A DNA stretch of 64,000 nt from NCBI GenBank assembly GCA_032622095.1, contig CP136069.1:186299122-186363121 (forward strand). Direction: 5' to 3'. Both the position numbers and the translations under genes were made by a program. Source of the stretch: Siphonodentalium dalli. Taxonomy: Eukaryota > Mollusca > Scaphopoda > Gadilida > Siphonodentaliidae. The notes beneath the pieces are model-generated. The model had not been told where the DNA came from. It saw only the letters and a list, made by a program, of their open reading frames with translations, and made no database searches. Positions within the stretch are counted from its first letter, which is position 1. Every line of letters starts with the position of its first letter. Positions 1-64,000 of this stretch are shown here, piece by piece.

Positions 1-1010
1 ATTTTATAGTAGATTTTTAGAATTTTATTCTATTTCACCAAGACATGACATGTATACACCTTTAAATGTGTTGTATTCGACAGTCATTTATGAAACTGTC
101 AAGGCCGCATGTGGTATACTATCTTGGGAAATGTTTGAGAAATTGCCCTTATATTGGTTGAAAATATTTTAAATGATGGGTATTTTACCATCAAATATAA
201 CTGTTATTAGGCAAACAATTGTAAATTTAAACAGTATACTGACAATGAGATTGTTACATTATAATATATGACTAATTGTCATCGACAAACTCACTTTATA
301 AGATTTAACCAAAGATTTATTGAATCCTTACAACAAAGTCACATTTTCGTGATTTTTGGGGTGAGTGGTAACATAAACCAAATTTTCTGAAACGTTGTTA
401 CATATTAACAACATAAAATGTATTCATTGTTTTCAGTATATATGTCCAAAACATATAAGACCAAACATTGTGAACTATCGCAAATATCCTATGAGTAAAT
501 GACCATTTATTGGACCAAAATATTTGAAATGACGAGGAATGTCTTACCAAATTGCATGTTTTAGTCGAAAAAGTTGTAAATTTCAACTTTGGTCATTGTG
601 TGTGTAATTGAAATTACAGTATTTAGAACTATGATTGAATAGTGTCCTTTATAGATTCTCATCCATGTTCTATCCGATGTTTATCACAAAAACTAAATTT
701 CATGATTTTTGGGGTGAGGGGTAACATACTCCAAAATGTCTAAAATATGGTTATGAATTTGTCCTAGATGTTGTATGTTTTGTATGCAGTATACATTTCT
801 GAATTTTTTAAGATATTAATCTTTCAACTGCACTGAAATAATTTTGAGAAATTGTCCATTTATTATTCCGAAATAATTGAAACAAGAATGATTTTACGAC
901 AAAATTTCATGCTTTTGGTCCAAAAAGTGATAAATTTCAAATTTGGTCAGTCTGGGTTGCTAATATCTTCAAAATATGACAATGCCGGATGGAATGACGC
1001 CTTTATTATG
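1..1010. repeat. Degenerate ~355-bp tandem repeat
   Basis: Two clear units and probably a third diverged one at the left end. The phrase TGATTTTTGGGGTGAG recurs at about 351 and 704, and a phrase like AAATTTCAACTTTGGTCA recurs at about 577 and 934. No coding signal. Confidence 0.6.
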
Positions 1011-2073
1011 CATGTGCCTTAAATTTTATACCAGTTGGAACGTCATGGTAAAATAATGATTGAATTTGGCGGCCATCTTGGATTTATACTGGAAACAAGG
1101 GTTAATATTGATCAGAAACCTGTTTCTAGTTCACTTTCTGAAAGAGCACACATAACTTGACTTAATGTTAAAAAATGGCACTTTTGGCCAGTCCGTTCCA
1201 ATATGACAACATTTTGTCGCTAAGTCACTACACTATACCCCCTTTGATCAGACAATACTTTCAATTCCCTGAAATTACATTTGCAGCTCCGCCTCCGATT
1301 TTGAATTTTCCGACTGGTGTACCTGCCTCCCGAAAACCAGCACACTATCTGCTTATAATAGAACTAACTTGTTTTAGGTAGATTATCTGCTTAGAACGCC
1401 TCAATTTGAGTCGATAATATGCTTAAAATGAGAATATTTTAGTCACATTATCGACTCACAGTGAGTGATTCTAAGCAGATTATGTGCGGACAATGACACA
1501 ATAAAGCTAACACAGGTGTTCAGGTGTACGCTCTTTAACAGGTGTTTGCACTGTGGTCCACATCATAAACGAAATAACGGGTAAGAGCCCATTATATCTG
1601 CTTATTTCAGAATAAAATAATCACCTTTTGTACCTATTTCATATTATAGGTCGATTATGTGCGTATTTCCGCGAGGATTTGTTGGGTATACCTCAAGCGT
1701 TCCAATTTGACACGTCCTCAGGGACACTAATGTGCCAACTTTTCCGGCTAATGGTCATTTCAGTCCAACATATTGACTGAAAGTTAGACAATATAATAAT
1801 CAGTGTTAATCTAAAGCAGCAAATTTCCCCACTAAATGCTGATTGGAAAATAAAAATATGATAATTTCAATGTAATTTTGTGTGAATTTATGAAGTTCCA
1901 ACAGTTAACAATTGTGACCACCTGTCGCCAGGATCCTGTTAAGGAGAGCAAAAGTCAGGTCTCGATGAGAGAGGAACACATGGGTTCCAAGTAGAAACCG
2001 GGTTTCCCGTTGTTGGAACTTCGCGCATTGAGCCAACTCAACCAAAAGTTTCAAAGGATAATGTCTTTTACAG
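1011..2073. other. Non-coding stretch with one hairpin; no first DNase II exon recognised
   Basis: Contains an imperfect inverted repeat of about 97 bp (1381-1478), with TAGATTATCTGCTTAGAA on one side and its reverse complement on the other. The part at 1735-1925 resembles 41925-42045, so it is a dispersed repeat. No convincing signal-peptide exon was found. Confidence 0.5.
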
Positions 2074-2155
2074 GTTTACAGCATACAAAGTTCCAGGTGG
2101 AGCTGATTTCTTCTATCTTGATAAGAAGAATCCCAAATGGGCCATGTCAATGAAT
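2074..2155 (+). CDS. DNASE2: DNase II exon, N-terminal segment (3' end unclear)
   Basis: After a TTTTACAG acceptor the frame reads [18 protein letters not shown], then NPKWAMSMN. This matches the family's N-terminal segment (aromatic-x-AYKLP, then YLD and W..S). The exon would start in phase 2, so a preceding TG would complete the Trp of the usual DWF. There is no good donor: the frame meets TAA at 2156-2158, followed by T-rich sequence. Either a weak GTCAAT at about 2146 is used, or the exon end has been damaged. The first exon with the signal peptide was not identified upstream and may lie outside the window. Confidence 0.7.
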
Positions 2156-5100
2156 TAATTTATTTTTTTGTTTTGTTTTAAAGATTTGTTTTGGGTTGAA
2201 TTTTTTTTTGTGTATGCTTAAGCATGCTATAGCAAATTAAAAAACAAACTGGATAAAAACTTAGGGGCATGTTATAAATCAAAACTATCACCAAGTATTC
2301 ATAGTAATAAATTTGATGCGCATGAAAAACGTAAGATTCCCTGGCACTAAACCTACAAAATAAGTCTGTCAAGAAAAAAGTATTAAAATTGTAAAAAGTT
2401 GTAAAAAATAATAACAAATGATGAATTTTTTTTAGGCCAATGCATATATAAGATAATGCATTGGCACAGGGTATATGGGCTAATACAAAAATCGGACCTG
2501 GCACTGAAAGGGTTAATGGATTTTTTCCCATATAGTTAAAAATATACAATTGAATGAAATGAATTCATTAAGCAATAATCTGTATCTTCCGATATAATTA
2601 AATTGTATAAATACTTTAGGGCCGAACCACAAACATATAAATCGCGAAGTTTGTGATCGTCCGCGACGTCACGTGTTGCCGTGGCAAATTCCTACGCTCA
2701 ACGTTCACTAATGCAATTATGATCTTAATTAAATACATTAGCTTTATGGAAACTATTGGCAAAATACTAAAATGAAGATTAGGTGTGTGTAATTATTCAT
2801 GGATACTCACTACATTCACCATGGATACTCACTAAGTTCATCATTGATACTCACTCAGTTCATCGTGGAAATTCACAAAGTTCATCACAGATATCCACTA
2901 AGTTCATCATGGATATTCACTAATTTCATTATGGATTTTCACACGAAATTCACAAAGTTCATTATGGATACTCAGAAGATCATCATGACTAATTACCAAG
3001 TTCATCGTGGATATTCAATAAGTTCATCACGGATATTTACTAAATTCATGACGGATATTCACTAAATTCAGCATGAATATTCAGTAAGTTCATTATGGAT
3101 ATTCACTAGGTTCATCATGAATTATCACTAAGTTCGTTCACTAAGTTCGTCTTGGATATTCACTAAGTTCATCATGGATATTCACTAAGTTGTCGTGGAT
3201 ATTCACTAGGTTGATGATTGTTACTAACTCACCAAACGTATTATGGATATTCACTAAGTTCACCATGGATGTTCAATAAGTGCTTCACGGATATTTATTA
3301 ATTTCCTCGAGATCATGGATATTCACGAAGTTCATCATGGATATTCAATAAGTTCATCATGGATATTCACTAAGTTGATCATCGATATTCACTAAGTTGA
3401 TCATCGATTATCACCAACTTCATCATTGATAATCACTAAGATCATGGATATTTACATTTGTTGCAAAAATCAAAGCACATATATTGATGTTCATATTTCA
3501 ACGAACAAGCCAATTTGCAGTGGGTGGCTTATGTATTGTTATTTGGAGTGAATGAAATAATTTAGTCATTGGCAATGCTTATAAATAAAGTTATAATACA
3601 ACTGTTGCATATAGTTATATTTGTATGTCTTCCAATTTTCAGGAAGACAGTTATATGTATGCCATGTACAATGATAATCCGGGGTTTAACAAAATAAAGA
3701 ACTATCATGGACACACTAAAGGTGAGAAACTGCATTTTAAAGAAAAAATCAAGAGGCACTTTACATGCAAACGTGGTTGAGTTATGTTATGTTGGTCTGT
3801 CGGCATGCTGATTGGCATATATCGATGAATTGTTATAATTCAAACAATTCTAGATAAATATGTTAAGGAAATGTTGAACGACATTCAGCTTTAACCCTTT
3901 ACCCAACAAAACGGCCGTGTGCCAAAGCATTCTCTTATATATGCGAGTCGACCATACGTCGCCTCGCATATATAAGAGAATGCATTGACTTAACACAAAT
4001 TAAAAATGATAAAATTGTCAAAGAATGTAGAAAAATATTATAAAAATTGTTAAAAAATGTAAGAACAAATTATAAAATTGTTAAAGAATGTAAGAAAAAA
4101 TGGTAAAAAGTGTTATTTTTTTTTTTTTTAGTCCAATGCATTCTCTTATATATGCGAGACGATATATGGTCGACTCGCATATATAAGAGAATGCATTGGC
4201 ACAGGGCATAACTTTAACTATCACAATGTGGTCAATGAGCCGGTTCCAATGATATCCATATTTGTATGGTTCTATTGAGACAGACCCAAGATAATTTAGG
4301 CTGTTGCAGCTTCATTTGGGCTATTTTTCTGGGCGTGTTGTTGGGTAAAGGGTTAAACGTATGCAGGTACTTTTATGAATGCATTAATATCATCACATTT
4401 TAATAGCTATTTACCAGCAGCAGCATTGGTACCATATACAGTAATTCTCTAATTAATCGACTCTTTAAACACAGCAGAATTATGGGTAACTTTTCAGGAT
4501 TTAGTCGGAAACATGGCTTGTTGACATTCATCGGAAAGCTCTCGATGAGAGCTTTCCGATGAATGGCAACAAGCCATATTTCCGACTAAATTCTGAAAAG
4601 TTACCCATAATTCTGCTGTGTTTAAGGAGTCGATTAATTAGAGCATCACTGTAGGCCTAGTTCTACATTTGGTTCAGTACTTCAGTTGATCAAGTTGACA
4701 GAGTTACGCCCACTTTGTGTCTATAAAAATTGCTCATATTATACATGACCAGAGAGTCTCCGTTGGAGAGGGTGTCCAACTTGCATCTGCACCCCATCTG
4801 AACCAGACAAAAAAGTCAGGAAAATTGTATTTGCTTCCTCTAATTTGGGAACTGATGGCTATTTCAGTCTAAAATGTGATTACCAGTAGAATAATATTCT
4901 ACTTAGGTTTAAATATTTTGTTTTCACAATTCTGGATGGACACTTAAACTATCAGGACGATATCAACCTATATTTGATATGTGACCCGCCATATCAAATA
5001 CAGTCGTAAGTCGGGATTGTTTTACCCTGTGCCAATGCATTCTCTTATATATGCGAGTCGACCATATGTCGCCTCGCATATATAAGAGAATGCATTGGCC

Positions 5101-8100
5101 TAACAATTTTTTACAATTTTAATATTTTTTTCTTGTATTCTTTAACAATTTTATAATTTCACCCATACAGAGACCCAGACAAACATGAGCAGACGACACT
5201 CTTCTATATGCTTCTATATATGTGTGGGGCTCCCTGCAGGGTATAATGGATGTTTTTTATTTTATGTCCTAAAAATTGTCAGAAACATTTATTTAAAAAC
5301 AATGATAAAAAATGATTAGACCAATGCATTCTCTTATATTTGCGAGGCGACCTATGGTCGACTCGCATATATAAGAGAATGCATTGGCACATGGTAACAA
5401 AATCCCGACTTACGACTGGATTTGATATGGCTTTGATATGGTTTATTACTCAGACCCAATATGTGCAACATGAGAGTTTGATCAATAAAACAGAATACAA
5501 CAAAAATATAAGCACATGATTCGAGCGATTGAATGTGAGACAATATTTGTTTTTTACAAGTTTAACATCAACATATCTTGAGTCTGTTATGCCCCTATGG
5601 TCGACTCGCATATATAAGAGAATGCATTGGCACATGGTTAACAAATCCCGACTTACGACTGTATTTGATATGGCGGGTCACATGTGTCTTACCCTCTTCA
5701 GACCCCCTACTCCTCATTATCCGAGCGTTGTCTTACCCTCTTCAGACCCCCCTACTCCTTATTATCCGAGCGTTGTCTTACCCTCTTCAGACCCCCCTAC
5801 TCCTTATCATCCGAGCGGTTGTCTTACCCTCTTCAGACCCCCCTACTCCTTATTATCCGAGCGGTTGTCTTACCCTCTTCAGACCTCCCTACTCCTTATT
5901 ATCCGAGCGTTGTCTTACCCTCTTCAGACATCCCTACTCCTTATTATCCGAGCGTTGTCTTACCCTCTTCAGACCCCCCTACTCCTTATTATCCGAGCGG
6001 TTGTCTTACCCTCTTCAGACCCACCTACTCCTTATTATCCGAGCGTTGTCTTACCCTCTTCAGACCCCCTACTCCTTATTATCCGAGCGTTGTCTTACCC
6101 TCATCAGACATCCCTACTCCTTATTATCCGAGCGTTGTCTTACCCTCTTCAGACCCACCTACTCCTTATTATCCGAGCGGTTGTCTTACCCTCTTCAGAC
6201 CTCCCTACTCCTTATTATCCGAGCGGTTGTCTTACCCTCTTCAGACCCCCTACTCCTTATTATCCGAGCGTTGTCTTACCCTCTTCAGACATCCCTACTC
6301 ATCATTATCCGAGCGGTTGTCTTACCCTCTTCAGATCTCCCTACTCCTTATTATCCGAGCGGTTGTCTTACCCTCTTCAGACCCCCCTACTCCTTATTAT
6401 CCGAGCGGTTGTCTTACCCTCTTCAGACATCCCTACTCCTTATTATCCGAGCGGTTGTCTTACCCTCTTCAGACATCCCTACTCCTTATCATCCGAGCGG
6501 TTGTCTTACCCTCTTCAGACCCCCCTACTCCTTATCATCCGAGCGGTTGTCTTACCCTCTTCAGACCCCCTACTCATCATTATCCGAGCGGTTGTCTTAC
6601 CCTCTTCAGACCTCCCTACTCCTTATTATCCGAGCGGTTGTCGTACCCTCTTCAGACCCACCTACTCCTTATCATCCGAGCGGTTGTCTTACCCTCTTCA
6701 GACCTCCCTACTCCTTATTATCCGAGCGGTTGTCTTACCCTCTTCAGACACCCCTACTCCTTATTATCCGAGCGGTTGTCTTACCCTCTTCAGACCTCCC
6801 TACTCCTTATTATCCGAGCGGTTGTCTTACCCTCTTCAGACCTCCCTACTCCTTATTATCCGAGCGGTTGTCTTACCCTCTTCAGACCTCCCTACTCCTT
6901 ATTATCCGAGCGGTTGTCTTACCCTCTTCAGACCTCCCTACTCCTTATTATCCGAGCGGTTGTCTTACCCTCTTCAGACCCCCCTACTCCTTATTATCCG
7001 AGCGTTGTCTTACCCTCTTCAGACCCACCTACTCCTTATTATCCGAGCGGTTGTCTTACCCTCTTCAGACCCACCTACTCCTTATTATCCGAGCGGTTGT
7101 CTTACCCTCTTCAGACCTCCCTACTCCTTATTATCCGAGCGTTGTCTTACCCTCTTCAGACACCCCTACTCCTTATTATCCGAGCGGTTGTCTTACCCTC
7201 TTCAGACACCCCTACTCCTTATTATCCGAGCGGTTGTCTTACCCTCTTCAGACCCACCTACTCCTTATTATCCGAGCGTTGTCTTACCCTCTTCAGACCC
7301 CCCTACTCCTTATTATCCGAGCGGTTGTCTTACCCTCTTCAGACATCCCTACTCCTTATTATCCGAGCGGTTGTCTTACCCTCTTCAGACCCCCTACTCC
7401 TTATTATCCGAGCGGTTGTCTTACCCTCTTCAGACCCCCCTACTCCTTATTATCCGAGCGGTTGTCTTACCCTCTTCAGACCCCCCTACTCCTTATTATC
7501 CGAGCGGTTGTCTTACCCTCTTCAGACCCCCTACTCCTTATTATCCGAGCGGTTGTCTTACCCTCTTCAGACCTCCCTACTCCTTATTATCCGAGCGGTT
7601 GTCTTACCCTCTTCAGACCCCCTACTCCTTATTATCCGAGCGGTTGTCTTACCCTCTTCAGACATCCCTACTCCTTATTATCCGAGCGGTTGTCTTACCC
7701 TCTTCAGACCCCCTACTCCTTATTATCCGAGCGGTTGTCTTACCCTCTTCAGACCCCCTACTCCTTATTATCCGAGCGGTTGTCTTACCCTCTTCAGACC
7801 CCCTACTCCTTATTATCCGAGCGGTTGTCTTACCCTCTTCAGACCTCCCTACTCCTTATTATCCGAGCGGTTGTCTTACCCTCTTCAGACCTCCCTACTC
7901 CTTATTATCCGAGCGGTTGTCTTACCCTCTTCAGACCTCCCTACTCCTTATTATCCGAGCGGTTGTCTTACCCTCTTCAGACCCCCTACTCCTTATCATC
8001 CGAGCGGTTGTCTTACCCTCTTCAGACATCCTACTCCTTATTATCCGAGCGGTTGTCTTACCCTCTTCAGACCCCCCTACTCCTTATCATCCGAGCGGTT

Positions 8101-11100
8101 GTCTTACCCTCTTCAGACCCCCCTACTCCTTATTATCCGAGCGGTTGTCTTACCCTCTTCAGACCTCCCTACTCCTTATTATCCGAGCGGTTGTCTTACC
8201 CTCTTCAGACCCCCCTACTCCTTATTATCCGAGCGGTTGTCGTACCCTATTCAGACCCCATACTCCTTATTATCCGAGCGGTTGTCTTACCCTCTTCAGA
8301 CCCCCTACTCATCATTATCCGAGCGGTTGTCTTACCCTCTTCAGACCCCCCTACTCCTTATTATCCGAGCGGTTGTCGTACCCTATTCAGACCCCCCTAC
8401 TCCTTATTATCCGAGCGTTGTCTTACCCTCTTCAGACCTCCCTACTCCTCATTATCCGAGCGGTTGTCTTACCCTCTTCAGACCTCCCTACTCCTTATTA
8501 TCCGAGCGTTGTCTTACCCTCTTCAGACCCCCTACTCCTCATTATCCGAGCGTTGTCTTACCCTCTTCAGACCCCCCTACTCCTTATTATCCGAGCGGTT
8601 GTCTTACCCTCTTCAGACCTCCCTACTCCTTATTATCCGAGCGTTGTCTTACCCTCTTCAGACCCCCTACTCCTCATTATCCGAGCGTTGTCTTACCCTC
8701 TTCAGACATCCCTACTCCTTATTATCCGAGCGGTTGTCTTACCCTCTTCAGATCTCCCTACTCCTTATCATCCGAGCGGTTGTCTTACCCTCTTCAGACC
8801 CCCCTACTCCTTATTATCCGAGCGGTTGTCTTACCCTCTTCAGACATCCCTACTCCTCATTATCCGAGCGTTGTCTTACCCTCTTCAGACCCCCTACTCC
8901 TTATTATCCGAGCGGTTGTCTTACCCTCTTCAGACCTCCCTACTCCTTATCATCCGAGCGGTTGTCTTACCCTCTTCAGACCTCCCTACTCCTTATTATC
9001 CGAGCGGTTGTCTTACCCTCTTCAGACCTCCCTACTCCTTATTATCCGAGCGGTTGTCTTACCCTCTTCAGACATCCCTACTCCTTATTATCCGAGCGGT
9101 TGTCTTACCCTCTTCAGACCCCCCTACTCCTTATTATCCGAGCGGTTGTCTTACCCTCTTCAGACCCCCCTACTCCTTATTATCCGAGCGGTTGTCTTAC
9201 CCTCTTCAGACCCCCCTACTCCTTATTATCCGAGCGGTTGTCTTACCCTCTTCAGACCCCCCTACTCCTTATTATCCGAGCGGTTGTCTTACCCTCTTCA
9301 GACATCCTACTCCTTATTATCCGAGCGGTTGTCTTACCCTCTTCAGACCCCCCTACTCCTTATTATCCGAGCGGTTGTCTTACCCTCTTCAGATCTCCCT
9401 ACTCCTTATTATCCGAGCGGTTGTCTTACCCTCTTCAGACATCCCTACTCCTTATTATCCGAGCGGTTGTCTTACCCTCTTCAGACATCCCTACTCCTTA
9501 TTATCCGAGCGTTGTCTTACCCTCTTCAGACATCCCTACTCCTTATTATCCGAGCGGTTGTCTTACCCTCTTCAGACATCCCTACTCCTTATTATCCGAG
9601 CGTTGTCTTACCCTCTTCAGACATCCCTACTCCTTATTATCCGAGCGGTTGTCTTACCCTCTTCAGACATCCCTACTCCTTATTATCCGAGCGATTGTCT
9701 TACCCTCTTCAGACCCCCCTACTCCTTATCATCCGAGCGGTTGTCTTACCCTCTTCAGACCCCCCTACTCCGTATTATCCGAGCGGTTGTCTTACCCTCT
9801 TCAGATCTCCCTACTCCTTATCATCCGAGCGGTTGTCTTACCCTCTTCAGACCCCCCTACTCCTTATTATCCGAGCGGTTGTCTTACCCTCTTCAGACCC
9901 CCCTACTCCTTATTATCCGAGCGGTTGTCTTACCCTCTTCAGACCCCCCTACTCCTTATTATCCGAGCGTTGTCTTACCCTCTTCAGATCTCCCTACTCC
10001 TTATCATCCGAGCGGTTGTCTTACCCTCTTCAGACATCCCTACTCCTTATTATCCGAGCGGTTGTCTTACCCTCTTCAGATCTCCCTACTCCTTATTATC
10101 CGAGCGTTGTCTTACCCTCTTCAGACCCCCCTACTCCTTATTATCCGAGCGGTTGTCTTACCCTCTTCAGACCCCCTACTCCTTATTATCCGAGCGTTGT
10201 CTTACCCTCTTCAGATCTCCCTACTCCTTATTATCCGAGCGGTTGTCGTACCCTCTTCAGACCTCCCTACTCCTTATTATCCGAGCGGTTGTCTTACCCT
10301 CTTCAGATCTCCCTACTCCTTATTATCCGAGCGGTTGTCTTACCCTCTTCAGACCCCCCTACTCCTTATTATCCGAGCGGTTGTCTTACCCTCTTCAGAT
10401 CTCCCTACTCCTTATTATCCGAGCGGTTGTCTTACCCTCTTCAGACCCCCTACTCCTTATTATCCGAGCGGTTGTCTTACCCTCTTCAGACATCCCTACT
10501 CCTTATTATCCGAGCGGTTGTCTTACCCTCTTCAGACCCCCCTACTCCTTATTATCCGAGCGTTGTCTTACCCTCTTCAGATCTCCATACTCCTTATTAT
10601 CCGAGCGGTTGTCTTACCCTCTTCAGATCTCCCTACTCCTTATTATCCGAGCGGTTGTCGTACCCTCTTCAGACCTCCCTACTCCTTATTATCCGAGCGG
10701 TTGTCTTACCCTCTTCAGACCCCCCTACTCCTTATTATCCGAGCGGTTGTCTTACCCTCTTCAGACCCCCTACTCCTTATTATCCGAGCGGTTGTCTTAC
10801 CCTCTTCAGACATCCCTACTCCTTATTATCCGAGCGTTGTCTTACCCTCTTCAGATCTCCCTACTCCTTATTATCCGAGCGGTTGTCTTACCCTCTTCAG
10901 ACATCCCTACTCCTTATTATCCGAGCGGTTGTCTTACCCTCTTCAGACCCCCCTACTCCTTATTATCCGAGCGGTTGTCTTACCCTCTTCAGACATCCCT
11001 ACTCCTTATTATCCGAGCGGTTGTCTTACCCTCTTCAGACCCCCCTACTCCTTATTATCCGAGCGGTTGTCTTACCCTCTTCAGACCCCCTACTCCTTAT

Positions 11101-14100
11101 TATCCGAGCGGTTGTCTTACCCTCTTCAGACCCCCCTACTCCTTATTATCCGAGCGGTTGTCTTACCCTCTTCAGACCCCCTACTCCTTATTATCCGAGC
11201 GGTTGTCTTACCCTCTTCAGACATCCCTACTCCTTATTATCCGAGCGGTTGTCTTACCCTCTTCAGACCTCCCTACTCCTTATTATCCGAGCGGTTGTCT
11301 TACCCTCTTCAGACATCCCTACTCCTCATTATCCGAGCGGTTGTCTTACCCTCTTCAGACCCCCTACTCCTTATTATCCGAGCGGTTGTCTTACCCTCTT
11401 CAGACCCCCCTACTCCTTATTATCCGAGCGTTGTCTTACCCTCTTCAGATCTCCCTACTCCTCATTATCCGAGCGGTTGTCTTACCCTCTTCAGACCCCC
11501 TACTCCTTATTATCCGAGCGGTTGTCTTACCCTCTTCAGACCCCCCTACTCCTTATTATCCGAGCGTTGTCTTACCCTCTTCAGATCTCCCTACTCCTTA
11601 TTATCCGAGCGGTTGTCTTACCCTCTTCAGATCTCCCTACTCCTTATTATCCGAGCGGTTGTCGTACCCTCTTCAGACCTCCCTACTCCTTATTATCCGA
11701 GCGGTTGTCTTACCCTCTTCAGACCCCCCTACTCCTTATCGTCCGAGCGTTGTCTTACCCTCTTCAGATCTCCCTACTCCTTATTATCCGAGCGGTTGTC
11801 TTACCCTCTTCAGACATCCCTACTCCTTATTATCCGAGCGTTGTCTTACCCTCTTCAGACCCCCTACTCCTTATTATCCGAGCGTTGTCTTACCCTCTTC
11901 AGACCCCCTACTCCTTATTATCCGAGCGGTTGTCTTACCCTCTTCAGACCCCCTACTCTTTATTATCCGAGCGGTTGTCTTACCCTCTTCAGACCCCCTA
12001 CTCCTTATTATCCGAGCGGTTGTCTTACCCTCTTCAGACATCCCTACTCCTTATTATCCGAGCGGTTGTCTTACCCTCTTCAGACCTCCCTACTCCTTAT
12101 TATCCGAGCGTTGTCTTACCCTCTTCAGACATCCCTACTCCTTATTATCCGAGCGGTTGTCTTACCCTCTTCAGACCCCCCTACTCCTTATTATCCGAGC
12201 GGTTGTCTTACCCTCTTCAGACCTCCTACTCCTTATTATCCGAGCGGTTGTCTTACCCTCTTCAGATCTCCCTACTCCTTATCATCCGAGCGGTTGTCGT
12301 ACCCTCTTCAGACCCCCTACTCCTTATTATCCGAGCGGTTGTCTTACCCTCTTCAGACATCCCTACTCCTTATTATCCGAGCGTTGTCTTACCCTCTTCA
12401 GACCCCCTACTCCTTATTATCCGAGCGGTTGTCTTACCCTCTTCAGACATCCCTACTCCTTATTATCCGAGCGTTGTCTTACCCTCTTCAGACCCCCCTA
12501 CTCCTTATTATCCGAGCGGTTGTCTTACCCTCTTCAGACATCCCTACTCCTTATTATCCGAGCGGTTGTCTTACCCTCTTCAGACCCCCTACTCCTTATT
12601 ATCCGAGCGGTTGTCTTACCCTCTTCAGACATCCCTACTCCTTATTATCCGAGCGTTGTCTTACCCTCTTCAGACCCCCTACTCCTTATTATCCGAGCGG
12701 TTGTCTTACCCTCTTCAGACCCCCTACTCCTTATTATCCGAGCGGTTGTCTTACCCTCTTCAGACCCCCCTACTCCTTATTATCCGAGCGGTTGTCTTAC
12801 CCTCTTCAGACCCCCCTACTCCTCATTATCCGAGCGGTTGTCTTACCCTCTTCAGACATCCCTACTCCTTATTATCCGAGCGGTTGTCTTACCCTCTTCA
12901 GACCCCCCTACTCCTTATCATCCGAGCGGTTGTCTTACCCTCTTCAGACATCCCTACTCCTTATCATCCGAGCGGCTGTCTTACCCTCTTCAGACCCCCT
13001 ACTCATCATTATCCGAGCGGTTGTCTTACCCTCTTCAGACATCCCTACTCCTTATTATCCGAGCGTTGTCTTACCCTCTTCAGACCCCCTACTCATCATT
13101 ATCCGAGCGGTTGTCTTACCCTCTTCAGACATCCCTACTCCTTATTATCCGAGCGTTGTCTTACCCTCTTCAGACATCCCTACTCCTTATTATCCGAGCG
13201 TTGTCTTACCCTCTTCAGACCTCCCTACTCCTTATTATCCGAGCGGTTGTCGTACCCTCTTCAGACCCCCTACTCCTTATTATCCGAGCGGTTGTCTTAC
13301 CCTATTCAGACATCCCTACTCCTTATTATCCCAGCGGTTGTCTTACCCTCTTCAGACCTCCCTACTCCTTATTATCCGAGCGGTTGTCTTACCCTCTTCA
13401 GACCTCCCTACTCCTTATTATCCGAGCGGTTGTCTTACCCTCTTCAGACCTCCCTACTCCTTATTATCCGAGCGGTTGTCTTACCCTCTTCAGACCTCCC
13501 TACTCCTTATTATCCGAGCGTTTGTCTTACCCTCTTCAGACATCCCTACTCCTTATTATCCGAGCGGTTGTCTTACCCTCTTCAGACCTCCCTACTCCTT
13601 ATTATCCGAGCGGTTGTCTTACCCTCTTCAGACCTCCCTACTCCTTATTATCCGAGCGGTTGTCTTACCCTCTTCAGACCTCCCTACTCCTTATTATCCG
13701 AGCGTTTGTCTTACCCTCTTCAGACATCCCTACTCCTTATTATCCGAGCGGTTGTCTTACCCTCTTCAGACCCCCTACTCCTTATTATCCGAGCGGTTGT
13801 CTTACCCTCTTCAGATCTCCCTACTCCTTATTATCCGAGCGGTTGTCTTACCCTCTTCAGACCCCCCTACTCCTTATTATCCGAGCGGTTGTCTTACCCT
13901 CTTCAGACATCCCTACTCCTTATTATCCGAGCGGTTGTCTTACCCTCTTCAGACATCCCTACTCCTTATTATCCGAGCGGTTGTCTTACCCTCTTCAGAC
14001 ATCCCTACTCCTTATTATCCGAGCGGTTGTCTTACCCTCTTCAGACCTCCCTACTCCTTATTATCCGAGCGGTTGTCTTACCCTCTTCAGACCTCCCTAC

Positions 14101-17100
14101 TCCTTATTATCCGAGCGTTGTCTTACCCTCTTCAGACCCCCCTACTCCTTATTATCCGAGCGGTTGTCTTACCCTCTTCAGACATCCCTACTCCTTATTA
14201 TCCGAGCGGTTGTCTTACCCTCTTCAGACATCCCTACTCCTTATTATCCGAGCGGTTGTCTTACCCTCTTCAGACATCCCTACTCCTTATTATCCGAGCG
14301 GTTGTCTTACCCTCTTCAGACATCCCTACTCCTTATTATCCGAGCGGTTGTCTTACCCTCTTCAGACCCCCCTACTCCTTATTATCCGAGCGGTTGTCTT
14401 ACCCTCTTCAGACCCCCCTACTCCTTATTATCCGAGCGGTTGTCTTACCCTCTTCAGACCCCCTACTCCTTATCATCCGAGCGGTTGTTGTCTGTCATTG
14501 GATTACCATGTTATCTATAATGGCTAACTTTCTGTTATTTATATTCACGCAGTAAATGCTGCGCGAATTCAAAACTGACATAAATATTTTTGCATGTCAT
14601 AACAGGTTTAGTGTTCACTCGTTCCTGAAGATACATTAATGTTGTGCATTACAGAACATCAGAACGAAATTTATATAAAATATAACATAACTACATCATC
14701 ATTTTGTTGTGATGATGGGTTTTTATATAATCCAGAGCAACTGCGCTTTTTTACTTGGGAATTTGATAAATTCTGGGTACCGGCTTGTAACGTGGGAAAG
14801 GATAATTTAATTCAGTTATACGTTGGTATGCAGGTAGCACAGCTCGATGTAGAGGATACCGACATGTTTCGTCCATTCAATGTTACTAGAGTTACAGGCC
14901 TTGTGTGACTTGGGAATTTCTGAAATTGGTGACTGTATGAACATTTCATCTAGTAAGTTTGAGTGTTGATAGCCACGTTGAGGAGGAATGATACCCCCTT
15001 ACTATGGGGTTCATTCATTCAGTGTTGCCACAGTTATGGCCCTTGTTGGACTTATAATTATATTGAATGTTCAACTTTTGCATCGTAACTCCGATCAGAC
15101 TTGAAAATGTTATTTGGAATGTTAACATACCAGGATTGATTGAATGATATTGACATGTCTTGTCCGTGTAGTTATTGCCCTTGTCGGAAATAGCAAGATT
15201 CTCCGCCATCATTGTTACACATCTAGCATTGTTACTAAAGCACCAACAGTTGGATTTGAATATCTTTGGAATAGTGCTATGTCTATTTGAGCGAAAGGAT
15301 AGTCTTTTTATCCACTGATTTCCCCAGAGTGACCAACCTTCCTGGATTTACAAAATAACAACATGTTCCATCATACAGACAGTTATTTTTGCCAACTACC
15401 TAATTTTATCTTCGGGGGCATATGTCACGCTTGGTCTTGTACTTCTATTATATTAGTATACCGCTTGACAATATGTGTATATCGTCAGCGGGCTGTCAAA
15501 ATGCTGTGTCCGCAGTGCATTGGCACTGTAGGTACAGCATTATGGCCGCCCACTGACGATATGTACCTTATTCCTTACCAAGAACTTCTTATCATCAAAA
15601 CTAAAGTAACTCAGGTATAGATATGACAAGAAACGTTGTCAAATTAGTTTTGACACTCGTATTGTAGGTTCTATGTTCTCCGAGCATCCGAAATAAGAAC
15701 ATATAGTTGCAAATGGATCAACAACAGCAACGAAAGAGTTACGAAAGGGACTTTTAAACTAAATTCTAGCGGTGCTATGCTGCTAAGATGTTACTAAATT
15801 AAATTACTAAGAAAGGTGACTTTCAAGCTAGCAGAACACTGCTAGCATTTAGTTTGAAAGTCATTTTTCTTAAAGCTTTCATCGTGCAACAGCTTAGTAG
15901 CAGAACACTGGTATAATTTAGTTTAAAGGTCCATTTTCTTAATTCTTTCATCTAGTAACAGCTTGGCGACAAAGCTGTAATACTTTCGTAGCTGGGGTCA
16001 GCGTCCTGGCCCGATGTTGGGAACAACAACTCTCAGGTGAATGATTTAGATCATTGCCTCTGGGGTTCACTGATTTCATCAAAACAAGTTATTAATTGTC
16101 CATCTGTTGTTGATGGAATTATCCATCTGTTGTTGATGGAATTGTCCATCTGGTGTTGATGGGAGCGGCGCATACGTGTTCCAATCAAATCACGACATCT
16201 GGAGTTCAGGACGTTTTCCTCTCAGCCCATTTATACCAGACAGAGCCAATCTCTAGGACTTGACTTGACTGACTCTTGTTTCTGAACGCACACTTGATAC
16301 TAACGTGCGTGAGAAGATGTTGTTGTATTATTCTCCGTGGCCACCTGATGGGGTGCACTTGTATATAGTTGTACAATAAATGTCATCAACGTGTTTCCGA
16401 GAATTCCAACCTAATGGTTAGAACCTGTGGGACCAGCAGCCCGAGAGAGTGGTACCAAGCACTGATAGAATTTAGTATGAAACTCCCGTTTCTTAATTCT
16501 TTAATCTAGTAACAGCTTAGCAGCAGAACACTCCTAGAATTTAGTTTAAAAGTCCGTTTTCTTAATTATTTCATCTAGCAACAGCTTGGCGGCAAAGCAC
16601 TGCTAGAATTTAGTATGAAACTCCCTTTTCTTAATTCTTTAATCTAGTAACAGCTTAGCGGAAGAACACTGCTAGCATTTAGTTTGAAAGTCCCCTTTCT
16701 TAGTAATATCATGTAATAACAGCTTATTAGCAGCTGCTACTAGATGAAAGAATTAAGAAAAGGGACTTTTAAACTACATTCTAGCAGTGTTCTGCTGCTG
16801 AGCTGTATATAAATGAAAGAATTAAGAAATTGGAATTTCATAGTAACTTCTAGCAGTTCTTTGCTACTAAGCTGTTACTAAATTAAAGAACTAATGAAAA
16901 GGACTATCAAACTCAAATCTAGCAGTACTCTGCTGCTGAGCTGCTTTAAATAAGAGTGCATGACGACGAATACGCAGACCGCTGACGAGGGACACATACA
17001 TGTAAAGGTGAATAGACTGGTCATCTTGGAAAAACGCTAGCACTTTTGAAGAGAGATAAACATTTCTAAGTCACGATGGACGTATACAATGAGTACCAAC

Positions 17101-20100
17101 GAACTAATGTCAAAATCTACACGTCAAGTCGTCTGCCAAGTTTAGTGCGGGTGCCATCCTCAAGAGGGTACTTTGCAATTATTGCAAATTATGAGCATAC
17201 GTTTAGAAGTGTTTTTTTCCGGTCGACATCCTGTTATTGTGGACAGTTGGAGATTCACATAAACTGCGATGTGACTTATATAATCGTCGGTTATCGTTGT
17301 TGTGAATTGAAAACCACGTCCTTGTTGCTTAACATTGTCTTTGCTAACTGGATTCTCCTCCCAGTTATAAAAGTACATATTGGATGGTAGATTATTCATC
17401 TGGGGGTTTCGGGAGAAATACGCAGAAAATAGATACCATTAATGGAGAGGGAGTCCTATTTTTTGGAGAGAATGTTGAGATAACATGATCAGCAAACGAC
17501 CTAATGTCATTTGTTATCGATATTTTTTACATGATCCTAACCTTATTCCATTCAATAAACCCATTCTATAAATTGTGATATTAAACGTTCGTTTAATAAC
17601 AGGAAATAGTGCCAGGTGCCAGGTGACCTTTGCCTTCCGATTTGTAGTTTGTTTACATTCCTTACGCATCGTCTCAAAATACTATGGCTTCCAATATTTT
17701 TCCAACAATCTATAATGAATGGAGACCTTTAAAAGTTATGTCATTAAATATACGCCATTAAATACACAAAAATGTCTTTTGTTGATTTAGGTATGTTTAT
17801 GAGGTTTTGGATCATGTAATAAATAGAATCTACAACGAGTCCCAGTTTATAGCGGACTTTACAAAACTCGTCCAGTAAATTAGGTCTGGCCCTCGCCAAA
17901 GGCTCGGTCCAGTCCTAATTTACTGGACTCGTTTTGTAAATTCCGCTATTTACGGGGGACTCGCTGTAGATCCTCTATATATCACATACTTAGCCCATAA
18001 TCTCGACCTAATTGTTTTATTAAGACACATGTGTAGTATCGGCACGCGCAGTGACGTAAGATCTTAGCGCAATGATGTCTATATCAATATCGGAACTTTT
18101 GTATTAGGTTAATTATAATATAATTATGATATTCGATTTATGTTTGGTTATTTAGTGCTGACTGTGAGATAAAAATGCGTGATCATGGTGGTTGAACAAT
18201 TTTGTCAACATAAAAGACGCATCTAAAATCGAACTATTTTTTCTTGAATGTGTCTTTATTGCCTCTTTGGTTGCGATAAGGAAATCAATATTTTTCGAAA
18301 TTGATTAGCCCCGACCACTAAGTTTGATTCGAGCCTCGATCAATCATCGGAAAGCTCTCACCGAGGGCTTTCCGATGAATGGCAACAAGCCATATTTCCG
18401 ACTAAATCCTGAAAAGTTACCCATAATTCTGCTGTGGTTAATGAGTCGATAATTTAGAGCATTACTGTAGCTGAAACAGGCCCTCGAGACTCCCTTCGGG
18501 AACCTTTATTCGGTGTTTGAGGAGGACTGCGGCCCATTTGTGTGTTAACAACATGTGGTCCATGTGTGTGTGTGTGTGCGCGAAGCGCTTATGAAAGATA
18601 TGTCCTATTTGTTTTATATATAGAGATAATATTTATTGTGCTACTTCAATATATCCTCGTGCAGATAGGTTCATATTGGACCTAAATATTGACATCGGTT
18701 CATATTGGACTTATTTGTTTCATATTCAATTTAACAAGTTAACCAAATCATTTACATGCTCATGTACATAGGTAGATAGATAGATAGATAGATAGATAGA
18801 TATATTTTATTTGTAGGTATGGGACATTATAATTTTTTTCGTAATACAAGGCTTCATTCGGCTTACGTGAAATTTGCCAACACTGATTTTCATTGTAATA
18901 ATTTCAAGCTATTTTCCCCCTTTTTGTTTCGTAAATTATTTTCTGCTCAAGGTTCCTGCTACTAACAAGCTTTCACTTTTCGACTGGCGCCCATTATATA
19001 TACATTGTATATTATTATGCTAAAGTTCTATCAAATAAAGAATATTGACGTGACTTGATCTTTTATGTTGCATTAATTTGTTTTATTTAGGTTTTGTGGC
19101 ATTTGAGGAGAGTGGTGGGATTTGGGTAATACAGAGCACTCCTAAGTATCCTCAGGAAACATCGACTGGATACAAATGGCCAGAATCAGGGAACACAAAT
19201 GGCCAGTCTTTCCTCTGTATCTCTCTAAGCTTCGACCAAATGGATATCGTGGGTAAGACAAGAACTAGATTCTCATTCGGAACATTACAAAGGACTTGAC
19301 TTTTATGACCATAATTTCTGACAGACACATTTGAATAGATATTTTTGTTTTTAAATACCCAGGCCCGTAGATTATTGGCTTTATAGACTTTGTGTTAAGT
19401 AAAATACCAAATTAAATACAATACAATTTATATAAGACCATTTTTCGGATAACCATTTTGTCTGCTGCATTCTGGGACGAAAATTATCCAAACAGTAACA
19501 CGTGTTGGAAACAGCATGTTAGGTGTGACATAGTTGATCCATGCACTTGGCAAATGGGGGTTTCTATCAATATTTAACACGAACAGGGATCGTTTAACAG
19601 ATAAGGTTCATTTGATATATGGAGTTCGGTACCCCAGTGAATAGAGTGTCAGACTTGTACTGGTCTTAACGCACCAGCATGAGTTCGTGCCCGCCGGTGG
19701 ACTGTCGTCTCCGCAACAAGTGGCTTGATCGGATTAAGCAGTGTGTAAGCTGTATATCTGCACGCTGTTTCAAATCTCGTGCCAGGTTGTAAATAGGGAC
19801 CTGGTTATTGGATAAGCGTAAGAAGAGCCTGTAAAATGGCAGGAGGCACATCATTCGGAATTACTCAACAACTGGGGCAATAATGTGAATCACTTATGGT
19901 ATGCTGGTACTAGAGATAAGCGCTATATAAGCTTTATTATTAAAGATACGGGCGGCGTTGGCGGTGGGTATGCTGTTAAAGTATTCAGCTCCGTCAAAAA
20001 CCGTCATGAGCAGAAAGAATAGAAAAATATAGACATACCTTGTTCTTATACCAATCAGAAATATGGCATAAACAGTATATTATTGTCAAATGTTTTTCCG

Positions 20101-23100
20101 TTGTCATGTAAACTAAAGCAAAAAAACGTTACAGAACCTGGCTTTTGTTTAGATACGGATATGGTAAACATAAAGAGCATTATTTGTTACTGTTTTCCTG
20201 ATATGGAAATAATAAAGAGCGTTTATATTATGTGTGTATGATTAACCAATATAATTTCGCTGTGTTATGTAAACAGAAGCAAAACTTCTGTAACACGAGC
20301 AGGTCTTGTTTACGTACACCATCGTACGTCTTGACGACAATATATTATTTACACGCTGATTATGTTTGGTATATGAGCAAAACTATATTTATTTTAATAT
20401 TCCTTCTGTTGATGGCGATTTGACCAGATATGAATATTTCTGCTACGAACGCCGCCCGTGCCTTTAAGGCGAAGGACGAATTTATCGCCGGTGGTTTCGG
20501 ATGTCTGTGGGTTAAATAATCCCAAGCCAAGACTCGGTAATCCTTTATTATAGTCGGATAGGACTATGTTTAATCTACATTCTCTGAAACATTGGTGTAA
20601 AAATTCACAACACTATTTTAATCGGGCGTTTTCTTACACCGCAAACCAATTAGTAGTTAGCGCAATTTGGGAAATTTTCCGATTATTTAGTCCCATAAAA
20701 TCATCAATAATACGATGAGCGACTGGACATGTTTATTAACATTCTGAGGGAAGAGGAAATAATATGTGTCCCTGATATATGATTAAGACTTCACACAAAA
20801 ACTATGAAAGATAACACAGTTATAATTAGTTTTATAGACTCACACCCACAGTAAGTGCATGGGATTTACAACTCGTGTTAACGTTTGGATACTTTTCTTC
20901 CCACAATGCATGAATCTCACTATCCATAACATGGTTTATTTTCTCTTGGTCGAGACGACGACTTGAATTGGTGAATGAATGTGTCCGTTCGTCTATGACA
21001 CGACGTTAACACAAGTCGACGCAATCCGATTTTGACCATATGGATTGTACTCATAAATCAGTTTATCCACAGCTCACTATCTCTATTGTCTATAAATTGC
21101 CTAGATAAAGCCTACTTAATAAACGTAACGTTTATTACGTCAAATAGCTTATTAGGTCAACGTAGTTTTATTAGGTTAGTACTAATTTCATGATGTAATT
21201 GTATATGCAAATTGCGCAGGTAACTAGGGACGTCAACCGACCTAAATGACGTCATCGTAAACGGATATGTGTATTCGATCTAAAACATCTATAAACAATT
21301 AGTACAAGGCCAGCTTAGAATAAATATAAAAAACCCAACGAACTATTTCGCTCTAAGCTGCACTCCTGTTTTTGCACGTCATGAATGCTAATTAGTTTGC
21401 ATGACCTAATAAATGTAAGGGCGTCATCGAAGTAACGAATGTAAAACTGAGGAAAATGACAGATTTACTTCACAAAAGGCAAGTTTTGTGCGATGGATAA
21501 ATAAAATATGGGGCTAATGTTGTCGCTTAAACTGTTCCACATATGTATCAGAGTATATATTAAATGCACGATCTCCACATATGTATCAGAGTATATATTA
21601 AATGCACGATCTCCACATATGTATCAGAGTAGATATTAAATGCACGATCTCCACATATGTATCAGAGTAGATATTAAATGCACGATCTCCACATATGTAT
21701 CAGAGTATATATTAAATGCACGATCTCCACATATGTATCAGAGTATATATTAAATGCATGATCTCCACATATGTATCAGATTATATATTAAATGCATGAT
21801 CTTCACGTGTGTATCAGAGTAGATATTAAATGCACAATCTCCACATATGTATCAGAGTATATATTAAATGCACGATCTCCACATATGTATCAGAGTAGAT
21901 ATTAAATGCACGATCTCCACATATGTATCAGAGTAGATATTAAATGCACGATCTCCACATATGTATCAGAGTATATATTAAATGCACGATCTCCACATAT
22001 GTATCAGAGTAGATATTAAATGCACGATCTCCACATATGTATCAGAGTATATATTAAATGCATGATCTCCACATATGTATCAGAGTATATATTAAATGCA
22101 TGATCTTCACGTGTGTATCAGAGTAGATATTAAATGCACAATCTCCACATATGTATCAGAGACTTTTTTCAGAGTATATATTAAATGCATGATCTCCACA
22201 TGTGTATCAGATATAAAATGCATGATCTCCACATGTGTATCAGAGTAGATATTAAATGCATAATCTCCACCTGTGTATCAGAGGAGATACTAAATGCATA
22301 ATCTCAACATATGTATCAGAGTAGATATTAAATGCATAATCTCTACATGTGTATCAGAGTAGATATTAAATGCATGATCTCCACATGTGTATCAGAGTAG
22401 ATATTAAATGCATAATCTCCACATGTGTATCAGAGTAGATATTAAGTGCATGATCTCCACATGTGTATCAGAGTAGATATTAAATGCATAATCTCTACAT
22501 GTGTATCAGAGTAGATATTAAGTGCATGATCTCCACATGTGTATCAGAGTAGATATTAAATGCATAATCTCTACATGTGTATCAGAGTAGATATTAAATG
22601 CATAATCTCCACATGCGTATCAGAGTAGATATTAAGTGCATGATCTCCACATGTGTATCAGAGTAGATATTAAATGCACAATCTCCACATATGTATCAGA
22701 GACTTTTTCAGAGTATATATTAAATGCATGATCTCCACATGTGTATCAGATATAAAATGCATGATCTCCACATGTGTATCAGAGTAGATATTAAATGCAT
22801 AATCTCAACATATGTATCAGAGTAGATATTAAATGCACAATCTCCACATATGTATCAGAGACTTTTTTCAGAGTATATATTAAATGCATGATCTCCACAT
22901 GTGTATCAGATATAAAATGCATGATCTCCACATGTGTATCAGAGTAGATATTAAATGCATAATCTCCACATATGTATCAGAGTAGATACTAAATGCATAA
23001 TCTCAACATATGTATCAGAGTAGATATTAAATGCACAATCTCCACATATGTATCAGAGACTTTTTTCAGAGTATATATTAAATGCATGATCTCCACATGT

Positions 23101-26100
23101 GTATCAGATATAAAATGCATGATCTCCACATGTGTATCAGAGTAGATATTAAATGCATAATCTCCACATATGTATCAGAGTAGATACTAAATGCATAATC
23201 TCAACATATGTATCAGAGTAGATATTAAATGCACAATCTCCACATATGTATCAGAGACTTTTTTCAGAGTATATATTAAATGCATGATCTCCACATGTGT
23301 ATCAGATATAAAATGCATGATCTCCACATGTGTATCAGAGTAGATATTAAATGCATAATCTCCACATATGTATCAGAGTAGATACTAAATGCATAATCTC
23401 AACATATGTATCAGAGTAGATATTAAATGCATAATCTCTACATGTGTATCAGAGTAGATATTAAATGCATGATCTCCACATGTGTATCAGAGTAGATATT
23501 AAATGCATAATCTCTACATGTGTATCAGAGTAGATATTAAATGCATAATCTCCACATGCGTATCAGAGTAGATATTAAGTGCATGATCTCCACATGTGTA
23601 TCATAGAAGATATTAAATGCATAATATCCACATGTGTATCAGAGTAGATATTAAATGCATAATCTCCACATGTGTATCAGAGTAGATATTAAATGTATTA
23701 TCTCCACATGTGTATCAGCGTAGATATTGAATGCATAATCTCCACATGTGTATGCATAGTAGATATTAAATGCATGATCTAGAATATTGAAGCATTTGAC
23801 ACTTAACTTTGAATTTACATGTATACAGGTCATCAACTGCTTTACAACTACCCAAATGTATATGACAAGAATTTCCCATCCAAGTGGGCGTCTGAAAATC
23901 CCAAAATGGCATTTGTTGTTGACGAAATGCAGGAGCGAAAGGTCCCGTGGGACCGAGCACCCGTGAAACCAGCAGCACCATGGTCTTCAGTAGCATCATT
24001 AGAAACTATCGGAGGAACAGACATAACGAGCTTCGCTAAAACTGACCAATTTGGTAAAGGTGAGTATTATTTCTGCTACGTGGTGCAATGCCGACATGTG
24101 TACTAATGGCAGCAAACCGTAAGCAGAATAGATCAAATGTCTGTAGATAAATACGCTTCATTAATATAATAATGTAATATTGTCTTGTTCTGCTTTCAGT
24201 GAATCAATGCCCATTTTCTGCAATACATTCTGAAATGAAACATGATTTAATTTCGACTCAGTTACATTGTACCATATTAATATTTATTTTTAAATTGATA
24301 GGGAATGAAAGGAATTCAAAAAACACGTGTGCATATTTGGTAAATTAACCCTTCCATGACTGGAGTTACCTCCCTTATTAACCCTTCCATGACTGGATCT
24401 TCCTGACATTTTACAGAAACCCTGCGCCAATTCATTTTCTTATACAGTATATGCAAGTCTCATATAGGGAGCCAGTGCATTCACTTGTATATGCGAGGCT
24501 CCCCATGTGACTCAGGGTGCGCGCTGGACCGAAATTTACTTTTATGTTTCGACACTGGCGGGTTGAACGACTTTCGATATCGGTAAATTAAATACACTCG
24601 CACCTCTATTGTGGTTTATCATACAATTAGCCAATCACCGAACAATACAATGGTAGAAGTGTTGCTTCAACAGAAGGGCACATCACATGAATATTAGTAA
24701 TCCCTCCAACCATCAGTACTAATGCTATGAGATTACCCATCTCAATAGAGGTGTTAACTTTCCCTAAACCTTATAAAACACCACTAATATAACTATGTTG
24801 TAAGAGTTTCCTGAAATAAATGGTAATGATTGACCAACATGTTTTTTCAAATTGCTCGAGGAATTAAAAAGTGACTTGCCATAAGTTTTGCTAAATGAAA
24901 ATATTGTTTGCCAAATGTGAATTATTTTTGCCATTGGCAAATTTGGCAAGTGGCAGCGCGAACATAATGTGAGACTCGCATTTATAAGATAATATACTGG
25001 CACATGATCTTCAATGCTGCACCAGAGGGTCTCAGTTGGTGCGGGCCACCTTGGACTTTCCAGCTGCACCCGCGCCCTCCATTGAACCATGCAAGCCACA
25101 CTCATAAGTTTGGGTAATTATATTTGCACCCCCTTGGAAAATTTTGAAATGTCGACATAAAATTGCAAACTCCTAGCAACTAGAGTTCTAGACTGGACAC
25201 CCCATAAGGTTGGACTGTATCAGCTAAATTGATTGTATTACCCCTAAAAACAAAGCTAACGTAATGTTGGATAAAGTTCTCTGGTTTGCCACTGGCACCA
25301 CATGATATGCTGTGCGATACCCCGTGTGTCTTTTTATGTCACTGATTGTTTAATTTAATAGTGTGGGGGCAAATGTAGATATTGTATACTTTTTAGTAGA
25401 AGCAAGCCACTATGATGTTCATAACCTATTCAGTTTGGAGGGATTTTAAGACTCTATTCCAATTTTTTAACCAGCCGGAAGTAGAAAAAGATGAGAGGGT
25501 ACCGATATGGTGAAAAACGGCATGTAAATCACCCCTAGCCTTCAAAACGAAAAACGCTAAACAACCCATAACGTTAACTCTGACATTCCTGAGCACATCT
25601 GATGCTTCGACTGAACAAGTAAACCATAAGACAAGTGGATCGGATGATTTGGGGATATATCGCGGCTATTTGGGGTAGATTTGGTAAAAAACATGCGCAA
25701 AAATCCTCGAAAATATCCTGATTTTTGCTTATGACGGCAGCCATATTGGATTTGGACGTCACGTGACATTAAAACATTGGAATAGAGTCCAATTATTTAG
25801 CACAACCCATCCCGATGTTGAAAATATACATGCCTTGCTTCTACTAAAAAAGTATACAAGGAACCAGTTTTTGAACAGTTGCCCCCACACCATAATGTGT
25901 TGAAAACTTAACACCGCTATAATCACCGAGTCACCATACCAAATTTGGTTGAAAACGGCCAGGTATCAGGGAGAAACATGCGAACAGATAGACAGACAGA
26001 CAGTCAGACCGACATATTCTACTCTTTTATACATATAGATAGATAACTTTTCTGAGTAAGTTATGGTTTTTCTCTTCGAGTGAGGTTTGGGGATTATTTT

Positions 26101-29100
26101 TACGAGGCACTACACTGCAAAAAGTTTTGGTTCCATATGGAACCAATATTGGTCCTGAAACTTGTCGCTGTGGGAGTACCAAAATAGGGACCAAATTTAG
26201 AACCAATTTAAAGTTGTCCTATTTTTGGTACAATAGTGAACCAAATTAGAAACCAAAATTGGTCCCATGTGGTACCAAAATTGGTCAGGGCCCTTGTCGC
26301 TGTGGGAGTACCAAATTAGGGACCAAATTTGGAACCAATTTAAAGTGGACATATTTTTGGTACAATAGTGAACCAAATTAGAAACCAAAATTGGTCCCAT
26401 ATGGTACCAAAATTGGTCCGGACCCTTGTCGCTGTTGGAGTACCAAAATAGGGACCAAATTTAGAACCAATTTAAAGTGGTCCTATTTTTGGTACGATAG
26501 TTGAACCAAATTAGAAACCAAATTTGGTCCCATATCATAACCAAACCAAAAAATACACGGGAAGCAAACCGAAATGGCCTGTTACCTGCACATGGAGTAA
26601 AATGTGTCTGAATGTCTAAAATAATGGGCCGTAATTCTTAATTTGTGTGTAATATGAAAAAAACTAATTCGCGATAAATCGCAAACTTCTATACAATAAA
26701 TATACTGGTACATGTATGCGATTTAGTGCAAAGGTTTTCGATTTATAACAAATGTTTGCAATTAATAAAATCAATTTGCTTTAACTGTATAAACATAAAT
26801 CATACAGGTCTGGGTGAACTCCAATCGCTCTATAATAGCATGGTCAGGCTAAGATAGACCGACCGTTTGGTCATTTACAGCCAGAATGCATGTGTGATGA
26901 GGGGAGCAAATCTTTGTGATAAATCACAAAACGACTTTGTGAAAATTCGCAAACACCTTTGCAATACCTCGCAGACCTTTGCGATAACTTGCAAACCTTT
27001 GCAATAAATTTCAAGCATCTTTACGATAACTCTCAAACTACGTGGTGATTATACTTTACAATTTATCGTAAACATGTTTGAGATTTATCACGAAGGTTTG
27101 TGATTTATTGCAGATATATTGTTATGTGTTCATGTTGGCACTAATGGGCTTGAACGGTATAAAAATAATAAATCAGACATCTTAAACAGGTCTGGATGAA
27201 CCACAAATCGATCGATGATAGCATGGTCGGGCTAAAATAGACTGATCGGTCTTTAACAGCGAACACACAAAAGAAGCAAACCAATACTTGAAACAAAAAT
27301 TAATTCCTAATCTCTTTTGGAGATTTTTTACTGAGAATATTCAAAATTAAAACAACTTTGCGATAAATTGCCAAACCTTTGCGATAAATCTCAAACATCT
27401 TTACAATAACTCTCAATTAACTACTTGGTGATTATACGTTTATCGCAAAGATGTTTGAGATTTATCACAATAGCCGATGAGGTTAAAATAGACCAATCAT
27501 TCTTTCACAGCCAGCATGTACCTTGTATCATGTATCTGGGATAAGGGGAGTAACTCTAAACGGTTCTATTATTATCGATCAACCTATACTTCAAAAACAA
27601 AACAAAATGAGTTCCGATTTTTTTTTATCAAGACAACATCATAATATAATATTATTCACTAAAAACATTCAAAGTTAAAACAACTTTGCGATAAATCGAA
27701 AACATATTTCTGATAAATCGCCAACTACCATACTTGGCGATTTATCACAAACGTTTGCGATTAATCGCAATGATTGAATTATATTGTTATATGTGGGCAC
27801 TAATGGGATTGAACCATATAACCATTATCAATCAGATATCTTAAACAGGTCTGGGTGAACCACTTACCGATCTATAATAGACTACCGGTAAAATAAACTA
27901 AAATAAACCGATCGGTCTTTCACAGCCAGCATGCATCCGGGATAAGGGGAGTCACTCTAAACTGTGTTATTGTTATCTCTCAACCAATACGTAAACAAAA
28001 TTAATACTGAATTCTTTTGCAAGACACCAAATAATTATTTAATGTATACTGAGAATATTCAAAATAAACATACATGTACATGTATACAGATATTAAAACA
28101 AACAGATTCAAATTGTCAATAAATTTAGAGTTCCCTCTCTTATAACAATGAGCACTGTGTCAGGAAGAGCAATCGGTCTATTGTAGCCCGATCAGGCTAT
28201 TATAGTTAATCTGTGGTTCGCTCAGACCTTTCTTTATACCATAATAAATATCGCGTAAATAGTATGTACCGGTAATTGTTGTGGTTCCTACACTGCATTA
28301 TGTGAACAAAGCCAAATTCAGTTCGAGAACCTGTTGTAAAGTATGTAAATAGCATGCGATAAGCAAAATACTCAACAATGGGGAGACCACACTAATGAAC
28401 TGTACTTAATTAAAACTGGCACCATGTTGTTTGCAAAATACTGTTGTAGCGCTCACTAGTCCTCGCCACAAGATTTTGGTGTTGAATGGGTCACCGGAGT
28501 CACTCTCCCAAAAAAATTGCCACATTGTTGAGCGTTTTGCTTATCGTACACTTCCGATGTGCTGTATCGGTATATGAACAAACAAACCTCACACAAAGAG
28601 AGTTTAATGTATTTAATATACGATCCATTTTGGTACAGCCATGGTAAAAAAAATTATTCTCCATTCGCAGCTATGCGTCATCGAGTCAATGTCATTGCCT
28701 AATCACCAGAGCCATATAATGTAGAATCTCGCGAATATGGTTTCCAATTATGGAAGAGGTTATTTCACAGCAAAGCGATAATGTCCGAATCGTTCTGAAT
28801 GATAGCCAGTTTAGCCACACATGTTTTAATAACAACATGATGCATCTGGATATTGGAATGGTCTACATGTTCATGTACCTGTATATATATATATTTTTTT
28901 ATATATATACAGCTAAGCTCTAATTGGAGCCCCCTAACGACGTTGACACCGATATTACCGCATTGTTGATGATGCTGTTAACCATGATCAATCCTACCAT
29001 GGCCGACCTTCGTACCTTTTTAAAGTCAGCATTATAACCACCACAGACCATAAACAAATTATTAATTGAAATATTGTTTTGTGTATACCCCGCTCGACAA

Positions 29101-32100
29101 AACAAGTTTCTATTGACACCGCGGTGTATTTGCCGTTCGGCCGCAGTGTTAGCGTTTGTAACTGCGGTTGAACACCACCGTTTAACGGCAAGTACACTGC
29201 GGCTGAAGGCAAGTACATTGTGGCCGAACGGCAAGTACACCATGTCCGAAAGGCAACTACAACGTGGCCGAATGGCATGTACACCATGGTTAGATTACTG
29301 GTTTGTATCATCTTTTTTCAGTTTAATGAACGTACACCGCGGCAACTACACCATGGGCGAATGGCAAGTACACTGCGGCCCAACTGTACATGTAGTTAGC
29401 TCGTGGAGCTGCAGTGTTGTTGCATTTCGGCCACGGTGGCAACTCTAACCGCACTGATGTTAAGCGGACATTTGTTTTGTCCAGCAAGGTAGTTAAGTTA
29501 ACACAGTGTATGGCGCTCACGAAAAGCTGGACTGGGTGTACATGTAAGGTGGCCATGTGAAAAATTAATGCGGAGTACAGGAGTCGCAAAATATTAATAG
29601 TACTGTTGAAAAATCTTTCTACAGTACTATTAATAATATAGTTGAACGGCGGTATGGTATAACCGGTGTCATTAACGCCCTACAACATTTTTAAAGGGGA
29701 CGATTAATCAGAGCATAGCTGTAGTACATTACAGCATGTACATGTAAAAGCTTGTGATGGATTCAGTGATAATGTGTGTCCAAGAATTGGATCCGTATCT
29801 CCGAGATTATCCGTCATGTCATAAATACAATATCACAGCAATATCACAGCGTCACTGGCGTTTCAATTAAAAGAATAACAGACTCCGTAACTGGGCAATA
29901 TGTCATGGCGACATGGTTCTCAAGTCACTTTTCGATGAAAATTGAAGAATAGCTGTAGTATGTTACTAAAAGCTTGCGATGGATTCAGTGATAATGTGTG
30001 TCCCAGAATTGGATCGTATCTCTGAGATTATCCTTCATTTCATAAATATTTCACAACAATATCACAGCGCGCGTCACTGGCGTTTCAATCAAAAGAATAG
30101 CTGACTCCATAACTGGGCAATATGTCATGGCGACATGGTTCTCAAATCACGCTTCGATAAATATTGAAGAATGTGATCCATCTTCCTTTGTACAGCCAGG
30201 TACTCGTACGTTGCAGCCTTGAACATTCAACAAACTTGTGACGGACTCATGAGTCATGACTGATCTGTGATGTCATCCGAGATTATCCGTCATTTCATAA
30301 ATACAATATCACAACAATATCACAGCGTCACTGGCGTTTCAATTAAAAGAATAACAGACTCCGTAACTGGGCAATATGGTACGGCGACATGGTTCTCAAA
30401 TCACTTTTCGATGAAAATTGAAGAATAGCTGTAGTATGTTACTAAATGCTTGCGATGGATTCAGTGATAATGTGTGTCCCAGAATTGGATCGTATCTCCG
30501 AGATTATCCTTCATTTCATAAATATTTCACAACAATATCACAGCGCGCGTCACCGGCGTTTCAATCAAAAGAATAGCTGACTCCATAACTGGGCAATATG
30601 TCATGGCGACATGGTTCTCAAATCACGCTTCGATAAATATTGAAGAATGTGATCCATCTTCCTTTGTACAGCCAGGTACTCGTACGTTGCAGCCTTGAAC
30701 ATTCAACAAACTTGTGACGGACTCATGAGTCGTGACTGATCTGTGACGTCATAATTCCGACTAATTTCTACATAATTGTATGTCTCGTAATCCTAGTCAC
30801 CAGTGGTTGACTCTTATCAGACTTGTTAGGTAATTGGACGGTTTATAATTTTGTGAAACTTAAGTATCTGTCTTTTGAAATCCACAGCATTGTCGTGCAT
30901 GTCATTGTCAAACTTGTGTAATCAGTCCCATTGTCATTGGCACTGAAATTGTCTGCATTCATTGACTTCGCCTGTTTTCGGAGGTTATAACCTCTTGTCA
31001 TATACCAACATAATCCAGACAGTGCTAACAATATTCCAGGTTATTAAGAAGCAAGTTAGGTCCAATTATTTGCTAAAACAATCTAAACAAGAGAAGTTTG
31101 TAAACACGAAAACACATCGCACATGGTTGGTTCATTCACCGGAAGAATATTTCGATTTTCATACTATAAACCTCGTACAATTTTTAAAGTGCAGGGGTAA
31201 AATAATTATGCCGCTTGAAAAACGTTATATAGTTTCTGGAACACTTAAATGCGATAAGGTATGAGTTATAAAACGTAGCTTATGTTAAGTAGCTATATAT
31301 ATCTACTTATACTTATTTTTGTTTTCATTGTCATTTTGACTAAATTTTTCATTTTGGTTCAGTATGGGACCACGCACATATTTTGGTACCGTTTGGTTTC
31401 AATATGGCTATTGAATAGCAATATTGAAACCAAACGGTACCAAAATATGTGCTTGGTCCGATCCTGAACCAAAATTATTTTGTTTTATACAATATGGGAC
31501 CACTAGAAATCAAAATATTTTGCAGTGTAGCTGCATGAAGATAACCGTCGCATATCACGAGAGGAAAATCCCCGTACACTACTCAGAACAGTTAACTGTT
31601 ATGTGTATTATATTTTATATACCAACTTTGTTACGACCCAGACCATAATGCAACACATGATTAAACCCAACACGTTTCTAACGCTACAACATGACCAACC
31701 TCCTCTGTTAAAATAACGCGCAAGAATACGAGTGATGCAAAAATATGAAAATAATGACGTAACACTCAGAGTAGGTTAACATCAAGGGAGTTGAATAACA
31801 CGTTCGGTTATCTGAAAGTGGCATAGGATTTATAGGGAGAGCTTTGCGATGAATAGGAACAAGCCATATTTCCGAGTAAATCCTGAAAAGTTACCCATAA
31901 TTCTGCTGTGGATAAGGAGTCGATTAGTTAGGGCATTACTGTATTTTGATGTAAAAAGCTGATGAAAATATTTTTTAAATATTTCAAATTGCTGAAAAGA
32001 ATTCAGTGTAACACCTTTTCAGTTTCAGTTTACCTTATCGTTCTGATGGAAAGTATCTTATACTGACGCAGAATTATGTTTTCAGATCTTTATAGAGATT

Positions 32101-35100
32101 TAGTCGCGGATGAACTCGAAATTGATATGTTGGTGGAGACATGGCACTGTGGTGATAAGCAAAAGATACGCCCAGACTGCACCAAACCCTATACGGTAAG
32201 TATTAACATGGTTGGTTCTGTTTATCGTTGTTTCAGCCGCTATTTCAATATAACGGGTGGAGGAATGACCACACAGAGGATTAATTAAACCGGGAAATCA
32301 CACCATCGTGTGTATATACCACCGACGCCCGGATAGCAAGTGCAAAACGTGCAAACAGATACACGAATCTGGTTACACTCATTTTGCGTGGATCACAAAT
32401 CACAAATGGCCACCGTGGATATTTGCTGCGCTTAATTTATTTTGTAATTTCTGGAACCATCATCTCTGCCTATTAAATTGACTAAAAGGAGATTGTATTT
32501 CAGTTAAGAATTGGTTGATTATCTTAGAAACTTTGCTTCTATAGCACGTGCATGATAATTATCTTTCTATATGGAGACGTGTAATCATTAAGTTTTTTAG
32601 ACACCATTGTCTCGAACGTTAGTAATACTGAATCACCAACAGATAGTCTACAGGCTTGACCAATCAGGATGACTGAACGTTGAGACAACGAGCGTCAGCT
32701 TTGATGAGATTTCACGTCTTCAAATAATCCAGGCATTCTATCTCTACCAGACTTACATATAAGTTATATTAAACTCATTGATCTCTGTGACTGCCTGCTA
32801 GTATACATGTTTACTTGATTGAATAAATATAATCATGTCTGGGAGTGTTATACCAGCTTCATCAGCGATGGACGGCCTGTGGCTGCGTAATGCACTGAAC
32901 ACTCTGCCGACTGGACAATTGGGGCGGGGCCTAGTATACATATGACAGCCTGGCTATTAGTTAAAGATGGTATATTTCTTCCTATAATTATTTATATATT
33001 CAGGGATGTCAAATAATAATGTTGACTCGGAGGAACCAGTTGACATGGGCTTCTGCGACTAGGACAACATTTTCTCGAATTATTTCCCATGAACTGGGAC
33101 ACAATTAATAAATCTAAGTGGATCGTCATCTTCATGTGGGATATATGTGTGGTGCACTTGTTTTGTTGCAGGGCGCATGTTTTTTATAAAATATTCAGAC
33201 CTACCAACGCAGTGGAGTTTTGTTTCATAGTGTTCCGAAAATAATCCTTGAGTGGATTGATTTCCGAGAACATTGATATCAGTTCCTGTATTAGGGTGTT
33301 GTTTCGTGAGCTGTATCTTGATCTTCGGTTCTATTTCACATTCAGATCATTAAGTATATACCAATTTAACCCTCTTTAATACTAAGTGCTTTCTCCCGAT
33401 CAGTTATAATAGTATAAATATAGAATGGTATATTCTTCCCCTGTAGGGACGTTCAGGATTTATGATAAACGAAATGATAATGATAATGAGTTAGCAGAAG
33501 GATTCCTATTCATTGGTGACAAATGTTCTCATGGTGAGAAATGTTCAGATAATATGTTCAATTTGTTTAACTTATTATCTGAACATTTCCAAAGGGAACT
33601 TCTCGTCGATGAGTATTTAGTTAATACAGAGTTAACGGGGTGTTGGTTGATAACAAATATTCTTACTGAACATTCAGAGCTTATCATACATGTAATGCAG
33701 TGTTGTTTTATGAGCGATATGTTTTGGAACCTTCATATTACTGCCTTGCGTTACAGGGTGTTGTTTCATGATTCTGAAATTTGTAAGGGGCTCTTAGGGT
33801 TTATCCTGTCTTTCAGGTCACTGTGTGAAGAGTTTGATATTATGAAGATGATCATTGGTTAAATATAAACTGAGAACAATGGCATATCACTACCTAAGCC
33901 TTGAAATAGTGTGTCTGATATTAATTTTGTAGAATGAGGTCTCCAGAGGGTGAATTTAGTATATATTTTAGTAACTTTTTTCTACTGTTCAGTTTCTATA
34001 TCCCATTATTTTCAGAAGATAAAATGCATATATAGTAGATGTGACTAATGTGTAAACATCACCAGCTTCAACTGGGGAACTTCAATCTGATGCTAGGTCT
34101 CACGATGCCTAAGCAGAATGAGATTCACAGAGAGTGAATTCAGAGTGGCTGATATGAAGTTACCCAGGGCTGATATGTCTCGGTCGATATTTAACTAACC
34201 ACGAAATTGCCTTGTTATTAACTAGATCAACTCTGTGGTAATACAATTATCCATTCCAACGTAAGTTCATCGCTGTAAACATAAGATTTAATGGACAGCA
34301 TGCTGGTAGAATGTTAACGAAATTTCCATCCAAAATAATACATTGACGAGTTGTAACTTTGTGTATGCACATGAACGTCATGTTTCCAAGTAGTTATTCA
34401 CGATTTCCGTTGAAATTACGGAGTAAACACCGGTTAGAAATGGTATGAATTCAATTTCCGTTAGAGATGATATAGGCATGAATTTGCATGTTTGTTGCAA
34501 TTTAGCAAAGCGAGCTCAACGATTTTGGTATTTAAGAAGCTCATAAAATGTTATTTGTGTGGTGGATTCTGTCAACAAATGGTAGATAAACGTGTTATGT
34601 ACAACATGTGCAAAAAGTGTTGTTATATCGGACTATCAACTGTGACTGCGTCCCCCGAATGGCTTTTACATTGGACATAAACATTACGCTCGCATTGTGA
34701 CGTCACAATTGATATCAGTAGAACCAAATCCATACAAATTTTCGCGAATCAATTCAAACTTAATTAAAGATGGCACAAGGCAAAGTAGTTCATAACTATG
34801 ATACTTTCAAGCCGGAAAGATTGATTTTTATCACGGAGGCAACAGTTTAAATTTTGAGACATTTGAATTGATTATTGGGTGTAAAATTAATAACGATTTG
34901 AACATCAAATATTTGGAGAATTGATACTTTATTGTATGTTGAGGACATTACGGCGATATTTTTACCTGATTGTATGTCATTTACTGTAGGTTGAAGACAT
35001 TATGGCGATATCTCTACCTAATGGAGTGTCGTTTTTTGTAGGCAGTGGTATTACGGCGATATCTCTACACAATGGATTGTCGTTTATTATAGGTTGAGGA

Positions 35101-38100
35101 TATTACGGCGATATCTCTACACAATGGATTGTCGTTTATTATAGGTTGAGGATATTACGGCGATATCTCTACACAATGGATTGTCGTTTATTATAGGTTG
35201 AGGATATTACGGCGATATCTCTACACAATGGATTGTCGTTTACTATAGGTTGAGGATACTACCGTTTTTTCTACGACGATATCTCTTCACAATGGATTGT
35301 CGTTTATTGCAGGTTGAGGATATTACGGCGATATCTCTACCTGATGGTGTGTCGTTTCTTAATTCAAAAGATCACTCCAAATGGGCGATATCTAAGGACG
35401 GAAATAAGCCGTGGATCTGCATTGGGGACATTAACAGAGAGGTTAGTTACTGTGGTGATAATAGTTTGTTTTAGGTGTTTATCGTAGTCATACCGATACG
35501 TATAGGCCAAGCTCCCCAGTGTTTTATCACTAAATTTAAAAGTGAGTAAAAAAACAGAGAGATCAAATGGGAGCTGTCATCGCTATATTAAATAGCCTTT
35601 GTCCACACATATTGTGCAATCGCCGTGGGTCTGTATGAATGTCGTTATATCTATTTAGAAACGAGGATGTTGTAAAATCCTGTATGGCCACCCATTAGCC
35701 ATGCACAAAAGTGCTTAGAATAGATAATATATTGGCACTTGTCAATCATTCCAACATTAATAAAATAGTGACATTCTTCAAATACAAATTTTCTCACAGA
35801 TAAGAAGCAATCTCATGTTGGATCATCTCTGGAAGGCGCTACACATTATATCTCCCATAACTTCTCACCATGTAAATAAGTTTGTACCGTCATCTTGATC
35901 ACATGTGTGTTAAAATATTGTATTAGGAGAGGGGCTTCATAAGTTGCAAAAACTTGTGCCCCAATCCCTTTTGTATATTTTGCAAATAAAATATGTTTCA
36001 AGTCAAGTCACAATGTCTTGGCTTGGTTTATGATCATGTCGACTAATATCTGTACCATGTGGTGCATTAAATATACTTGATGGCAGATTATCTGCAGATA
36101 ATGGCTGGCCATATACGGATAGAACTCCGAGATATATCATTTTACCACCATCCCATAAATAATTAGTTTAAACTCCGCCGTAATAGAAACTATTTAGCTC
36201 TTAAATTTAAGTTTGGAATCTAGCTTCTCGTAGATATTTACTTTAATCAATATATGCTGTGGTCATGTATACACGAGCTTTTAACCTATTTGGGCATATG
36301 TAGTTAATGATGCAAATATTCAAGAAGCCCCACACCCTTGTCAATTGAAGGGTCATGCATCCCTGTTATGAACCATTTGCAGGATTTCCATACTTTCACA
36401 TTCCCAATGCAATACTGGTACATTAAACTTCACCGAAAAGTCATCTATTGCCCTGGTAACGATAAGAGAAGCCTGCCACTCTCTCCCGTATACAAACTTG
36501 ATATCTGATCTTATCTGACAGTTTGATAAACATATAACCGAATGGGTTATTCATTTAAATTTAAATATGAGATGAATGCCCATGTGTTGTTATATGCAGT
36601 ATGTAATGTTAACAACTTATCTTATGATTTAGTAAGGAGATGGGATCTACAACCACATTTTCTAATATATGGATTTGTTTAACACTATCATATCCACTCC
36701 AAGTGCAGTCCCCTTCTTAAGACAATTTATTTGACCTTATTAAAAGAACGGCGATGGGTTCCGTAACCATATAATATATTATTTGGATTCGTTTAGCATC
36801 ACCCGCCCACTCAAAATACTTGAACCCCTTCTTGTGACAAATTAGTTGAGCTTTTGAATTAAAGTTGGGTACTGATATATATAATCCTGTGATCATTGTA
36901 GATAAATGTATCAGTTATATGTGTAACATTCGTTGCAATATGAAGTATGTGTAGTATGTTAACTCTATTCGTCTATGCAAATGAGGTGTATACCAATTAT
37001 GCTCATACTTGAAAGAAACATATCCGTGGTGTCATGCCGATGACCCATCCCTATATTATTTAATTACTTTTGAGGAAAATGAATACACTTCAACTATTAA
37101 AATATACCCTGTGACATTAATAGATCAATGGGTCGCATAAATTAGAATTTACATTTGCTCAACCAGGGGCAGAGATATGAGATTTAACAAACATCTCTTT
37201 GCCACCCCATCTCCAGGTTGTTCAATCAACCGGCAGTTAAAGACATATCGGTACCGGGGACTGGTTTTGGATATGACAGTATATGCATGAGACCGATCGG
37301 AGTTATACAAGTTATACGTACAATGTGTCAGTTATGAAATACTGTTTGGTCGGAAGACAGTGTGGATGTTGAAGAATTTAAATAAGTAATTTATTATGCT
37401 GATAATTTCAAGTAAAATAACCAGCGGTTCCATGCTTATAGCTCTTCCCCAAATGTTGTAACTAATTATGAGGAAAATTAATTCATTTCAACTATTAGAA
37501 TATACCCTTTGAAATTACTGGATCAATCGAGCTCATATATTTGGTTAAAATATGGGCAGATATAGGAGATTTAACACTCTCCATCCACCCTATCTATGAT
37601 GTTGAATTCAAGTTTTGTACTGGTATATAGATGTTCCTAGGTTACATGTAATAATGTTGATAGATTATCCGCGACCACCACGACCCGTTACCCGCCATAT
37701 CAAACCCAGTCGTAAGTCGGGAGTTTTTTTTACCCTGTGCCAATGCATTCTCTTATATATGCGAGTCGACCATAGGTCGCCTCGCATATATAAGAGAATG
37801 CATTGGCCTAACAAATTTTTACAATTTTAATAATTTTTTCTTGTATTCTTTAACAATTTTATAATTTCACCCATACAGAGCCCCAGACAAACATGAGCAG
37901 ACGACACTCTTCTATATGTTTCTATATATGTGTGGGGCTCCCTGCAGGGTAATGGATGTTTTTTATTTGATGTCCTAAAAATTGTAAGAAACATTTATTT
38001 AACAAAAGTGATAAAAAATTGTTAGGCCAATGCATTCTTTTATATATGCGAGGCGACATATGGTCGACTCGCATATATAAGAGAATGCATTGGCACAGAG

Positions 38101-41100
38101 AAAAAAAATCCCGACTTACGACTGGATTTGATATGGCGGGTCACATATACGCTACGGTCAGATTTGAACGGTAATGTGTGCACGTTTAAAATATTCGTTC
38201 TCCAGACGATATTCTGATGAAGTTCACATCGAAATATTAACCAAATGTTGAGACAGTTAACGCGTTTCGTTCCGCTTTCGTTCCAATAAGTAACCGCATT
38301 TATCGCCATATGCGGGAAAAGGGTACCGACTCTCACACAGAGATGTTCACAAAAGGAAGCGCTAGGATCACCACCCATGTCATATAGTGATACAACATAG
38401 ACTACTTTATCACCACCAAACTGCAATTAGACTGGACTATAATTTAAGAAATGAATGTATTGGGTGTGTGTTATTGGCTGATACCGTGAAGCGGTTTACA
38501 CTAAATGTGCCCCAAAGACCACAGCGCCATAGCCTCCAATAACACACTCACCCACTACATTCGTTTCTTATATTTATATAGTTGTTTGATGATTTATTCT
38601 CATAACAAGAGCTGAGTGTATTCTTATTTATTTTCACAAAATGGCCGATAATTTGAGACTAGCACACGCAACTCGGCTGAACTTTGGTGTTACTCTCGAG
38701 ATCTCTCTGAATTATTGGTGTGTAAACCGAGTGGCCCAATTATATATGCCAATAAGGCCATATAAACTTATCATAAACTAAATAACGTTCGTTATAATAT
38801 GGTTATGTGCGGCAAATGGTACCCGAATCTCACAGACATGCGCACAAACGGCGGGAAGGATCACCCTTCTGTCCCATTCGCATACAAACTAGAATACACT
38901 ATCATGATCTAACTGCCAATAGACTGCCTGTTTGCGTATAAGGCCACATAAACTTAACAACTATTCGTTGTAATAAGTAACCGCATTTATTGCTATATGC
39001 TGGAAATTGGTACCGGACTCTAACACAGAGATGCCAACAAACGGAAGCACTAGGATAACACTACCTGTCTAAATTTAACCACGTTCGTGCTAATATCGCA
39101 ATATTGCGCCAAATGGTACCCGAATTTCACTCAAATATGCGCACATTCGGAAGCGCTATGATCACCCCTCATGTCCTATTCTGATACAAAATGGAATACT
39201 ATATTTCGCTCTAACTGCAATTAGACTACTTTTAAGGCCACAACAATAGAAATAATTGTTCATTGTAATAAGTAACCACATTTATCGCTATATGCGTGGA
39301 ATTGTATCCGACTTACACAGATAGATGCGCACAAACGAAAGCACCAGTGTCACCCTCATGTCCTATATTGATACAACATGGACTACGATATCACGATCTA
39401 ACTGCAATTATACTGAAGTATTGCTTGTAGGAAATCTTGGGGAAAGTGTACCAGAATCTCACACAGAGATGCGCACAATCGGCAACGCTAGGATCATCCC
39501 TCCTGTCTTATGCTGATACAAAATAAACCACTCTATCATGATCTGACTGCCATTATAATGATATAATCTTAACAAGTGTTCGTTGTATTAAGTAACCACA
39601 TGCACCGCTTTATGCGGCCAAATGTATATACCCGAATCTCACACAGAGATGCACATATATAGCGATATTAACACGACAGTGGTTCAATTAAGATGGCCAT
39701 ACAGACTATATTTCAGTTTAATGGCATCGTGATGGAATAGCCTATGTTGTATCAATTTAGGACAGAAGGGAGATCATATATGTCGCTTCCGTTTATGCGC
39801 ATCTTTGTGTGAGAATCGGGTACCGTTTGGCGCATATAGCGATATTATCACGACAGTGGTTAAGTTGGCAGTCTAATTTCAGTTATTACGTGATAGAGTA
39901 TTCTATTTTGTATCAGAATTGGACTTGAGGGGTGATCCTAGCGCTCCGACTGTGTGCATCTCTGGGTGAAATTCGGGTACCATTTGATTGAATATTGCGA
40001 TATTAGCACGAAAGTGGCCAACTTTAGATGGCCTTATATGCAATATAGTTCAGTCTAATTGTAGTTAGATCGTGACAGCATAAGTTATGTTGTATCACCA
40101 TGGGACAGGAGGCGTGATCCTAGCGCTACCGAGTGTGCGCATTGTTGAGTGGAATTCGAGTACCATTTGACCGAATATAGCGATATTGACACGAGCGTGG
40201 TTAAAGTGAGATGGCCATATAGGCAATAGTTCATTCTAATTAAAGTTAGATCGTGATAGATAGAGTAGTCTATGTTGTATCAGTATAGAACATGATGTGA
40301 GCTCCTAGTGCTTCCGTTTGTGCGCATCTGTGTATGAGGGTCACTTACTATTACAAATAGTACTTATTACAAATTACAACGAACAGTTGTTAAGTTTATA
40401 TGGCCTTATCAGCAAAAAAAAGCAGTCTATTTGCTATTCGACCACGACCACGATTGTGCGCATATATGTGTGTGAGACGCGGGTACTATTTGGCCGAATA
40501 AAGCGATATTAGCACGAAATTTGTTAAATGTAGATGTCCTTATAAGCAATAACCCAGTCTAATTGCAGTTAGATCGTGATAGAGTAATCTATGTTGTATA
40601 CATATTGAACAGGAGGGGTGATCATAGCGCTTCCGTGTGTGCCCATCTCTGCATGTGTGATAATTGCGTCCCCTTTTGGTGCATATAGCGATATTGTCAC
40701 GACAGTGGCCTTAAAAGCATTTAGACAGTCTAATTGCAGTGAGATCATGATAGAGTATTCTATTTTGTATCAGAATAGAATAGGAGGGGTGATCCTAGCG
40801 CTTCCGATTGTGCGCATATCTGAGTGAACTTCGTGTTCCATTTGGCTGAATATAGCGATATCAGAACGGAAGTGGTTAACGTTAGATGGCCTTAAAGGCA
40901 TTAATTCAGTCTAATTGCAGCCATATCATCATAGAGAATTTTATGTTGCATCAATATAGGACAGGAGAGTTGACCCAAGCGCTTCCATGTGTGCGCATCT
41001 CTGTGAGAGTCGGGTATCTTTTCCCGGATATAGCGATAAATGCGGTTACATATCACAGGTATATATTACAGGTGACATCCCCCCATCCACCTAAAACGCA

Positions 41101-41597
41101 AATACGTACACATTCAACCATTTGCTTATTAGGTGGAAGGGGATGTCAGGTTGGAAATGTACAGCAGTATGAGAGCTTGGCGTAGCAGTTGTAAAATTCC
41201 AACCTAAGGCGTGTGAAAAAGAAATTTCGTGAACTTAGGAGTTTGGTCTGTTTGTTTGTGTGGTTGTGGGAAAATTACTCCTCAGTGTAAATTATTGACC
41301 AGGTGAGATATAATTAAATTTTTTGTTTATATGATTACACGCCATAAACACAGATTTATAAAAATGCGATTTATATATTTCTGATCCAGCTTAATGAAAA
41401 TTATTAATTTCTGTCTTCCTTCCTTCCAGAAATCACAATATAAGAGATCAGGCGGTACAGTATGTTTTTACAATAAAGAGGCATGGAAGGCATACAACGG
41501 AAGCATATCAAAGAGTAACTCATGTAGCAGCGCCAAGCTCGCCAGATATTCGAGACTGCTGGCCATATACAATTCAGGGCGACATGGAAGTGGATAG
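2074..41597 (+). CDS. DNASE2: DNase II-family acid endonuclease, multi-exon gene (span)
   Basis: Spliced gene of the deoxyribonuclease II family. Known members are secreted or lysosomal acid endonucleases that cut DNA without metal ions, using two HxK motifs in a phospholipase D-like fold. Visible exons: 2074-about 2155, 3643-3721, 19091-19252, 23829-24059, 32086-32195, 35313-35441, 41430-41597. From exon 3643 onward each is flanked by AG and GT (GTGAGA, GTAAGA, GTGAGT, GTAAGT, GTTAGT), and intron phases 1,1,1,0,0 fit without adjustment. Diagnostic pieces in order are [24 protein letters not shown], the exon pair around [44 protein letters not shown] and GGTVCF. About 320 residues are accounted for, against roughly 350-380 usual. 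The signal-peptide exon and about 20 residues after the first visible exon were not found. Introns total about 38 kb and are full of satellites and MITEs. Family assignment is firm; whether the gene is intact is not. Confidence 0.9.
2159..2794. other. T-rich stretch with a diverged hairpin module
   Basis: Low-complexity T-rich DNA after the first visible DNase II exon. At 2432-2475 there is a worn copy of the CCAATGCATTCTCTTATATA module, followed at about 2507 by AAAGGGTTAA. This suggests the remnant of a TTAA-type MITE. Confidence 0.45.
2795..3454 (+). repeat. 22-bp tandem array
   Basis: About 29 diverged copies of a unit like TTCATCATGGATATTCACTA. Unit length varies by insertions and deletions. 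It lies in a DNase II intron, about 190 bp before exon 3643. Confidence 0.9.
3643..3721 (+). CDS. DNASE2: DNase II exon with first HxK motif
   Basis: A short 79-nt exon, bounded by an AATTTTCAG acceptor and a GTGAGA donor. It starts in phase 0 and ends in phase 1. It reads [15 protein letters not shown], then [11 protein letters not shown], and the leftover G starts the glycine shared with the next exon. YNDxP and GHTKG are family signatures; the His of HTK is the first catalytic histidine. It lies 190 bp after the 22-bp array and is followed by about 15 kb of intron. Confidence 0.9.
3895..4352. mobile_element. piggyBac-like MITE with two internal hairpins
   Basis: Bounded by TTAA on both sides (3891-3894 and 4353-4356). 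Ends are CCCTTTACCCAACA and its reverse complement. Inside are two copies of the CCAATGCATTCTCTTATATA hairpin module (3913-3990, 4131-4203). TTAA target duplication with CCC ends is the hallmark of piggyBac-type elements; no transposase is present. Confidence 0.8.
4438..4653. mobile_element. 216-bp near-perfect palindromic MITE
   Basis: The two halves are reverse complements almost throughout, meeting at about 4545 in CTCTCGATGAGAGCTTTCC. Ends read ACAGTAATTCTCTAATTAA and the complement of TTAATTAGAGCATCACTGTA. Partial copies lie at 18344-18470 and 31836-31943, and a fragment near 29692-29720. Confidence 0.85.
4980..5431. mobile_element. TGTGACCCGCC-ended MITE, 3' end truncated
   Basis: Left end TGTGACCCGCCATATCAAA, then a hairpin module (5031-5099), a spacer with CAGACAAACATGAGCAGACG, and a second module (5323-5393). 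The right end stops at TTTGATATGG without the final CGGGTCACA. Same family as 37686-38147 and 57640-58080. Confidence 0.8.
5437..5596. repeat. 160-bp dispersed repeat, second copy at 43364-43523
   Basis: Begins TGGTTTATTACTCAGAC and runs nearly identically with 43364-43523, including ATATGTGCAACATGAGAGTT. It sits between a truncated MITE and a MITE half-copy. Confidence 0.8.
5597..5685. mobile_element. Right-hand end of a TGTGACCCGCC-type MITE
   Basis: Contains GGTCGACTCGCATATATAAG, then GCATTGGCACATGG, then GGCGGGTCACAT, which is the complement of the element's left end. The large satellite begins immediately after it. Confidence 0.75.
5686..14487 (+). repeat. 8.8-kb satellite, ~190 copies of a 44-46-bp unit
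   Basis: Unit of the form GTTGTCTTACCCTCTTCAGA followed by CCCCCCTACTCCTTATTATC and CGAGCG. Length alternates between 44, 45 and 46 bp because of GCGG/GCG and of five versus six C. Variants cluster at a few places: ACCCCC, ACCTCC, ACATCC, ATCTCC, ACCACC; TATTATC, TATCATC, CATTATC; TGTCTTAC, TGTCGTAC. Local higher order exists: the rare GCGTTTG variant recurs exactly 184 bp apart (13519, 13703), which is four units. The + strand is pyrimidine-rich. The unit contains no TAA, TAG or TGA, so all three + frames stay open for about 2950-3000 codons. This is not a protein gene. Confidence 0.97.
14488..15724. other. No gene recognised
   Basis: Between the satellite and the next repeat cluster. Phrases like GTTATGGCCCTTGT recur loosely (about 14892, 15033, 15170), suggesting an old tandem repeat. 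An 89-codon open frame at 14639-14908 has no recognisable domain and its end overlaps these repeats. Confidence 0.4.
15725..16945. repeat. Cluster of ~70-bp repeats in both orientations
   Basis: A unit like AACACTGCTAGAATTTAGTT, then a CCCTTTTCTTAATTCTTTCA-like part, then ATCTAGTAACAGCTTAG. Copies run forward at about 15830-15970 and 16450-16735, and reversed at about 15725-15830 and 16735-16945, making nested inverted repeats. A 23-bp triplicate (TCCATCTGTTGTTGATGGAA type) lies at 16094-16161. Confidence 0.75.
17826..17974. mobile_element. ~150-bp palindromic MITE-like element
   Basis: Left arm starts GAATCTACAACGAGTCCC. The right arm ends with GGGGACTCGCTGTAGATCC, and the middle CCAGTAAATTAGG pairs with CCTAATTTACTGG. 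No open frame. Confidence 0.75.
18344..18470. mobile_element. Partial copy of the 216-bp palindromic MITE
   Basis: Matches the right half of 4438-4653, including TTACCCATAATTCTGCTGTG, plus the apical hairpin TCATCGGAAAGCTCTC. Confidence 0.75.
18773..18802. repeat. TAGA microsatellite
   Basis: About seven TAGA repeats. Confidence 0.9.
19091..19252 (+). CDS. DNASE2: DNase II exon, central N-half strand region
   Basis: 162-nt exon after a TTTTATTTAG acceptor, ending at GTAAGA, phase 1 at both ends. It reads [20 protein letters not shown] at its start and [14 protein letters not shown] near its end. The pattern of FW(L/V)xxSxPxFP, then YxWPxSG, then YGQxxLCISF is typical of DNase II directly after GHTKG. 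The Cys in LCIS is conserved in the family. Confidence 0.93.
19620..19939 (+). mobile_element. tRNA-derived SINE remnant
   Basis: A tRNA-like head (CCAGTGAATAGAGTGTCAGAC, then a B-box-like GAGTTCGTGCCC), an unrelated body, and a 3' end AGCGCTATATAAGC of the kind seen in LINE-tailed SINEs. It lies in a DNase II intron. Confidence 0.45.
19940..20467. mobile_element. ~528-bp MITE with GGGCGGCGTT ends
   Basis: Left end TTAAAGATACGGGCGGCGTT; the right end reverse-complements to TTAAAGGCACGGGCGGCGTT. TTAA lies at both outer edges. The inside holds two related halves (ATGTAAACTAAAGC and ATGTAAACAGAAGC) and no transposase frame. Confidence 0.65.
20468..21535. other. No gene recognised
   Basis: Intronic DNA. 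A phrase like TTATTAGGTCAACGTAG at about 21150 is the complement of CTACGTTGACCTAATAAAGC at 57412, so both belong to a short dispersed repeat. Confidence 0.4.
21536..23780 (+). repeat. 38-bp satellite with higher-order units
   Basis: About 58 copies of a unit like CACATATGTATCAGAGTATA followed by TATTAAATGCACGATCTC. A GACTTTTTTCAGAG insertion marks higher-order units at 22161, 22701, 22860, 23058 and 23257; the last three are 198-199 bp apart. An earlier block of about 300 bp (eight units) is duplicated (21536-21835, 21836-22140). Confidence 0.95.
23829..24059 (+). CDS. DNASE2: DNase II exon, central region
   Basis: 231-nt exon, acceptor ATGTATACAG and donor GTGAGT, phase 1 at both ends. It reads [13 protein letters not shown] at the start, [13 protein letters not shown] in the middle and [10 protein letters not shown] at the end. 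The QLxYxYPxVYD, PW and SFAKxxxF blocks occur in this order in DNase II proteins. The 38-bp satellite stops about 50 bp upstream, so it sits where a branch point and pyrimidine tract would be expected. Confidence 0.95.
24345..24520. mobile_element. Worn TTAA-type MITE relative
   Basis: TTAACCCTTCCATGACTGGA occurs twice (about 24346 and 24379). It is followed by diverged versions of the hairpin module (CCAATTCATTTTCTTATA, CAGTGCATTCACTTGTATAT). Confidence 0.45.
25361..25890. mobile_element. ~530-bp MITE with long inverted repeats
   Basis: Ends GTGTGGGGGCAA and TTGCCCCCACAC. Sub-terminal AGTAGAAGCAAG pairs with CTTGCTTCTACT, and GACTCTATTCCAAT with ATTGGAATAGAGTC. Open frames at 25557-25769 lie wholly inside and look spurious. 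Confidence 0.8.
26109..26530. repeat. 131-bp tandem repeat, three units
   Basis: The phrase CTTGTCGCTGTGGGAGTACC recurs at about 26161, 26292 and 26424. It is built from GGTACCAAAATTGGT-like palindromes. The left edge CACTACACTGCAAAA matches, in reverse, TTTTGCAGTGTAG at about 31519. Confidence 0.8.
26640..28260. repeat. Degenerate large tandem repeat
   Basis: Phrases such as TTGCGATAAATCGCAAAC, and CAGGTCTGGGTGAAC followed by CGATCTATAATAG, recur near 26805, 27190 and 27848. The units have been broken by indels. Confidence 0.6.
28879..28912. repeat. AT-rich hairpin
   Basis: CTGTATATATATATAT pairs with ATATATATATACAG around a short T run. Confidence 0.7.
29110..29450. repeat. Short diverged tandem repeat, ~27-30 bp
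   Basis: Repeats of CGGCCGAACGGCAAGTACAC and variants, GC-richer than the surroundings. Open frames on both strands here come from the repeat. Confidence 0.6.
29590..29639. repeat. Hairpin
   Basis: ATATTAATAGTACTGT pairs with ACAGTACTATTAATAAT around a loop of about 15 bp. Confidence 0.7.
29727..30750 (+). repeat. Nested tandem duplication, ~225 bp within ~480 bp
   Basis: GATGGATTCAGTGATAATG occurs at about 29756, 29978 and 30454. The block from about 29800 to 30280 is repeated at about 30278 to 30750 with few changes, including GGGCAATATGTCATGGCGAC. Confidence 0.85.
31351..31528. mobile_element. Palindromic MITE-like element
   Basis: A hairpin whose arms include CATATTTTGGTACCGTTTGG and its complement, centred near 31413. 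The right edge TTTTGCAGTGTAG pairs with the left edge of the 26109 repeat, so both derive from one family. Confidence 0.7.
31836..31943. mobile_element. Partial copy of the 216-bp palindromic MITE
   Basis: Right-half copy containing TTACCCATAATTCTGCTGTG and ending GGGCATTACTGTA. It lies about 140 bp before DNase II exon 32086. Confidence 0.75.
32086..32195 (+). CDS. DNASE2: DNase II exon, DLYxxLVA block
   Basis: 110-nt exon, acceptor TTTTCAG and donor GTAAGT, starting in phase 1 and ending in phase 0. With the G from the previous exon it reads [20 protein letters not shown], then [17 protein letters not shown]. The DLYxDxVAxxL...VxTW block followed by PSNC/PDC is characteristic. The two cysteines (HC, DC) are candidates for disulfides in a secreted or lysosomal protein. 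Confidence 0.94.
32196..34937. other. Intron, no gene recognised
   Basis: DNase II intron apart from the open frame at 33425-33862. No repeat family recognised except the small hairpin at 33538-33589. Confidence 0.4.
33425..33862 (+). other. Open frame of 145 codons, unrecognised, inside a DNase II intron
   Basis: ATG-initiated frame beginning [17 protein letters not shown] and ending FDIMKMIIG. It has no domain or signal I recognise. It contains a 17-bp inverted repeat (33538-33554 with 33573-33589) and phrases that recur nearby outside the frame (AGGGTGTTGTTTC at about 33294 and 33756), which suggests repeat-derived DNA rather than a gene. Confidence 0.15.
34938..35312 (+). repeat. 52-bp tandem copies of an exon start with its splice acceptor
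   Basis: Seven units start at 34938, 34990, 35042, 35093, 35145, 35197 and 35249; the real exon at 35313 is the eighth. Each is like GTTGAGGATATTACGGCGAT, then ATCTCTACACAATGG, then TTGTCGTTTATTATAG. The first 45 or so bases copy exon 35313, and the last bases supply an AG acceptor for the next unit. The last unit is 64 bp because of a small insertion. The first unit is followed by GTAG as in an active site, while the AG before 34938 is mutated. Confidence 0.93.
35313..35441 (+). CDS. DNASE2: DNase II exon with second HxK motif
   Basis: 129-nt exon, phase 0 at both ends, acceptor TTATTGCAG and donor GTTAGT. It reads [15 protein letters not shown], then [14 protein letters not shown], then [18 protein letters not shown] carries the second catalytic HxK histidine, and PWxCxGDINR is a strong family signature. 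The first 45 or so bases of this exon, with its acceptor, are tandemly copied seven times just upstream (34938-35312). Confidence 0.95.
35442..37685. other. Intron, degenerate repeats, no gene recognised
   Basis: A phrase like TTTCAACTATTAGAATATACCC recurs at about 37088 and 37487 with similar flanks, and GGGTTCCGTAACCATATAAT has a diverged partner upstream. These suggest an old tandem repeat of about 400 bp. Confidence 0.45.
37686..38147. mobile_element. TGTGACCCGCC-ended MITE, full length
   Basis: Left end GTTACCCGCCATATCAAAC, hairpin modules at 37737-37806 and 38024-38097, right end GGCGGGTCACA. The spacer contains CAGACAAACATGAGCAGACG. Confidence 0.85.
38160..41040. repeat. ~180-bp satellite that reverses orientation near 39.68 kb
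   Basis: Forward copies carry CACACAGAGATGCGCACAAA-like motifs at about 38334, 38828, 39021, 39127, 39313, 39458 and 39640. From about 39690 on the same unit reads in reverse, with TGTGCGCATCTCTGTGTGAG-like motifs at about 39791, 39950, 40130, 40315, 40451, 40636, 40807 and 40986. The result is a 2.9-kb imperfect inverted array in a DNase II intron. Confidence 0.9.
38446..38570. mobile_element. 125-bp hairpin element inside the satellite
   Basis: Left arm AAGAAATGAATGTATTGGGT followed by GTGTGTTATTGG. The right arm is CCAATAACACACTCACCCAC then TACATTCGTTTCTT. It interrupts one satellite unit. Confidence 0.75.
41072..41149. repeat. Inverted repeat
   Basis: GTGACATCCCCCCATCCACC pairs with GGTGGAAGGGGATGTCA around a loop of about 40 bp. 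Confidence 0.6.
41430..41597 (+). CDS. DNASE2: DNase II last exon, C-terminus
   Basis: Terminal coding exon after a CCTTCCTTCCAG acceptor, phase 0, ending at TAG (41595-41597). It reads [20 protein letters not shown], then [12 protein letters not shown], then a 23-residue tail containing [14 protein letters not shown]. RxGGTVCF...WxxY and a final Cys are the normal C-terminus; the tail past the last Cys is longer than usual. No AATAAA is seen in the next 800 bp; ATTAAA occurs near 42425 and 42454. Confidence 0.93.
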   Translation, partial: KSQYKRSGGTVCFYNKEAWKAYNGSISKSNSCSSAKLARYSRLLAIYNSGRHGSG

Positions 41598-43363
41598 AGT
41601 GTCTCAATCGGGTGGGGTGGGATGGAGTTAGGAATATTCAGCTTGAAATTTCAAGACGCACACCTTGAACCGCACCAAACTCACATTTTTCGTAATTTAT
41701 TCGCACAACCCCCTAGTGGGCTCTAATTTCCCCCAACTGGCACCTCACATGCCTGGATGATGGGCTTTTCTGAATTGATAATTAATATTTGACTGGCTAC
41801 CGGCCCGGAAAGGAACAGGATCCATTGTATCGACCTTGGTTCGGTCCGTTGTGAGATATTTGAAACTGAAAATCACAAAATCATAGCTTCTAGATTGGCA
41901 TCATTTTTTGTGCAATATTTTGACCTGCAGTAGGAAAGTATGCACATCTTGGTTTACAGACAACAAATTCCCCACTTAAATATTGATGGGAAATCTAAAT
42001 ACGAAATCAATTTCAACCTATTGTTGGTGTGAATGTTCCAACTAAATGTTGTGTCCGGTACGACATTTCCAAATTAAAATGTTGACAAAAGTTCTGGAGT
42101 GAGACACCCCCCCTGTTTCCATGTCCCTGGAGGATGGACATTGCTGTTTTCTTGTTTTACTTATATACTGTCATACTTCTGTTATTTAGAACATGGATTC
42201 TTAGTTTTAAGATGTATTGATGTTTTCAGACTTCCAGTTACAAAAACCTTTACAAAAACATTTGTGTACTTGTACATATAATATACATGTAATATTTTCA
42301 CCACCATCGCTTTTGTACTACTGAGAATCTTATTCGAAACCACAGTTGGCAAACATTAGGCTATTATATACCAAACAAATCCATTTTATTGTAGAACTGA
42401 TTATCAGTGTTTCCGGCTCTATATCATTAAATTTGGCTGTCACACATTTATCCATTAAAGTTCTTTAGTACTTTACGCTACACAAATGACCGCAACATTG
42501 GGTGATATCACCACGCCAAACAAAAACCGCGTGCCTAAGACTGTACATGAAAACTATTAGATACTTCCTATGATTTGAAAGGAAATTTCGATATTGCATC
42601 AGAACTCATTCGGGTAGGACTGCCATCAGTGCGCAAGTTCATAGATACATCAGTAATACTCATTCTAAGATCTCCAAAGAAATGAAATGAAATTGAAACT
42701 TAACAAAACAGTGCTGCAATCATAATATATCTGGAACACTGCCATTACTTTCTACTAGCCAATCATAAACGATGACGCATTCACAGACCGCAATCGGTAC
42801 AATCAGGTTCCGCTTTCGATGTCCGGTTCGACAATTTGGAACTAGAGAATTTTAAGTGGCGAGTCGGTTTTCTGTTTATTACTAGCTAATTGTTGGTATA
42901 TATATCATACCAACTATGTAGCTTATCCGCTAGTTGTGTTAATCATGCATATATACTATGTGGAATTCACATTGTTAAAAAAATGAGGAGAGGAACTCGA
43001 ATAAAGATGCAAAAAACGCACTCCTTTCTCAATGTAAACAGATAATTGAAAACAAATGCATTTTCTAGCCTGTATGGTGCACACTATACGACCAAAGTAA
43101 ACATATTATATATCTAATATTTCTTATCAAGCCGACATACAACATCCTGTTCAGTCAAAGCTGTTTCATGGACTTCATTTTGTGTTTTTTATCCGATGTA
43201 AATTGCGATTCGCGTGCAATCAAAAATACAACGCCACACATGCACTGGCTAGCAATCAGCGCAAACTGTCCGAGTTTTCGATCGGAAATCTCGCATGTTT
43301 ATCGGGAAGATAACTAATGTCGGAATTAGATGTAAATTATATTTCTGGGATAATGTAATGGTT
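41598..43363. other. DNase II 3' flank, no gene recognised
   Basis: Presumed 3' UTR and intergenic DNA. 41925-42045 resembles 1735-1925. Otherwise nothing recognised. Confidence 0.4.
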
Positions 43364-43523
43364 TATTACTCAGACACAATATGTGCAACATGAGAGTTTG
43401 ATCAATAAAACATAATACAACAAAAATATAAGCACATGATTCGGGCGATTAAATCCACGCAATCGAATGTGAGGCAATTTTTTTTGTTAAGTTTAACATC
43501 AACATATCCTGAATTGTTATGCA
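43364..43523. repeat. 160-bp dispersed repeat, copy of 5437-5596
   Basis: Shares ATATGTGCAACATGAGAGTT and AAAATATAAGCACATGATTC with 5437-5596. A short extra stretch occurs near 43455. Confidence 0.8.
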
Positions 43524-43704
43524 CCAGTTCAATTGTGAAGCTTATTACCATTGATAAATTGTCTGGCAATACGACCATTATTGGTGTGTTTTCGTGACAA
43601 AAAACATTCTTACTGATGCGCCAAAAATTGGATTCAATAACCTGTCAATTCTTGAGAAAGAGAAACAAGACATTTGGAAACAGAGTACGGTACTTTGTGC
43701 TATG

Positions 43705-43771
43705 GAACCGGGCGATATAATGCCGAACCGGACGATATAATGCCGAACCGGACGATATAATGCCGAACCGA
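43705..43771 (+). repeat. 20-bp tandem repeat, three units
   Basis: GAACCGGACGATATAATGCC repeated exactly three times with one base change, plus a partial unit. Confidence 0.9.
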
Positions 43772-45084
43772 TATAAAAAGAGGAAGCGGATTGTATCGAT
43801 TGAATCCTGTGCACTTGATCAATCGATAATTGGAGATCTGAATCTTTTTCAACTTTATGTGTTTTTATTTCTATTATTTTCCCTTCGGAGTTTTGCTGGT
43901 TTTATCCTTATACCTTATACCATATATATATGGTGGTTCTCCTGTGAAATGAGGTTTAAATTATAAGAAATAACTCTTGTTTTGATTAAGATTAGAGCTA
44001 TAACCAAAACGTTTGAAGAAAAGTTACTAACGTTAATCGAAACAAGAGTTAATTCTTAAATAAGAGGATAGTAATTCTATATTTCACAACATATTCCCTT
44101 CAATGCATGTGGATATTCAAAGCTCAATAAAATAAAATTTTAATTTCACATACCAGTTCTTTTATAACACAGTGTACATAACGCGATAAGATCGTCTTTG
44201 GTGTCTAGGGTGTCTACGGCAGTTATTTGTATATTTCTCTTACGACTCGGGGTGTGTAGGTCATAATTATTCTGCGACATCGTTTTCTGCGAATTTTACG
44301 ATTCGTATGCCGACTGCAAGCACCCATTTCCTTCTGTATTTGAATTAGGTAAAACCACCCGATTTTCGCTTAGAGTGCGATGTACACGGTACGCGGAAGG
44401 CCCTTAGAAACCCCAGATGAAGTAAAAAAAAAACATATTCACAAATGATAACGCCCTCAATATCATATTATTAGACACATACAAAATAAATTGTAGCTTT
44501 GATATGTAATTATTTTCGTGTGTGTGTATGGTGTGTGCTTGTTGATTACGCATGTGAAACGTTTTTAAAATCGGATGTGTATTTATGATAATTATGAAAT
44601 ATTTACTCACCATGCGTCACGTATAATATGTGTTCACAATGGACGCATGCGTTCCAATTAGTTGAAATGTTCATCGGTAAACATGCAACGCCCATTGTAT
44701 TGATACATCAATAACCACACACGATCTTCGTTTTGTTGTAATACTCATCGTTGCGATATTCAGGATATTCCGGTCTGATTTAACCCTTTATATTCTAAAT
44801 GGATTCTCCCACTCAGTTATAAAGGTATACATTGGAATGGTCTATTGCTACATTTGGAGGGGTTTTCATGAGAAATAAGCAGACGACAGATAATAAAAGT
44901 TCTGAATTGGTCCAATTTATTGTATGGAAATGTTCCGATAATACGTACGTTCAGCAAACGACATATGTCAGCAATTTCAAAGTCGAAAAAGGGGAATAAC
45001 TCCATCAAAAATGGTCGTACCGAACCCAACTTCGACTTGACATGTATTTTTGATGTCATCAATCCGCATACTATACTTGAGTAA
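43772..45084. other. No gene recognised
   Basis: AT-rich DNA with short open frames on both strands that show no domain or splice context. Confidence 0.4.
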
Positions 45085-45418
45085 GCAATCGTATAATCAT
45101 GAGTTATCAGCCGGACAACAAATAGGGGTACCACTCCAAGCCGTTTCGCCCTCCAGCGCTGGCGATAAGGGTTCAAATCCACATGTTTCCATCGTGGACT
45201 TTGTAACTCGAAATCGTTATCTGGTGGAGTTGCCAGTTACTCGCCGATGGTCGGTGGTTTGCCACACATGGTTGACGAGTTTATCAGCCATTGAAATCAC
45301 TGTTAGATTAGTCGCAAGTGTGCGGATTTCCTCCACCACTAAAACTGGCAATGTCGTGATATGGCCTTATTAGCTAAAGCGACAATAAACCCCAATCAAT
45401 CAATCAATCAATCTAAGT
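45085..45418 (+). mobile_element. tRNA-derived SINE
   Basis: B box GGGTTCAAATCC at 45169-45180, with an A-box-like region about 50 bp earlier. The body resembles mollusc SINEs (CCGATGGTCGGTGGTTT, then TTTCCTCCACCACTAAAACT), and it ends in a CAAT-repeat tail at 45393-45413. Overlapping open frames are therefore not genes. Confidence 0.75.
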
Positions 45419-47600
45419 CAATAGTGGCATAACTCCGCTAAATATCTTTAAAATTATCTGAACATCCCTACAAACATGAATGAACCATTTCGATTGAAAC
45501 CTGCAGAAGTGTCCATTAAATAATCAAAAGAATATATTAAAGGCACTCAATCCGATTAAGCACCCCTCAATTACTATTTATTTGGCTTCGGGAGTAAAAA
45601 ATATTTGATTCGAGTTGAGGAACCCATCCATCAAAGCTCAGAGTGATCAAATATCAATTTAAAAATTCTATTATTTTTCACCACCTGGAATAATAGTGGC
45701 CCAATAAAAGTCGATGAGAAGACTAAATAGCGGATGAAGATGGATAACTCTAAAATCAAGTGGCCTTTTTTTGTCAGATATTTGACAAACCGGCAAAATT
45801 TCAATGTACAAAATGTTGATAAATAACATGTTCTGGGCAATTTTATACTATAGTGGACTGTGGTTAGCATTATTTTTGGGCAATTAATCGATTCTGATAA
45901 ATGAAACGGCATTTCAAAAAAATTATGGGGACCATCGAATCGGACTGAGTAACTTTAAACATGTAATATATGTATGAGCTACACCACGTATACACATGAA
46001 TTCCAAAGGAGAACCATTTATTGATTGCATGCTTTACAGTTTTGTTGTTGTTGATTCAGATTTTTTCTTCTAAGATCTATATTTATATATTATATGAACA
46101 TACAAAATATTTTCATGACACCCTTGATCATGCAAATTTTTTTTGAAAAGTTTTTTTGCACACAAACGTTACTAAAAATCAATGGAAAAGCTATGCGAAA
46201 ATATAACTGAATGCTTAATTCAATTCAAAGTTTGCTCACTGAATAGTGATATATATTTATGAAATTTTCAACACACTTGCATGGCTCATGTAAGGGCTTG
46301 GTACCATATTCCAATATATTACAAACTTATCAGCACTTATTGCTATTTATCGTTTGATTTTGGTACTTCAAGCTGTGTGGTATTTTCGCCAAAATGCACT
46401 AGAGCGATATTGATGCTGGAGCAGTCAGGATACTTCGTTTTCAGATGTGTGTACTTTTGGAATAGGTATCAGTCTATTGAGCAAGAGACACTGAGTGCCA
46501 AGCTCCATGTATAGTTCAGTCCCCTGCTACGCATGATTTGCCGCTGCCAACACATACGCAACATGAAAGGAAATCACTCATTGTTTTATTTGAGACTTTT
46601 GTTGGCTACAATTCATTCTGCATTATTCTGAGAAACTGAACAGTCCATATTCATTTGAAACTTGTCAAGATCAAGCCACTTCAATAAAAAATGTTAGATT
46701 TATTTAAGAAAATATGGCTGCAGCGGTCAGACATAGCGTAGACTGATATCTGTTTTGCAGCTTGATTGAGTGCGCGCAAATAATTGAAACAGCCGCCCGA
46801 TTCGTGTGAATGGAGTTGAGCTGTATTGCAATCGTTTGCTATGCCTTAAGTTACAATTCTAACCTGATGGCTCTTTGTGACGTTGCTCCACAAAAACCTC
46901 GTGCGATGACGTTCACTCACCTCCTTCACGCGCCTGCCCGGTTCTGTCTTTGTGGATTAACGGTTTAACCACATATAACTAGCGCTATGTCTCACCAGAA
47001 ACCATTGGATACTGGCGAAAGAAAGTGATCGAAAAAGACTCGGTCTGATACAACCGTCATGTTTTCGCAGGTCGCCAGTGGTTTCAGGGAAAATATATCC
47101 GTTGTCGCTGACCGAGCACGGTTGATCCATATATCAAAATGTGTATATATATTTTTTAAATTTAAACCAATATTCTACAATATTATCCATGTTATCTTTG
47201 TTATTGCATTTCTTGCCACATTTTGGGGGCATGTTGATATTCTCAATTTGAAGAGTTAAAGCCACATGGCGGATTGTGCTCCAAAATATAGATAATAATA
47301 TTCGCTTTTGAATTTTGCCGGTATCGATATAAGTCGATAAATACTTAGACTACCTGTCTATGCTTATTATATGAATAATATGTCACAGAGAGACACATTG
47401 AAGTACAACTTTGAACATGTTCACTTATGTGCGAACAATGGAACACGCCTGGAAAAGGCTGTGACCATGGAAACTATTTCCAGAGCATATGAAGCCAGAA
47501 GCCGGTATATCGATATGTCGTGTATTTGTCAACCTATCTCATATCTCCTTCCAAATTACGTAGACAATCTATGGAAGCTCGACTGAGCCATGTCCGTTGA
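45419..47600. other. No gene recognised
   Basis: Non-coding. Short open frames at 46281-46514 and 47059-47259 lack recognisable features. Confidence 0.4.
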
Positions 47601-48745
47601 ATGTAACCATGTGAGTAACAGTTATTAACTGACTGTTCTATAGATACCCACATAGACGCTATGTCTGATGTGTCCATATGAGTAACAGTTATTAACTGAC
47701 TGTTCTATAGATACCCACATAGACGCTATGTCTGATGTGTCCATATGAGTAACAGTTATCAACTGACTGTTCTATAGATACCCACATAGACGCTATGTCT
47801 GATGTGTCCATATGAGTAACAGTTATTAACTGACTGTTCTGTAGATACGCAAATATATGCCCTGTCTGATGTGTCCATATGAGTAACAGTTATCAACTGA
47901 CTGTTCTATAGATACCCACATAGACGCTATGTCTGATGTGTCCATATGAGTAACAGTTATCAACTAACTGTTCTATAGATACCCACATAGACGCTATGTC
48001 TGATTAGTCCATATGAGTAACAGTTATTAACTGACTGTTCTATAGATACCCACATAGACGCTATGTCTGATGTGTCCATATGAGTAACAGTTATTAACTG
48101 ACTGTTCTATAGATACCCACATAGACGCTATGTCTGATTTGTCCATATGAGTAACAGTTATTAACTGACTGTTCTATAGATACCCACATAGACGCTATGT
48201 CTGATGTGTCCATATGAGTAACAGTTATTAACTGACTGTTATATAGATACCCACATAGACGCTATGTCTGATGTGTCCACATGAGTAACAGTTATTAACT
48301 GACTGTTCTATAGATACCCACATAGACGCTATGTCTGATTAGTCCATATGAGTAACAGTTATTAACTGACTGTTCTATAGATACCCACATAGACGCTATG
48401 TCTGATGTGTCCATATGAGTAACAGTTATTAACTGACTGTTCTATAGATACGCAAATATATGCCCTGTATGATGTGTCCATATGAGTAACAGTTATTAAC
48501 TGACTGTTCTATAGATACCCACATAGACGCTATGTCTGATGTGTCCATATGAGTAACAGTTATTAACTGACTGTTCTATAGATACGCAAATATATGCCCT
48601 GTCTGATGTGTCCATATGAGTAACAGTTATTAACTGACTGTTCTATAGATACCCACATAGAAGCTATGTCTGATGTGTCCATATGAGTAACAGTTATTAA
48701 CTGACTGTTCTATAGATACGCACATTGATGCCCTGTCTGATTTGA
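47601..48745 (+). repeat. 67-bp satellite, ~17 units
   Basis: Unit like TGTGTCCATATGAGTAACAG, then TTATTAACTGACTGTTCTAT, then AGATACCCACATAGACGCTA, then TGTCTGA. Each unit holds a small inverted repeat (CAGTTA/TAACTG). A variant end ACGCAAATATATGCCCTGT is scattered at about 47847, 48452 and 48586. The array is very uniform elsewhere, so it is young or homogenised. Confidence 0.95.
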
Positions 48746-49458
48746 CACTACAAACTCATCACAGATCTTAATGTGCGTTTTCTATACCAGAAAATACCAC
48801 GAGCTTATTATAATAGATCGGAGATTTTTGTGCCCAGATTTGATTTCTGCCCCTTTTTATTTTTAAAAGACATTTTTATTACAGATATTATCTATGTTTC
48901 ATGAATTCCTTAACTTTTCTATCTTATACTGAATTGTGTGACATTTATTTGGCAATAAAATTTTCTTATCAAATGTTTTTGTCAGTTCTGCAATCGGTTG
49001 CTCTGTGTGGAAGTGAGATAGGTTCGTCGTCGCTACAGATGGCTTGTGGACTTAACAGGCCCATACAGACGGATGAGAGTATAGGTACGTCGCTATACAT
49101 GTAGATGGCTTGCGAGTATACATGTAGGTACGTGGCTATAGATGGCTTGTGGGCTTAACAGGCCCATATAGGTACGTGGCTATATGGTCTCCAGTTGTGT
49201 GTGTGTGAGGAGTAAGGGTATGTCTGTGTATATGATGGTGTGCGTGCGGGGTAGGGTGAGTGCGTATGTGTAGTGTGTGTCCACATTGAGATTTCCAAAT
49301 ACACCACCCCCTTGAACGAGACCAAACTCCTTTGTTCACGAAATTTGGGGGAGGGGTAGACACACCTGTTACCACGTCCACATGGGATTACAATTCTAAT
49401 TTTCCAGTAACTGTTTGAATGACGAAAGGCTTAAAATGTGCATCCGTGTTTATGAATT

Positions 49459-49780
49459 CTTTTACCCTGTGCCAATGCATTCTCTTATATATGCGAGTCG
49501 ACCATATGTCGCCTCGCATATATAAGAGAATGCATTGGCCTAACAATTGTTTACAATTTTAATAATTTTTTCTTGTATTCTTTAACAATTTTATAATCTC
49601 ACCCATACAGAGCCCCAGACAAACATGAGCAGACGACACTCTTCTATATGCTTCTATATATGTGTGGGGTTCCCTGCAGGGTAATGGATGTTTTTTATTT
49701 TATGTCCTAAAAATTGTCAGAAACATTTATTTATGGTCGACTCGCATATATAAGAGAATGCATTGGCACAGGGTAAAAAA
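49459..49780. mobile_element. Hairpin-module MITE lacking the outer ends
   Basis: Starts TTTTACCCTGTGCCAATGC, with a full module (49470-49540) and a half module (49736-49770). Ends GGCACAGGGTAAAAA. The TGTGACCCGCC outer arms are absent. Confidence 0.75.
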
Positions 49781-50104
49781 AATGACTTCATGAAAGCAGT
49801 CTGCCTCCTTAGTTGTCATACTCCCTTCTTTTCATATTCCGCATCTTTGTCGAGAGCAGACCCCGTATGTGTGTGGTATTCCATTACCATTCTTATTTGC
49901 GGGCTGTTTTAAGTGGTAGCATGCTATAAGTTCTAGTCAAACCTTTTCATGCAAATGGATGGACTACATTGTCCGATGTTTGTCTGACCTTTGGGTATGC
50001 AGGGGATAACGATTCTAATTTTCCAGTAACTGTTTTGAATGACGAAAGGCTTAAAAACTATGTGATCAACCTACCAATTTAACGTTTTTATCCCAGTGTC
50101 TTGT

Positions 50105-50240
50105 AATAGCGGGCGTAATGGTGGTATATAGCGGGCGTAATGGTGGTATATAGCGGGCGTAATGGTGGTATATAGCGGGCGTAATGGTGGTATATAGCGG
50201 GCGTAATGGTGGTATATAGCGGGCGTAATGGTGGTATGTG
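50105..50240 (+). repeat. 22-bp tandem repeat, six units
   Basis: Six nearly identical units of AGCGGGCGTAATGGTGGTAT at 22-bp spacing from 50109. Three overlapping open frames on the minus strand come from it. Confidence 0.95.
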
Positions 50241-51129
50241 TTGTGCACGCCACCGTCCTGGCTCCATTTGTGTTATTTGCTCAGACACGCTTTACGTCAT
50301 ATATATAGTGTTAATTTTGTGAGGGAATCATACTTGCAGAAGCTAAATGTCGTTTGGTTTGATATCTTCTAATTTATATTAATATAGCTTACTTGTTATG
50401 CCATGTGCAGTTTCTAACAATATATTCTTCATCAGAAAAAGTCAATTACGATGTTGTTTTTGTTTTTTTGTTGTTGTTGTATGTGAATGCCTGGAAACAT
50501 GAATAAATTATCGGCACCTCAGAACAAACAAGAATATTAGCATCAGCGTATTTTGTGAGGACACCATAATTATTTGTTCTGGTTAATGATATAGAATTAC
50601 TCGTTTTTTGGAGAACCACTTTTCCGGCCAATGGCACCATTTATATTCAACAAGAACGACACCGTTACTGCGTTATTAGGGCATGGCAGTCGAATACCTG
50701 GTGCCATTTTCTTTCAATAGACTGTCATTAGTACATGTTATGAACAACAAATGGAACAATTCCAAACCTTTGTCATTACAAAACAAGCTGTCGTTGCAGC
50801 TTATGTTTGTGATTCTCAGTAGCAAATTCACGACAAAAGAAATCGAATTATAATATTTTATAAATTTATTGTGTTATTTAGTTCAGTATATTCATACATA
50901 TTTGGAAATTATAATCAATTGGCTTCACAACATGACCATGTTTATGTTAAATATTTCACGACAATGATCTGGTATGACAAATAATTTACCTTCTTCCCAT
51001 CAAATTTATGCCAAAAGACAATTGACATATAGTCATTCGACTTGTGCGTCAGATTTGTCTATATCTGCTCGTCATACTTGATTGAAACCCCGACTTAGCC
51101 ATTTTTTTTCTTCTCACATACATACATGA
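50241..51129. other. No gene recognised
   Basis: Non-coding AT-rich DNA. Confidence 0.4.
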
Positions 51130-51509
51130 ATTTTTTACCCTGTGCCAATGCATTCTCTTATATATGCGAGTCGACCATAGGTCGCCTCGCATATATAAGA
51201 GAATGCATTGGCCTAACAATTGTTTACAAATTTAATAATTTTTTCTTGTATTCTTTAACAATTTTATAATTTCACCCATACAGAGCCCCAGACAAACATG
51301 AGCAGACGACACTATTATATATGCTTCTATATATGTGTGGGGCTCCCTGCAGGCTAATGGATGTTTTTTTATCTTATGTCCTAAAAATTGTCAGAAACAT
51401 TTATTTAAAAAAAATGATAAAAAATTGTTAGGCCAATGCATTCTCTTATATATGCGAGGCGACCTATGGTCGACTCGCATATATAAGAGAATGCATTGGC
51501 ACAGGGTAA
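51130..51509. mobile_element. Hairpin-module MITE lacking the outer ends
   Basis: Starts TTTTTTACCCTGTGCC and ends GGCACAGGGTAAA, with two modules (51143-51212, 51431-51503) and the CAGACAAACATGAGCAGACG spacer. Confidence 0.8.
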
Positions 51510-51839
51510 ATGTGAATGATTTTTTTTCTCTCACATATATACATGAATTTCGCACTCATATGGTCGATGCCCAGAGTGTATTCTCTTGTGAGAAGTCAAA
51601 CTTCCCGGCACACTTAACCCTTAGCTCTTCACAAAACCTTAGGAGAATAACTATAAACATCGATATTAAGACCATCTCGACATTGCGCATGATGCCAGTG
51701 TGGCTATTTCACTCTCCTAGAACAATTTAAATTCGTGAAAAAGCATGAATGCACAGTGATATGCATATGATAACACCCCTTCGTGTTGGAACCAAAATCA
51801 GCTGTTTATATGTAAAATTATATCCAGTATTCCGTTGAA

Positions 51840-51854
51840 GGGGGGGGGGGGGGG
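51840..51854. repeat. Poly-G run of 15
   Basis: Uninterrupted G run. Likely length-variable and prone to sequencing error. Confidence 0.9.
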
Positions 51855-52031
51855 TCCATTTGTTGGCTCAGGTTCTAATGTATAAATCATCTTTGGTCAG
51901 AAAGACCACTCAGCATGATGTTATGTCACTAGGACAGATACTGTTACTATTTTTAGAATATTACAACAACTTTTATTGGATATATCTTTTAAAGATGGTA
52001 TGTTTCTGACTGGCACCAATTTTTACATTAA

Positions 52032-52422
52032 CCCTTTACCCAACAGAACGGCCCTGTGCCAATGCATTCTCTTATATATGCGAGTCGACCATAGGTCACC
52101 TCGCATATATAAGAGAATGCATTGGCTTAACACATTAAAAATTATAAAATTGTTAAAGAATGTAAGAAAAAATGGTAAAAAGTGTTAAAAAAAGATTGTT
52201 TTAGGCCAATGCATTCTCTTATATATGCGAGTCGACCATAGGTCGACTCGCATATATAAGAGAATGCATTGGCACAGGGCATAACTGTAACCATCACAAT
52301 GTGGTCAATGAGCCGGTTCCAATGATATCCATATTTGTATGGTTTTATTGAGACAGACCCAAGATAATTTAGGCTGTTGAAGCTTTATTTGGGCGTTTTT
52401 GGCCGGTTTGTTGGGTAAAGGG
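52032..52422. mobile_element. piggyBac-like MITE
   Basis: TTAA at 52028-52031 and 52423-52426. Ends CCCTTTACCCAACA and its complement. Hairpin modules at 52057-52128 and 52202-52274, then CAATGTGGTCAATGAGCCGG as in 3895-4352. Confidence 0.88.
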
Positions 52423-52610
52423 TTAACACAAACATTTATAGGAAACTCGATTTGAAGGCACATTAGAACTGCTGTTCCCAAACAAACACATGTGAAACAA
52501 TTTCACATAACATTGTTTTAAAAATAAATTCATTGGTATGATCGTACCAATATTAATGACCGTTCAGTGATGTGATATCGAATGGAGCGTCAATGATCTC
52601 TATCATTTAA

Positions 52611-53002
52611 CCCTTTACCCAACAAACCGGCCAAAAACGGCCAAATAAAGCTGCAACAGCCTAAATTATCTTGGGTCTGTCTCAATAAAACCATACAAAT
52701 ATGGATATCATTGGAACCGGCTCATTGACCACATTGTGATGGTTACAGTTATGCCCTGTGCCAATGCATTCTCTTATATATGCGAGTCGACCATAGGTCG
52801 CCTCGCATATATAAGAGAATGCATTGGCCTAAAAAAAATCTTTTTTTAACACTTTTTAACATTTTTTCTTACATTCTTTAACAATTTTATAATTTTTAAT
52901 GTGTTAAGCCAATGCATTCTCTTATATATGCGAGGCGACCTATGGTCGACTCGCATATATAAGAGAATGCATTGGCACAGGGCCCTTCTGTTGGGTAAAG
53001 GG
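52611..53002. mobile_element. piggyBac-like MITE, opposite orientation
   Basis: TTAA at 52607-52610 and 53003-53006. The same element as 52032-52422 but reversed, with modules at 52756-52830 and 52909-52980. The two lie 188 bp apart and form a long inverted pair. Confidence 0.88.
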
Positions 53003-53010
53003 TTAAGAAA

Positions 53011-53140
53011 TGACTTGAAGTTTAATTGGGGTCATTGGATTTTGACCAACAGAGTAATTAAACAAACTTCGGGATACACTCAAACGTTGTTTAATTACTC
53101 TGCTGCTCAAAACCAATGACCCCAATCGACCTTCAAGTCA
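53011..53140. mobile_element. 130-bp palindromic element
   Basis: TGACTTGAAGTTTAATTGGG pairs with CCCAATCGACCTTCAAGTCA, and GAGTAATTAAAC with GTTTAATTACTC. It lies 8 bp after the preceding MITE's TTAA-flanked end. Confidence 0.8.
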
Positions 53141-53733
53141 GTCCTTATAATAATATATATGTACCAGTACTTGCTACTAGAACATTAATAACATGAACAC
53201 TTTTCAAACCTACCAAAACAGTTGTAAGTACCATAGTGTTCAAATCCCAACACAGGTTCCCTAATAACGACACGCAGCGAGCGCGCACATGATCGGCTTG
53301 AAATGGTGGTTCGTTTCTTTTTATGAAGTTGTGGATGTAGTTAATGGTTAGCGAACCTCGGAAACATTCGTGTACACAGTATGGCGATTTGTTCTGACCA
53401 TTACGGTGGCTAATTGTGTGAATGTAGAGGATGTGTGATTATATCAACATATAACACTTTTAGTCGCTCTACTTTAGTTGTCTCCATCACCAATTGACTG
53501 TTGTAGTTATGTGGTATCTTCATTAGCTACGTCAAAGGGTACTTTCTGGTAAAACAGTTTTTCAAATAAGATAAATTATCATAATCTGTATATTTTTGAT
53601 TGTGTTGATGTGGCGTTTCTGTCTGTACAATTGCCTGTCAAGAAGTTAAACTCAAGCCAAACAAACATGAGTGTATCTTTCTATAAGTACATAACATGTA
53701 ACAAAACATACTTCTATCTCAGTTTCTCACATG
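53141..53733. other. Downstream of the FReD gene, nothing recognised
   Basis: Presumed 3' UTR and intergenic DNA for the minus-strand FReD exon. Confidence 0.4.
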
Positions 53734-54350
53734 TCAAATGTTTTTCATTTCGGTTTCTTGTAGAGACGAGAGCCACCCAGTTAAGCAAAACCAGGTTACA
53801 CCTTTACCAGCAGGTCCACTGTATGTGCCAGGAGCTGGTCTGTACTTGCAGTTGATGCATCCATAATGGCAGCAATTGAACCACCAACCACCACCGAGGC
53901 CTGGGCAGTAACACCCGGTCCACATGTCGAATGTGTCGAATTGCTTCCCGTTATGATCAGCGATGAGACTGTCGCATGCGGGCCCTGTGTGACCGGACAC
54001 CGCGAGACGATAGTAATCCCGCGAGTCAGCCAGACTGAAACTCGAGTAGGACGATTCATACAGAGTGGATTTTCCGAATTTCTTCATGGTAATCTTCAGT
54101 GACGTGTCGGTTTTCGTCAATTGGTGGATATTCTCTAACCCAATCCAATGTTCCCCATTGGGATCCCCAAATCCGGATTGATATTCATACCATCCGCGTT
54201 TGAAGCGCACGGTGCCATCCAATCTTCGCTGGATGACAGTCCACCCTCCGTCTGTCATGTCACACCACACGTCACTGGTCCGATAACCATCTGGTGCGAT
54301 CGTGTAGATGCCACTTGTTGTAGATCCGCTGTCGAAATGATCTTTGCAGT
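53734..54350 (-). CDS. Fibrinogen-related domain (FReD) protein, C-terminal exon
   Basis: One exon carries a whole fibrinogen C-terminal domain of about 204 residues. The acceptor is ATCTTTCAG, and the frame opens CKDHFDSGSTTSGIYTIAP after a codon split from the previous exon, ending at the stop at 53734. Landmarks in order are the N-terminal Cys, VWCDMTDGGWTVIQRR, GFGDPNGEHWIGLENIH, YYRLAVSG, QFDTFDMWTG, GGGWWFNCCHYGC and SLQETEMKNI. Such proteins are secreted or membrane lectins for acetylated sugars, often immune in molluscs. The calcium loop, usually DxDND after FSTFD, is replaced by MWTG, and the nearby region is unusually Cys-rich, so calcium or ligand binding may differ. 5' exons (signal peptide, any coiled coil or Ig domain) were not recognised in the 700 bp upstream and may lie further right. 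Confidence 0.9.
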
Positions 54351-55081
54351 CTGAAAGATGAAAAACATACAGGTGCGCGTTTCGTCATCATATTTATTCA
54401 AATAATGAGCCGCGTTGCTCTTGGTCCTCTCTTACAAAACAAAGTAATTACAATACAGTTGAGTCATAATCAATACTTGCTTGTTTGATGTAATACGATT
54501 GTGTCTCCAGAAATGCGAATTTCATGGAATTCTTTTATTTACCTTTGGGATGTTGGTGCAGCTCTGCCATTTAACCTGTTGAATGTTCCTTGCTAAAATA
54601 TATCTATTTGTGTACATCTATTACACGACATATCATGCTGTGAGCGACTATGTCTCAACTCATTGTATGTCTTATTTGCTTTGATTTGTGATTTTCAGTG
54701 GGTTTCTTTTTTTAGTTTTACTTCCGATTTTGTGAAATTACAATACATCATCAGTATTATGATGTGTCGTCTCGCCTAGAATTCGCTCTATTTCTTGACA
54801 GTTCATAGGCACATAAAATGATCTGACTAATTGCAAGGTTACCTTGACACCTACCAGTTGCTGGTATTCGCCACATTACCCTTAATCGACTGCATATACA
54901 TTCTTAGAGAGAAACATCCATCATATATCGTAATAGATATCACACTGATTGATGTGTGTACTGAATATATAGTGCATTGTCTACTCTCGGCTAAGTGTAT
55001 ATGTATACCTGTATGTTTGTATGTAAAGTAATGCTTATACACACGGCATGTTGGTTTAAAACTTTTGGAAGCTGCACACGT
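54351..55081. other. Between FReD exon and Crypton gene, nothing recognised
   Basis: The FReD intron begins here on the minus strand. No further exon was identified. TTTATT at about 54533 could be a minus-strand polyadenylation signal for the recombinase gene. Confidence 0.4.
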
Positions 55082-56721
55082 TCACTGGCTGCCGGTACCA
55101 GTATAATCATTAAACTTCTCAATATGAATTGTATTGTTCCGAAACAAGCTTGTCAACATAGGATGCACGAAACTGTTCATTTGAACGCTGATATTTTGTG
55201 AGAGTGACATGCCAGGAATCTTGACAGTTTGATTCTCAGTAATTGCTGGTGATGTGAGAGGCAACATACTTTCCCGGGGTCCATTGTTTACATCAGTGCT
55301 GGAACCACGTGTGCAATTACTGGCAGTACTGCAGGGAACAACAGCTGCAGATACTAAGGTATGTGCACTTAGGATGTTTGATACTTTCTCCTGCTGAGCA
55401 TCAGAAATATATGAATAATTGTTTATGGATGCAATGTTTCTGTGTCCTGTAACATGGGCAATATCAGTTTGTGGAATGTTATTTTCTCGAAGTTTTTGAA
55501 CAGTATGTTTTCGAACACTGGTATTTGTTAAGTGTTTTCCAGAACTGAGACCGGCTACACCTGCCATTTTCTTCATAATACCAGCAATTTTCTTTTCTCC
55601 AATCCGCTGCTTAAAAAACCAGCGATCGTCCTCGTGCTCAACCGGAACAGTCCGCGTGGCGATGTAAAATGGGTCATCCGGTTTACAACAGTCCTTCGGC
55701 CTTTTCAAAGCATACATCTGATAGACATAGATGGGGTTCTTTTCATCATCTATTCCGGTTGAATACATTCTTGGTTTTTTGTCGCGGACATTACGGATAT
55801 CTTCTCCCGTGCGTGTTTTTGTTTGACGCTCGACAATTTCCAAGTATTCAGTTCCCTTCGTATCAATTTTGAGAACAACGTCTCCCCATCTCAAATTATA
55901 ATGTTCTGTACTAGCCCTCAATCCCAAATGCAAGGTGTTATTTAGCCACAGGGTATTAAAGATGCTGTTTGGAGAACTGCAGCCAAGCTGACCGATATCG
56001 TAGAGCGCTTTGAAATTTCGTCATCACTGAACGGGTCGGCTTTATTTTCTCTGTTTCCTTTACCAAGTTTTTTCAGCTCTTTCTGTTTTGCTTTCAGTGT
56101 CTTCCTGGTGATGATGAAGGAGTCGTCGTTCGAATTCATTATCGTCGATCCATATTTATGACGGCGCAGAAGTCGATCAACGGACGACAACATGCCACGG
56201 AGGGATGATGGCTCGTAGTTTGAACCGTCTTTCTTCCGAACACTTAGCAAATACTTTGACATGTGAAGATCTAACTCTTCTGGCGGGATTTGATAAATCT
56301 CACGTGTTTCATTACATGATTGTGAAAGAAACTGTTTGATGAGTTTTATGTCATAATGTGACTTCAGCAGGGTGTTCTTGTTTTCCTGTTCCCGGATGAA
56401 TTCTTCAACGGCTTCTTCGGTCACAGTTAGAAATCTGGAATTCTCATTGCCAATGTTCGTTAGTTCGGAGAGAAATATACCTGAGTCGGTTGAAATTACA
56501 TGTGAATTCAAAACTGGATCACTTGCATTTACAGTCACAGGAGCCTGAGTAGGTGGAACAACTGGGTCAGAGATGCTGTCACTGGTGTCAATTGATGCCT
56601 GTACAGATTCAGCAACACTTGCTTCTTCCAAGTCTTCAGTGTTTTCCTCAGCAAATGGTGCAAAAAGTTCAACCCAGTCAAACTCATCATTCATGAGATA
56701 TGTTGGGATATTTTCTGCCAT
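55082..56721 (-). pseudogene. Crypton-type tyrosine recombinase (KIAA1958-like), one frameshift
   Basis: Intronless gene read as two frames: an N-terminal part of 259 codons (56721 down to 55942) and a C-terminal part of 283 codons (55933 down to 55082). The two fit one protein of about 540 residues if a -1 shift occurs near 56010, where the first frame reads ADPFSDDEIS and the other continues ALYDIGQLGCSSPNS. The N part has an acidic head, then a SAM-like core-binding region (SHYDIKLIKQFLSQ ... SLRGMLSSVDRLLRRHKYG). The C part has the catalytic fold: Arg in LGLRASTEH, Arg in NTSVRKHTVQKL, His in HVTGHRN and a candidate nucleophile Tyr in INNYSYIS. The first His of HxxR is Thr here (T-S-V-R). 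The family comprises Crypton DNA transposons and their domesticated relatives with the DUF3504 domain. No terminal repeats are expected for Cryptons and none were identified. Confidence 0.85.
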
Positions 56722-57294
56722 TGTAAAATTATGGATATGATGTGCAACGTTTTTCTGCCTATTTTATAAAATTGATTGCCTTTGCAAAAAGCAGACGGCT
56801 AGCCTGTCTAGCCTCTAGTCCAAACACTAGCACAAACTATATTTTTTTCATTAATTTTATATTCAATATCAAACAACAATTAATAGACATCTTTATGCTC
56901 TATCCCATGACCCTTTATTTATTTAAAAAAAATATTTATTTACTATGTGTTTATTTCGATGTTTTCCCTATTTCATCGAGGATTTTCACCACCTCGATCG
57001 AACTCGAAGGTAGAAACACCTGGGATTTGAGTGACTGCGAGTACAGGCTACAGTGTTGAGCAAAGGTACAAAATTAATCTGCGCTTACCCGATGCAAAAG
57101 CTGAAACGGGCTTTCTCCTGCGATCCTAGCTTTTGTTATTTGTCATTGGTGTGAATACATCAACATTAATTTATTTGTATAATAAATGGCAATTAATCAT
57201 CGCAGTATTTGTCAAAAGTTGTCTTCAGTTGACTCGATTTTTGTGTGTATCTATGGATGCTCAAAGAAAGGTAACTCAGCCAGGCGAATTGGCG

Positions 57295-57372
57295 CTTTCT
57301 GATTGGCTTAGCCATGACGGCTCAACCAATCAGCAAGCAGAGTTTCGCCCGCTCACGTGCGCATTTGCATAA
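57295..57372. promoter_or_regulatory. Possible Pol II promoter (CCAAT, E-box, octamer)
   Basis: GATTGGCT (inverted CCAAT) at about 57301, CCAATCAG at about 57327, E-box CACGTG at about 57354, and octamer ATTTGCAT at about 57363 followed by AAATAG. The cluster is GC-richer than its surroundings and lies 600 bp upstream of the minus-strand recombinase start. The CCAAT boxes and octamer work in either orientation, so which gene it serves, if any, is unknown. Confidence 0.35.
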
Positions 57373-57377
57373 ATAGT

Positions 57378-57445
57378 ACTGACCTAATAAAGCAACACTG
57401 ACCTAATAAAGCTACGTTGACCTAATAAAGCTATTGTTTATTAGG
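57378..57445 (+). repeat. Short repeat of CTGACCTAATAAAGC, three units
   Basis: Three 22-24-bp copies of GACCTAATAAAGCTACGTT, followed by an inverted TTTATTAGG. The same phrase appears reversed at about 21150. Confidence 0.7.
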
Positions 57446-57639
57446 CAGCATTTATGTAGGTAACGGAAGTACTGAGCGGTGGATAAAAGTATTTAAATGC
57501 CCAATACCCAATGCCAAAATAGTGTCATCCGCACCCAACCTAAACTCACCACGTTGACATGAAGAGGTATAACACCATTTGTGTGTGGTTAACAGTACCT
57601 ACTTGATCCACAGTATCCAGTCAGTACATGATCAATATA

Positions 57640-58080
57640 TGTGACCCGCCATATCAAATCCAGTCGTAAGTCGGGATTTATTTTACCCTGTGCCAATGCA
57701 TTCTCTTATATGGTCGACTCGCATATATAAGAGAATGCATTGGCCTAACAATTGTTTATCATTTTTTTTAAATAAATGTTTCTTACAATTTTTAGGACAT
57801 AAAATAAAAAACCTCCATTACCCTGCAGGGAGCCCCACACATATATAGAAGCATATAGAAGAGTGTCGTCTGCTCATGTTTGTCTGGGCTCTGTATGGGT
57901 GAAATTATAAAATTGTTAAAGAATACAAGAAAAAATTATTAAAATTGTAAAAAATTGTTAGCCAATGCATTCTCTTATATATGCGAGGCGACTTATGGTC
58001 GACTCGCATATATAAGAGAATGCATTGGCACAGGGTAAAAAAATCCCGACTTACGACTGGATTTGATATGGCGGGTCACA
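57640..58080. mobile_element. TGTGACCCGCC-ended MITE, full length
   Basis: Perfect outer ends, TGTGACCCGCCATATCAAAT and its complement at 58061-58080. The left hairpin module has lost part of one arm (57693-57746); the right one (57960-58032) is complete. The spacer is reversed relative to 37686-38147. Confidence 0.88.
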
Positions 58081-61000
58081 TATGTCATGATAGGAACCAA
58101 ACCAATTCTCACCTTTATGAGGCCAAGTTGGCTGTCCACTTGGGTCCTCCTTGCATCTGGTTTCCTGTAACACAATCAATTTATTTTCATTATTACTGGC
58201 TACAGAAAGAAAATTGCGTAACATCTGCATTAAATTTCGTTTATCTTTCTACCAATGAATTCATTGTGACACGAATGACGACGATTGCAGCTATCTTTCA
58301 TTGTCTTTTGTCTGTTAAGTAAAGCTGAACATAGGTATCGGACATTCTGATTATTTGGCGTCAAATCTGACTGCGCAATGATTCCATGCCAGATAAATTT
58401 TCAACTAAATGGCCACTAATAATGATAATGTCCATCCATTTCATAATGTTGGCATAATGGGTTCCAAATAATGACAACGCTATTCTAACCAGCAAATTGG
58501 TGTTATACGTATTGGTCCAGTCGAGCTTTCGTTGACTTAGTCATTTGATGCCAATTGATGTGGCGTGACCGTGGTTGGCGCGACATATAGCATGGGGTTA
58601 ATGCCGAGTAAAACAAGTATACTGATTGGATCATATCAAACTCAAATCAACTAGTCAATATGTCCTAGCGTTTACTGAAACGAGGCGGTCCGCATTAGGA
58701 AAGTACGATTATTTATCTCGACGATACATAGACACTACTGCTAAACCACTGGACTGGCTGGACCAGGTTTAAACCAGAGATGACGAATGCGTCACTTAGA
58801 CCTGCGGCCGCGGGTTTATACCACGGATTTTGCTGACTCACGGCGGTTTAAACTTAGGTTTACGTAGATCAGGTTTAAACCTGAGATGACGAATCGGGCA
58901 TATATGTCCATCTAAACCTCATATTGATGGGCTCATGAGTCCAATCTAATTATTTTCTGGTATACATGTAGAAGACGTACAACATGATGGCGTTATATTA
59001 TCTAGTGGGCCTGTATGGGTACAAATAGCATGCACCTCTTTTAATGAGTCATTATCAATTTTTGCACACAGTCTTGTGTGCCAAAATTGATAATGACTCA
59101 TTAAAATAACTATGAAAACTTCCATTCGTAATTGAATAATGGCCATTACTCTAAATAATAATTAACCGTAGGCCACCAATATCGGAGATTTCTACATAGA
59201 TTTTGTCCCTCAACTCAATGTCTCTCCTGTAACGAAGTGGCATAACGGCGAAATAATAGGCACTCCTTGTCAATAATGAATTACACCATAAAAGTGAGAA
59301 CACCTCAAAAATGTTCGCAGATTTTGGCATTTTTAAAACTAGTCACGAAAAAATACGCGTGTGATCTAAAAGGCCCTGTTGGACCCCGATTGTAACTCAT
59401 GTTTACATCTTTGATATATACATGTACATCGCTAGTAAATGCTCCACTTGTAATACGTTGTGCAGCAAGTGTGTGTGCAGTTACGACAGAGTGCTATAGC
59501 ACTATAGTCTCCACAAACTTCATTTTATGGTGTTCATTTCAGCCAAAATATTTTCCTTCTGTTTTCTTGGAATAATACATGTTCAATATCCTATTTTCAT
59601 CGTGTTTTGTGTCGAATAAGATAATTACGAAACAATTGTCTTTCGTGTAACAATAAGAACCCACGTATAAGTAATGTGACAAGAGAAGAGTTATAGACCA
59701 ACACTCTTTAACAAATGAGCTCCCGAATATATTAACTATATATCAAACTGCTCTTCCTTCTTCGACATGGAACAAATGCACATGTTACGTATATTGTGTA
59801 ACACAAAATGTCTTTACTGCAGCATATGCCATTTGAAATCCCACACAATATTATACCCTACAGACTTCGACATTTTATTAGTGTCGCCGCTGTCGCGTTA
59901 TACTCGAAATGCGACATATTGTGATATCAACCCCACCGCTGTGCTCAAAGTTGCTACCCTGTAACGACGGTCGTCTGTAATGTAACATAGATGTCCTCCA
60001 TACAACACGGGGAATAACGAAGTTTAAAAAAGCTAAGTCATATGATTCCAAGGGAGTTATGTTGTATGGTAGTGGTTTGGGCCTATCGGGTTCAGATCAT
60101 TAAACCAACACCCAGTATGTTAAAATATTCTCTCTTGATGCAATCTATAATAGCGAAAATTGTAATTTTTGGAAAACAGTTGATTCTACACAGAGAAAAG
60201 GCATGAATTAACCTCATATAATGGGACAAGTCCTATTTATTAGTTGTAAGATAACCCATTTTCAAATATTCCAGTTAGAAAATGAAGTATTTCCATTATG
60301 TTTTAATAGCAGCCATACAAATAAGTGTCTGCTACAGAATAGACATTATATATAAGGATTAACTGTCATGTGGACTGTTTTTATGGAGATATAACGGTGG
60401 GGTAAGTGGACATAACTTGTGTAAAACCCGAAGTCCACATGACAGTTTGTCCTTATATTTGTATACATTTAGCGAAAAAGCCACTTTTGTAAATATATTT
60501 AAATCGAAAGGTGTATCGTGACAAGATCAGCCCAAAAATACCCAATAGCACCCTTGGCAAAAGTTAATAGGAACAATTTCTCTTCATATTGAAACCCGAT
60601 GATGTATTAAGTCAATCCTGCGCGAGTCAAAATGCGCCCAAAGCATTACGCGTTCGTCTTTCCAAACCTAATGACGTATCGATGGTGTTATTAGCTTGGT
60701 GTTAGGAGGCGTTGCGCATTCACCGAGAAATAACTGCAACTAGCCACGTGGGCGCCGACCAATCAGAATGTTGGATTTAGTGATGACAACACTTAGTGTG
60801 TAAATATATATGCATAGCCAACATTGACAACCCAACCAAAAACAAATTATAGCCTTAATTTTAGTATTTTAATTATATATAAGGTCATTATGTTCCAAAC
60901 GATCACCAAATTGCGTGTTCTGCCAACATATTTTTTCAGAATAAAACTATGGGCCAAAATTGATAAGGACTCATATATACTTTAATTAAAAGTAATTAAT

Positions 61001-62539
61001 AAACAACATACATCTACGAAATCTATCTCAATTTGTTCTCGTTGTGGGTTCTGAAAAGTGTGGCTAATTTCAGTACACTTTACCACTAATAGCAATACTG
61101 TTTAACTTACTCTTCTCTTAGTCCTACGATTTTTGTTACGCCCAAAAAATGAAAGTTATCAATTTCGATATTATCTATGCTGTATAATAAATATATTCTG
61201 GATCTTTGCCTTGATATCGCATAAATACCATAACAAATATTGTATATCGGACGACATTATGAGACCGACGGTTATTAGAATGGCATCTTTATCAGGGTGA
61301 CTTGTAGAAAATGTATTTTTTACATCTTTTAACACCCCCCACGTAGCGATCAATATTCCGACAAAGGCCATTTTGTAGATATGAACTAAGTTTAAGTTAA
61401 TCTACATCACAATATGTGTCGTGTTAGGCAACCTCACGTTCCAGAGATAATCTACAATTGTCGATAAAAGTGAAAGACCACACTAAGGGCCATAACGCAT
61501 GCACGGATAACATTCTCAATGGCTTTTTGTCTGTCTACTGCAGGAGTTGTGCACACGTTTAGCGATTCCTGAGATATAAGGGTACCGTTTTACTAAGCAG
61601 AAGAATAATAATAACAGTGGAGAGAAATGCCGAAACAGAAATACAAAAAACTTCCAAATTAAATTTATATGGAAGTATAATTATGTGTGATCGTCATATT
61701 ACTTCAGAGTTGAACATGAGCTTCATCGTCATTCCGAAGTGCAGAATTTCAGGAGCTTTGTGGATTCTCTCAGAAAATATAAATTTACTTGGTACAACTG
61801 GTTGGGACAAGTGCGTCAGCGTAGGCCATATTTGGACCCCAACTAAGCGGTTTCATTTGAGTTAACGTGTTAAAGACATTATGATGGACTTGTTCGAGTT
61901 CGTGAAACTGATAAGTTAGTATTCAGGCGCTATGCCAACCTGGGTAATGTAGCGTTCAACTAACATCGCCGACAATTAGCACTCCCTAGAACACATCGTA
62001 TGAACTGCGCTCAATTGTACATATTTACATCACGATTCGGGACGCAACTATCGGCGATAAACTCACACAAAGGATATCGACATTGAGAGTCATTGCATTT
62101 AATTTAATATATAAGAATGGAAGTGTGTGTTGTCACATCACTTTAAAGCACTCATATTTTTTACATATATAACTCAAACATATCTCTCATATTGTGAGGG
62201 CATTTGCAGTACTATACCATACATTGGTCATAAAGTATAATTATTTTTTTCCTTCAAATTAATAGCTAAAATTAAGAATTTTTTGAAAATCCACTAAAAT
62301 TCTCACCAACAACTCGCTTCGATTACAGGGCGTAAGATAAAAATATATCAGGATCCTCCATCCGATTTCGCACCAAGCTAATAAAACTATCATAATCCAA
62401 ATCTCTGCAAATTTAACCAGGCAACTAAAACTGACAATTACTCCCAATGAGCACCATATCGCTCGATTTGTACGCTGGTGTGATCTATCAGTGCATATAG
62501 TCCCGAGGGGTCCTACGAAAAGCCGATCGCAACCGACCG
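58081..62539. other. No gene recognised; two hairpins
   Basis: Non-coding apart from a weak candidate frame at 61171-61371. A 69-bp inverted repeat lies at 59037-59105 (TTTTAATGAGTCATTATCAA arm), and a 110-bp one at 60348-60457 (AACTGTCATGTGGACT arm). A CCAAT/E-box/TATA-like cluster lies at 60750-60815 (CCACGTGG, GACCAATCAG, TAAATATATA). Confidence 0.45.
61171..61371 (-). other. Small open frame with two hydrophobic stretches, unrecognised
   Basis: ATG-initiated frame of 66 codons. It has a hydrophobic start (MAFVGILIATWGVL) and a second stretch (AILITVGLIMSSDIQYLLWY). It could be a piece of a membrane protein or chance. No splice context or homology was recognised. Confidence 0.15.
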
Positions 62540-63350
62540 CATCAGACCGCAACGCCAACAGGGGTCCGAGCGAGATGACACATGCACTATCGTGCACAAT
62601 AGGCCTGCAAAGTTCAAATCTGCAAGTTGATAGCTCGAACGGAAACTGCACTGTTAACCACTAACTTGCGGCCGGTTCCGTCAGGTACGCCAAATCCAAA
62701 AAGGCACCGACCGCACCCCCACTGGTTGCTTGACCACGGAAATGGATATTATAGATGCCGCGAATACCCCTCTGCATCCATGGCGATCGGGAAAGTCGCT
62801 AGCTGTAGCGAAAGTGAATAAATTAACCCATACGCTGCTGTCGAATTCGCTATGAATGTAAGCAAAAACGCCGAAAATACCACTTGCCGACCGCACTGCC
62901 ACCAGGGGACCGAGCGAGAAGTGGTATATAGTATCGTGCACGATATATCTGTATGTACCAAAGTTCCAATCCTAAAGTCGATAGCTCGAGTGCAAACGGC
63001 ACTGTTAAACCCTAACTTGCGGCCGAATCCGTTAGGTACGAACATTAAAAAAAATATACCGACCGCACCTCCCCAAGCTGCCTGACAATGGAAAGGGACT
63101 TCATATTATGCAGCGAATACCCTTCTGTATCCCATGGAGATCGGGCAAGCCGCTACCTGTCAGTAGCGTATGTAAATATATTAACATATACGCTGCTCTC
63201 GAATTCTCTATAAATGTGCGCAAACACGCAGAAAATAAAACCCACCGACCGCAGCTCCCCCAGGTGTCCGGGAGAGATGGGACATGCATCATCGTTCATA
63301 AATGACCTGTGTGTACCACAGTTCCAATCCCCAAGTCGATAGCTCGAGTC
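62540..63350 (+). repeat. ~355-bp tandem repeat, 2.3 units
   Basis: GATAGCTCGA recurs at about 62630, 62981 and 63340, followed in the first two by ACTTGCGGCCG and a TACG-rich stretch. CACCAGGGGACCGAGCGAGA has partners at about 62550 and 63255. Small open frames on both strands arise from the repeat. Confidence 0.85.
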
Positions 63351-64000
63351 TAATCAATATTACCACTATCAGTACATGCATGGCATTGGTTATACTAATT
63401 AATATATCATTACCACTGTTATCAACGTATGCTATATTCATCAAAATCGTCGTTTATTTATATTTCATATGGCACTTTTCAACAAACTATTTAAGTGAGA
63501 ACTATTATGGGATAGTTTTCCAGTAAAATATGCGAGGGTGGTGTCCATATGTAGGGAGGGGGCAAAACTTAAGTGGGACAGTGTGGGTCCTAACAAATTA
63601 GAACATTCGCATTTCGTATTTGCCAGTCGCCTTTTGTAAAGTACCCGAAGATTCGGGGGATCCAAACCACTAATATCATTTGATAATTGCCTGATGGGGT
63701 ACTTTTATGATTATCTAATCTTAAAATATTTAATCTTACCAAAATACAAACGACCTTTTCCAAATTCGAGCCATTCACGTGTATCAGTTTAGATTCCGTC
63801 ACCGGTTGTATCGCGTGCTTTCATTGGTTGCTAGCGAAAGCTCTGATCCAATAAGATAGCTTGTAGTATCTCTCTGGGCACCCGATTGGCGTACCTAACA
63901 ACTGTCAAGTTTGACACTTCTGTGTATTGTTTCGATCACTATAATTTTGAATTTGAGCACGAAAGCTCGTTTTTTGAAGTGGCTCCGCCATTCTTTGATT
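63351..64000. other. No gene recognised
   Basis: Right edge of the window. Several ATTGG/CCAAT motifs occur at 63820-63895, but no gene can be attached to them. Confidence 0.35.

Follow-up and report, generated by a model that had tools for sequence, protein, structure and literature searches.

A tandem array of splice acceptors in a DNase II-like gene of Siphonodentalium dalli: probably a tolerated genome quirk and not a one-enzyme switch

Introduction

Among the described systems closest to the array reported here are the amphioxus mirages, which, in the accessible parts of their descriptions, leave splicing normal, and to which PGBD5 duplications have been likened, with TnC as cited there (PMC3087553, PMC3902484). 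The literature searched, whose coverage is incomplete, yielded no mirages outside amphioxus. Two other precedents, also taken from the accessible portions of the sources, are a potato gene where a new intron was made by tandem duplication across an intron-exon boundary (PMC4974935), and human segmentally duplicated genes, in which novel introns have come from internal tandem repeats located where exon and intron meet (PMC2812944).

The array described here lies in a window of 64,000 nucleotides (the whole stretch of DNA that was analysed), within a DNase II-like gene. As far as the available parts of the amphioxus papers tell, it shares with the mirages the presence of tandem units across acceptor or donor junctions, with both sides affected, the retention of AG/GT in many, though not all, units, and the coexistence of near-identical adjacent units with diverged edge units. 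It differs from them in its scale (one intron has as many as 109 detected units), in the involvement of several families of genes, an Rpt6-like one among them, with an array common to paralogs, and in its host, which is probably not a cephalochordate, given a bantam-like microRNA and no match to the GFP family (a result that does not show absence).

Poison exons, which are coupled to nonsense-mediated decay, offer a further comparison, since use of an upstream acceptor would likewise bring in a stop codon; the window sites, however, show no sign of conservation. Our array is known from DNA alone, which separates it from poison exons, from the human repeats, with their documented transcript changes (PMC2812944), and from the potato gene (PMC4974935), where there is one extra copy instead of many. 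It resembles the potato case, within what the source portion describes, in the duplication of an intron end and exon start with acceptor and upstream signals, and the human case in having minisatellite-scale repeats at splice junctions of paralogous families.

Results

The array and its reading frames

The exon behind the array had been assigned to DNase II from the sequence only, and a profile search confirmed it: PF03265 matches at 3.7e-13 (49.8 bits, cut-off 23) over profile positions 252-294, and the DHSKW motif is present. The exon at 19090 matches the same family with 60.9 bits (cut-off 23), and the stretch 2075..2149 alone gave no match in a Pfam search at E 1. The catalytic histidines of DNase II are presumably those of the HxK motifs and that of HS.P; at the positions aligned with the motif of the exon at 19090, paralogs L001-L003 read IHSTP, and L004, L076 and L077 read IQSTP. 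The exon that precedes the array ends in ACG/GTAAGT at 32195, in phase 0 (Table 1).

Table 1. Features of the DNase II-like gene and its acceptor array (window positions)
Feature	Position	Strand	Evidence
First DNase II exon-like match	2075..2149	+	tblastn with paralog exons, best 6e-6
Upstream DNase II exon, profile 95-151	19090..19257	+	Pfam match coordinates
Upstream DNase II exon, profile 150-218	23828..24067	+	Pfam match coordinates
DNase II exon preceding the array, covering profile about 215-250, with donor GTAAGT at 32196	32085..32195	+	Exon match 186331206-186331316
Ancestral intron tail	34768..34937	+	Homology to the corresponding intron ends in the two-unit paralog and in three unduplicated ones
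Unit 1, position of ancestral acceptor, AT not AG	34938..34989	+	Sequence, paralog comparison
Unit 2, AG kept, 35 codons to stop	34990..35041	+	Sequence
Unit 3, 51 bp, AG kept, register shifted, 16 codons and TAG	35042..35092	+	Sequence
Units 4-6, near-identical, AG kept, 17 codons and GGT TGA	35093..35248	+	Sequence
Unit 7, 64 bp, AG kept, 21 codons and GGT TGA	35249..35312	+	Sequence
Authentic exon (DNase II), containing DHSKW, followed by donor GTTAGT at 35442	35313..35441	+	Pfam, sequence
Match resembling the C-terminal DNase II exon, profile about 294-326	41427..41495	+	tblastn with paralog exon, 5e-8

Tandem Repeats Finder (TRF) reports an array at 34928-35361 with a period of 52, 8.1 copies and a score of 501, and the seven upstream copies of the exon start claimed by the sequence-only reading are therefore real. 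Together with the authentic exon start they make eight units, each straddling the boundary with the end of the intron and the start of the exon, whose first exonic bases lie at 34938, 34990, 35042, 35093, 35145, 35197 and 35249, and at 35313 for the authentic one. The spacings (52, 52, 51, 52, 52, 52 and 64) bear out the proposed 52-bp unit with one exception of 51 and another of 64. An AG acceptor had been claimed for every upstream copy; six of the seven keep it, and the 5′-most one, at 34938, has lost it and carries AT in its place. In units 4-6, the 21 nt 5′ of the junction differ from those of the authentic acceptor only in the two bases right before the AG.

All six AG-bearing decoys run into a stop codon within 16-35 codons, and the intact exon is obtained only from the acceptor before 35313, just as had been predicted. 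The more detailed prediction of 17-21 codons followed by GGT TGA held for four of the six, namely those at 35093, 35145 and 35197 (17 codons) and at 35249 (21 codons). It failed for the decoy at 34990, which crosses the 51-bp step and reads 34 codons to a later GGT TGA (35 codons to the stop), and for that at 35042, whose register is shifted and which meets TAG after 16 codons. The sequence AG/GTTGA is read in five of the six.

Paralogs and the origin of the array

The same family of units recurs in DNase II paralogs, with 108 detected upstream copies in one intron of one of them (ending at C9:136860923) and a single extra copy in another, which rules out an array unique to the window gene. 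Counting the authentic exon start as the last unit, the numbers in this one assembly are 2, 8 (the window) and 109 detected, the largest being the units found by fuzzy match, where more diverged ones may be missed. In the large-array paralog, 17 of the 108 upstream copies keep the AG, among them six just 5′ of an inserted element, and 91 do not; most of these losses share a single variant (AT) and therefore do not count as separate events.

The 170 nt that precede the window array (34768-34937) match the intron tails of the three unduplicated paralogs at 136785760 (80% over 143 nt), 137282843 (84% over 112 nt) and 137055007 (83% over 112 nt), as well as that of the two-unit paralog (75% over 107 nt), and the sequence 5′ of unit 8 is matched by none of the three unduplicated intron tails. 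The view that the sequence upstream of the authentic acceptor derives from the repeat is thus upheld, the source of its context, TTTATTGCAG, being the 3′ end of unit 7. The intron of a further paralog, at 136665151, matched neither 34768-34937 nor any other paralog intron.

On a weakly resolved parsimony tree of the 52-nt units (115 units, 4 of 119 having been left out as too divergent), column -2 has 2 changes and column -1 has 6, for a mean of 3.7 per column. The two acceptor columns show a similar frequency of change to the rest of the unit, and there is no sign of their maintenance by selection.

Boundary arrays in other exons and genes

Other junctions carry arrays of their own. Within the DNase II family, an acceptor array at exon 3 comprises 21 copies of 61 bp, in which TCTAG is kept in 18 of the 19 decoys listed (a list made by pattern, which missed at least one unfitting copy), and donor arrays occur at exon 4 (37 bp, 5.1 copies) and, in another paralog, at exon 5 (about 44 bp, five donors, the second and third in frame with the first at spacings of 45 and 42). 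A kinase exon (L066) has a donor array of 55 bp and 4.4 copies, plus further decaying copies, and an exon resembling that of the proteasomal Rpt6/PSMC5 has an acceptor array of 71 bp and 9.0 copies, in an intron that ends at C8:150239121. In the latter, CAG/GGTGTG is kept in all eight decoys, each running to a stop, and six of the seven decoys at 150238617-150239043 carry the authentic 38-nt upstream context exactly, the seventh differing at one base. The PDB sequences that best match this exon are those of 26S regulatory subunit 8, and the next best copy among the matches found is 62% identical, with no second close copy there; a single exon of this Rpt6-like gene was studied, and its membership of a functional gene is an assumption. 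The kinase and Rpt6-like proteasome arrays rule out a regulatory device specific to DNase II.

How often such arrays should fall on junctions was estimated from a seed-rate density that includes the boundary arrays themselves. Thirty kinase loci, all from a single cluster of almost identical kinase genes, could not serve as a control, and 16 other matches were used instead, hand-picked from 135 as partial, likely single exons before their flanks were seen. Four of these loci were flagged: L066 is the donor array, L062 (a 20-nt match) was dropped, L067 has a 28-bp array that by eye ends at the acceptor and was left out of the count, and L068 has a lone copy (80 nt, 91%) at a distance of about 640 bp, by eye an exon end plus donor, which was scored as a copy and not an array. 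One array was thus observed against 0.55 boundary-spanning seeds expected in the 16 kinase exons, and one against 0.69 in the 20 AAA exons, which comprise all the matches, with L090-L093, L097, L099 and L100 being close copies and L101 and L102 alike. Taken together, the families not picked for arrays give two arrays in 36 exons, a weak estimate that is near the expectation for seeding blind to junctions. Extrapolated, so small a sample would put such arrays at several per cent of exons. The DNase II survey covered 29 exons, L001-L004 and gene D, and in the 23 exons used for the expected number, three boundary arrays against 0.8 expected is an excess beyond random seeding, in a family that entered the study because of an array and where one of the three is related to that one.

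The host lineage

The genome holds a bantam-like microRNA precursor, whose 50.2 bits fall short of the gathering score of 61, with a mature-like sequence TGAGATCATTACGAAAACTGATT. To our knowledge, bantam is confined to protostomes, and the genome is probably that of a protostome because this bantam-like microRNA is present. In its accessible portion, PMC11719827 names mir-71 and mir-277, and not bantam. Searches of the genome for the GFP family, molluscan haemocyanin and the annelid linker returned no match, which in none of the three cases shows absence. A lancelet genome is made improbable by the bantam-like precursor, the GFP family being unmatched as well.

Discussion

The array in the window exemplifies a process by which at least three gene families of this animal have acquired minisatellites that straddle splice junctions. 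We consider it likely that it is a splice-junction minisatellite, or "mirage", in which a tandem duplication at the junction is tolerated, the innermost site is used, and the decoys would be kept silent by exon definition. Judging from the sequence, a tandem duplication in an ancestral DNase II copy would have joined the exon start, ending in GTGTCG, to the intron end TTTATTGTAG, the copied segment comprising about 10 nt from the intron's end and about 42 nt from the exon's start; the TTTA common to both ends possibly helped. Ordinary minisatellite turnover may then have expanded or shrunk the array to the 2, 8 and 109 units now seen. By simple geometry, the rest of the exon stays attached only to the last unit, which places the authentic acceptor innermost in every case, adjoining the exon body, and the same applies to the authentic donor in donor arrays. 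Splice sites are probably paired across the exon, since introns here are kilobases long (exon definition in Siphonodentalium dalli is assumed from that length); the innermost site would win, and the outer copies would be passed over and accumulate changes like other intron sequence. For the DNase II gene, the array would consequently have little effect. The sequence-only reading had allowed for such a tolerated duplication, an idea that gains from the similar donor and acceptor arrays of other genes, a proteasome ATPase exon included, at about the rate of random seeding in two families.

The same reading had proposed a poison-acceptor switch. In such a switch, the upstream acceptors would be used conditionally, the stop-bearing messages destroyed and the level of enzyme thereby set, with copy number tuning the fraction. 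The reading frames are what speaks for it: all six AG-bearing upstream copies reach a stop within 16-35 codons, three of them in a 21-nt junction context only two bases away from the authentic one, and stops also follow the eight Rpt6-like decoys. A frame shift over 50-70 nt, however, usually ends in a stop anyway, and at one donor array, in another paralog, donors two and three stay in frame (spacings 45 and 42). Furthermore, 91 of 108 upstream copies in the large-array paralog lack the AG (many of them not independently), the acceptor columns vary like the others with no sign of being kept, and arrays are found in unrelated genes. The switch thus finds no support beyond the reading frames, and we regard it as improbable. 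To the idea of a splicing strain, where occasional harmful use of decoys would lead selection to remove their AG, we give about the same small chance. The AT at the ancestral acceptor in the window and in most paralog copies is in line with it, as are the 6 changes at column -1 for a mean of 3.7, but this excess is small, on a weak tree, and column -2 has only 2. Decoy acceptors are, moreover, kept in 8/8 cases in the Rpt6-like array and, as TCTAG, in 18 of the 19 listed at exon 3, and the six paralog copies 5′ of the inserted element retain their AG.

An intermediate of intron gain, with the unit serving as a small exon or the AG/GT repeats as paired acceptors and donors, so that new introns would arise between units, seems very unlikely. 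It would fit the AG/GTTGA of five of the six AG-bearing window decoys and has precedents, in the portions of the sources available, in the potato gene (PMC4974935) and in human tandem repeats (PMC2812944), but a 52-bp unit used whole as an exon would shift the frame. Tandem arrays are prone to mis-assembly, yet here the differences among units are ordered along the array, several genes, spread over three contigs, have arrays built from different units, and the authentic junctions are undamaged, which makes an assembly artefact barely credible. Some observations speak against wholly silent decoys: the AG kept in six of the seven upstream copies of the window may leave room for some decoy use, and its loss from most copies of the large-array paralog may partly reflect selection against mildly used decoys. 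On the whole, the array is probably a tolerated quirk of this genome and not a switch for one enzyme.

These data suggest that mirages are not confined to amphioxus. The Rpt6-like array places seven extra acceptors, in almost the same surroundings, beside the authentic one of a seemingly essential gene; if the message is normal in the animal, position and not local sequence decides the splice site, making this locus a natural test of exon definition. A broader picture, which at present we would hold only as a long shot, is that of an apparent protostome in which the junctions of many genes are repeated in tandem, in arrays reaching about a hundred copies, site choice being robust to several sequence-identical competitors, and where copy number at some of them sets the fraction of productive message, varying from cell to cell if it is unstable in the body. 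Junction arrays of this kind would also supply raw material for intron gain.

Copied acceptors before a DNase II exon

The window belongs to contig 9 of a 2.23-Gb assembly in nine contigs. A scan of the whole window with TRF gave one array in this region (34928-35361; period 52, 8.1 copies). In each unit an intron end, TTTATTATAG for example, is followed by roughly the opening 42 bases of the exon lying 3′ of the array, a DNase II exon by its match to PF03265 (3.7e-13). The array of copied acceptors proposed by the sequence-only reading is therefore real, with eight candidate acceptors, and needs only small corrections. An AG occurs at seven of the eight, so that one of the upstream copies or decoys, the first (34938), departs from the reading by showing AT. 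The six decoys with an intact AG, when translated in the phase that the upstream exon dictates (ACG|GTAAGT at 32195), run for 35, 16, 18, 18, 18 and 22 codons before a stop, and the GGT TGA expected at the next unit junction ends four of them, not the other two.

Repeat arrays at splice boundaries and related loci (C, contig; L, locus cut out with its flanks; bare positions, window)
Feature	Location	Description
Window gene	34938, 34990, 35042, 35093, 35145, 35197, 35249; authentic 35313	first exonic bases of candidate acceptors; 8 units
Large-array paralog	C9:136.84-136.86 Mb	62 detected units, 8.8-kb interruption, then 47 more
Two-unit paralog	C9:137481312, minus strand	two units; exon frameshifted
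DNase II exon 3	L002 bases 230-1534	acceptor side, 61 bp x 21
DNase II paralog	L007 137281455-137281660	donor side
DNase II paralog	L082 136776892-136777077	donor side
Kinase exon ending VDYLHNIGILHR	L066, C1:34054030-34054566	donor side, 55 bp x 4.4, plus additional copies in decay
Kinase exon end and donor	L068, C4:34968774-34968853 and 34969413-34969492	80-nt copy (91%), ~640 bp into intron
Rpt6/PSMC5-like Walker A exon	L098, L106, C8:150238530-150239168	acceptor side, 9.0 units x 71 bp

Origin and turnover of the units

The DNase II exon has seven genomic copies (eight matches listed, two being pieces of one exon), of which those in the window gene, the large-array paralog and the two-unit paralog have array units in front of them. 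An array at the same junction was looked for in the remaining four and none was seen. All units of the large-array paralog fall between the exon at 136844437-136844538 and the DNase II exon at 136860924; similar sequence (GGGATTGGAGGACAAGTGCT...) breaks this array twice (C9:136849580-136849700 and C9:136860790-136860900). The variant ATTGTRTG is common to the first units of the window and two-unit genes and to many large-array units; it stands in place of ATGGNGT, the sequence of five of the seven authentic exons. This shared variant suggests a common two-unit ancestor for the three arrays, gene conversion being the alternative way to share it.

When the last 170 intron bases of the paralogs were compared with the window, those of three unduplicated paralogs resembled the sequence directly upstream of unit 1 (80-84% over 112-143 nt), as did the intron end of the two-unit paralog (75% over 107 nt); the fourth unduplicated paralog matched nothing, and none matched upstream of unit 8. 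For this reason the ancestral acceptor was most likely unit 1, whose AG has since been lost, and the present acceptor a copy. Units join exon ...GTGTCG to the intron end TTTATTG, and TTTA, which several paralogs contain in their intron ends and in the exon sequence that follows, may have guided the first duplication.

In the large-array paralog AG is retained in 17 of 108 upstream copies and gone in 91, most of which carry one common variant and do not represent 91 separate events (one is disrupted by an inserted element). AG is kept in the six copies directly before the insert, and in six of seven in the window. When changes were counted by parsimony over a 115-unit tree, position −2 had 2 and position −1 had 6, with a mean of 3.7 per column. 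Nothing in the AG columns points to retention, and loss is only faintly suggested at −1, a pattern compatible with neutral turnover.

In the window, a DNase II exon at 19090-19257 shows Q, common to three other paralogs, where some paralogs show the H of IHSTP, and the enzyme may be altered.

Arrays at other splice boundaries

Besides the exon 3 array, which belongs to a different gene and has TCTAG in 18 of the 19 decoys listed, the DNase II family has donor-side arrays at exon 4 (37 bp x 5.1) and exon 5 (five donors, spacings 45, 42, 44, 44). Three boundary arrays were observed in this set versus 0.8 expected, a comparison limited by the family having been entered on account of an array. Further arrays lie within 60 bp of exon matches (L070, L080, L083); in the window, a 38-bp x 58 array (21536-23780) ends ~48 bp before a DNase II exon match at 23828, and 5685-14488 is occupied by a 46-bp minisatellite with 193 copies (95% matches).

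Outside the family, 16 kinase and 20 AAA exons were sampled with their flanks. Random seeding, at their respective array densities (0.31 and 0.29 per kb), would give 0.55 and 0.69 boundary-spanning arrays, and one was observed in each sample, small numbers that suggest neither strong attraction to splice junctions nor avoidance of them. Splice-boundary arrays are not specific to DNase II. The exon-end copy in L068 is single. By eye, and without exon sequence, a 28-bp x 34 array ends beside a kinase exon acceptor in L067 (C9:73010257-73011217). Well over half of the 135 kinase matches come from a cluster of near-identical protein kinase genes (C2:149826753-150603706), with open frames mostly of ~281 codons.

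The array-bearing AAA exon has 26S proteasome regulatory subunit 8 (Rpt6/PSMC5) as its best match among solved structures, and no other close copy turned up in the search, where the next match reached 62%. CAG|GGTGTG is kept in all eight decoys, each of which translates to GVLLYGPPGTGKTLLADLY and then a stop. Unit 1 has upstream sequence of its own; in the other seven, the 38 bases preceding the authentic junction are exact in six and differ by one base in one. These acceptors would be barely distinguishable by upstream sequence, yet the gene, apparently an essential one, presumably yields message.

Proposed choice by position

Copies, positions, frames and distribution among paralogs are established here; how the right site is used can be proposed from them. 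Duplication across a junction would leave only the innermost copy adjoining the exon body. Were splice sites paired across the exon, as in exon definition, the innermost site would be chosen on either the acceptor or the donor side, and the outer copies would leave with the intron. The long introns, 3.1 kb in the window gene and 16.4 kb in the large-array paralog by coordinates, are in keeping with this mode, and the Rpt6 array sharpens the argument for position-based choice since its decoys are near-identical to the authentic acceptor.

The window array also has the sequence features of the splice-junction minisatellites of amphioxus named mirages. PMC3902484 reports that no aberrant messages are made from the Adh and TnC mirages. 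Among the papers that the literature searches listed, mirages were described for amphioxus only.

GFP forms a multigene family in lancelets; it had no match in this assembly, an empty answer that does not show absence. A bantam-like precursor is present, scoring below its family's gathering score. Bantam is not known outside protostomes, so the genome is probably not that of an amphioxus.

The window array is real and orderly. It is best read as a case, in a new setting, of a type of structure already described but not widely known, and its effect on the DNase II enzyme is most likely neutral; the general pattern of splice-boundary arrays is more interesting than this locus alone.
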